Of a DNA stretch of 40,618 nucleotides, positions 1-40,618 are shown in pieces. Within the stretch, counting starts at the first letter, position 1; every line of letters begins with the position of its first letter. A program made the position numbers and the translations under genes. The stretch is taken from positions 1-40,618 of the forward strand of contig JAILMY010000091.1 of NCBI GenBank assembly GCA_024692165.1, given 5' to 3'. This DNA is from Butyrivibrio sp. (GTDB lineage: Bacteria > Bacillota > Clostridia > Lachnospirales > Lachnospiraceae). The notes below the pieces were generated by a model, which ran no database searches, was not told where the DNA came from, and saw nothing but the letters and a program-made list of their open reading frames with translations.

Positions 1-462
1 ATCGTAATAAATGCCGGGTGAACGAACAAGCTGGCTGACGATAACTCGCTCTGCGCCATTGATAACGAAAGTACCTGTCGCTGTCATCAAAGGAAGATCG
101 CCCATGAATATCTCATGCTCTGTGATCTCGTCCTTTTCCTTGTTGTGGAGACGAACTTTAACCTTCAAAGGTGCAGCAAATGTTGCATCTCTCTCCTTGC
201 ACTTCTCAATCGTATTCTTATTCTTGTCGATCTCATCCTCACAAAGCTTGAAATCAACAAATTCCAGACTGAGTTTGCCGCTGTAATCCTCAATTGGAGA
301 GATATCGTCAAAGACTTCTTTCAAGCCTTCGTCAAGAAACCACTGATAAGAGTTCTTCTGTACCTCAATCAGGTTTGGCATCTCCAGGACTTCCTTCTGG
401 CGCTGGAAACTCATACGGATATTCTTACCCGAGCCAGTAGGATGTAATCTGTTTTTTTCCAT
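1..462 (-). CDS. rpoB: RNA polymerase beta subunit, N-terminal part (cut by left window edge)
   Basis: The 154 visible codons encode the start of the beta subunit of RNA polymerase. The conserved stretches are all present: an early [17 protein letters not shown] segment, then [10 protein letters not shown], then [20 protein letters not shown] and [13 protein letters not shown] (external/beta lobe entry). I chose the ATG at 462 because a GGGGTGA ribosome binding site lies 6 nt upstream; a second in-frame ATG at 468 would sit directly on that site. The gene runs off the window at base 1. It has the same direction as the polysaccharide locus but is separated from it by a terminator (665-695) and served by its own promoter (591-620). 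No rplJ/rplL genes precede it here, unlike the usual bacterial order. Confidence 0.97.
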
Positions 463-590
463 TGACATTCACCCCGTTCTTTTATTTTTTGTAATTCCTC
501 TTGCATAAAAGAAGAAGAATTAGTACAATTTAGAAGGTCTCTTAAAAAAGTGCGCAAAAAGACCCACTGCACCACAATAGTGCATTATCC

Positions 591-620
591 ATTGTAAGCC
601 TAGCGAAATATATTTGTCAA
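591..620 (-). promoter_or_regulatory. Probable sigma-A promoter for rpoB
   Basis: On the minus strand a perfect TTGACA (-35, bases 615-620) is followed after 18 nt by TACAAT (-10, bases 591-596). This predicts a leader of about 120 nt before the rpoB start at 462. The leader is otherwise without an ORF. It contains a weak TGCAC/GTGCA inverted repeat near 568-584 but no structure I can name. Confidence 0.7.
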
Positions 621-659
621 GGTGCTAATAAAAGATTTTTACGAGAAATTATTTTCTCC

Positions 660-697
660 TACGCAAAAGTGCTTCGGAAGCTCCGGAGCACTTTTAT
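660..697 (-). terminator. Intrinsic terminator at the end of the polysaccharide locus
   Basis: A 14-bp stem (665-678 paired with 682-695, one G-T wobble) with a 3-nt loop lies just downstream of the stop codon at 712. The arms begin with AAAA and end with TTTT, so the hairpin can act in either direction. It separates the locus from the rpoB promoter. Confidence 0.8.
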
Positions 698-711
698 TAG
701 TTTTAATATAA

Positions 712-2349
712 TCATTCTACTGCATAAACATAGAAGAAATCTTTTTCAAATTCACACTTATTAAGATTAAATCCCTTTTGAGCAAACTCATCAAGAATGC
801 TGTCAGTATCACAGACCTTGTTAATATATAGAACAAAAGAACTGTAATCGCCGGATTTTTCATCTAAGAAATCCGCAAGTTTCTCGCTCTTTACATATGT
901 CCAGTAAGGATGATGCAGACTCATGAACATATCAGGAAGTTCCACATTATACTGTGGTTCAACAACTATCGCCTCTGTATCAGAGTAGCTGTCAATAAAG
1001 TGCTGCTTAACCTGATTCATAGGATACAGATAATAAGGTCTCAGTGACATATTACCTATGGCAGTAAGCACAACCAATGCCGTAAGAATCCCTGCAACTG
1101 CCCACTGATTCTTTATAACCATTTTGCCAATATACCAGAACGCCAAAACCACAAGAATGCTAATTTCCGGAATAATAGCCATCTCATATCTGTCAACAGC
1201 CCAGGGTGATGAGATTGCTGTAAATACATAATAAACAGCGGTGGGAATCAGAATCAACACACCCTTTTCTACATTCTCAGATCCTATTGCTGCAACAAAA
1301 GTCTGTCCCTTCATGTTCTTGTACCTGAACAGTATGATCATAGCCATCACAGCTGCAAAGGATATAAACAGCACCAAACTATTTCCCGCAAACAAAGAGT
1401 TCCTTAAAAGGCTGGCGAATCCCTTAAGCTTCCCCGGAAGTGCCGGAGAAAAAATACTTCCCCTGACCTCATAGGCACTTTCATCAAATAGTACCTGAAA
1501 GATTGAAACCGGCCATATTATCAGGTATATAACAGCCGTCACCACCTGACTCTTTATGTAGGTACCGGCTTTCAAGCCATGCGCTTTCATCCTCATTATA
1601 TTGACTGCAAACAAAGGCAGGATGAACAACGCTGCATAGAACTGAGTAAGCATAGCGATGATCTCAACTACGCATATAGCTCTGAGCTGCTTTTTATTTA
1701 ACTCTCCGTTTTCCTTAAAAAGGTCATAGTTCAGATATAAAAGAAGAGCAAACCACATTGTGAGAATTGCATAGTTTCTTATATATGTGACATTATTGGC
1801 AAAATCGAAGCTCAGTCCATAATACAAAAGGGCAATGACAGCACAAAATCCATCTGAATACTTTTTGCAGATAAGATAAACCAAAAAGCATGTCACAAAA
1901 AGACAGATATAGTTAATCAAAAGCCCTACTTGCATAAGAGGCATATTGATGAAAAACGAGCACACCGTATGGAACAAAAGGTAATACAGCGGCGGATGGG
2001 AATCTGCCATATCGGCCAGAAGCGTTCCAAAGTATCGGAATCTTTTCCCTTCCTTAACGTACATATATTTATAAGCCTCGTCATCAGTAAATCTGGTACC
2101 CTGCAACAGAGATGAATTCTCCCAGTCCTTCATGGTTTCCAATAACTGATAATCATGATCTTTGATTGACTGCAGAAATTCTCCTGCCGTTATATCTATC
2201 ATATTCGCGAAGCTGAAGGTACACTTTTCATCAAAGAAAAAGTCCTCCTTCATCCTTCCAACTCTGATGGCATTTGCAAGTATGATTACCAACGCAAGAG
2301 CCAGCACCACTCTGTGTATCAGAGTTCTGTCATTCCCAAGCTGCTTCAT
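712..2349 (-). CDS. GT-C fold membrane glycosyltransferase (GT39/PMT_2-like)
   Basis: A 545-residue polytopic membrane protein. The N-terminal membrane segment (about residues 10-30) is followed by an acidic FFFDEK pair (D40, E41), the usual place of the catalytic Asp in GT-C enzymes. The DSHPPLYYLL motif at 117-126 is typical of the PMT/GT39 and ArnT-like families. About ten further hydrophobic segments follow, and a C-terminal soluble tail of about 100 residues ends the protein. Such enzymes move a sugar from a polyprenyl-phosphate donor to a glycan, lipid or protein on the outer face of the membrane. It is the last gene of the long operon, 29 nt after the AMP-ligase at 2379, which suggests late decoration of the product. 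Substrate is unknown. Confidence 0.75.
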   Translation of the reverse strand: MKQLGNDRTLIHRVVLALALVIILANAIRVGRMKEDFFFDEKCTFSFANMIDITAGEFLQSIKDHDYQLLETMKDWENSSLLQGTRFTDDEAYKYMYVKEGKRFRYFGTLLADMADSHPPLYYLLFHTVCSFFINMPLMQVGLLINYICLFVTCFLVYLICKKYSDGFCAVIALLYYGLSFDFANNVTYIRNYAILTMWFALLLYLNYDLFKENGELNKKQLRAICVVEIIAMLTQFYAALFILPLFAVNIMRMKAHGLKAGTYIKSQVVTAVIYLIIWPVSIFQVLFDESAYEVRGSIFSPALPGKLKGFASLLRNSLFAGNSLVLFISFAAVMAMIILFRYKNMKGQTFVAAIGSENVEKGVLILIPTAVYYVFTAISSPWAVDRYEMAIIPEISILVVLAFWYIGKMVIKNQWAVAGILTALVVLTAIGNMSLRPYYLYPMNQVKQHFIDSYSDTEAIVVEPQYNVELPDMFMSLHHPYWTYVKSEKLADFLDEKSGDYSSFVLYINKVCDTDSILDEFAQKGFNLNKCEFEKDFFYVYAVE

Positions 2350-2378
2350 TTTTCATATTCTCCCCAACTAATATTCAA

Positions 2379-3788
2379 TTATCTCTTAATCTTACCAAGC
2401 TGTGTCTTCTCAAACTCCTGATCGCGGAAGTCTACCTTATAGATCTTCTTATAGATAGGCAGCTCCTTGTTGAGCTCAGTAACGAACTGCTTAATCTCCT
2501 CCTGATCAGCAGCATCACAGTATACACCTGCATGGATTCTGTCATCCTGCTCGTAAACCAGGCACTCTTTTACCTTAGGATTCTCATAGAGCTTCTTCTC
2601 AAGCTCCTCAGGGCTGACATTCTCGCCGCTTGAAAGGATGATAAGATTCTTCTTTCTTCCTGTGATGTAAAGGAATCCGTCATCTGCAAGATAGCCAAGA
2701 TCTCCGGTGTGAAGGAGGCCATCCTCGAGAACCTCTGCTGTTCCCTCAGGATCCTTGTAGTAACCAAGCATAACACCGTAATAACGAACGCAGATCTCCC
2801 CGTCAATAAAGGAAACTTCGCAGCCATCAACAGGACGACCAACTGATTCAAGGTGATTGATAACATCGAAATTACATGTGATGTTTCCGCAGGTCTCTGT
2901 CATTCCGTAGTACTGACCAAAGCCGATACCATTATCAAGGAATGTCTGGATAACACCAACCTCTGGCTTAGCACCGCCTGTAAGAGCAAGCTTAAGACCG
3001 CCAAGACGGGAAATATTGCCCTTCTTGATGCAGGTCTGCCAAAGCTTAAGGATACCGGGAGTAACAAGACCAACATCAATCTGCTCACCCTCAAGATCTG
3101 AAAGAACATTCTTAGAATCTGCGCTGAGGTATGTTGTAGCCTTCTGCTCAATTCTATAGAGCCATCCGTTGATTCCGGCGATGTGATAGAATGGGAAAAT
3201 ATTGTAAATTCTGGAGCCTGATGATGCCTTCTTATCTTCTGAATAGTCGTCATTATGACCTTCTACTGTGAAACCAAGAAGATTACCTACTGAAAGCATA
3301 ACACCCTTTGAAAGGCTCGTTGTTCCTGATGTAAATACAATAAGTGCAAGGTTATTCTTCTCATCATCAGTGAAATCCTTAAGTTCAAGGCTTCCGTTGC
3401 CCTCTTTAAGCATCTCTGCCTTATCAGCGATCTTAAAGTCTCCCACTGCCTTGTCTTTATACTTCTCTTCTACAATGAATCCGTCCAAATCTGAACGATA
3501 GATTGCAGCCTGAATATTCTCAGGGGTCTCAAGGAAGTTTACAGGAATAAGTACGCCTCTGCTGAAAAGAATAGCTCCGAGAAGAATTGTGTACTCATAG
3601 TTACTATCTGCCATGATACCGATATGTTTGCCTGTAAGATCTCCAAAGGTATTCTGCAGATTATATGCACATGCCTTGATCTTATGCAGGTACTGTCTGT
3701 AAGTTACCTCGTAGCTGCTTTCACCATCAAGATTTTTGAATGCAGGAGCGTCGCCATAGCTCTCCATCATTTTTATTAGCTCTACCAT
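2379..3788 (-). CDS. AMP-forming acyl/aminoacyl ligase (ANL superfamily), copy 2
   Basis: A 469-residue adenylate-forming enzyme. It has the phosphate-binding loop FTSGTTSLSKGV (152-163), the YYGMTE motif (293-298), TGD (361-363), the hinge region GRKKNLIILSSGENVSP (377-393) and a C-terminal GKIKR whose Lys466 matches the usual A10 catalytic lysine. Such proteins activate a carboxylic acid with ATP and load it on CoA or a carrier-protein thiol. It is clearly paralogous to the ligase at 4998-6425. Both share the SGTTSLSKGVMLSVGN block and the hinge. With the carrier protein at 7254 in the same operon, loading of that carrier is the simplest role. The acid substrate cannot be read from the sequence. 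A GGAGG site lies 13 nt before the chosen ATG. Confidence 0.9.
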   Translation of the reverse strand: MVELIKMMESYGDAPAFKNLDGESSYEVTYRQYLHKIKACAYNLQNTFGDLTGKHIGIMADSNYEYTILLGAILFSRGVLIPVNFLETPENIQAAIYRSDLDGFIVEEKYKDKAVGDFKIADKAEMLKEGNGSLELKDFTDDEKNNLALIVFTSGTTSLSKGVMLSVGNLLGFTVEGHNDDYSEDKKASSGSRIYNIFPFYHIAGINGWLYRIEQKATTYLSADSKNVLSDLEGEQIDVGLVTPGILKLWQTCIKKGNISRLGGLKLALTGGAKPEVGVIQTFLDNGIGFGQYYGMTETCGNITCNFDVINHLESVGRPVDGCEVSFIDGEICVRYYGVMLGYYKDPEGTAEVLEDGLLHTGDLGYLADDGFLYITGRKKNLIILSSGENVSPEELEKKLYENPKVKECLVYEQDDRIHAGVYCDAADQEEIKQFVTELNKELPIYKKIYKVDFRDQEFEKTQLGKIKR

Positions 3789-3840
3789 TAAAAACTAAAT
3801 TTCCTCCATAACACATTCACACATTACTACGCCAAAAACA

Positions 3841-4965
3841 TTACTTATAATACTCTTTATACCACTCAGCAAACTTTCTAAGTCCATCTCTGAGAGGAGT
3901 GGAAGGCTTGAATCCGAAGTCGTTTGAAAGCGGAGTTACATCAGCATATGTAACCTCAACATCACCGGGCTGCATTGGAACAAGCTCCTTGTGTGCTTCA
4001 AAATCGTAGTCCTCAGGAAGCACTCCTGCTCTTATAAGCTCCTGCTGGAGAATATCTACGAAGTCAAGAAGATTTACAGGATCGTTATTACCGATGTTGT
4101 AAACCATGTACTTAACACCGTTCTCGTTCTCAGCAGGCGCAACCTGCATTACGTTTACAATACCCTCAACGATGTCGTCTACAAATGTGAAGTCACGCTT
4201 GCAGTTACCATAGTTGAAGATCTTGATTCCCTCGCCCTTAACAAGCTTGTTTGTGAAACCAAAGTAAGCCATGTCCGGTCTTCCAGCAGGGCCATAAACC
4301 GTAAAGAATCTAAGACCTGTACTGGGAATACCGTAAATCTTTGAATAAGAGTGAGCAAGAAGTTCATTGCTCTTCTTGGTTGCAGCATAAAGAGATACAG
4401 GATTATCTACCTTATCATCTGTGCTGAACGGAATCTTCTTGTTAGCACCGTAAACACTTGAGCTTGAAGCATAAACAAGGTGCTCAACACCCTGATAGCT
4501 ATCGGACTTAGCATCATATGAATGTCTGCAAGCCTCAAGAATGTTGCAAAAGCCGATAAGGTTTGACTCCACATAAGCATATGGGTTGTCTATTGAGTAA
4601 CGAACCCCGGCCTGAGCAGCAAGGTTAACAACAACTTCAGGCTTAAATTCTGCAAATATCTTGTCGATCAGTTCCTTGTCTGCAAGGTTTCCCTTAACAA
4701 AAGAGAGCTTCTCTTCCCCTGAAAGGGTGTCAGGTAAACCGTACTCCCCGAGTTTCTTACCTGAAAGTTCCAGCATTCCTGCAATCTTCTTAAGTCTGTC
4801 TACCTTGATTCCCACATCATAGTAATCATTCATACTATCGAGGCCAAGAATCTTTATATTTGAATACTCTCTTAAGAGTTCCATGCAGAGATTTGATCCG
4901 ATAAATCCGCCCGCACCTGTTATGAGCACTCTTTTTCCACTAAGATTGATATTCTTTTCCAGCAT
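3841..4965 (-). CDS. NAD-dependent sugar-nucleotide epimerase, UDP-glucuronate 4-epimerase-like
   Basis: An extended short-chain dehydrogenase/reductase. The Rossmann GAGGFIG motif lies at 17-23, the SSSSVYG block follows, and the catalytic pair is Y193xxxK197. MNDYYDV near the N-terminus and GRPDMAYFGFT and CKRDFTFVDDIVEGIV further on are characteristic of the UDP-glucuronate 4-epimerase (CapI/LspL) group, so UDP-galacturonate is the expected product. At 374 residues it is slightly longer than usual, owing to an insert around 65-90. I chose the ATG at 4965 because AAGGAGGG sits 9 nt upstream; a longer frame opens with TTG at 4992. It lies between two paralogous AMP ligases and supplies an acidic sugar for the repeat unit. 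Confidence 0.88.
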   Translation of the reverse strand: MLEKNINLSGKRVLITGAGGFIGSNLCMELLREYSNIKILGLDSMNDYYDVGIKVDRLKKIAGMLELSGKKLGEYGLPDTLSGEEKLSFVKGNLADKELIDKIFAEFKPEVVVNLAAQAGVRYSIDNPYAYVESNLIGFCNILEACRHSYDAKSDSYQGVEHLVYASSSSVYGANKKIPFSTDDKVDNPVSLYAATKKSNELLAHSYSKIYGIPSTGLRFFTVYGPAGRPDMAYFGFTNKLVKGEGIKIFNYGNCKRDFTFVDDIVEGIVNVMQVAPAENENGVKYMVYNIGNNDPVNLLDFVDILQQELIRAGVLPEDYDFEAHKELVPMQPGDVEVTYADVTPLSNDFGFKPSTPLRDGLRKFAEWYKEYYK

Positions 4966-4997
4966 TACTATTTTTCCCTCCTTCATCGCCAAATGAT

Positions 4998-6425
4998 TTA
5001 TTTAAGTATTTCTGTGCTTCTCTTAATCTTTCCTGTTGCTGTCTTTTCAAACTCTTTATCTCTGAACTCTACTCCATAGATTCTCTTGTAAAGAGGAAGC
5101 TTCTTATTGAGCTCTGCTACATGCTCCTTGATTTCTTCCTGAGCAGATTCATCGCAGAACACTGCAACGTTAATTCTGTCATTTTTCTCAAATGCAATAC
5201 ATTCCTTAACGTTTACATTGGCATACATATATTTCTCAAGCTCTTCAGGACTTACATTCTCGCCACTAGAAAGAATGATCAGATTCTTCTTACGGCCTGT
5301 GATGTAGAGGTAGCCCTCTTCATCAAGATAGCCAAGGTCACCGGTAAAGATCATTCCGTCTCTGAGGATTTCTTTTGTCTCTTCCTCATTCTTGTAGTAG
5401 CCCATCATGTTGCCCCAGTAGTTGATACCGATCTCTCCGTCGAAGATCTTGATCTCAGCATCATCATAAGGACGTCCTACAGATGCCATGTGGTGCTCCA
5501 TATCGAAGTTGAATGTAGCATTTCCGCCTGTCTCTGTCATGCCATAGTACTGACCAAAGGCAATACCGTGGGAAGTGATCTCCTTAACATCTTCAACGCT
5601 TACAGGTGCACCGGCAGTGCAAAGAATCTTAACATTACCCAGCTTATCTATGTGACCTCTTCTGATTGCCTTGAGCCAAAGCTTTAGGGTTCCCGGAAGA
5701 ACACATGCGTAATCAATCTCTTCGCCCACAAGGTCATCAAGGATATTCTCCGGATGTACACTCTGATAGAAAGTGCATGCATGCTCTGACCATGTAATAA
5801 GAGCCAGGAGTCCTCCAATGTGATAGAACGGGAAGTTTGTATAAATAGGCATTCCCGGATATGGCTCAAAGCCATTTGAATATCCCTTAGGAAGAGCTAT
5901 CTTCTCGCCTCCGAAAATATTACCGACAGAGAGCATAACTCCCTTTGAAAGACTGGTTGTTCCTGAAGTATATACGATCATCATAAGGTTGCCGGCCTCT
6001 TCATCAGAAAAGTCCTTGAGATCCTTTGCCTGAACCTCTCCCTTAAGTGCAATATCAAATCCGTAGGTTTTTACGTCTGATAAGAAGCTGAATTTCTCAA
6101 GATCATCTGCTATAAGATACTCAGCATCTGAATTTTTAACTGCGAATTTGAGATTATCCTCAAGTTCACGGAAATTAAGCGGAATAAAAACCGCTCTGCT
6201 AAACATAAGCGCAATGGCAATAACAACATACTCATAGCTGCCACCGCCGATAAGTGCAATGTGCTTGCCCTCCAAAGGACCCATGAGATTCTCTAATCTT
6301 GTAGCACACTCTTTGATATCTCTAATGTACTTTTCAAAAGTGATATTATATGAATTCTCGCCATCCAGAAATCTGAATGCATTAACATTCTTCTCCTGTT
6401 CCAGTGTTTCTAAATACTTAAACAT
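4998..6425 (-). CDS. AMP-forming acyl/aminoacyl ligase (ANL superfamily), copy 1
   Basis: A 475-residue adenylate-forming enzyme with the loop YTSGTTSLSKGV (152-163), a YYGMTE motif, TGDLGYLDEEGYLYITGRKK across the hinge, and a C-terminal KTATGKIKR holding the A10-type lysine. It is a full-length paralog of the ligase at 2379-3788. The two differ most in the middle third, where the substrate pocket lies, so they may activate different acids. An AAGGAG site precedes the ATG. It follows the WbqC-family gene by 54 nt and is 32 nt from the epimerase start. Its length is close to D-alanine:carrier ligases (DltA), but nothing specific assigns D-alanine. Confidence 0.9.
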   Translation of the reverse strand: MFKYLETLEQEKNVNAFRFLDGENSYNITFEKYIRDIKECATRLENLMGPLEGKHIALIGGGSYEYVVIAIALMFSRAVFIPLNFRELEDNLKFAVKNSDAEYLIADDLEKFSFLSDVKTYGFDIALKGEVQAKDLKDFSDEEAGNLMMIVYTSGTTSLSKGVMLSVGNIFGGEKIALPKGYSNGFEPYPGMPIYTNFPFYHIGGLLALITWSEHACTFYQSVHPENILDDLVGEEIDYACVLPGTLKLWLKAIRRGHIDKLGNVKILCTAGAPVSVEDVKEITSHGIAFGQYYGMTETGGNATFNFDMEHHMASVGRPYDDAEIKIFDGEIGINYWGNMMGYYKNEEETKEILRDGMIFTGDLGYLDEEGYLYITGRKKNLIILSSGENVSPEELEKYMYANVNVKECIAFEKNDRINVAVFCDESAQEEIKEHVAELNKKLPLYKRIYGVEFRDKEFEKTATGKIKRSTEILK

Positions 6426-6479
6426 GTAACTTATATCTCCTTACTAATCATATTCATCGCATTTTTTACTATATTCATG

Positions 6480-7232
6480 TTATTCCGCAGGTACATCTTC
6501 CGGATACTCATAGCCATCAATTAAAGTATAGGCTCCAAGTAACTCTTTTATCTGTTCCGGAGAGCAGTACATCATAACATCGATAATTGACAGATTGGGC
6601 ACGAAATCATCCCTGTTCTGCTTGTATTCAATATCCTCATTGGTATGGATAAACTTTAATACAACTCCGTTTTCTCTGAAGAAATTCTGGAAATAGAGCT
6701 TTGTGCCGCCAATTGCATTGATATACTCATCAGCATTTCTTTTCCGACAGTAAGCCAGTACAAGATTTTCTCTTCTGTACTCACCATCAAGAGGAACATC
6801 TATTGATGTTCTGTAAATCGGAGTTTCAATTCCAAGCTTCTTAGCTGTAAGACGATTGGCATTATCAAGGAAAGCCGCAAGATTACGGCCTTCCTCCTTA
6901 AGTCCGAACTCAAGAACCTCTTTTACATGCTCATAGACATCCTCAAAGTTAGGTGCCTTGGCATAGGAGCTCTTAAGTGTTGCCAAAAGCTTCTCTACTG
7001 TTGCCTCGTCAATTCCTGTCTCATGCTCACAGATAAGCTTGTTCTGCGAAGCCTTTCTTACCGGGAAGCCAAAGTTAAAAGGCTCTCCGTTAACAAGAAT
7101 TTTGTTTCTGTTGATGTAGCCATTCTTCATGTAATTGACATCATCAACAATCAAATATTCATCTACCGCGTACATAAGCTGCCAATACCCAATATATGGG
7201 AAAAAATATGGCTGCATAATTCCTATTACCAT
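6480..7232 (-). CDS. WbqC family protein
   Basis: A 250-residue soluble protein with the family's N-terminal signature: IMQPYFFPYIGYWQLMYAVD (5-24), then the VDDVNYMKNGYINRN block. It has no signal peptide or membrane segment. WbqC-like genes occur in O-antigen and capsule clusters. Their biochemical role is not firmly established, though transfer of an activated acyl or aminoacyl group to an amino sugar has been proposed. Here it sits directly between a carrier protein (21 nt away) and an AMP ligase (54 nt away), with an aminotransferase in the same operon, which favours that idea. GAGG lies 8 nt before the ATG. Confidence 0.85.
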   Translation of the reverse strand: MVIGIMQPYFFPYIGYWQLMYAVDEYLIVDDVNYMKNGYINRNKILVNGEPFNFGFPVRKASQNKLICEHETGIDEATVEKLLATLKSSYAKAPNFEDVYEHVKEVLEFGLKEEGRNLAAFLDNANRLTAKKLGIETPIYRTSIDVPLDGEYRRENLVLAYCRKRNADEYINAIGGTKLYFQNFFRENGVVLKFIHTNEDIEYKQNRDDFVPNLSIIDVMMYCSPEQIKELLGAYTLIDGYEYPEDVPAE

Positions 7233-7253
7233 GCTAAACCTCGCAAAATTCTA

Positions 7254-7484
7254 TCAAAGTGAATCAACGTATTTTACAAGATCACTAATGTTCTCGATAG
7301 AAAGCAGCTCTTTTTCACTCATCTTAATAGAAAAAGCCTTCTCAATCTTGGAAATGATTGACATAATCTCCAGTGATGAAAGATCAAGATCATCAATAAG
7401 GTTGCTCTCCTCCTGGATATCCTCCTCAGGAATATCTGCTACATCTTCGATAATTGCTACAATTTTCTTAAATGTCTCGCTCAT
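7254..7484 (-). CDS. Acyl carrier protein (phosphopantetheine-binding)
   Basis: A 76-residue acidic four-helix carrier protein. The attachment motif reads LDLSSLEIM (33-41); Ser37 aligns with the phosphopantetheinylated serine of the usual DSL motif, and the preceding Asp is replaced by Ser36. That variant is found in carrier proteins of specialised pathways, whereas housekeeping fatty-acid AcpP normally keeps DSL. A strong GGAGGTG site precedes the ATG. It lies 20 nt after the acyltransferase-3 gene and 21 nt before the WbqC gene, so it most likely carries an acyl or aminoacyl group for polysaccharide modification. It needs a phosphopantetheinyl transferase, which is not in the window. Confidence 0.92.
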   Translation of the reverse strand: MSETFKKIVAIIEDVADIPEEDIQEESNLIDDLDLSSLEIMSIISKIEKAFSIKMSEKELLSIENISDLVKYVDSL

Positions 7485-7504
7485 TTTTCACCTCCATAAA
7501 ATAA

Positions 7505-8635
7505 TCAGTTGTTAGTTTCTTTTTTCTTGGCAATAAAGTCTTTAACCTGGACAAATCCAAAGGTTCCTACCATAACTATTGCAAATCTGGCTGCGAATAC
7601 CAGCCAACATGCCACCCGGCGGTTACCCTGCCAATTATTGATTAAGTCATACTGAACATATACGCCCATTGACATCATCTCTATTGCATGAATGCACAAA
7701 ACATACAATGACAGTCTTCCGATCTTACGAATAAACTCACTGATCTTGCCCTTGAATCTGTTCAGATAAAGAAACAGATAAACAGAAACACAAGAGAACA
7801 ATCCACCGACTACAATTGAAACAGGGCCCCAGGAATAAGCATTTAGTGCCATATTAAACTCACCGGCAAAGGCCTTCATAATAAAACTTGAAACAACAAT
7901 AGTCAAAACCACAATTGCTCTAAGGGCAGGATTTTTGCCTGAAGTAAAGATCTTATACTTCTTGGCCATATATCCCAGACAAAGGAAAAGAACTGCGACA
8001 AGGCCCTGTGAAATAGCCCAGGGAATTGGGCTGCCAAGGCTAAGTAACCAGCCAATAAGGGAAACTGCTGAAGCAGCAATAAGAAGTTTGATTCCCTCAA
8101 AACGATTAAGCAGCTCGTTAAATATAACATTTCCTATAAATAATGCAAGTAAAAACCAGACAGGGCCGCAAACACCGAGGTGTATACCAAAGTAGTTTGT
8201 TTCTGTCGAAAATCCAAAAAGAAAACTTAAAAAGAGTTTAAGAGTCTGAACTGTAGTCTCACGTCCTCCTGGCCTGAAGAGCAGGAAATAAATAACAAAA
8301 TGCATCACACACGTAACACACATTGTGATCAAATAAGGGATGATAAGCGTCTTAAACTGCTTATCAACGGTCTTTTTGAAGGTAGTCTTTCTGAATCCGT
8401 AACCGCTGATCACAAAAAGCACCGGCATGGAAGCTTCACCAAAGGCCATAAACAAAAGGATCAAAAACAATACAACCGGATTCTGAGCAGTTGCAGAATC
8501 CTCAGTATTAATATATGTGTACAACACATCAAACAATCCATAGGTATGAGCCATGATCATAAGGATCATCATCACACCCTTTAGCAGATCAAACATACCC
8601 AAAGTATTTTTGATCGCATACTTACTTCTCTCCAT
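7505..8635 (-). CDS. Acyltransferase family 3 (OafA/Oac-like) membrane protein
   Basis: A 376-residue protein with about ten membrane segments. The N-terminus carries the family's basic-X10-His pattern, with Lys19 and His30 in FDLLKGVMMILMIMAH; lysine replaces the more common arginine. The FVISGYGFRK block around residue 80 also fits. These proteins move acetyl or other acyl groups across or at the membrane onto surface sugars. The gene sits immediately before the carrier protein, so carrier-bound acyl groups are a possible donor; acetyl-CoA is the usual donor in the family. The protein ends in a lysine-rich cytoplasmic tail. Confidence 0.85.
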   Translation of the reverse strand: MERSKYAIKNTLGMFDLLKGVMMILMIMAHTYGLFDVLYTYINTEDSATAQNPVVLFLILLFMAFGEASMPVLFVISGYGFRKTTFKKTVDKQFKTLIIPYLITMCVTCVMHFVIYFLLFRPGGRETTVQTLKLFLSFLFGFSTETNYFGIHLGVCGPVWFLLALFIGNVIFNELLNRFEGIKLLIAASAVSLIGWLLSLGSPIPWAISQGLVAVLFLCLGYMAKKYKIFTSGKNPALRAIVVLTIVVSSFIMKAFAGEFNMALNAYSWGPVSIVVGGLFSCVSVYLFLYLNRFKGKISEFIRKIGRLSLYVLCIHAIEMMSMGVYVQYDLINNWQGNRRVACWLVFAARFAIVMVGTFGFVQVKDFIAKKKETNN

Positions 8636-8677
8636 CTTTTTTATATTCCTTCCCTACTATAAGCAATTAAATCATTA

Positions 8678-9628
8678 CTATCTTTTTATAAAGCGTCTGA
8701 CTTTATGAAGTCCAAAGCGCAGTTTGTCATTGCTGTCATCCGTCAGAGTCCTTTTTATCAGCTTTATATCTTCGCTCCTAAAACTCTCTTTATTATCCAT
8801 GAGCTTGTCCCATTCATATTTCCTGCGGACATCAAAATCAAGTGTAAAGCCCAGATTTCCGGCCAACTTCTCCATATCTTTTAACCCACGAATATAATTC
8901 ATGAGATTATCGATACTGTAGGAATCGTTCTTGGAAGACCAGGAACCGGACTCCGGAGCCAACATATATCTATAGGCAGTGTAAACATCTTCAGCCACAT
9001 AAATCTTTCCAGCTGCCAGCATAAGAATAACCAGAATGATATCTGACATCTTATTCTGGTCAAAACCGATTTCTTTGCTCTTTGCGATCATTCTGTCATA
9101 TTCAGATTTTCTGAAAAAAGATGTTCCGGTCTGACCGGGAAGCATGTAATCTTCCAGATCTTTTACTGTATAATCGCCGAATCTTTTAAGATAAGGACTG
9201 TATTTCTCTCTGTCCTCATTTCTCTCATCCTTCTCGTTTACGATGATAATATGGCCATAGCATGCCACATATTCAGGGTGAGCATCCATGAAATCAACCT
9301 GCTTCTGAAGCTTGTTCTCATCGATCCAGTAATCATCGCCCTCCAAAAAGGCCAGGTACTCGCCCTTTGCGTGGGCACAGACATCATTTTCGTTGGCCGC
9401 CATTCCCATGTTCTTTTCTCGAATGAGAGGAACGATTATGTCTGGATACTTATTGGCATATTCTTTTACAATTGCAGCTGTATTATCGGGGGAACAATCA
9501 TCTCCTACAATGACCTCATAGGCAAAGTCTGTCTTCTGGGAGACAATACTCTCAAGAGTATGTCCGATAAACTGCTCCTGCTTATAAGTTATAACCGCAA
9601 TGCTAACTTTAATTTTCTTATCAGTCAC
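8678..9628 (-). CDS. Family 2 glycosyltransferase
   Basis: A 316-residue GT-A enzyme. It begins SVAVITYKQEQF, has the VGDDCSPDNT nucleotide-binding segment, and carries an EGDD metal-binding motif near residue 96 in place of DxD. EGDDYW is typical of the subgroup that also contains many O-antigen GT2 enzymes. No membrane segment is visible, so it should act at the inner membrane face on a lipid-linked acceptor. The start is GTG, overlapping the TGA stop of the aminotransferase (9625-9627), which implies translational coupling. Donor and linkage cannot be predicted. Confidence 0.9.
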   Translation of the reverse strand: MTDKKIKVSIAVITYKQEQFIGHTLESIVSQKTDFAYEVIVGDDCSPDNTAAIVKEYANKYPDIIVPLIREKNMGMAANENDVCAHAKGEYLAFLEGDDYWIDENKLQKQVDFMDAHPEYVACYGHIIIVNEKDERNEDREKYSPYLKRFGDYTVKDLEDYMLPGQTGTSFFRKSEYDRMIAKSKEIGFDQNKMSDIILVILMLAAGKIYVAEDVYTAYRYMLAPESGSWSSKNDSYSIDNLMNYIRGLKDMEKLAGNLGFTLDFDVRRKYEWDKLMDNKESFRSEDIKLIKRTLTDDSNDKLRFGLHKVRRFIKR

Positions 9629-10752
9629 TTTAGTTTCCCTTTTTTACCGGCTGTTTTAAGCAGCTCACAAATTCTCTCAACTATGTCAGTGGCAAGATCC
9701 GGATAAAGCGGAAGTGTAAGCACCATCGTAGAAAGACGTTTAGCTATGCTCACATCTCCCCTGAATCCGCTATCCTGATAACACTCGAACTCACTTGTGA
9801 TCGGGTAAAAATACTTTCTGGCGTGAATTCCATTCTTTAACAGGTAATCATATACTTCATCACGGCTCATTCCGAATTCATCCTTGTCGATGAAAATAGG
9901 GAAATAGCTGTAATTGAATTTTATGTGCTCATTGTTATAATCAAGAAGTCTTATGCCTTTAACTCCGGCAAGGAGCTTCATGTAGAGATCAACAACCGCT
10001 TTCCTCTGCACTGTTATCTCATCAAAGTGCTTCAGGTTACAAAGGCCCATGGCAGCCTGAAACTCATTCATCTTGGCATTAGCTCCTACATATGCCACGC
10101 TTTCCTCGTTCATGATACCGAAGTTATGGAGCTGATATATTCTGAGCATCAGGTCCTGATCATTTACAACACTGCATCCACCCTCGATACTGGTGAAGCA
10201 CTTTGTAGCATGGAAACTGAACATTGAAGCATCACCGAAGTGAACAATGCTCTCTCCGTCTATTGTCTCCCCAAAAGCGTGGGCAGCATCATATATTACC
10301 TTAAGATTATGCTTTTTGGCAATAGCATCTATGGCCTTAACATCACAGGGCATTCCGTAAACATGCACCGGAACAATGGCTGAAGTCTTATCAGTAATAA
10401 GAGCTTCTATCTTGTCGGGGTCCATGGTACAATCACTTTCCCTTACATCGCAAAATACAGGAGTAAGACCGTTTCTTACTATCGCATGTGTGGTAGAAGC
10501 AAAGGTATAGGGAGTGGTGATAACCTCACCGGTCAGCTTAAAGGCCTGAATAGTCATTTCCAGCGCCATATGACCATTTGTCATTGGAAGACAATTGTCC
10601 ACATCCAAAAGTTCACAGAGCTGATCGGTAAACTCCATAAGAAACGGACCATGGTTGGTCAGGTGCCTGGTCTCCCAGATTTTATCAAGATATTCCATGT
10701 ACTCTTCCTTTGGAGGAAGGTAAGGTTTTGTTACAAAAATTTCTTCTTTCAT
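9625..10752 (-). CDS. PLP-dependent sugar aminotransferase (DegT/DnrJ/EryC1/StrS), VioA-like
   Basis: A 375-residue fold-type I aminotransferase. The PLP-binding lysine is Lys184 in SFHATKCF, followed by IEGG; the YDAAHAF segment provides Asp155. The N-terminus FVTKPYLPP, the LTNHGP motif and VITTPYTFASTTHA closely resemble VioA/dTDP-4-amino-4,6-dideoxyglucose synthases as I know them. So the expected product is dTDP-Qui4N or a similar 4-amino sugar from a dTDP-4-keto-6-deoxy precursor. The rmlA/rmlB genes that would make the precursor are not in the window. Its free amine is an attractive acceptor for the carrier-protein/WbqC/ligase genes downstream. AGGAG lies 9 nt before the ATG. Confidence 0.85.
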   Translation of the reverse strand: MKEEIFVTKPYLPPKEEYMEYLDKIWETRHLTNHGPFLMEFTDQLCELLDVDNCLPMTNGHMALEMTIQAFKLTGEVITTPYTFASTTHAIVRNGLTPVFCDVRESDCTMDPDKIEALITDKTSAIVPVHVYGMPCDVKAIDAIAKKHNLKVIYDAAHAFGETIDGESIVHFGDASMFSFHATKCFTSIEGGCSVVNDQDLMLRIYQLHNFGIMNEESVAYVGANAKMNEFQAAMGLCNLKHFDEITVQRKAVVDLYMKLLAGVKGIRLLDYNNEHIKFNYSYFPIFIDKDEFGMSRDEVYDYLLKNGIHARKYFYPITSEFECYQDSGFRGDVSIAKRLSTMVLTLPLYPDLATDIVERICELLKTAGKKGKLK

Positions 10753-10775
10753 TTGAAAGTACTCCTAAGGATACA

Positions 10776-12542
10776 TCAGAACTCATTCATCAGCTTCTGA
10801 ATCTCAGCTTCACCGATAACAGTCACGCTTCCATCGCTGATTCTGTACACTCTGTCGCAGGCAGAAAGTACGCTTGGACGGTGAGTAGTAAGTATACAGG
10901 TACGTCTTGCATCCTTCTTCATAATATTTGAAAGAACCAGTCTCTCAGTAGCAACGTCAAGAGCTGAGGTTGCTTCATCCATAAGAAGAATTGGTGTCTT
11001 TCTGAGAATTGCTCTGGCAATGGCAAGTCTCTGGTTCTGTCCCTCAGAGAATCCGATTCCGCTCTCACCAATCTTGTGGTGAATTCCATCAGGCAGCTTC
11101 TTTACAAAATCGTACGCACAGGCCTGCTTAAGTGCATCTATGATTTCTTCCTCAGTTGCATCGGGAGCTATCATTCTGAGGTTCTCCTCGATTGTTCCGG
11201 AGATCATGGTGTTACCCTGTGGCACATAGGCAATAAGTGGTCTTGTCTGGGTTGAGAAATCAAGTTTCTCGTTCATGTCGCCTTCAGCACAGGTAAATGC
11301 TTCACCCTGCTGGATATTCAGAATACCAAGAAGAATTCTGAGCATTGTAGTCTTACCTTCACCTGAAGGTCCAACCAGGGCGATGATCTCTCCGGGGTGT
11401 GCCTCAAGAGATACGTTGTTAAAGATCTGGCGACTGGTCTTATATGCAAAGGACATATCTTTAACATGTACAGCAATACCTGTCTCTTTGCCTTTTTCTA
11501 CCAGCTTCTCATACTCGTCGCTCTCAATTTCTTCTTCATCCTTGATGTCAAGAAGTTCTCGAACACGCTCTGTAGCAACGGTGATCTGAAGTGATATAGG
11601 AATAAGTCCAAGTAAAGCCTTTCCGGATTCAGCAATACGCAGTGCCATAGCAAACACAACTGACAAATCGCCAAATGTCATAAATCCCTTATTTACTCTG
11701 TAAAATGCCCAGGCAATACATATCACACCTGAAAAAATTCCTCCCAGATATGTAACGCCCCAGGACAGCAGTGAGAAGAAGTTGGACTTCATATCAGCGT
11801 CATAACGCTCTTTTTCCAGAACTTCAATTCTCTTATAGAACTCATCAGCAAGGCCAAAGGCCTTAACAGCCTGAATATTGTGGAAAGACTCTTTGTGATA
11901 GGAGTTCTCTTTACTCTCAACGACCTTGATATTGGCCTGGCACTCATAGATCTTGTTCATGAAGATCTTTCCACTGAAAAGGATGATCGGTGCAACTATA
12001 ACTACCACCACGATCATGCTGGCATCGTTTACAACAATAACAACGACTGCTGCAATCATTGTAAGCGTGCAGGAAATAAGTGTCGTCATAAAGCCGTTGG
12101 CATTACCGGAAATAGTTCTTGCATCAGTTGACATTCTGGTGATAAGGTCTCCTGAATGATACCTTGTAAGTTCCTCCCAGTCCGCATGCATTATCTTATT
12201 GTATAGGCCTTTTACAAGATATGACTGCATAGAATTACAGTTCCAGGCAGAAAATCTGTTTGATAATATACTTATAATCGCATTAAGAACTATCAGTCCG
12301 ACAAAAACAAGAGCCATCACTACCGTCTTGCTGATATCTTTTTCAAGGGCATAGTCTACCAGTGAACCCACCCTGTATGAAATTGTAAAATTCACTGCCA
12401 TATGGATCAGTTCCACGAGCACATATAAAAGGATTCTGCCAATATATCTGTGGAAATAGCCATATATCCATTTCAAATTTCGATAAAGGTTTCCTATTAC
12501 ACCGCCTTTAATCTCTTTTACTATTTTTTCCGCCTTAACCAT
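10776..12542 (-). CDS. ABC exporter half-transporter (fused membrane and ATPase domains)
   Basis: A 588-residue type IV ABC exporter. Six membrane helices lie in residues 35-320. The nucleotide-binding domain has Walker A GPSGEGKTT (391-399), signature FSEGQ (498-502) in place of LSGGQ, Walker B ILLMDEATSALD (518-529) and the switch His554. It should work as a homodimer. In surface-glycan loci such proteins may flip lipid-linked oligosaccharides (PglK type), export glycolipids (MsbA type) or export a peptide. No peptidase domain is present, which speaks against a classical bacteriocin exporter. It overlaps in function with the Wzx at the right edge. GGAG lies about 7 nt before the ATG. Confidence 0.92.
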   Translation of the reverse strand: MVKAEKIVKEIKGGVIGNLYRNLKWIYGYFHRYIGRILLYVLVELIHMAVNFTISYRVGSLVDYALEKDISKTVVMALVFVGLIVLNAIISILSNRFSAWNCNSMQSYLVKGLYNKIMHADWEELTRYHSGDLITRMSTDARTISGNANGFMTTLISCTLTMIAAVVVIVVNDASMIVVVVIVAPIILFSGKIFMNKIYECQANIKVVESKENSYHKESFHNIQAVKAFGLADEFYKRIEVLEKERYDADMKSNFFSLLSWGVTYLGGIFSGVICIAWAFYRVNKGFMTFGDLSVVFAMALRIAESGKALLGLIPISLQITVATERVRELLDIKDEEEIESDEYEKLVEKGKETGIAVHVKDMSFAYKTSRQIFNNVSLEAHPGEIIALVGPSGEGKTTMLRILLGILNIQQGEAFTCAEGDMNEKLDFSTQTRPLIAYVPQGNTMISGTIEENLRMIAPDATEEEIIDALKQACAYDFVKKLPDGIHHKIGESGIGFSEGQNQRLAIARAILRKTPILLMDEATSALDVATERLVLSNIMKKDARRTCILTTHRPSVLSACDRVYRISDGSVTVIGEAEIQKLMNEF

Positions 12543-12566
12543 AAAGTCTCCATGTTATTAGCATTT

Positions 12567-14456
12567 TTATTTGGTCGCCAAATCTCCACCCCGGTGTATT
12601 ATTTCTTCATTTCTACACCTGTCTGGAAATAGGAAAAATCTCATTCCATACCTTCTAAGAAATGTATCCATTCTTGAAAAATAACCAAAATATACCGGTA
12701 ACATTTTCTTTCTAAGATATGTATAAATAGCGTTTTTCTTTATTGTTTCATCAGAAAACGTGTACATGATATGCTTTATCCCCTCATAGCATGAATAAAG
12801 CATGAATATCATCAAATCCCCAAAGAACATATTCTCTGTGTATTGCACTCTGTCAATAAGTGCATCCAGCAGATCGCGATGTCTTAAATCCTGAGTCTTA
12901 TCGGAAGCGGTTATACTTCCTTCTCTGATTCTGTAATGATATAAGGGCTCAGCTACAGTGGCGATAGAATCGGTTCGGCTGATGATCCTGTGGCTTGTGA
13001 ATTCATCCTCATGGATCCTTCCCTCAGGGAATCTGACATTATCAAATAACTGCCTCTTATAGAGCTTATTCCAGGCTATTACCAAAAGAACATTCTCCTT
13101 GGGATATATATCCCCAAGAATCTCCATAGCCTCATGGGCAGATATTACCTTATCTTTATCAAAAATTACCACTGTGTCTTCCATTTCTTCCTTGCGGAAG
13201 CCACAGACAGAAATCTCTGCATTGGTCCTTGCAGCGGCTCTATAGAGCTTTTCAATATAATCAGGCTCAACCCAGTCATCCGAATCAACGAATGCTATGT
13301 ACTCGCCCTTTGCATGCTCTATTCCCGTATTTCTTGCTGCTGACAGACCTCCGTTTTCGCGGTGGTGGTAATGGATATTGTCATATTTTTCTGCGTAGTC
13401 CCTGGCAATGTGGCCGGTTCTGTCTGTAGCGCCATCATCTATAAGTAATATTTCCAGGTTGCTATAGCTCTGGGCAATCAGTGAATCTACGCATTCATTT
13501 AAATATTTCTCAACGTTGTAGCAAGGAACCACAACACTAATTAAAGGATCATCCTTGGTTATGTCCATAGGATGCAGGTGACGGATAAGTCCCTCAACCA
13601 ACTCCGGATTCCTGTCATAGGATATCTTTCTGGCAAAAAAATTTTCTGACGCCTTGAGCATATCAAGGTCATCGATTGTAAACTCGTAAGGTCCGCCCCT
13701 GATCCAGTCGATCTCTCGAAGGTCATTCTTTTTAACCCTGTCTGCAAATGGCGAATTCATGGCCAGGTTTGTTATAAAGAGCTCATCCGGTGCATTAGTC
13801 ATGCGATAGCGCTTTTTTATCAGCTTCTCGCATTCAAGTATATATTCAGCAAAGTCGTGGGTGATACTAAACCACTGACTTCCCTTATAGATTGTCTCAC
13901 CCTTGTAGCTTCTGGTGCGATCAACGCCGCGTCTCTCCTGAAAATCCACAAGTTTTTGCTGAAAGCCTGCCAGTTCCCTAAGAAAGGCCTGCTTTTTTCC
14001 GGGGCCGTCAAAGCGCCCTTTTCCAACAATCTTAAACAGTGGAAAGTAATATTTTATCTTATATAAAAAGTGATCTCCGTTTTCTCCATCTGTGTGATAG
14101 TCTATGAACTCACTATCCTCCCCATTAAAGAACTCGTGGATCACCCCTTGACTCTTAAGAGGAAAATCAACTCCTGATATCAGGTGGTAGTAATGATAAC
14201 CGCCCTTAGTTGCCTCTTTAAGAAGATCAAGCTCACACTCTACAATACTGAAATGCCCCCAGTAAATAGCTCTTCGCCGGATAAAAACAATCTTGGACTT
14301 TGAAGCCCAGGAAGATATCTCATTTTCATCCACATACTTGGTCTTCTTATCGATGTGAATGAAGATATCATTTCTTTCATCATCCAGCTCAGTAATGAGC
14401 TTGTTCAACATATGAAATTCGTTATGCGCCATTATCAGGTATGCGTGCTTTTTCAT
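12567..14456 (-). CDS. Two-domain glycosyltransferase: GT14-like plus GT2
   Basis: A 629-residue fusion. Residues 1-300 match the core-2/I-branching (GT14) family: the start MKKHAYLIMAHNEFHML, the FIHIDKK motif, GSQWFSIT (192-199) and APDELFI (222-228). Residues 304-629 are a GT2 domain with ISVVVPCYNVEKYLNECVDS, LLIDDGATD and the metal-binding DSDD (391-394). The two domains probably add consecutive sugars to the same acceptor. The GT2 half resembles the other GT2 genes here and looks like a recruited duplicate. No membrane helices are evident. Spacing to neighbours is 32 and 24 nt, inside the long operon. Confidence is high for the domains and low for the sugars. Confidence 0.9.
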   Translation of the reverse strand: MKKHAYLIMAHNEFHMLNKLITELDDERNDIFIHIDKKTKYVDENEISSWASKSKIVFIRRRAIYWGHFSIVECELDLLKEATKGGYHYYHLISGVDFPLKSQGVIHEFFNGEDSEFIDYHTDGENGDHFLYKIKYYFPLFKIVGKGRFDGPGKKQAFLRELAGFQQKLVDFQERRGVDRTRSYKGETIYKGSQWFSITHDFAEYILECEKLIKKRYRMTNAPDELFITNLAMNSPFADRVKKNDLREIDWIRGGPYEFTIDDLDMLKASENFFARKISYDRNPELVEGLIRHLHPMDITKDDPLISVVVPCYNVEKYLNECVDSLIAQSYSNLEILLIDDGATDRTGHIARDYAEKYDNIHYHHRENGGLSAARNTGIEHAKGEYIAFVDSDDWVEPDYIEKLYRAAARTNAEISVCGFRKEEMEDTVVIFDKDKVISAHEAMEILGDIYPKENVLLVIAWNKLYKRQLFDNVRFPEGRIHEDEFTSHRIISRTDSIATVAEPLYHYRIREGSITASDKTQDLRHRDLLDALIDRVQYTENMFFGDLMIFMLYSCYEGIKHIMYTFSDETIKKNAIYTYLRKKMLPVYFGYFSRMDTFLRRYGMRFFLFPDRCRNEEIIHRGGDLATK

Positions 14457-14488
14457 AACAAATTCTCTTTACCAATCCCAGCCTTGTT

Positions 14489-15565
14489 TTAGTAAGGCAT
14501 TCTCCAACATTCCAGGATTTCGCGCCCCCGAAGCTTCCTGTAACAATTATAAATACTTCTTTTTACTCTTCCCCCCACCGAATCACCGCAAATGCCTGCT
14601 TTCACAAACATGTGGTATCTATATTTGATCTTCCCCAGTTCATCGGGATAAATATCAATCAGTTCCTGCTTCTTACCTTCAATCTCCAGATATCTTTGTT
14701 TCATAAAGCCTGCGTCCCCAATATTCTTGCAGGCATCCACAACTTCCACCGGAGTATGACCGATATATGCCTTTTCCATTAGCTTGGCACATATAAGGGG
14801 AAAATTATCGGCAAACACCCTATTTCCTGTCTTAGAAATATAATCCTGAACATCCTCCAGAAGCAGGTTGTTTTCCACTATCTTTCTGGACAGATCCGTA
14901 TGGCTCCCCATGGCCGAATCGCCTCTTATACTGTAGCGTACGCATCTTTCCGGAATATTCTCAGCTTTTCCTGCATTCATCAGGTACTTGATATTGAAGG
15001 CCAGATCCTCACCAATTCTACATTTCTCTGAGAATCTGATGCTCTTTTCCCTGATCAGCTCAGTCCTATACAGCTTGTTCCAAACCTCGTATCCAACGTG
15101 ATAGTCCAAAAGCTCGTCCAGAATAAACCTGATCAGCTCATCATCTGACCTAAAAGACCTGCTGCCTGTGATAAAGTCGTAATCTTCAAGCCTTTCTCCA
15201 TCGTCATTCCATCTGGAGTACTGACATGATACCAGGTCAGCATTGCTGCCCTCCATGGATTTTACCATAACCTCGATGCCATCGTTCTCAATAAGATCAT
15301 CTGGGTCAAAAAAGAATGTGTATTCACCGGACACTCTTTCAAGGCCAAGATTTCTTGCTGATGATACGCCGCCGTTTTCCTTGTGAATAACAGCAACTCT
15401 GTTATCTCTTTCAGCGTAACTTTCTGCAATCTCTAATGTTCTGTCCACAGAGCCATCGTCTATCACAAGAATCTCTAAATCCTTATAGCTTTGGGCAAAC
15501 AATGAATCCAGACATCTGCCGAGATATTTCTCCATATTATAGGCCGGCACAATAACAGAAACCAT
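14489..15565 (-). CDS. Family 2 glycosyltransferase, first gene of the long operon
   Basis: A 358-residue GT2 with VSVIVPAYNMEKYLGRCLDS at the N-terminus, LVIDDGSVDRT, NGGVSSARNLG and a FDPDD metal-binding motif near residue 92. The C-terminal 250 residues have no further named domain. An AAGGAG site lies about 9 nt before the ATG. A promoter (15641-15669) and an upstream terminator (15724-15760) show it is the first gene of a transcription unit of twelve genes. The donor is unknown. Confidence 0.92.
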   Translation of the reverse strand: MVSVIVPAYNMEKYLGRCLDSLFAQSYKDLEILVIDDGSVDRTLEIAESYAERDNRVAVIHKENGGVSSARNLGLERVSGEYTFFFDPDDLIENDGIEVMVKSMEGSNADLVSCQYSRWNDDGERLEDYDFITGSRSFRSDDELIRFILDELLDYHVGYEVWNKLYRTELIREKSIRFSEKCRIGEDLAFNIKYLMNAGKAENIPERCVRYSIRGDSAMGSHTDLSRKIVENNLLLEDVQDYISKTGNRVFADNFPLICAKLMEKAYIGHTPVEVVDACKNIGDAGFMKQRYLEIEGKKQELIDIYPDELGKIKYRYHMFVKAGICGDSVGGRVKRSIYNCYRKLRGREILECWRMPY

Positions 15566-15640
15566 TAGTTTTGCTCCTTATTCACGGTCTTAAAATCACA
15601 TTGAAACTGTTTTTGTACATAGTACTGCACAATCCACCGA

Positions 15641-15669
15641 ATTATAGCATCATTGCAAGAAATTGTACA
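15641..15669 (-). promoter_or_regulatory. Promoter of the twelve-gene polysaccharide operon
   Basis: On the minus strand, TGTACA (-35) is followed after 17 nt by a perfect TATAAT (-10, bases 15641-15646), with a TG extension one base upstream of the -10. The element lies about 75 nt before the start at 15565 and just after the terminator of the preceding unit, so it is well placed. The same -35/-10/extension pattern occurs before the wzz-like gene. Confidence 0.75.
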
Positions 15670-15723
15670 TTGATAAATAGTAATAATGTTGTAAAAAAAA
15701 CGTTTATTTTTTGGTAGATTTCA

Positions 15724-15760
15724 CAAAAATAACCATCCGGGACAATTTTCCGGATGGTTA
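15724..15760 (-). terminator. Intrinsic terminator after the 350-aa glycosyltransferase gene
   Basis: An 11-bp perfect stem (15730-15740 with 15750-15760, core AACCATCCGG) with a 9-nt loop, followed on the minus strand by TTTTTGTG. It lies 13 nt after the stop codon at 15773. Confidence 0.9.
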
Positions 15761-15772
15761 TGATTTGTGCTG

Positions 15773-16825
15773 TTATCCTTTTAATACCTGATAGATGCCT
15801 CTGAGGAAGAAGAATACTTCAAAGGAACCTATCATAAGACTGTAATATCTTATTCTGCTGATTTTTTGGGCCTTGTAAACTTCTGCCAGAGTTTCCCTAA
15901 ATTCATTGCTCTGAAGCTCTTCACGAAGCTTTTTCTTTACCAGCGGTCTGAGTTCATCTCTGTGATGCTTCTCATAAAGCGCTGTAAGTCTGCTGACCCA
16001 GTCAGTAATGTAAATTCCCTTTATCAGAAGTACGTTATCCTCTGTAACCCCTGTCTGTGCTGCCTCCCAGTTGATAAGTCTTCTGTAAATCTCTTTAGTA
16101 TCCTCGATATCTCCGTCATGATAAGAGATGGAAAGGCTGCTGCTGCCTCTTTTGATGTAATGATACAAAGGAATGTTGATCATACCGATGTATCCATCAC
16201 AGCTGTCCAGATAATCGAGATTGAACTTAAGGTCTTCTCCAATGGCTATATCTTCATCAAAGAGAATTACGTTATCCTTAATAGTCTTTAGATCATAAAG
16301 CTTATTGGTTACAAAATTAAAAAGCTTGAGCCAGGAAAGTGTAGCTGCTGAGCTTCTTACCAAAAGATAATTCTCTCCACGGATATATCCGTGAGCACTC
16401 TCCAGCAGGTTCTCTGTACCCTCAACATACTTGTTGAATATATTGTCTGAGAACATACCGCAAACTACGAAAGCAACCTCTTTATCCTTCCATTGATTCT
16501 TGGCTTCCAAATAGCTCTGTATCAGATTATCCTCAGGGTAATCATCTGCATCAAAGAATACGATGTAATCGCCCTTTGCATGCCTGATTCCACGATTTCT
16601 TGTAGCAGAAACCCCAGTATTCTCGTGAGTAAATAGCCTGATACGCGGATCTCTGTCTGCATAGGATTTGCAAATCTCCAGGGTTGAATCCTTGGACCCA
16701 TCATCCACTACCAGAATCTCAATGTTTCTATAGGACTGTCTGATGGAAGCTTCGAGACATTCATTTATATACTTTTCTGCATTATATGTAGGTATTACTA
16801 CCGAAACTAAAACTCCAGAATTCAT
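15773..16825 (-). CDS. Family 2 glycosyltransferase
   Basis: A 350-residue GT2. The domain begins VSVVIPTYNAEKYINECLEA, continues LVVDDGSKDST and NTGVSATRNRG, and has FDADD as metal-binding motif near residue 93. The C-terminus has one hydrophobic stretch (about 325-345, YYSLMIGSFEVFFFLRGIYQ) that could touch the membrane. The start follows the stop of the preceding fusion GT by only 5 nt and lacks a strong ribosome binding site of its own, so translation is probably coupled. It is the last gene before the terminator at 15724-15760. Confidence 0.9.
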   Translation of the reverse strand: MNSGVLVSVVIPTYNAEKYINECLEASIRQSYRNIEILVVDDGSKDSTLEICKSYADRDPRIRLFTHENTGVSATRNRGIRHAKGDYIVFFDADDYPEDNLIQSYLEAKNQWKDKEVAFVVCGMFSDNIFNKYVEGTENLLESAHGYIRGENYLLVRSSAATLSWLKLFNFVTNKLYDLKTIKDNVILFDEDIAIGEDLKFNLDYLDSCDGYIGMINIPLYHYIKRGSSSLSISYHDGDIEDTKEIYRRLINWEAAQTGVTEDNVLLIKGIYITDWVSRLTALYEKHHRDELRPLVKKKLREELQSNEFRETLAEVYKAQKISRIRYYSLMIGSFEVFFFLRGIYQVLKG

Positions 16826-16830
16826 ATTAT

Positions 16831-18945
16831 TTAGTACTTAATATACTTCCACAACAATAGTGCCAACCGTTTCTTGACCCCAGCAACGACAGGTGCCGAT
16901 TTAAAGGTAATATTTTCCCCATATACCTTTGCCAGCTCTTTCCTATCCTGCTTGTCTGTAACATTTCTATAAATGTATTTGATTCTTTCCAACAATGCGA
17001 TACGGCTATACTCTATAAGCTCTGTATCATTCTTCTCTTCAAAAAACTTTATTCTATCAGTAAGTGCTGTAATAAGGTAGCCACCTCTATTCCCAAGGCT
17101 TCCACCCATAATGCCTGCTGTACGCTGATAATACTTATAATATGGATCAGGAGTATATGCAACAATTCTTGCTTCATACAACAGTTTATATACTGTTGCC
17201 TCATCCTCATGAAGCGCCCCGACAGGAAATCTGATATTTTCAAACAAACTTCTTCTATACAGCTTATTCCATGCCACTGTACAAATATTGTTTGTTATTG
17301 TCATCTGCTTAACAGCTTCACGTCCACTAAAGGTCCCCGGAGTAGAATTTGTAAAAAGTTCTTCCCTGCCGCTTTCATCATAATCGTCCCAAACGCAGGA
17401 GATACCACACGCTACAATGTCAGCATTATCCCTGCAGAGTCGATCATACATAGATACCAAAGCATCTTTCTGCAAAAAATCATCACTGTCGCAAAAAAAT
17501 ACATATTCACCGGTAGCATTATCAAGTCCGGTATTCCTTGCACCGGATAAGCCCTGATTTGCCTGGTGGATAACCTTTACCCTGGAATCCCTCTTTGCAA
17601 AGCTATCGCATAACTCACCGGAGTTATCAGTAGAACCGTCATCTATCAGCAATACCTCGATATTAGTATATGTCTGTTCCAAAAGAGAATTAACACATTT
17701 CTCAAGATAATGCGACACATTGAAAATCGGAACTACGATTGATATTTTATCATTATGACCGGCCACGTCAATAATTCTTACAAAGCCGCCATAATAATTC
17801 TTAATATCAAAGTCAGCAACATCCCTTGCCCTTGCATAGGCTCTTTTTCCTAATTCGTTTCTAAGATCCTTATCAGATGCAAGTCTAAGCATAGCATCTG
17901 CAAGCTTAGTTGTAAAATCTCCACTTTTCTCTACAATTAAGGCGCCGTCGCCAACCACTTCAGGCAGAGCTCCGGAATTGGTAGTTATAAGTGGAAGCCC
18001 TCTGCTCATGGTTTCCAATGCTACCAGACCAAATGGCTCTTCGTTCATAGTCGGCATTACTACAACATCATAGTCATTATATTTGCGACTCATATCCGAT
18101 GTAGATATACGCCTTTTACAGTTTATCCCATCTTGCTTCCCGGCCAGATTACGGACCTGCTTCTCATATTTTGTCTGATTGGATGAAAAGCCTATAATAT
18201 CAAGGCTAATCCTGCTTCTTATCTCCGAACCAGCCAAAACCAAGAGCTTATCATAGGCCTCAACCAGTTCAAGAACTCCCTTTTCAGGTATAATTCTACC
18301 GGCATATAAAAAACGGACTTTATCCGTCTTCTTTTCTTCTAACTCGGCAAAGTCACCAGCAACCTCTGTACCATTGTAAAGTACATGCACTACGGCTTCG
18401 CCTGCATATCTCAAAATCTGGCTTTTAATGTACTTACTGACAGCAATAAACTGAACTCCTTTTGATGCGAGTTCTCTAAGCCCTTTAGGACTTCTGTATA
18501 TATCAACATCATTGTGCATATGAAAAAATATAGGAAACTCATATGCCTTCCTGCTAATATCAACAATCTTTCTGGCTATTGAAACCTGATTCTCAACAAT
18601 GACAGCATCATAAGGCTCATCAAGATCAAGTAGTCTCTCCTCAAAAGCTTCAGCTATGTTCTTATCAAATAATCTATAGCCTTCACTTCCCTCTACTGTC
18701 CTATGCGCCTTATCCAGAAATCTGTCCATCAATCTCTGTGTATTATTATAATATACACTGATCACACGTGTTCTACGCAGTTGATCATTCTCATCGTTGT
18801 CATCATATATAGAAAAGAGATCAATGGAAAGCTCTTCTTGTATTTCATTGTCAGAAACTATCCTTGTGATAAGTTCTTCGACTGCGCCCCCCATAGTTGC
18901 TGGCACAGGGAGTATACAAGGAGTTATTATCGCAATTCTTTTCAT
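16831..18945 (-). CDS. Two-domain glycosyltransferase: GT4 plus GT2
   Basis: A 704-residue fusion. Residues 1-392 form a GT-B enzyme of family 4: TMGGAVEELI near the N-terminus, FLYAGRIIPEKGV (212-224) and the E-x7-E signature EPFGLVALE (E303, E311). Residues 400-704 form a GT-A family 2 enzyme: ISIVVPIFNVSHYLEKCVNS, LLIDDGSTDNS and DSDD (486-489). One polypeptide could therefore add two consecutive sugars. The leader is unusual: two overlapping hairpins (18958-19017) lie just before the start, and the ribosome binding site (TTAGG) is weak. Confidence 0.92.
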   Translation of the reverse strand: MKRIAIITPCILPVPATMGGAVEELITRIVSDNEIQEELSIDLFSIYDDNDENDQLRRTRVISVYYNNTQRLMDRFLDKAHRTVEGSEGYRLFDKNIAEAFEERLLDLDEPYDAVIVENQVSIARKIVDISRKAYEFPIFFHMHNDVDIYRSPKGLRELASKGVQFIAVSKYIKSQILRYAGEAVVHVLYNGTEVAGDFAELEEKKTDKVRFLYAGRIIPEKGVLELVEAYDKLLVLAGSEIRSRISLDIIGFSSNQTKYEKQVRNLAGKQDGINCKRRISTSDMSRKYNDYDVVVMPTMNEEPFGLVALETMSRGLPLITTNSGALPEVVGDGALIVEKSGDFTTKLADAMLRLASDKDLRNELGKRAYARARDVADFDIKNYYGGFVRIIDVAGHNDKISIVVPIFNVSHYLEKCVNSLLEQTYTNIEVLLIDDGSTDNSGELCDSFAKRDSRVKVIHQANQGLSGARNTGLDNATGEYVFFCDSDDFLQKDALVSMYDRLCRDNADIVACGISCVWDDYDESGREELFTNSTPGTFSGREAVKQMTITNNICTVAWNKLYRRSLFENIRFPVGALHEDEATVYKLLYEARIVAYTPDPYYKYYQRTAGIMGGSLGNRGGYLITALTDRIKFFEEKNDTELIEYSRIALLERIKYIYRNVTDKQDRKELAKVYGENITFKSAPVVAGVKKRLALLLWKYIKY

Positions 18946-18957
18946 ATCAATAGACCT

Positions 18958-19017
18958 AAAAAGAGGTCACTTTTATTTGTTTTCACATCAAACAAAAGCA
19001 ACCTCATAATTACGAGG
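18958..19017 (-). terminator. Weak terminator or attenuator between the 307-aa and 704-aa genes
   Basis: Read on the minus strand, hairpin 1 is a near-palindrome (19002-19017, CCTC-TAATTA-GAGG) followed by TTGCTTTTGTTT. Hairpin 2 pairs GAGGT (19001-19005) plus the following CTTTT with AAAAG and ACCTC (18963-18967), and is followed by TTTTT (18958-18962). The two share GAGG and exclude one another. They may form a leaky terminator or an attenuator ahead of the glycosyltransferase genes. Confidence 0.45.
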
Positions 19018-19032
19018 CAATCCGAAATCAAA

Positions 19033-19956
19033 TTACCTTTTCTTAATATATACAATTATCAGAATAATTGAAACCACCATCGCAATAAGTGAAACAATCT
19101 GGCCTGCCAATAATATATATCCATTTGTCTGAGCAGATTCAGAACTTGTGCTGCCTTCATTTTCGACATTCACACTATATGTACCAAGGTTAGTTTCAAC
19201 TGTTTCTCCATTAGCATCAGAATAGGTCAATGTAATATCTACATTCTGAGCACCGGTCTGAACAAAAGTAATATAATAGTCTTTAAGATAGGACTTTCCT
19301 GCACTGATTGCTCCCAGATCTATTACCTTACTATCATTATCAACATTTCCCGTAATGGTAAGCTTAGCATCATTGATACTGTCTGCACTGTTATTGACAT
19401 AGTTGACACTAAGAAGTGATTTACCATACACAGTTGCTTTTGGACTAACATCAATAGACTTAACAGCAAGAGCACTTCCGTTTGAAGTAGGAAGAACAAT
19501 AGTAGCTGTATTTGAAAGTCTTGCTCCGCGACTTTCAAATCCTATTGTGCAGATAAGGTCAATGGCATTTCCTCTAAATTCAGGACTGATAGTTATTGGA
19601 ACAGTTGCTGTACTTGTTTTGTTAGCACCTATGCTTCCAACATAAACCTGATTATCACTTCCATATGTTGGATATACCATACCGGAATTGCTTGATAAAG
19701 TAACTATAACATTATTAGCAACGATAGATGAGCTGGCGTTATGTAAATTGATATTAACCTTAACATCATTACCAGCCTCAACTATTCCTTCAGCTATATC
19801 ATAATTGGCTATCTCTACAAAAGCAACCGTAGCACCTGCGAGCTGCTGCGTATCCTCTTCCACTGCCATAGCAACGATTTTAGTATTAAATAAAACCAGA
19901 AGCATTGCCAAAAGGCAACAAACGCTTGTTTTAACTGCAAATAAAATCTTTTTCAT
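19033..19956 (-). CDS. Membrane-anchored extracytoplasmic protein of unknown function
   Basis: A 307-residue protein. It has an N-terminal signal peptide (hydrophobic 9-24, cleavage plausible after VAMA), two beta-rich modules (about 40-150 and 155-270) and a C-terminal membrane helix (about 280-303) ending in KKR. The beta modules resemble CARDB/NEW3-type Ig-like folds (NINLHNASSSIVANNVIVTL; later SVNYVNNSADSINDAKLTIT), but I recognise no specific family. It begins 3 nt after the CpsD-like gene, with an AGAGGAAA site, so it belongs to the wzz-cpsD unit. A role as an outer partner of chain-length control or export is an inference from position only. Confidence 0.8.
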   Translation of the reverse strand: MKKILFAVKTSVCCLLAMLLVLFNTKIVAMAVEEDTQQLAGATVAFVEIANYDIAEGIVEAGNDVKVNINLHNASSSIVANNVIVTLSSNSGMVYPTYGSDNQVYVGSIGANKTSTATVPITISPEFRGNAIDLICTIGFESRGARLSNTATIVLPTSNGSALAVKSIDVSPKATVYGKSLLSVNYVNNSADSINDAKLTITGNVDNDSKVIDLGAISAGKSYLKDYYITFVQTGAQNVDITLTYSDANGETVETNLGTYSVNVENEGSTSSESAQTNGYILLAGQIVSLIAMVVSIILIIVYIKKR

Positions 19957-19959
19957 AGT

Positions 19960-20679
19960 TTATTTCCTCTTAGCCTTCTTGCCTGATTTCTTGGCATATT
20001 TCTCATTCTGGAAGTAATCATAATCCTCATGATACATAACATATTGATCCATGTCTGTTTTATTGATTATTGTTCCAACCAAATTAGCCTTGACCTCAGT
20101 AAGTGCATTGGCTGCATCTACAAGACCATTCTTGGAAGTCTCACCAATAGCAGACACAAGAATTGTGGCGTCTGCGTTAACTGCAATAACTTTTGCATCC
20201 ATAGCCGCTTTAACAGCAGGCATATCAAAAATAATAAAGTCAAAAGACTTATAAAGCTCTTTTTTAACTTCATTCATCTTGTTTGAAACAAGAAGTCTGA
20301 CAGGATTGTCAATAAGTTCACCGCAAGGAATATATGAAAGATTCTCAGTTGTAGTATCTGCAATAACCTTATCAAACGCAATTTTACCCATGAGATAATC
20401 TGATAAACCGTACTTGGTATTTGCATTAAGTCTCTTATAACGGTTCTTCTTTCTCATATCTCCATCAACAAGAACTGTCTTCCATCCTGAACTTGCAAGA
20501 GCTGCTGCAAGATTGATAGATACTGTTGTAGAACCATCACCTGCCTCACATCCGCACACAACAAAGCTCTTATATCCATGCTGCTTCTTAAGAATGTGAA
20601 GATTCATGACCGCCTGATCAAAAGCATCATTTAATACATAATTATCGTTTTTATAAATTTCTAACTTCTCAACTGCCAT
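19960..20679 (-). CDS. CpsD/CapB-type tyrosine-kinase-like ATPase with altered Walker A
   Basis: A 239-residue cytoplasmic MinD-like ATPase of the bacterial tyrosine kinase group. It has the P-loop region GCEAGDGSTT (43-52), Walker A' VLVDGDMR (69-76) and Walker B FIIFDMPA (148-155). The C-terminal tail is rich in Tyr (YVMYHEDYDYFQNEKY, about 213-228) before a basic end, as expected for autophosphorylation. The usual Walker A lysine (GEGK[ST]) is Ser50 here, so catalytic activity is uncertain. It lies downstream of the Wzz-like membrane partner that normally activates it. AGGAGA precedes the ATG. It should regulate polymer length and export. Confidence 0.87.
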   Translation of the reverse strand: MAVEKLEIYKNDNYVLNDAFDQAVMNLHILKKQHGYKSFVVCGCEAGDGSTTVSINLAAALASSGWKTVLVDGDMRKKNRYKRLNANTKYGLSDYLMGKIAFDKVIADTTTENLSYIPCGELIDNPVRLLVSNKMNEVKKELYKSFDFIIFDMPAVKAAMDAKVIAVNADATILVSAIGETSKNGLVDAANALTEVKANLVGTIINKTDMDQYVMYHEDYDYFQNEKYAKKSGKKAKRK

Positions 20680-20711
20680 GTGTCGCTTCTCCTAATAACT
20701 AACGTCTGGAA

Positions 20712-21416
20712 TCACTTATCATCAGGGATGATTCCGATTATAGGTAACTGGTTTCTAATTGTTGCCTCGCGAATAGTACGTACCTTTCTGTCGATAATCT
20801 CAAACAGAACTACCACTGCACTTGCGATTACAAAGCCTGCAAGGCCAAAAATAATCCTATTTATCCACGCCTGTCTGCTTGCATCATATGCAACATATGT
20901 AGAATGTGCACTATCAAGAGTCTTTACAGAATCAGTCTTAAGAATATTGGACATCTCTATAGCATAAGACTCTGCAGCAGCATCTGCCATAGCCATTGAA
21001 AGATCAGGGTCATTGGTTGTAGCAACAAATGAAATAATAGTAGCTGAACTGTTAAGGAAATTGGTTGTAGTATTCTTACTCTTTGCAGATGAATTTACAC
21101 TTACAAGACTCTGAATGTCAGCAGCACTGATATCACTACGTCCCATGAGAAGGGCTGCTCTCTGGCTAACCTTGTATGATTTAGCCACATCCAGATATGC
21201 GTTCATAGCTGTAACAGCTGCTGTCGCCTCTGAATATGAATTTTCTGCTGCAGCGTATACAGTAGCTACTGCACCATACCTATCTTCCTCAATATCAAGA
21301 GTTACTCCGCAACCAACTATAAAAAACAAGATTGTTATCAACAATATAAACTTTAATCTTTTAAATAGGGCTCTAACGATTCGTACAATATCTATCTCAA
21401 ACTCGTTTTTATACAT
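20712..21416 (-). CDS. Chain-length determinant / polysaccharide co-polymerase (Wzz, CapA/YveK type)
   Basis: A 234-residue protein. It starts MYKNEFEIDIVRIVRALFKR, then a membrane helix (about 22-40), an extracytoplasmic region rich in small residues (about 45-185) and a second helix (about 190-210), followed by RTIREATIRNQLPIIGIIPD, typical of the cytoplasmic tail that contacts CpsD. This is the Gram-positive arrangement, with the kinase on a separate polypeptide. The ATG at 21416 was preferred to an earlier frame opening at 21446 because AGGAGGAAGGA lies just upstream of it. A clear promoter lies at 21494-21522. It sets the chain length of the polymer with CpsD. Confidence 0.9.
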   Translation of the reverse strand: MYKNEFEIDIVRIVRALFKRLKFILLITILFFIVGCGVTLDIEEDRYGAVATVYAAAENSYSEATAAVTAMNAYLDVAKSYKVSQRAALLMGRSDISAADIQSLVSVNSSAKSKNTTTNFLNSSATIISFVATTNDPDLSMAMADAAAESYAIEMSNILKTDSVKTLDSAHSTYVAYDASRQAWINRIIFGLAGFVIASAVVVLFEIIDRKVRTIREATIRNQLPIIGIIPDDK

Positions 21417-21493
21417 AAAGCTCTTCCTTCCTCCTATGTGCAACAAGGGAATATTTATTCATCCCATATAGATTTTAGATTACAACGGCTAAA

Positions 21494-21522
21494 ATTATAA
21501 CATTAGTTTTTTAAAATGTACA
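21494..21522 (-). promoter_or_regulatory. Promoter of the wzz-cpsD unit
   Basis: On the minus strand TGTACA, a 17-nt spacer and TATAAT (bases 21494-21499) with a TG one base upstream of the -10. The layout and hexamers are the same as in the promoter at 15641-15669. It lies about 78 nt before the start codon and downstream of the terminator at 21604-21649. Confidence 0.75.
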
Positions 21523-21603
21523 CACTTAAAAATCACCAACTTTTCATTTTATATTATCGTTATAATATTCAAATTCACTATATTCCGCAAACCGATGAGC
21601 CAT

Positions 21604-21649
21604 AAAAAAAGGCAAGGAAGCCTGACAGTTTACATCCTACTTCCTCGCC
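21604..21649 (-). terminator. Intrinsic terminator after the 822-aa beta-helix gene
   Basis: A 10-bp stem, GGCGAGGAAG (21640-21649) with CTTCCTTGCC (21611-21620), one wobble pair and a 19-nt loop, followed on the minus strand by seven T (21604-21610). It lies 22 nt after the stop at 21672. Confidence 0.88.
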
Positions 21650-21671
21650 CAAATTCCCTTGTACAATATTA

Positions 21672-24140
21672 CTAATTAGCTACAAGCGTTGCTACAGCAG
21701 CATCATTGTATGTAATTTTTTTGACATTAGTGGTAACATACATACTTTTATTGCCTACATTTGTAGTATTCCCGGAAACAAGCAGCTGATCTTTTGCGCC
21801 AGTAACACTGGAACACGAAAGCGCAGTGCTCTTTGAACCACTTCCATTAACCGTTATATCATTTTCCGAGTATGTAATTTTTCTTGTGGAATTGGCACTC
21901 TCTAGTTTAACTACAACATTTTTTGTCCCTGCATCAGAATTAATTCTATTATTCGAAATTGTGATAGTCTGATTAGCAGCGGCAACAAAGCTCTTCTGAT
22001 CGTAAATATTTATCGCATTACCTTTCAGGCCTTTGATATTAAACTCATTATTCAAAACAGATATACTGTTTCTGGAATTAGCAACAGATAAATAAGAAAT
22101 ATAATCCGACTCCGGAGTAATAATATTATCAGTTATCGTTACTGTGTTTATAGGCTTAATAACCTTGACCAAAACTCCACTGCTGTAATTATCTATTGTG
22201 TGACCATTTGTCGTATACGGTTCTCCTGCTCCTCCGTACACCTTATTGCCAATAATCTCCATAGGCCAGCTACCTGTCTGCCCAGCTCTCTGAGTAGTAT
22301 AGATAGCAGCTTTACAATGCTTTATTGAAATAGTGTTATTAAATATTTCAGCCGTTCCATAGGCGCGTATTCCGCAGCCGTAATCACCTAAAATATTATT
22401 ATTTTTGATAAGAGTTTTTGAATATCCATCCTGCCCTTTATTGCAAATATAACCTTCACCGGATCCGCCGTTCTTTATATAGTTTCCTTTTACAGTCAGA
22501 CATCTGACCTTTGTGTATACTGCCTCTCTGTCATTACCGTACCCAATCAGGTTTTTAATCGTATTCCTTGAAATTACAGCTATATCCGCACGAATTGCTA
22601 TAAAGTTGGCATTTATGCAGTGCCTTACGCTTTCATCAAATTCATCTGCAGTATATAGATTTTCAAAAGTATTACCTGATATATCAATATTCTTGGCCTG
22701 TGTAAAATTGACATTGGCAACATCCCCAACCCAAATCGCTGCAATTTGTCCGCTTGATGTGGTCCTGCTTCCAATGTTTATAAAAGTATTATTCGTATAA
22801 CTTGATTTTACCGTATTAACACCATGATAGATTGCACAACCTCCAATATTGGTAAATGTACATCCGGTTACTGTGTCACTTTGAAAATAACCTTCATCCT
22901 TTGTTATTGCCCAGGATACATAGTCTGTATCAGTAAAAACACAGTTTGTATACTCTATATTTTGAGCACCTTTAGGCGATGTACAAAACATTGTCCTTGC
23001 ATTAAGCGCCTCATAAGTATTCCATATAGCTCTTAAACATGCGCCTTTACATGTAAGTTCTCTCAATGTCAAACCATAATGCGCTCTGAAATTCAGATTA
23101 AGCAAAGTACTTTTGTCAGAACCCTCTCCAACTATAGCAACCCCATGTGGAATTCCTATTTCCTTACAGTTTAGATTATAGGTTCCCTCAGGGATAACTA
23201 CAGTATTTGCTCCGGAAGCAAGTGCCTTTGTCAGATATGCCGAATCATCATTTTTACCATTTCCAACTGCTCCAACCTGCCTAATGTTTATTGAATCGGA
23301 AAACACGAGATTCGCATATAATCCATTTGCAAGCTTTACATTAATAGTTCCTGCGGTATCCGAAGCCTGGTAGTCAGCTATTCCGCCATCATTAGCAGCA
23401 TAGTATCCTTTTACTCGGATAAGATAGCCACTTTGAATATTCTTGGCTGCTGCCATGTCCGCCACTGTGGAATACACCTTGTTATATGTAACTTTATTTC
23501 CGTTGGCATCATAATCCTCAAACTCTTCATCCAAAGAAATGTCGTTTTCTTTGGTCAAAGACAGACCTGCTTTTAAGCTCCCAAGTATAAGAGATTCGTC
23601 AATGGATTCAAAATCTATTTCACTGTCAAATGTATCATCAATATCTGATGTCACTGTATCTTCATCGATGTTTTCGTCAGATTCTTCTGTAGTTTCCTCA
23701 TCTGTAATCTCATCCGAATCGTTCGCTTTTTCCTCTTTTTCAGTATTTTCGTCTGATTTCTCAGTAATCTCCTCATCGATATTCTCGTCTGATTTCTCAG
23801 TCAGTTCCTCATCGATATTCTCGTCTGATTTTTCCGTGCTCTCCTCATCAACTTCTTCACCGGATTCTTCCGTTACGATCTCCTCACCAGTGTTTTCATC
23901 AGCTTCCTCTGTTTGTGCCTTTTCCTCGGTGTCTTTGGTTAGTTCCCCGTTATTGTACGTGATATCTGCATCAGTTAAGTACTCTTCAGTAATAACTTCA
24001 AAGCACTTTTCTTCAATATCACCTTCACTAGTTCTTACAGGCCTTAGGCCAAAGCATGTCAAAAGACAAAGCACAGATAAAGCAACACACGCAACCAGCA
24101 ATACTCCTTTTTTCACCTGTCGTCTCCTCCTTTTCTTCAT
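21672..24140 (-). CDS. Membrane-anchored right-handed beta-helix protein (pectate-lyase-3/tailspike-like), 822 aa
   Basis: It has a basic start and one membrane helix (about 12-31), then a Glu/Ser/Asp-rich linker (about 40-210) with 12-residue repeats of the form EKSDENIDEE. A tailspike-like entry module follows: TVADMAAAKNIQSGYLIRVK, GYYAANDGG and SINIRQVGAVGNGKNDD (282-299). The right-handed parallel beta-helix runs from about 300 to 822. Residues shared exactly or nearly with its two paralogs are NANFIAIR (510-517), GYGNDREAVYTKV (533-545), GEGYICNK (561-568) and GCGIR (588-592). The fold includes lyases, hydrolases, epimerases and binding proteins, so the activity is not predictable. It is monocistronic: terminators lie on both sides and a -10 at 24205. 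An AGGTG site precedes the ATG. Confidence 0.85.
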   Translation of the reverse strand: MKKRRRRQVKKGVLLVACVALSVLCLLTCFGLRPVRTSEGDIEEKCFEVITEEYLTDADITYNNGELTKDTEEKAQTEEADENTGEEIVTEESGEEVDEESTEKSDENIDEELTEKSDENIDEEITEKSDENTEKEEKANDSDEITDEETTEESDENIDEDTVTSDIDDTFDSEIDFESIDESLILGSLKAGLSLTKENDISLDEEFEDYDANGNKVTYNKVYSTVADMAAAKNIQSGYLIRVKGYYAANDGGIADYQASDTAGTINVKLANGLYANLVFSDSINIRQVGAVGNGKNDDSAYLTKALASGANTVVIPEGTYNLNCKEIGIPHGVAIVGEGSDKSTLLNLNFRAHYGLTLRELTCKGACLRAIWNTYEALNARTMFCTSPKGAQNIEYTNCVFTDTDYVSWAITKDEGYFQSDTVTGCTFTNIGGCAIYHGVNTVKSSYTNNTFINIGSRTTSSGQIAAIWVGDVANVNFTQAKNIDISGNTFENLYTADEFDESVRHCINANFIAIRADIAVISRNTIKNLIGYGNDREAVYTKVRCLTVKGNYIKNGGSGEGYICNKGQDGYSKTLIKNNNILGDYGCGIRAYGTAEIFNNTISIKHCKAAIYTTQRAGQTGSWPMEIIGNKVYGGAGEPYTTNGHTIDNYSSGVLVKVIKPINTVTITDNIITPESDYISYLSVANSRNSISVLNNEFNIKGLKGNAINIYDQKSFVAAANQTITISNNRINSDAGTKNVVVKLESANSTRKITYSENDITVNGSGSKSTALSCSSVTGAKDQLLVSGNTTNVGNKSMYVTTNVKKITYNDAAVATLVAN
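23660..23831 (-). repeat. 36-bp in-frame repeats coding the acidic linker
   Basis: A 25-base segment starting CCTCATCGATATTCTCGTCT on the plus strand occurs identically at 23771-23795 and 23807-23831, 36 bp apart. Degenerate copies lie at about 23732-23759 and 23660-23683. They encode the EKSDENIDEE-type units of the 822-aa protein. Confidence 0.8.
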
Positions 24141-24204
24141 TTTTTCGCACCTATTTAAGACTTACTTGGGGTACTTATGCCTTGGAACAAAAACATTTCC
24201 TAGC

Positions 24205-24210
24205 ATTATA
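24205..24210 (-). promoter_or_regulatory. Likely -10 element of the 822-aa beta-helix gene
   Basis: A perfect TATAAT on the minus strand lies about 65 nt before the start codon at 24140, downstream of the terminator at 24262-24303. No good -35 is seen at 16-18 nt, so an activator may be needed. A TTTTCGTAAA decamer (24217-24226, plus-strand reading) lies just upstream. Confidence 0.5.
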
Positions 24211-24261
24211 CTACATTTTTCGTAAATATTCATCATTTTTGTGAAAATTAAGATAATTGTA

Positions 24262-24303
24262 ATAAAAGGCTGCAATATCAGATACCTCCGATATTGCAGC
24301 CTT
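24262..24303 (-). terminator. Intrinsic terminator after the acyltransferase-3 gene
   Basis: A perfect 14-bp stem (24266-24279 with 24290-24303, AAGGCTGCAATATC) and a 10-nt loop, followed on the minus strand by TTATT. It lies about 93 nt after the stop at 24396. Confidence 0.88.
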
Positions 24304-24395
24304 GCAACATTTTATTATGTTATTTATTTATTACTTTTAACGTAATAATATCACTGGTTACACTGTTTCCTGCTCTCGTTTTTCCCAACTGTCTT

Positions 24396-25394
24396 TTATT
24401 TGTTTTTCTTTTTTCCGATCAGAATTGGACATACTTTACCGAACACAACCGATACAATTGTACAAATGATGCACGCCAAAACCGTAATAACAATACTTAT
24501 CAGTAGTGAAAAGTCGTTGGTCCCCAATCCAATGCGGCGGAACACTTTTGCCAACTGAGCAACAATTATCCCATTCAACAAGTATACCACAAGTGTATTC
24601 TGTCCCATAACTGAAATTAGTCCGGTCAGTTTATTAGACTTTAATCGTGAAGAAACATAAATACAACATGTAATACCTGTAAATATCATTACCAGGCAAA
24701 TAACAGGATTATAATACGATGTACTATGGAAATCCATAGTCTGGCCGGGATAAAAAATCAGGCTGACAGTTACAAGAACTCCATAGACAATCAGAGACAA
24801 CACAAAGGTCAAAAGCTTATTGTATCCATCCATAATCTGATCTTTGTGGATAAAAAAGCATTTACCTGACATTGCAAAAAGGACGCCTGTCAACGCAGTA
24901 TCCATGGTCCAAATATTTAGTACTTCCACATCTCTAAGCATAATTCCCAGAAAGAAACACACAAGGCTGGCAATAAGCGTAAGTACTTCATTTTTTCTAA
25001 GCGCGTGGAACAGAACATAACATAGTATATTTGTGATTATAAAGCTGGTAATGAACCAGTGGCTCTGCCCCAACAGAAAGTCCTTTGTATAAGAGAATGC
25101 CTTCTCCCAATTACCACTTATCACATAGCTGATTGCATAAAAAGGAAATAGTGAGAAAACAACCCATGGAATAATCAATCTATAAATCAGTCCCTGAATA
25201 AATGTTTTAAAATCTTTATTAAGGCCGATAAAAAATCCCGAAAGGAAATAAAACAAAGGCATTTTTATAGGATTGATAAACTGATAAAATGTATCATTTT
25301 CATATACATGACCAAGAATGACCAGGAACATGGCCAGTGCTCTCAGCAGATCTATCCATTCTTCTCTTTTTTTTATACTATTTGTGTTACTCAT
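24396..25394 (-). CDS. Acyltransferase family 3 membrane protein
   Basis: A 332-residue polytopic membrane protein. The N-terminus carries the Arg-X10-His motif of the family (Arg18, His29 in IDLLRALAMFLVILGH), followed by PLFYFLSGFFIG. About ten helices are predicted by eye, and the C-terminus ends with a KKKNK tail. It should transfer an acyl group, usually acetyl, onto an extracellular sugar. The start is the ATG at 25394; a TTG-initiated frame at 25406 adds four residues and has no better ribosome binding site. It is 41-54 nt downstream of the MBOAT gene and shares its transcription unit. Confidence 0.87.
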   Translation of the reverse strand: MSNTNSIKKREEWIDLLRALAMFLVILGHVYENDTFYQFINPIKMPLFYFLSGFFIGLNKDFKTFIQGLIYRLIIPWVVFSLFPFYAISYVISGNWEKAFSYTKDFLLGQSHWFITSFIITNILCYVLFHALRKNEVLTLIASLVCFFLGIMLRDVEVLNIWTMDTALTGVLFAMSGKCFFIHKDQIMDGYNKLLTFVLSLIVYGVLVTVSLIFYPGQTMDFHSTSYYNPVICLVMIFTGITCCIYVSSRLKSNKLTGLISVMGQNTLVVYLLNGIIVAQLAKVFRRIGLGTNDFSLLISIVITVLACIICTIVSVVFGKVCPILIGKKKNK

Positions 25395-25447
25395 TTTTAG
25401 ATCCAATTTTCTCTGGTGCCATCACCCTTTATTCTGGTTCAAGGCCA

Positions 25448-26851
25448 TTAAAACTGGGCATATATAAACGCTGTATCTCCAATATAAGCAAAAACAAATG
25501 TTAATATTATAAAGCAAAGAACTACGACCTTGTTCCAGAACTTACCAAGATCCAGTGGCTTTATAGGATTGTTCCATTTGTTTCTGAGTATAGCAATTAC
25601 CTGAATCACCAGAAGTATGATAACAAAAACGATCGTATAGTCATAAATATAATGAATACCGGTCTTGAATGAGAACATCCGTCTGATGATATCTACGGCC
25701 TTTCCAATATCATTGGTTCTAAAAGGCACCCATAAGAGTGCTACGCAGATATAGTTAATTACAACTGCAGCAAAACCTGCAATTGAATTGTCATTTGCTC
25801 CTTTTGCGGGCTTTTTCTTTCTGACATCACTAAAAATCTTGTGAACAACTGAAGCCAGAGCATGAAATGCTCCCCACGCAACAAATGCCCAGCTTGCACC
25901 ATGCCAAAGTCCACTTAACAGCATAGTAATAAACAGGTTCGTATAGGTCTTAAGTTTTCCTTTTCTGCTGCCTCCAAGTGGAAAATAAACATAATCCCTA
26001 AACCATGATGATAAACTTATATGCCATCTTCTCCAGAAATCTGAAGGGTTCTTGGCCAAATAAGGAAGATTAAAGTTCTCGCCAAGATCAAATCCCATCA
26101 TTGTTGCGATACCGATCGCCATATCTGAGTAACCGGAAAAATCATAATAAATCTGGAGTGAATAGGAAATTACAGCCATCAATATGCTGAAGCTGCTGTA
26201 TGCCTCAGGAGCTGCATAAACCGCATCAACGCAAACTGCAAGCCTGTCTGCTATGACTTTTTTCTTGAAAAGTCCTATGAGAAAACGCTGGCCACCGGCG
26301 CTGAGGTTCTCCCATGTAATAACATGACTATTCTTTAACTGAGGCAGAAAATCATGGGCCTTAACAATAGGTCCGGAAACAATCTGCGGGAAAAAGCCGA
26401 TATACAAGAGAACATTTAAAGGCTGCTTCTCCACTTCAATCTTATGATTATAAACATCAGCTATATAACTGATTGACTGGAAAATATAAAATGAAATTCC
26501 CAAAGGAAGAATGATGTTTAAGGCTGTATATTCGATGCCAAGGAGATTGCTAAAACTCTCAGCAAAGAAATTAAAATACTTGAAAATGCCCAGAACCACA
26601 ACATCAACGACTACACCAAGCACAAGATACTTCTTGGCATTTAGCCTGTCTGAATCAATCCTGAGTCCCAGGAAATACATCAGCCCTGAAACTGCTATCA
26701 AAAGCAGAAGAAACCTAATGTCTCCCATAGAATAGAATACATAGCTTGAGATTAAAAGGAGTATCTTCTGCTTCCTGTTATCCTTGATCATGCACATCAG
26801 CGCGATAACCACGCACAAGAAAAGCGCAAATTTAATACTTATAAAACTCAT
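25448..26851 (-). CDS. MBOAT-family O-acyltransferase (AlgI/PatA/DltB-like)
   Basis: A 467-residue polytopic membrane protein. It has the family block DFWRRWHISLSSWFRDYVYF (271-290) and the active-site LWHGASWAFVAWG (His317). FFPQIVSGPIVKAHDFLPQL around 153-172 is also typical of the AlgI group. Such proteins pass an acyl group, commonly acetyl, through the membrane to an extracytoplasmic partner or polysaccharide. The ATG follows the stop of the SGNH gene by 1 nt, and its GGAGG site lies inside that gene, so the two are translationally coupled. MBOAT plus SGNH partner is the known alginate/peptidoglycan/teichoic-acid acylation pairing. Confidence 0.93.
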   Translation of the reverse strand: MSFISIKFALFLCVVIALMCMIKDNRKQKILLLISSYVFYSMGDIRFLLLLIAVSGLMYFLGLRIDSDRLNAKKYLVLGVVVDVVVLGIFKYFNFFAESFSNLLGIEYTALNIILPLGISFYIFQSISYIADVYNHKIEVEKQPLNVLLYIGFFPQIVSGPIVKAHDFLPQLKNSHVITWENLSAGGQRFLIGLFKKKVIADRLAVCVDAVYAAPEAYSSFSILMAVISYSLQIYYDFSGYSDMAIGIATMMGFDLGENFNLPYLAKNPSDFWRRWHISLSSWFRDYVYFPLGGSRKGKLKTYTNLFITMLLSGLWHGASWAFVAWGAFHALASVVHKIFSDVRKKKPAKGANDNSIAGFAAVVINYICVALLWVPFRTNDIGKAVDIIRRMFSFKTGIHYIYDYTIVFVIILLVIQVIAILRNKWNNPIKPLDLGKFWNKVVVLCFIILTFVFAYIGDTAFIYAQF

Positions 26852-26852
26852 C

Positions 26853-27878
26853 TCAGTTTTCCTCCGGTCTTACAACACTCATCAGTTCCTCTGCGATCAT
26901 CCTGTGACCATCAGAATTCAAATGACCGCTTCCAGGCTTTGAATTAGAAAAACCGTAAGGTAAAGTATAGTCATTCTCGTATTCGGAAATAAACTTATCA
27001 GCCATATTAACAACTGTGACGCCATAGCTGTCGCAAACGTTCATAAATACTGCGTCTGTATCAGTCTCTTCTATAGAAAGTGATCCATCCTCCTCAATCA
27101 CAACATTAGGATGAAACAGTATTACAATTTCTCCATCGTATACTGAAGTCATGAGCTCAAAGGTTTTTCTCAATGCCTCTTCATAATCCTCAAGGCTGTC
27201 ACCCTTTTTGGCTGTATTTCCTGCAGTATTATCTTTGCTTATCTTTTGAATTTCTGACAATTTAGAATTAACATTATATAACAATGGTGAATACTCTTTG
27301 AGATAAATCTGAAGCTTTCTTTTGAAAGACAACGTATTCCAAATATTCTCACCGGTTTCTTTTTCATCAAACCCGCGCTGGTCTAAAGCCTTTTCCAATT
27401 CCTTTACGGTAAAAGTAGTTTTTCCGGTCTCTATAATAATCTTACTTGAATCAGGGAATTCCTCTACTAGTGCGCTAAAACCTTTCACAATACTTGGAAA
27501 ATAATTAGCGTCCTGAGATACACAGTATACGTATGCCTCGTCCTCGTAGCCAAGCCAGCTGTTAAGCAGATCATAATACCTTTCGTATGTTCCAACCTCT
27601 TTGCCCTGACTATGTGACGCGCCAATGGCTACAACATAGTTATCAGCCAGTTTGTCCACATTATTGACATAGCCACGCTTATCCACAGTGTGATAACCTC
27701 TTCCCTCTGTGCCAAAAACAATGCTTGACCCGGGATTTAAAATTGCACTTGTGGCTCCCTTTGATCTGTCAATCCATCCGGCTGTACGATTATAAAAAGC
27801 CAGTACCACATTCATGATCAGCACTGTCACAATGATAGCTAATATCCAACTCCCAATCTGCTTAAAAACCTTATTCAT
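26853..27878 (-). CDS. SGNH-fold partner of the MBOAT acyltransferase (AlgJ/AlgX/DltD-like role)
   Basis: A 341-residue protein with an N-terminal membrane anchor (about 9-28) and an extracytoplasmic domain. Block I appears as VAIGASHSQG (83-92) with candidate nucleophile Ser88 or Ser90. The C-terminal block is HLNSDGHRMIAEEL, with Asp323 and His325 as the D-x-H pair. The fold and its place directly before an MBOAT gene fit an esterase-type transferase that finishes O-acylation of the polysaccharide outside the cell. Overall similarity to named families is weak. Its leader holds a terminator-like hairpin (27899-27929) only 20 nt before the ATG, and a promoter with repeats lies further upstream. 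Confidence 0.8.
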   Translation of the reverse strand: MNKVFKQIGSWILAIIVTVLIMNVVLAFYNRTAGWIDRSKGATSAILNPGSSIVFGTEGRGYHTVDKRGYVNNVDKLADNYVVAIGASHSQGKEVGTYERYYDLLNSWLGYEDEAYVYCVSQDANYFPSIVKGFSALVEEFPDSSKIIIETGKTTFTVKELEKALDQRGFDEKETGENIWNTLSFKRKLQIYLKEYSPLLYNVNSKLSEIQKISKDNTAGNTAKKGDSLEDYEEALRKTFELMTSVYDGEIVILFHPNVVIEEDGSLSIEETDTDAVFMNVCDSYGVTVVNMADKFISEYENDYTLPYGFSNSKPGSGHLNSDGHRMIAEELMSVVRPEEN

Positions 27879-27898
27879 TATATGTACCTTTTCCTATA

Positions 27899-27929
27899 AA
27901 AGACGTGGATAAAAAACATCCACGTCTTT
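27899..27929 (-). promoter_or_regulatory. Terminator-like hairpin in the 5' leader of the O-acylation operon
   Basis: A perfect 12-bp stem, AAAGACGTGGAT on both arms (27899-27910 with 27918-27929), with a 7-nt loop. It sits between the predicted transcription start (about 27941) and the ribosome binding site AGGAAAAGG. It could be an attenuator or a 5' stabilising stem. Reading it as a second terminator of the upstream gene is possible if the promoter prediction is wrong. Confidence 0.55.
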
Positions 27930-27947
27930 CTATTAATAATATTTTCG

Positions 27948-28009
27948 ATTATAAAATAAATAAAATTGCACTTGACAAAATATCATATTCCTTGACGAAA
28001 TGTCAAGTG
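27948..28009 (-). promoter_or_regulatory. Promoter and candidate operator of the SGNH-MBOAT-acyltransferase operon
   Basis: TATAAT on the minus strand at 27948-27953. Upstream, two near-identical 11-mers, ATTTTGTCAAG (27971-27981) and ATTTCGTCAAG (27991-28001), stand 20 bp apart, the first overlapping the -35 zone. The second forms an inverted repeat with CTTGAC at 28002-28007, and a further TTGACA follows. A poor -35 with helically phased repeats is typical of an activator or repressor site, but the regulator is unknown. Confidence 0.5.
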
Positions 28010-28020
28010 TCAATATAACC

Positions 28021-28062
28021 AAGAAATCGCAGATACGGGCCAATTGCCGCATCTGCGATTTT
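28021..28062 (-). terminator. Intrinsic terminator after the 818-aa beta-helix gene
   Basis: A 15-bp stem (28024-28038 with 28047-28061, one wobble pair, core CGCAGAT-CGG) and an 8-nt loop, with T-rich sequence at the end of the stem. It lies 35 nt after the stop at 28096. Confidence 0.8.
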
Positions 28063-28095
28063 GGAAAATCACATATTATTTGTCAAAATGTTTTG

Positions 28096-30552
28096 CTATC
28101 TCTTAGTATATGTAGCAAAATCTGCATCGTTGTTTATAAAAGTATTAGCCGAATAAGCAACAGCAGTTCTCCTTTTAGCAGAGTTCGCTTTATTCCCGGA
28201 CATTTCTAAAGTATCATTATTTGTTCCGGTGATTGACATTGACATTGGATAGTTCCATGAAGTCGTTTTACTGAAAGTAAACTCGTTGTCAATCATTTCA
28301 AAGTATCTGACTGTACTCTGCTGTGACAAGTTTATACTAATTCCCTTTTGTCCCGTTTCTACCTTTAGTCTATTCTCAATAAATTTAATTGATTGCTCAG
28401 GATTAACCTTTCCCTTTGCATTGTTATACACAGATATTGAAGAACCTTTTTTGCCCAGTGAATCAATTTCATTATTCTCTATAAGGATATCACCTTTAGC
28501 ATTTCCAACAGCGATACAAGCAGAATATGTCGTTCCCGGATAGATTTTATTGCCGGAAATATTAGTGTTTCCCAACGGAGAAATAACTTTAATCAGATTA
28601 GTTGCGCTATAATCAGTTGCTTCCTTTCCATTATGATAGTAAGCCCCATCAATTCCTGAACGAATCACATTATCACATACAATCATTGCGGCGTCGGAAA
28701 CCTGATCCCCACGTGAAGTTGTGGTAATGGCAGAAGTGCAATAATCAATCTCTATATGGTTATTGCTGATAGTAGCCGGTCCATATTGACGTATACCACA
28801 TCCAAATTCACCAATAAGAGTATTGTTGGTGACTACCGCATATAAATCGCCTTCTGTTCCCTTATTACATATATATCCTTCTCCACAACCGCCATTTGTA
28901 ATTGTGTTGTGATTTACTGTAAGGTTGCTTACTTTTGTATAAATAGCTTCCCTATCATGCCCGTATCCAAGGAGATCCTCGATTTCATTATCCTCTACCA
29001 GAGCATTATCACCACGAATACAGATAAAGTTAGCATTTAGTGCGTGCACTGATACAAAATCATCTGCTGTCTTAAGAGTTTTGAACTTATTTCCCAGGAT
29101 GGTAATATCCTTGGATTTTGTATATGTATTGTTCGTTACATCTCCAATCCAAATCGCAGATACCGGTCCATAAGTAATTTTTTCTTTTCCTATATTATAA
29201 AATTCGTTTTTGTAGTAATAAGTATAATCTGAATTAGCACTATGATATACAGCTACACGATCTATGTCCTGGAAAATACAATCTGTAACTTCATCACTTG
29301 CAAATTTGGCGTCCTGTTTTGCAAATGCAAACGAAGCTATACCTGCATTTTTGAATATACATCTGGTGTAATTAACTCTCTGTGCTCCCTTAGGCGATAC
29401 ATCGATCATGACAGTATTAGAAAGTCGCTCTCCGGGAGTTAATACTGTCTTTTTTGTTCCTCCGTTACAAGTAACATTACACATTGTAATACCATAGGGT
29501 GCTGTCAGATTCAAATTCTTCAACTCGCAATTTTCGCGGTCAATACCTGAAATAGAAATACCTTTAGGCACTGTTATGGCCTTATTTGCCAGATTAAAAA
29601 CTCCTTCCGGTATTACAACATCTGATTTTGCTAACGAAAATGCCTTTATCAGATATGATGAGTCATCTGCATTACCATCGCCAACAGCCCCCAGCTGCTT
29701 AATATTTATTGAATCGTCATACTGAAGGTTGGCAAATAATCCGCTATCAAGTTTTTCATAAACATTGCCTTTGGATTCAGAGATATCGTATGTTCCTGCG
29801 CCTCCATCATCGGCACTGTAATAACCTCTTGTAGTAACAGTCATTCCGGACGTAACTTTACTGCTTACAAGATCAGCAACAGTGTCAAATTCGTTGAGAT
29901 TAACTTCCTCAACAGCTTCCTCGACAATTTCCTCTTCGATTTCCTCTTCGATTTCCTCTTCGATTATCTCTTCTTCAGGTTCCTCCGCACCCTCTTCCGG
30001 AGTCATACTTTCTTCAGGAACTGCGCTGGCTTCCTCATCAGCCAGCACCAAAAAGTCATCAGAACTCCCCGATGCTTCAACTTCAGAGCCTTCCGATGGT
30101 TCGAATTCTGAGCCCTCCGATGGTTCAAATTCAGATTCCGCCTCAGCTTCTAACTCCGGTTCAACTTCAATGATCTCTCCTACGACACGGTAAGTTCCCC
30201 AGCTTCTGTATATGGTCATCCATCTGATATCTTCATTTGGTGCCAAATACTCTCTGTAGTCGGGGATCACATTAAGATATGTTTCCACCTCAGATGGACT
30301 GTTTCTTACAATAAGAGCATCTATACCATGCTCAAAAATAATAGTCCCCACACCTACTTCTTCACATTCTTTGTAAGAGATATACTTGCTTGACTTCCCT
30401 GTCCGATTGGTATAGTAATAAGCCTCAACTTCCTGCTCATTCTCAGAAGGGTCTCTCCTTGCACCTAGAACACTGCCCTCATACTTGGCAATGCCTATGA
30501 CGGCGAGCAATACAATAACTAATAATACTCCATAAATCCTCTTTCTATTCAT
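28096..30552 (-). CDS. Membrane-anchored right-handed beta-helix protein (pectate-lyase-3/tailspike-like), 818 aa
   Basis: A membrane helix (about 7-21) is followed by a small unassigned segment (about 45-125) and a Glu/Ser-rich linker (130-220). The linker holds tandem FEPSEGSE and EIEEEIEEE repeats. The entry module follows: TVADLVSSKVTSGMTVTTRG, YYSADDGG and SINIKQLGAVGDGNADDSSY (281-300). A long right-handed beta-helix makes up the rest. Signature residues shared with the paralogs are NANFICIR (506-513), GYGHDREAIYTKV (529-541), GEGYICNK (557-564) and GCGIR (584-588). No sortase motif or C-terminal helix is present, so the N-terminal helix should hold it at the membrane with the beta-helix outside. 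GGGGTGATG precedes the ATG. It stands alone between two terminators. Confidence 0.85.
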   Translation of the reverse strand: MNRKRIYGVLLVIVLLAVIGIAKYEGSVLGARRDPSENEQEVEAYYYTNRTGKSSKYISYKECEEVGVGTIIFEHGIDALIVRNSPSEVETYLNVIPDYREYLAPNEDIRWMTIYRSWGTYRVVGEIIEVEPELEAEAESEFEPSEGSEFEPSEGSEVEASGSSDDFLVLADEEASAVPEESMTPEEGAEEPEEEIIEEEIEEEIEEEIVEEAVEEVNLNEFDTVADLVSSKVTSGMTVTTRGYYSADDGGAGTYDISESKGNVYEKLDSGLFANLQYDDSINIKQLGAVGDGNADDSSYLIKAFSLAKSDVVIPEGVFNLANKAITVPKGISISGIDRENCELKNLNLTAPYGITMCNVTCNGGTKKTVLTPGERLSNTVMIDVSPKGAQRVNYTRCIFKNAGIASFAFAKQDAKFASDEVTDCIFQDIDRVAVYHSANSDYTYYYKNEFYNIGKEKITYGPVSAIWIGDVTNNTYTKSKDITILGNKFKTLKTADDFVSVHALNANFICIRGDNALVEDNEIEDLLGYGHDREAIYTKVSNLTVNHNTITNGGCGEGYICNKGTEGDLYAVVTNNTLIGEFGCGIRQYGPATISNNHIEIDYCTSAITTTSRGDQVSDAAMIVCDNVIRSGIDGAYYHNGKEATDYSATNLIKVISPLGNTNISGNKIYPGTTYSACIAVGNAKGDILIENNEIDSLGKKGSSISVYNNAKGKVNPEQSIKFIENRLKVETGQKGISINLSQQSTVRYFEMIDNEFTFSKTTSWNYPMSMSITGTNNDTLEMSGNKANSAKRRTAVAYSANTFINNDADFATYTKR
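29931..29966 (-). repeat. 12-bp tandem repeat in the acidic linker
   Basis: Three consecutive copies of CCTCTTCGATTT (plus-strand reading, last copy with one change) encode the EIEEEIEEE stretch of the 818-aa protein. Confidence 0.85.
30084..30131 (-). repeat. 24-bp tandem repeat in the acidic linker
   Basis: Two adjacent 24-bp units with four differences encode two copies of the FEPSEGSE octapeptide in the 818-aa protein. Confidence 0.8.
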
Positions 30553-30721
30553 ACATCATCACCCCTTCATAGAAATAAATAGTGTTAATTTAATTATCAC
30601 AAAAATTCGTCAAAGATTGAAATAAAAAAACGTGTTAAACACTGATATTTTCGTAAAATTTCGGCAATATAGTTTATCTTTTTTTTATATATGAGAGGTG
30701 ATTTTTTATTTTTCGTTAAAA

Positions 30722-30755
30722 ATGGGAGAATCAGATTTTTGTCTGATTCTCCCAT
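30722..30755 (-). terminator. Intrinsic terminator after the CotH-kinase gene
   Basis: A perfect 14-bp stem (30722-30735 with 30742-30755, ATGGGAGAATCAGA) and a 6-nt loop, followed on the minus strand by TTTTAACG. It lies 25 nt after the stop at 30780. The A+T-rich stretch 30553-30721 that follows must hold the promoter of the 818-aa gene. No convincing -35/-10 pair was found there. Confidence 0.88.
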
Positions 30756-30779
30756 GTAATCGTACAATCTTGCTTTATA

Positions 30780-33700
30780 TTATTTAATCTTCAAAACAAT
30801 GTTATCACTCTTTGTCAACCTGCCGATGCTATCAGTGACGACGCAATATGTCTGCATACCCTCAATCTTTTTAGCAGCATATCTGACATATTCATTAGTA
30901 TAGCAGCCGGCCTTATGGAATTTTCCATCTCCGCCTGACTCTTCCGGAATCATATAATACCAGGAGTATTTTACGTCGCTTGAAGAAGTTTCCACCTTAA
31001 AACTTGCTTTCTTACCAAGCTCAGCTTCTATCTCTTTACCATTAGGATATTGTATTTCAACTTTACCTTTATCGACTAAAAGAGTCGCTGTTCTACCAAC
31101 AAGCTTTTTACCATCTTTGTTGAGAATTACACAGTAAACCTGCATTCCTTCTGTCCTCGCTGAAGCCTTTACTGTGTACTGGTTAGTGTAGCATCCGGCC
31201 TTATGGAATTTTCCATCTCCGCCTGACTGCTCCGTCTTCTTATAATACCAGGAATACTCAACACCTTCTCCCTGAACATCAATAGAAAATGTGGCATCAG
31301 CTCCATTTCTTGGTACTACAACGTCTTCGGTGTCTTTCAGTATCCTAAATTCTTTTACAATAGTAGCTGAAACAGCATCTGTTGTGACCTTATGCCCATA
31401 GGCATCGGTAATTACGCAATACACCTGCATGCCATCGAGTTTAGCATATATGCGTCTTGTGTATTCGGGAGAATTTACTCCTGTCTTAACAAATCTGTTA
31501 GATCCGGGAACTTTTGCATACCACATAAATTGTACATTTTTACCGGTAGCTTCAACACTGAATACAGCGCTTTCGTTCGCTTTGCTCACAACAATATCTG
31601 TTGGCAACTTATTTACTACAAATTCAGTCTCAAGCTTTGTGTCTAACTTGGCAGGTATTCCATTGTAATCGAGAGAGCCATTTTTATCATTTACAATAGA
31701 TACCACGTCATAGTAATATTCAACACCCTCTTCGGCAGTATAGTCTGTAAATGTATTGCCCTGAATAACACCTGATACAGGGGACCATTCTTTATCCACT
31801 CTTCTGTAGACACGATAGCCCTCTACGTCTGCCTCTTCTCTCCATTTGATCACAATTCCATCTTCTATAGTGTTTGCTGAATATACCCAAACGTTAGGAA
31901 TAAGATTCCTATAGAACTGGTTCATCCAGTTGAACCTGCTATATAGGAAATTCTTAAAGTATTCTACGTTCTCATCCAGTGTTTCAAATGGTGTCATCTG
32001 ATTATTTGAATACTTCTTGGATACAATCCATCCTGCTTCACCAAAATTTCTTTCAAAAACAGCTTTATACTGAGCATAAGTTGCATCTATCAATCCGCCA
32101 TCATCCGCAATAGTCTGAAGATAATCACTGTACTCAGCAAATACCTCTTCTACAGCCTTCTGGAACTCACTGTATTTCAACAGATATGGATACCAGTTAC
32201 ATTTTGAAGCCATTGCAACATTAGGCAATCTAAGGCCTGGCAAACTATCTCTTGCATTACCGCTGGAAAGATCATAATCCCATGCAGGGCCTGCATAAAA
32301 AACGCCATCTTTATAGTAAAAGTATACCGAACTAAAGTTAAAATCAGTATTCTTGATATACTCAGTGAAAACATAGAATCGAGCGAACGAATCAATATCA
32401 ATAGCCTCGGAAACTGCAGCATAATCGCCACTGTCAATAATGGCTGTTATTCTGTCAAGAGTTGCCTGCACAGAAGCCAGCTTCTCTGCTGAAGGCTCCT
32501 CTGGCTCCTTAAATGAAAATCTAAGGCCATTTGCATTTGTTATATATGTTGTTCCGCTTTCAACTCTGCTCTTTTCAAACTCCAAAATAAAATCATCGCC
32601 GTCAGGATCGATGTCTACTCTTGTTTTACCTGCTTCTATAGCTTCTGCAAGAAGATAGCATCCCTTAAAGACACCATCTATCCATAATTCTACATACTGA
32701 GCCTCTGATGTGTATGTCACACCCATTTCTCTGGCTATGGTAAGTGCAGTAGCATTTCTCATCAGAGATGCGTCATAACAGTTGGCAAGAAGACACCATT
32801 TCTTAGCTTTTCCCATGCCAAGTACATCCTGTTTGGAAGAAAGCTTAATATTGTATGGCTTCTTTTCAGCATTAGCAGTTGAGTTACCTCTAACCTTGAT
32901 TTTGCCTCCGTCACTTATAACTGCTCCATTTGAGTCAACGATAGCAATATCAGTATCAATATATCCTGTTTTCTTATTCAACGAATTACCTTCGCCGTTT
33001 TCTGTGCTGATATATACCTGTGGAACCTCTGCGGTTTTATAAGCAAGATTCTCAATTGCCTCAGTGATTCTCTCTGTCGCTGAGGTTATTTCTTCATCAG
33101 ATACAACTGCATAATCGAAAGCACTTACCTCATCCAATAAGTTACGCAGTACAGTAGCTGTTTCGCTTGTGAAGTATGCTTCAAAATACTTAGGGCATGA
33201 AGCTATCGCCTTTTCCAATCCTTCAATCAGTTTGGCTCTGGCACCTTCTTCATCAAGTTTTTTTGCGCTGACAGTTACGGTAAGGTTACCTGTAATTTTG
33301 GTAATACGATATGTGAAGACATTTCCTTCTTCAGAAATGGTCTTCAGATTCTTGTAATTACCTGTACCCTCAGTGATCTCAATGCTATCGAAAGCATAGC
33401 CTTCATCAATGACAACAGAAAAATTAACCTGTCCGTCGCCGGTAGTATCAATTTCTCCGGTATCAGAATTACGGGCAATAGCACTTTCTGCATTCTCAGA
33501 AACAACTGCTTCCTCAAAATCTTTTCTGTCATATGCAATGATTTTGCCGCCTTCAAAGCTACTGAATGATACAACAAAGCCCTCCTCAACTGCTGCTGTG
33601 TTATCTGAAGTTCCCTCCTCAGATGCAGTTTCTGCAATCTCAGCTTCTTCTGTTTCATCATTCTCACTTACTACCGGACTGTTGTCTTCAACATTCAAAT

Positions 33701-33917
33701 CCTCAGAAATCAACTCTTCAGAAATCAACTCTTCGACATTTTCATCATCGAGCTCTGTCTCTTGCTCTTTCTCTTCAATTATTACTTCTGTGTTATCATC
33801 ATTTTCGTCAAGACTCTCAGTTTGCACATTTTCAAATTCTGCAGCAAATGCAGTAGTAGCAGGCCAGATATTTACAACCAGCGCAACTGCTAAAAAGATA
33901 CCCCACAACCGTTTCAT
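30780..33917 (-). CDS. Secreted CotH-family kinase with FN3/Ig-like domains
   Basis: A 1045-residue exported protein. A signal peptide (1-26, ending AFAA) is followed by a Glu-rich linker (about 31-112), a beta module (115-220) and a helical module (220-295). The CotH kinase domain (about 299-670) has IKVRGNSTANAEKKPYNIKL, WCLLANCYDASLMRN, the likely catalytic Asp525 in EYIKNTDFN, and the metal-binding GPAWDYDLSSGN (Asp547, Asp549). An FN3-like domain (675-757) and three Ig-like repeats (767-854, 861-950, 953-1045) follow. CotH proteins phosphorylate extracellular or spore-coat proteins. The ATG at 33917 has an AAAGGGAAA site; a frame start at 33932 lies on top of it. It has no anchor motif. 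Neighbouring exported proteins are possible substrates (inference). Confidence 0.87.
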   Translation of the reverse strand: MKRLWGIFLAVALVVNIWPATTAFAAEFENVQTESLDENDDNTEVIIEEKEQETELDDENVEELISEELISEDLNVEDNSPVVSENDETEEAEIAETASEEGTSDNTAAVEEGFVVSFSSFEGGKIIAYDRKDFEEAVVSENAESAIARNSDTGEIDTTGDGQVNFSVVIDEGYAFDSIEITEGTGNYKNLKTISEEGNVFTYRITKITGNLTVTVSAKKLDEEGARAKLIEGLEKAIASCPKYFEAYFTSETATVLRNLLDEVSAFDYAVVSDEEITSATERITEAIENLAYKTAEVPQVYISTENGEGNSLNKKTGYIDTDIAIVDSNGAVISDGGKIKVRGNSTANAEKKPYNIKLSSKQDVLGMGKAKKWCLLANCYDASLMRNATALTIAREMGVTYTSEAQYVELWIDGVFKGCYLLAEAIEAGKTRVDIDPDGDDFILEFEKSRVESGTTYITNANGLRFSFKEPEEPSAEKLASVQATLDRITAIIDSGDYAAVSEAIDIDSFARFYVFTEYIKNTDFNFSSVYFYYKDGVFYAGPAWDYDLSSGNARDSLPGLRLPNVAMASKCNWYPYLLKYSEFQKAVEEVFAEYSDYLQTIADDGGLIDATYAQYKAVFERNFGEAGWIVSKKYSNNQMTPFETLDENVEYFKNFLYSRFNWMNQFYRNLIPNVWVYSANTIEDGIVIKWREEADVEGYRVYRRVDKEWSPVSGVIQGNTFTDYTAEEGVEYYYDVVSIVNDKNGSLDYNGIPAKLDTKLETEFVVNKLPTDIVVSKANESAVFSVEATGKNVQFMWYAKVPGSNRFVKTGVNSPEYTRRIYAKLDGMQVYCVITDAYGHKVTTDAVSATIVKEFRILKDTEDVVVPRNGADATFSIDVQGEGVEYSWYYKKTEQSGGDGKFHKAGCYTNQYTVKASARTEGMQVYCVILNKDGKKLVGRTATLLVDKGKVEIQYPNGKEIEAELGKKASFKVETSSSDVKYSWYYMIPEESGGDGKFHKAGCYTNEYVRYAAKKIEGMQTYCVVTDSIGRLTKSDNIVLKIK
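30907..31228 (-). repeat. 288-bp intragenic repeat with a 34-bp identical core
   Basis: The 34-base string starting CCGGCCTTATGGAATTTTCC (plus strand) is identical at 30907-30940 and 31195-31228. The 288-bp offset (96 codons) equals one Ig-like repeat of the CotH protein. It encodes the SGGDGKFHKAG core of the last two repeats. Confidence 0.85.
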
Positions 33918-33956
33918 AATTTTCCCTTTCATAACTTTTTTTGCAATTTTATTTCA

Positions 33957-36900
33957 TTATTTAATGCTTATTTCCATGATTCCACCATGGCGCAACGGAA
34001 TAATATACTTGCCATCTTCCTCCGCATAAACTTCATCCGGATTTCCGTTGACGCTGAACTTGGCAAGCAGAACCGGTTTGTCAATATCTTCAATATCAAC
34101 AATGGTTATCTCTCTTCCAAAGCAATTTGTTACAACCATCATATTATCTCGAATATTTGGCATACCTCTAAGCTTTACCCCCGCAACTTTTACTGCTGAA
34201 AGCTTATCGTACTCTCCCTGAGTAATTGTCTTCGGATCATAGTATATGTATCCATTGCCATAGATAGTAACCGCATATCCATTACCATAGGCGATACCAT
34301 TCTGTTCCGCATATTTAGGTGAAGTAAACTTTTTAATAATCTTTGGTCTGCCTGACTCACTCGCCTCATACCAATACAGGTAAGTTCTTCCAAATACAGA
34401 CTGATATTTGCTTCTGCCTGTCTGTCCAAGAAGTGAACGATCATACATCGAGCCGGCATTAATGTTTTCTACAATCTTTGGATTTGTCGGATCGGATATG
34501 CAGATAAGTGCGTATCTGGTCCAGCTGACCTGTGCCAGAAGATAGTCGTCATCAAAAACATTAACAGTAGTAAACACCGAAGCATAAGAATCATATATAA
34601 CCGATCCTGTTTTTTCAAATGCCCCGTCTTTTAGATAATATACACCAAGGCCTGCACTACTTTCGGCAACATACAAAAAGTCACCCACCACAACAGCGTC
34701 CTTGGTCACACCACTGGTTTCATGTCTCTCAACTACCTCGTAGTTATTATCTAATACTACAACCTCTTTTTTACCTGTCGCACAATAATACCTGCCATTA
34801 TAGTTGCAAACAGACCAGATATCCTCACCCTTTGCGGTTTCTCTAATTTCAAAGCCTTCAACGGTATACGTTATATCATCGGAATTTTTGTCGTCGATTT
34901 CGTAATCGCATGTAGCATTATCGATGGTTTCTACTGTAAGTCCTTCTATAGGAAGATAATATAGTCCCATCGCACTGCTGATATCAGTTCCGCCGTAATA
35001 TGTATGACCCGAATTGGAGCCGAAATAAATTCCTCCATTTACGACAGCCACGGAAGTAACAATAGCTCTTGAGTACTTCGCACTGTCATAAGGTAATAAA
35101 TACGGATTTAATGTCATGGCCTTGAAGTTCTTCGATGTTGCCGGTATATCAATCACAATATTAGAAAGCTTTTTAGGTGCATATGGATTGGATATATCTA
35201 TAATATGGACACCGGTGTATGCATTGCTATAAAAAGCATAGTTCCCTGATATTTCAACATTCCAATGATCAAATCCACTGTAATAATATCTTCCATCAAT
35301 CTTTGTTGAAGATATTCTCTTTGGAGAAGAAGGATTTGATATATCATAAATATCCATCCCATTACCCATACCATAGCCGGGAGATGCAATATTTGATGAA
35401 GAATCAGTACTATGATAACCGGTTGCAATATACAACAACGAATCTCGTATTACTGTTCCACCGGCATGTCCGCCAACATTAAACTCTGTGACCTTACTTG
35501 GGCTGGCAACATTCTGAATATCGAATACAGAAATTTTCTTTTCTGCCCAGGATGAAACATACAAATACTTTCCACTTATTGAACAGTCATAAAACTCCTC
35601 ATTATAACCACTTATAAGCGAAATAAATACCGGATTGGAAATGTCGCTGATGTCATATATTTCTACACCATATCTCCTGGAAGTCACAAAGCAATAGTTG
35701 TCTTGTACACACAAACCGGTTGAAAGGCCTTCTGATGCAACCTCTGCCATGATGCAAGGATTTGTTTTGTCACTGATATCTATGGTAAAAATACCATTTT
35801 CTCTGGAACTTACTACAATCGCATTGCCACCGTTACAGAAAAACATCTCTCTGGCATTTCCAACCCCGTAGACTGCTCCAATTACCTCACGTTTTTCTGA
35901 TTCTAAGGAATATATTATTAATTCACCTCTTCCAAGTGAATAAAGATATTTTCCGTCACTTAATAAATCTACCGCCTGATATCCAACGCTGGATTTCTCA
36001 TTGACCAGATTTGTCTTAAAGTCTTCATCTCTGTCAAAAACTCCAAGATTAAACTCTAAAATATTCTTACCGTCTGAGCTTAGTATCTCCAAATTACCTA
36101 TTTGGATTTTCTGCCCGGCATCCACTGTATCAATGACCAGTTTGCTAATACTGCTTATTCCTTTGATTGGAAGAATATATTCAGTCATGTATGTAGGAAC
36201 AGAATAGTTTCCGGTATAACCGTTATTATTGAATCGTATTCTGATATCGCTATTTTTTACATCTGATCTGGCAAAAAAGTGAAGTAAAAAGAAATCATTA
36301 CCGGACTTTATATTCTTTGGAGTCAGTGTCAATGCAATTCTGCCTCCACTCTCGCCGATCACAGCATTTTCCTTTATATATTCACTGCCAACAAGTTCCT
36401 CTAGTCCAATGATTGACTCATTTGCTTCCAGATCAACATCCCCAAGCCATATACATTGTTTCTCACCTTGAACCTCAACAGAAACAGCTCTTGAGTATGT
36501 CTTTTCAAGTAACCTGTCAGTTATCTCACATCTGTAAATATATCTGCCGGTTTCCTCCGTGGCTGTGAAAGAGAGTTTATATGTAGATGCCCCGGCGTAT
36601 ACAGAATCTGAACATGGCTCCCAGGTTTCACCATTGTCTTCGCTTCTATGCCAAAGATAGGTAAGGCTGTTACCCTCTGCCTTTACAACTAAATCAATCT
36701 CAGTTCCCGGCTCACAGATGATGTCTTCCGGTTCACTGATAATCTGGGTTTTCTTTTCTAATATAGTTGCTATATCTGATTCAACCTTGTTTCCCAGCTT
36801 ATCTTCGACCACACAATAAAACTTATAGCCATATTGGTAGCTCTTGATAGGAAAACTGATAGTATTTGTCTTATATCCATTAAAGAAGCACTTAGACCAT

Positions 36901-38627
36901 GTGGTCCCATTAGTTTTGCAATAGTACCATGTATATTTTAATGAGGTTCCCTCAGCTTTTACACTGATTATAGCCTCCTCATTCAAAAGACCGTAAAAAT
37001 CCTTTGGTTGCTCCAAGATGATCAGTTCTGGAAGGCTCATTTTAACTATGACATTTTCAGTTATATACTGCGTCCCTTTTCTGTCTGTTACCAGGCACCT
37101 GAAAAGCATATCGAAGTGCTCTTCCTGTGCCACAAAAGAAAGGGTGCTGCCGGCATATCCTTCATATGTCTTTTTAGAAACGGTACCATCTTCAGCTATG
37201 TATTTGTAGTTTGTACACTTGCTCCAAGTCTTTCCGGCGTCTTTACTGTAATACCATCTGTATGAAAGCTTATTTCCCTCAGCAGTTACACTTATTTTGA
37301 CGTTTTCGCCTTTTTTTGTCTCAATTTCTTTACTATCTAAACTGACAGTTGTTTCCTTCTCAATAAGAGTACACTCACTTGAAGTAATGCTCTTTCCACT
37401 TCCATCTTTAACTTCGCATCTAAACCTGAAGCCGTATTGATATTGCTGAACATCAAATGAAAGGGTATCGGTTTTGCCCCCAGTGTATGAACATTTATAC
37501 CAGTTGACACCGTTATCTTTGCTGAAATACCACTGGTAAGAAACCCCCTCAGACTCCGAAGCGACATGGAAAGTTGCCTTTTCACCGATCAAATGGTATT
37601 CGTCCTTGGGCTGTTCTGTTATAACAGGACCGGATGATTTAAGGGCAATGTATTCTGATTCAATAACATTTTTAGCTCTGTCAGTTACAGCACACTTGAA
37701 TAAATAGCTATAATGAACATTCAATGTTGTAAATGAAAGGGTATCTTCCGTAGATCCCTCATATGGCACAGTTGACTTATTGCCTTCTGCATCAACTAAC
37801 GCGTAATTGACAGTCTTTCTCCATGTTCTGCCACCATCTGCGCTGTAGTACCACCTATAGGAAAGCCTATTACCCTCGGCTTTTACGCTTAATGAGGCTG
37901 TCTCTCCGACATTCACTTCCACCGAATGAGACTGATCAAGTATCCTGGTGGCTCTCTCATTAATAGTGAATATATTAGAAACCACCTCACTACTATCGTC
38001 TTTTACTACGCATTTAAACTTATATCCATATTGAAAGCTTTGTACTTCAAAGGAGATACAACCTGTATCATATCCATCGTACCTGCAGTTAAGCCAAGTT
38101 TCTCCTTCGTCCTTACTGTAATACCACTTGTATTTGGGATTAGCAGCTGTGGTTTCAACAAAGAAAGAAACCTTTTCGCCAAGAAAAACAAATGCATTCT
38201 CAGATTGACGAATGATGCTAAGTTCCGGTGCTTTTCCATTATTTTGGATCTCTTCGTCAACAATAGTTACTGATCCGGGACCTTCCTCCGAACTGTTCTC
38301 CCCGGGATTATCCGCCGGATTCTCTTCATCTGATGGCACTACTTCCTCTTCAACAGTCTCTTCTGTTTCTGTGGATCCCTCTGCAGATGAATTTTCCTGA
38401 TCTGCACCGGTATTTGTTTCTGTTTCTTCGTCAATTTCCTCTTCCACCGAAGCTCCGCCTGACGCCTTTGCCGGAGTTTCGTCCGGTATTTCTATTACTA
38501 CGTCATCTGATGACTCCTCGGTTGAGGTCAAATTACTCTCTTGAATAAAATCGGATGCATACACATTACCATGTATGCATCCAAAAAAGATCGAAAAAGC
38601 CAATATGCCCGCAAGTACTCTCTTCAT
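33957..38627 (-). CDS. Large secreted protein with six Ig-like domains and LVIVD-type beta-propeller
   Basis: A 1556-residue protein. A signal peptide (1-24, VYAS) is followed by a Glu/Ser/Thr-rich linker (26-135). Six Ig-like domains follow (about 138-225, 228-330, 335-425, 427-530, 533-625, 627-720), each with a Y-x-W-Y-(Y/F)-S and a (F/Y)-x-C-x-V-x-D motif. They alternate between a short and a long type. A jelly-roll-like module (725-855) may bind carbohydrate. The C-terminal part (875-1225 and 1260-1556) is a propeller of LVIVD repeats such as VEIYDISDISNPVFIS, MDIYDISNPSSPKRIS and VHIIDISNPYAPKKLS. No LPxTG or membrane helix ends the protein. A role as adhesin or matrix scaffold fits, but is not demonstrated. 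It lies 39 nt upstream of the CotH gene in the same unit. GGAGAGAAGG precedes the ATG. Confidence 0.85.
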   Translation of the reverse strand: MKRVLAGILAFSIFFGCIHGNVYASDFIQESNLTSTEESSDDVVIEIPDETPAKASGGASVEEEIDEETETNTGADQENSSAEGSTETEETVEEEVVPSDEENPADNPGENSSEEGPGSVTIVDEEIQNNGKAPELSIIRQSENAFVFLGEKVSFFVETTAANPKYKWYYSKDEGETWLNCRYDGYDTGCISFEVQSFQYGYKFKCVVKDDSSEVVSNIFTINERATRILDQSHSVEVNVGETASLSVKAEGNRLSYRWYYSADGGRTWRKTVNYALVDAEGNKSTVPYEGSTEDTLSFTTLNVHYSYLFKCAVTDRAKNVIESEYIALKSSGPVITEQPKDEYHLIGEKATFHVASESEGVSYQWYFSKDNGVNWYKCSYTGGKTDTLSFDVQQYQYGFRFRCEVKDGSGKSITSSECTLIEKETTVSLDSKEIETKKGENVKISVTAEGNKLSYRWYYSKDAGKTWSKCTNYKYIAEDGTVSKKTYEGYAGSTLSFVAQEEHFDMLFRCLVTDRKGTQYITENVIVKMSLPELIILEQPKDFYGLLNEEAIISVKAEGTSLKYTWYYCKTNGTTWSKCFFNGYKTNTISFPIKSYQYGYKFYCVVEDKLGNKVESDIATILEKKTQIISEPEDIICEPGTEIDLVVKAEGNSLTYLWHRSEDNGETWEPCSDSVYAGASTYKLSFTATEETGRYIYRCEITDRLLEKTYSRAVSVEVQGEKQCIWLGDVDLEANESIIGLEELVGSEYIKENAVIGESGGRIALTLTPKNIKSGNDFFLLHFFARSDVKNSDIRIRFNNNGYTGNYSVPTYMTEYILPIKGISSISKLVIDTVDAGQKIQIGNLEILSSDGKNILEFNLGVFDRDEDFKTNLVNEKSSVGYQAVDLLSDGKYLYSLGRGELIIYSLESEKREVIGAVYGVGNAREMFFCNGGNAIVVSSRENGIFTIDISDKTNPCIMAEVASEGLSTGLCVQDNYCFVTSRRYGVEIYDISDISNPVFISLISGYNEEFYDCSISGKYLYVSSWAEKKISVFDIQNVASPSKVTEFNVGGHAGGTVIRDSLLYIATGYHSTDSSSNIASPGYGMGNGMDIYDISNPSSPKRISSTKIDGRYYYSGFDHWNVEISGNYAFYSNAYTGVHIIDISNPYAPKKLSNIVIDIPATSKNFKAMTLNPYLLPYDSAKYSRAIVTSVAVVNGGIYFGSNSGHTYYGGTDISSAMGLYYLPIEGLTVETIDNATCDYEIDDKNSDDITYTVEGFEIRETAKGEDIWSVCNYNGRYYCATGKKEVVVLDNNYEVVERHETSGVTKDAVVVGDFLYVAESSAGLGVYYLKDGAFEKTGSVIYDSYASVFTTVNVFDDDYLLAQVSWTRYALICISDPTNPKIVENINAGSMYDRSLLGQTGRSKYQSVFGRTYLYWYEASESGRPKIIKKFTSPKYAEQNGIAYGNGYAVTIYGNGYIYYDPKTITQGEYDKLSAVKVAGVKLRGMPNIRDNMMVVTNCFGREITIVDIEDIDKPVLLAKFSVNGNPDEVYAEEDGKYIIPLRHGGIMEISIK

Positions 38628-38675
38628 ACACCTTCTCTCCTTAATGATAAAACCAACAAAACATTGCCCGAAAAC

Positions 38676-40196
38676 TTATCTGTCCGCCGAAGTTTTATTA
38701 AACTGATTTCCCTCAACTTTTAACTTCGTACTGTCAGCCAGTTTTCCCCCATTAGTGGTACTGTAAACAAGAATACCAGTACCATCCTTATCTTCCTTGT
38801 TAATAACATTCCCACGTACAGTAACACTGCTTGTAGGATTGCCAACAGAGATATAAGATTTAAATACAGTTTTTGTATTAAACGTGTTATTTTCAATAGT
38901 GATCGGAGCTGCGACTTTAGCAACTCTGATTGCTTGACCGGTACTATATGATTTAACTACAGTATCATTAACGCTTAATGTCGGATAAGTGCCGCAGTTA
39001 ATAGTATTGTCACGTATTATCAACTCTCTGCTATTTGTGATAACATCTCTTCTGGTGTTAGTAATGGCACTTGTACAGTTATCGATAGTTATAGTATTTC
39101 CGGATATCGTCCCTGGTGCATAATTTCTGATTCCGCACCCTGCGCTTCCGACGAGTACATTTCCGGTAATTGTACAATAAGCATCACCTTTTTGTGACTT
39201 ATTGCAAATATAACCTTCACCCAATCCACCATTGGTGATAGTATTTCCGGATATTGTCAGGTCGCGAACTTTAGTATAGACTGCTTCCCTGTCTGAGCCG
39301 TATCCAATAAGGTTACTGATGGTGTTATTATTAATAACCGCTTTATCACTTCTTATAGCAATAAAATTCGCATTAATATTATGAACAGTACCTGAAAAAT
39401 CATTCTGTGTATACAAATTGGAAAAATTATTTTCCTCTATTACTACATTATTGGCCTGCGTATAGGTATTATTGGTTATATCTCCAATCCAAATTGCACT
39501 GATAAAACCACTCTTTAGATCACTTCCCCCAAAGCCTGCAAAAACATTGTTCTTAAAAGTAGCAGTATCGATGTTCAGGCTGTAATATATAGCATCTCTT
39601 CTGAAATTTTTAAAAGTACATCCGGTCACTTCAACAGAATCAAATGAACCCGCATTTTCTCTGGCAAAAGAAGCTACTGTAGCGTTCGTAAACATACAAT
39701 TTTTGTAACTAACGCTCTGGTGCCCCTTGGGTGAGAGCCAGAAAATTACTTTTCCATCAACTGAAGCTCCTCCGGTAAAAGGTATTGTCCTGGTCACACC
39801 ACCATCAAATGTAAGATTAGATGCACTTATACCGTACTCAGAACTAATGCATACATTTTTGATTATGCAATCTGACTGACTTTCTCCTACAAAGCTTATA
39901 CCGGCGCCAACATTCAGAACTCCACTTCCCAGTTCATAGGTTCCGGCAGGAATATATATCTCACCCATTCCGGAATTAACTGCTGCGCTGAATGCTTCAA
40001 AATCATTATGCTGCCCATCACCCACAGCACCATATTGTGTAACTGAAACTCTGCCGGGTTTTATACTTATGGTTGCCCCATTAGCATAGGAACCTTTGCC
40101 TACTGCGTTGATTCTGCTGCCATATTGTACAATTCCACCACCTAACAGTAACAGACCTATCGCCATTATCACGATGATCTTAAATACTTTTTTCAT
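38676..40196 (-). CDS. Membrane-anchored right-handed beta-helix protein (pectate-lyase-3 type), 506 aa
   Basis: A shorter paralog of the 822- and 818-aa proteins, without the acidic linker and tailspike-like entry module. One membrane helix (about 5-24) is followed almost directly by VSVTQYGAVGDGQHND (50-65), the usual start of the pectate-lyase-3 fold, and by the beta-helix to the C-terminus. Signature residues are NANFIAIR (275-282), GYGSDREAVYTKV (298-310), GEGYICNK (326-333) and GCGIR (353-357). I chose the ATG at 40196 because GGAGGAACC lies just upstream; a frame opening at 40226 includes that site. It is 37 nt downstream of the flippase stop. An enzymatic role on the exported polymer is possible but not shown. 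Confidence 0.87.
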   Translation of the reverse strand: MKKVFKIIVIMAIGLLLLGGGIVQYGSRINAVGKGSYANGATISIKPGRVSVTQYGAVGDGQHNDFEAFSAAVNSGMGEIYIPAGTYELGSGVLNVGAGISFVGESQSDCIIKNVCISSEYGISASNLTFDGGVTRTIPFTGGASVDGKVIFWLSPKGHQSVSYKNCMFTNATVASFARENAGSFDSVEVTGCTFKNFRRDAIYYSLNIDTATFKNNVFAGFGGSDLKSGFISAIWIGDITNNTYTQANNVVIEENNFSNLYTQNDFSGTVHNINANFIAIRSDKAVINNNTISNLIGYGSDREAVYTKVRDLTISGNTITNGGLGEGYICNKSQKGDAYCTITGNVLVGSAGCGIRNYAPGTISGNTITIDNCTSAITNTRRDVITNSRELIIRDNTINCGTYPTLSVNDTVVKSYSTGQAIRVAKVAAPITIENNTFNTKTVFKSYISVGNPTSSVTVRGNVINKEDKDGTGILVYSTTNGGKLADSTKLKVEGNQFNKTSADR

Positions 40197-40233
40197 AGCT
40201 CCGGTTCCTCCTTCCATTTGATGCAAACCAAAA

Positions 40234-40618
40234 TTATTTACTCTTATTGCTCTTCATTCTTTCAAGAGCACCAAGTATTGTTTTCCAGTTCAATACAACA
40301 TATATTAAGCAGATAACAACTAAAAGCGCATATCTGATAATAATTGTTGAGTACAGACTCATGAATACAGCTGAAATTGCACTAACAACTCCAATAGCTG
40401 CGAACATGAACCAGTCGTCATACAATTTAACCTTAAGTACAAATCTTGTAACAAAGAAATGCATAAACATGTTCACAAAATAACTTGCCAGTGTTGTGTA
40501 TGCAGCTGCAATAAAGCCAAACTTAGGGATAAAAATAACATTTAAAATAATATTAATTACTCCGGCAGTTATTGTTCCCATGGAAATATACTGAGTTTTT
40601 TTCAAGTGAAGCTCAATA
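40234..40618 (-). CDS. Polysaccharide flippase (Wzx/MATE-like), C-terminal part (cut by right window edge)
   Basis: About 128 C-terminal residues of a polytopic protein. The segment KKTQYISMGTITAGVINIIL followed by NVIFIPKFGFIAAAYTTLAS is characteristic of the last third of Wzx/RfbX lipid-linked repeat-unit flippases. Further helices follow, and the C-terminus is Lys/Arg-rich. The reading frame stays open to the window edge (IELHLKKTQY), so the TTG at 40605 is an internal codon and the true start lies beyond the window. It is the most upstream visible gene of the unit that also encodes the 506-aa beta-helix, the LVIVD and the CotH proteins. Confidence 0.88.
   Translation of the reverse strand, partial: IELHLKKTQYISMGTITAGVINIILNVIFIPKFGFIAAAYTTLASYFVNMFMHFFVTRFVLKVKLYDDWFMFAAIGVVSAISAVFMSLYSTIIIRYALLVVICLIYVVLNWKTILGALERMKSNKSK

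Follow-up and report, generated by a model that had tools for sequence, protein, structure and literature searches.

The eight genes examined here, which lie in a 40,618-nt stretch of DNA (the window), are best read as two neighbouring units in an exopolysaccharide locus, with an AT3 membrane acyltransferase, a stand-alone carrier protein and two AMP-forming ligases making up one putative unit (unit B), and a VioA-type aminotransferase and a WbqC family protein belonging to the other (unit A). On balance, and with modest confidence, we favour a Dlt-like acylation module for unit B and a separate amino-sugar unit for unit A, with unit B probably acylating an exported polysaccharide and the AT3 standing where an MBOAT protein would.

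Gene content of the cluster

The eight genes are consecutive and all lie on the minus strand, with coordinates agreeing with the first-pass annotation and Pfam families as in Table 1. Their spacing is operon-like, with the VioA and GT2 genes overlapping by 4 bases and the remaining intergenic gaps spanning 5–54 bases. A ninth protein begins 29 bases downstream of ligase 2 and has neither a Pfam nor an NCBIfam match, both having been searched. The ABC exporter, which probably exports polysaccharide intermediates, has counterparts close to VioA in L035 (69%) and L056 (47%), and counterparts of the GT2 are found in L035 beside VioA/WbqC (53%) and in L056 near VioA (47%).

Table 1. Features of the cluster and its flanking genes, with Pfam matches.
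Feature	Position	Strand	Unit	Family match or note
VioA/DesI-type sugar aminotransferase, DegT family	9625..10752	-	A	DegT_DnrJ_EryC1, 1.2e-94
GT2 glycosyltransferase	8678..9628	-		Glycos_transf_2, 6.2e-30
AT3 membrane acyltransferase, carrier-linked clade	7505..8635	-	B	Acyl_transf_3, 6.3e-26
Stand-alone acyl carrier protein, 76 aa	7254..7484	-	B	PP-binding, 1.6e-13
WbqC family protein	6480..7232	-	A	WbqC (PF08889), 3.8e-61
AMP-forming acyl ligase 1	4998..6425	-	B	AMP-binding, 7.7e-37
SDR epimerase/dehydratase, probably nucleotide-sugar substrate	3841..4992	-		Epimerase, 5.9e-52
AMP-forming acyl ligase 2	2379..3788	-	B	AMP-binding, 1.3e-45
Downstream multi-span membrane protein, glycosyltransferase-39-like by eye	712..2349	-		without family match
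ABC exporter	10776..12542	-		ABC_membrane/ABC_tran

The gene names first proposed were nearly right, with the families upheld by Pfam and the exact VioA and UDP-GlcA 4-epimerase assignments not. The top NCBIfam model for the aminotransferase is DesI, at 332 bits against a cut-off of 650, so the equivalog threshold is missed, and the closest solved chain is 2po3, whose entry title reads “4-dehydrase”; the enzyme is accordingly filed only as a DegT family member, DesI/VioA-like. A 4-keto sugar substrate for it is plausibly available, since dTDP-glucose 4,6-dehydratase has one above-cut-off match on C117, reported with one in-frame TAG. The closest solved chain of the SDR enzyme, 5u4q, is titled dTDP-glucose 4,6-dehydratase, and the name UDP-GlcA 4-epimerase therefore stays putative. 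No tblastn match to this enzyme was obtained in L056–L063 or L065, with a weak 22% match in L066, and it has no association with unit B at the other loci examined.

The carrier passes the PP-binding cut-off, and its DLSSLE attachment motif is present as first noted, with the second Ser (residue 37) invariant in 14/14 aligned carriers and a candidate phosphopantetheine site; a single match to a phosphopantetheinyl transferase occurs in the genome. The AT3 scores 91.6 bits against the Acyl_transf_3 (PF01757) cut-off of 31, and carries K19-x10-H30 in TMH1, an instance of the R/K-x10-H motif in which this Lys and His are invariant across 14/14 aligned AT3s. The TMH1 Lys was rejected as a mark of carrier use, since AT3s without carrier or ligase linkage (L160 and L167) carry it too; outside A2, the position is occupied by Arg or Tyr in some of the linked AT3s. 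The RxxR motif at the cytoplasmic end of TMH3 was not seen at its expected place in the linked AT3s, with the genome’s own unlinked AT3s varying as well, and this comparison was dropped as evidence because the alignment register is unsure.

Recurrence and linkage of the AT3, carrier and ligases

Across 25 deduplicated ligase-clade loci (the window counted, L055 and L064 removed as duplicates), AT3, carrier and ligase occur together in 17 and AT3 and ligase in 18, with two ligases present in 10. WbqC is found in one of these loci, the window itself, and VioA in two. Counting against the module, seven of the 25 loci have no visible AT3 (L037, L060, L062, L066, L067, L068, and L070), and the genomes or MAGs of L037, L060, L066, and L068 hold AT3, carrier and ligase at another site; in L038 no carrier was found across 19.9 kb.

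A ligase-blind test, in which an AT3 profile was run against 299 genomes of the family, returned 13 matches in 11 genomes, with a ligase and/or carrier within 1.5 kb of 12 of these 13 clade members. Six of the 13 were already in the query alignment, and the fair linkage count is therefore 6/7, compared with a ligase or carrier near 0/35 other AT3 loci (Fisher p = 1.3e-6). The combination of ligase, carrier and membrane transferase, likened at first pass to the logic of D-alanylation, recurs as a unit. On the other side, the AT3 of L260/L269 lacks both ligase and carrier, and L263 pairs its AT3 with a carrier, no ligase being present across 15 kb. The AT3 and the carrier have correlated pairwise distances (r = 0.86 for 17 loci, and 0.80 for the 11 Lachnospiraceae loci), a pattern that shared descent could also give. 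The carrier-linked AT3 clade looks narrow, as a search of 398 Bacillota genomes with the AT3 profile matched the window’s own genome only. Its Faecalibacterium members were found by a separate search rather than by the profile scan, and no carrier relatives were found in the viral scan. The literature listings searched, to which most subscription journals are external, contained nothing about an AT3/carrier/ligase module.

The surroundings of unit B are repeatedly those of a polysaccharide cluster: L056 has matches to glycosyltransferases and an exporter, L059 and L063 have matches to glycosyltransferases together with an ABC-2 permease recognised by eye, L263 has ABC_tran, and in L269 Wzy_C adjoins the AT3. 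This repetition speaks against the proposal that the product of unit B is a small secreted lipid or lipopeptide and that the unit lies in a polysaccharide cluster by chance. In favour of that proposal, 41/59 distant loci from gut Clostridia have, within 6 kb, a protein belonging to the condensation-domain cluster, and many distant loci have a carrier. However, that protein is present in 0/26 close loci, a count obtained with simple gene calling by which genes of certain GC-rich Faecalibacterium loci were overlooked, and in close loci the AT3 occupies its place, leaving the proposal very improbable. The condensation-domain loci of gut Clostridia form a more distant group.

Ligase specificity and the acyl donor

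Ligases 1 and 2 share 50% identity, fall in different subclades of the ligase tree, and both end in a C-terminal GKIKR motif, the Lys of which (K466 in ligase 1) is conserved without exception in 9/9 aligned ligases. Orthologues of ligase 1 occur in Pseudobutyrivibrio sp. YE44 (91%) and Butyrivibrio sp. AC2005 (73%), and an orthologue of ligase 2 in L060 (80%). The column of the NRPS FDxS core motif that holds the Asp anchoring the alpha-amine has Asp in 11/11 aligned NRPS A domains and in 0/46 ligases, 45 of which have Ile, Val, Leu, Met, or Ala, mostly hydrophobic residues, and one Gln; ligase 1 has Ile, and the His of the ligases stands one column earlier. As this Asp is missing from all 46, loading of an acyl rather than an alpha-aminoacyl group is likely, and amino-acid loading by an NRPS-like route, one of the options of the first-pass annotation, was rejected. 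Acyl-type ANL enzymes head the solved relatives of the ligases, with NRPS chains (linear gramicidin synthase) ranking lower, and the amino-acid adenylation model reaches 92.6 bits on ligase 2 against a cut-off of 317.4. The AMP-binding domain, the catalytic-type C-terminal Lys and the missing NRPS Asp are together those of an ANL acyl ligase.

D-alanylation by Dlt employs the ligase DltA, the carrier DltC, the MBOAT protein DltB, and DltD. Unit B resembles this system in its AMP-forming ligase, small stand-alone carrier bearing the candidate phosphopantetheine Ser, multi-span membrane acyltransferase and likely extracytoplasmic polymer target, and differs in having an AT3 (PF01757) in the operon instead of an MBOAT, ligases that lack the amino-acid Asp, and, in 10 of the 25 loci, two ligases; none of nine proteins matched a DltD model in the Pfam search. 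Genuine D-alanylation or aminoacylation of the Dlt/NRPS type would fit the trio of ligase, carrier and membrane transferase, and the window does encode an MBOAT at 25448-26851. This MBOAT was rejected as a module partner, as no match to it was found in 19 close loci (tblastn), or among 86 loci (phmmer). With the NRPS Asp absent, and AT3 and MBOAT described as distinct folds in part of one account (PMC12423673), we consider such aminoacylation extremely improbable.

The AT3 of unit B shares the Acyl_transf_3 domain and the K/R-x10-H motif of TMH1 with the AT3/TmAT O-acyltransferases OafB, OacB, OatA, and TmaT, and differs in being flanked by a dedicated carrier and ligase, the members discussed in excerpts of three sources being acyl-CoA-dependent (PMC9558356, PMC9833829, PMC12423673). 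AT3s are a major family acylating bacterial surface sugars, and the relevant part of one review takes acyl-CoA as the assumed donor, with ACP weighed and then set aside, reports acyl-CoA donors for the AT3s assayed to date, and covers targets that are O-acylations (PMC9558356). In a rival reading, the ligases would be acyl-CoA synthetases, the AT3 would use acyl-CoA as assayed members do (PMC9558356, in part), and the carrier would have another role; the family and structure matches of the ligases are mainly to CoA ligases, and solitary ligases exist. Nevertheless, the joint occurrence of carrier, AT3 and ligase in most ligase-clade loci, the AT3–carrier pair of L263 and the correlated distances of the two proteins make this arrangement unlikely, and the carrier linkage speaks for a putative donor other than acyl-CoA. 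That the AT3 clade of Lachnospiraceae and Faecalibacterium takes its acyl groups from a dedicated carrier served by one or two private ligases, instead of from CoA, we judge to be an evenly balanced proposition.

WbqC, the aminotransferase and the proposed pathway

WbqC passes its Pfam threshold comfortably (207 bits against 21.3), and has no solved relative by sequence, the best matches being kinesin light chain repeats judged to be chance; no described function was found in the literature searched. A strong VioA lies near WbqC in 8/15 WbqC loci fetched from relatives. None of these 15 has an AT3 or carrier of the unit-B type, one weak ligase match (69 bits) lying at the edge of L046, and 0/80 viral WbqC loci have a unit-B gene. 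WbqC is thus independent of the carrier, and its proposed role as a carrier-dependent transferase was rejected on both sets of loci. VioA and WbqC are probably a unit of their own, with L035, their closest relative, having two ATP-grasp proteins nearby in place of unit B.

A single module, in which acids loaded by the ligases onto the carrier are transferred by WbqC or the AT3 to the VioA amino sugar to give an N-acyl sugar, would account for the contiguity of all eight genes, and for L056, a syntenic Butyrivibrio cluster that keeps VioA and unit B with ~2 kb between VioA and the AT3-carrier-ligase genes. In the window, moreover, WbqC sits between the carrier and ligase 1, which counts against two units. 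However, the WbqC loci of relatives and viruses, and the ATP-grasp proteins of L035, are at odds with this scheme, as is L056 itself, where a GNAT adjoins VioA and WbqC is missing. WbqC is absent from the other 24 ligase-clade loci, and among the loci examined lies within unit B solely in the window; the scarcity of VioA in the same set told against its amino sugar as the acceptor. The single module is consequently quite improbable, and unit B probably has neither WbqC nor the amino sugar as a partner.

In the two-unit reading that we favour, each ligase would adenylate a carboxylic acid other than an alpha-amino acid and load the acyl group onto the phosphopantetheine of the dedicated carrier, from which the AT3 would receive it at the cytoplasmic face and pass it via its core to an outside acceptor, either the polysaccharide or a lipid-linked precursor. 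The group acylated would be a sugar hydroxyl, extracytoplasmic O-acylation being envisaged, with an amine less likely. Unit A, comprising VioA, WbqC and the GT2, would separately make and use an amino sugar, probably dTDP-linked, which WbqC may modify without the carrier.

Systems of the VioA-VioB type carry out N-acylation of 4-amino sugars. Unit A is similar in that a DegT aminotransferase stands beside a small modifying protein (the GNAT in L056), the difference being that the window has WbqC where the acetyltransferase would be. Carrier-dependent acylation of sugars is also known from NodA/NodF, LpxA/LpxD and the viosamine islands of Pseudomonas flagellin, which combine soluble or peripheral transferases with fatty-acid synthesis. 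The carrier-delivered acyl group destined for a sugar would be common to these systems and unit B, which is distinguished by its membrane AT3 and stand-alone ligases.

The analysis uncouples WbqC from the carrier and ties it to VioA-type aminotransferases. If the proposed pathway is true, unit B would provide, after Dlt itself, a second and independently built means of decorating an exported polymer, with the ligases choosing the acids. An AT3 clade with a carrier and ligases of its own would broaden the donor rule of the family, and a carrier-fed AT3 would show a route by which chosen acids are placed on the polysaccharides of gut and rumen bacteria.

Gene content of the window

The first-pass annotation had described eight genes, encoding VioA (a DegT sugar aminotransferase), a GT2, an AT3 membrane acyltransferase, a carrier protein, WbqC, ligase 1, an SDR epimerase and ligase 2, and all are borne out at the coordinates it gave, on the minus strand with spacing near zero and each family confirmed by Pfam. 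The window corresponds to contig C89 in a source genome of 3.14 Mb (246 contigs, 87% complete), and its remaining genes are polysaccharide-cluster-like, with glycosyltransferases, an ABC exporter, Wzz, an AAA_31 ATPase and an MBOAT acyltransferase. The MBOAT, its neighbour and a second AT3 probably form a separate acylation system.

Coordinates of features in the window and in one related locus
Feature	Location	Coordinates	Remark
Eight-gene set	window	2379-10752	minus strand
Secreted protein	window	21672-24140	one of three look-alikes by eye, with parallel-helix-like repeats; no match in Pfam scan
Second AT3	window	24396-25406	same cluster as MBOAT
MBOAT acyltransferase	window	25448-26851	
MBOAT neighbour protein	window	26853-27878	without Pfam match
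Secreted protein	window	28096-30552	second look-alike
Large secreted protein	window	30780-33932	contains CotH kinase domain
Secreted protein	window	38676-40226	third look-alike
Two adjacent ATP-grasp proteins	L035 (Pseudobutyrivibrio sp. YE44)	6139-8599	L-amino-acid-ligase domain below threshold

Linkage of ligase, carrier and AT3

Ligases at E 1e-60 or better occur in 4 of 200 Lachnospiraceae genomes (the source genome counted), and among the best 80 of 582 relatives used from a scan of species genomes the nearest belong to Pseudobutyrivibrio and Butyrivibrio. A tree of 46 ligases sets a close clade, from Lachnospiraceae and Faecalibacterium, apart from the more distant ligases included. Deduplication removed L055 and L064, which duplicate L037 and L039, and left 25 close loci including the window; these represent fewer than 25 genomes, as several share one. 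The ligase goes with AT3 and carrier: all three occur together in 17 of these loci and AT3 with ligase in 18. Some loci lie on short contigs (L060, 4.9 kb; L057, 7.5 kb; L074, 10 kb). A search for the gene set in other genomes had been proposed as a check; these three genes recur, while WbqC is found in one close locus and VioA in two. AT3 was not seen in seven close loci (L037, L060, L062, L066, L067, L068 and L070), nor the carrier in L038. In the genomes or MAGs from which L037, L060, L066 and L068 come, all three genes are found together at other loci (L036, L057, L073 and L075). Two ligases are present in ten close loci (the window, L038, L039, L058, L067-L070, L072 and L073); in Faecalibacterium L069, L072 and L073, two tandem ligases and a carrier are accompanied by a divergent AT3 upstream.

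Among the 59 loci of more distant ligases (L076-L134), AT3 and carrier are both present in six (L081, L085, L086, L096, L104 and L126). Separately, the carrier adjoins the ligase in many of these loci; 41 contain a condensation-domain protein cluster and 20 one of alpha/beta hydrolase type, one member of each cluster having been scanned.

Linkage was also assessed without reference to ligases, using a profile of 14 AT3s themselves chosen for linkage. At a cut-off of E 1e-40, this gave 13 matches in 11 of 299 family genomes, six of which were profile members, leaving seven independent matches. A ligase and/or carrier lies within 1.5 kb of AT3 in six of the seven (both in L255 and L258, a ligase in L256, L257 and L259, a carrier only in L254), and neither lies within that distance in L260. 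When longer stretches are considered, L256 and L259 each gain a carrier, and the results for L254, L257 and L260 stay the same. Neither gene was found in any of 35 other AT3 loci, five of them shorter than 3 kb (6/7 vs 0/35, Fisher p = 1.3e-6). These controls, seven from the source genome and 28 from 20 family genomes, were drawn from 76 matches in 21 genomes, mainly as each genome's best, with linked-clade AT3s (C89 and C48 of the source genome, and L254) kept out.

Pairwise distances across 17 loci are correlated for AT3 and carrier (r = 0.86), carrier and ligase (0.69) and AT3 and ligase (0.70), with 0 of 5000 permutations for each pair. The corresponding values for 11 Lachnospiraceae loci are 0.80, 0.71 and 0.64, with 0, 0 and 1 of 5000 permutations, and common ancestry could contribute to these correlations.

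Ligase substrate and AT3 donor

The Asp of NRPS adenylation domains (D235, PheA numbering) binds the substrate alpha-amine. In an alignment of the 46 ligases with 11 NRPS A domains that the species-genome scan also yielded, this column held Asp in 11/11 A domains, and Ile, Val, Leu, Met or Ala in 45 ligases and Gln in one, with His one column ahead in 46/46. The best solved relatives of the ligases are MenE, feruloyl-CoA ligases and fatty-acyl ligases; further down the ranking come an acyl-ACP synthetase and gramicidin synthetase. The missing Asp and the acyl-type relatives therefore make an acyl, aryl or hydroxy acid the likely substrate and an alpha-amino acid an unlikely one, which speaks against the amino option among the amino, hydroxy or fatty acids first proposed.

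By analogy with Dlt, the ligases would load the acid onto the carrier and AT3 would transfer the acyl group outward to a sugar. One study models acetyl-CoA in the AT3 pore, where basic residues, R14 and R74 among them, are placed at the 3'-phosphate of the ligand (PMC9833829), and a review names acyl-CoA, not ACP, as the AT3 donor (PMC9558356). The TMH1 residue is Lys in 14/14 AT3s of our profile alignment; as Lys also occurs in unlinked AT3s, Arg or Tyr replaces it in some more distant linked AT3s, and placement of the TMH3 motif position in linked AT3s is unsure, these residues are no guide to the donor. The argument for the carrier as putative donor draws on gene linkage instead. The components are already known; their combination seems undescribed within our literature word searches, where AT3 with acyl carrier protein and related terms returned no such module, and the excerpts of the AT3 literature covered (PMC9833829, PMC9558356 and PMC12423673) make no mention of one.

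WbqC, VioA and the comparison of related loci

WbqC is present in 19 of the same 200 family genomes, the source genome counted. Long stretches were fetched for 15 of the 19 matches outside the source genome (19.9 kb in 13 cases, and 12-13 kb in the two where the contig ends), those in G080, G128, G011 and G042 being left out. A strong VioA homologue (>600 bits) lies within ~4 kb of WbqC in eight of the 15, these being the eight best WbqC relatives of the search, and WbqC goes with VioA. Neither a carrier nor an AT3 of the window's kind was found near WbqC in these 15 loci, and one (L046) has a weak ligase match of 69 bits ~9.5 kb away.

WbqC also occurs on at least 80 viral contigs (L170-L249), with identity up to 44%. 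In L170 it comes after a protein of 211 aa that matches the N-terminal part of a DegT domain, and one gene on lies a GNAT-methyltransferase fusion. The best 80 such contigs, which collapse to 61 at 90% identity, show a DegT match in 15 and no ligase, carrier or AT3 in stretches of up to 10.7 kb.

L056, from Butyrivibrio sp. AC2005, is a syntenic counterpart of the window and has glycosyltransferases, VioA (62% identity), an ABC exporter (47%), AT3 (46%), a carrier (60%) and ligase 1 (73%); WbqC is absent from its 21 kb, and a GNAT adjoins VioA. Locus L035 of Pseudobutyrivibrio sp. YE44 matches the window in ABC exporter (69%), VioA (65%), WbqC (70%) and GT2 (53%) and contains no AT3, carrier or ligase; its contig also carries an AT3-carrier-ligase set at a distance of ~30 kb (L036), and a ligase 1 orthologue (91%) stands alone on a different contig (L037). 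In L035, two ATP-grasp proteins are encoded downstream of the VioA-WbqC-GT2 genes, and one such protein adjoins WbqC in L041, a further WbqC locus. The gene neighbourhood therefore suggests that relatives may use an ATP-grasp route to acylate the amino sugar.
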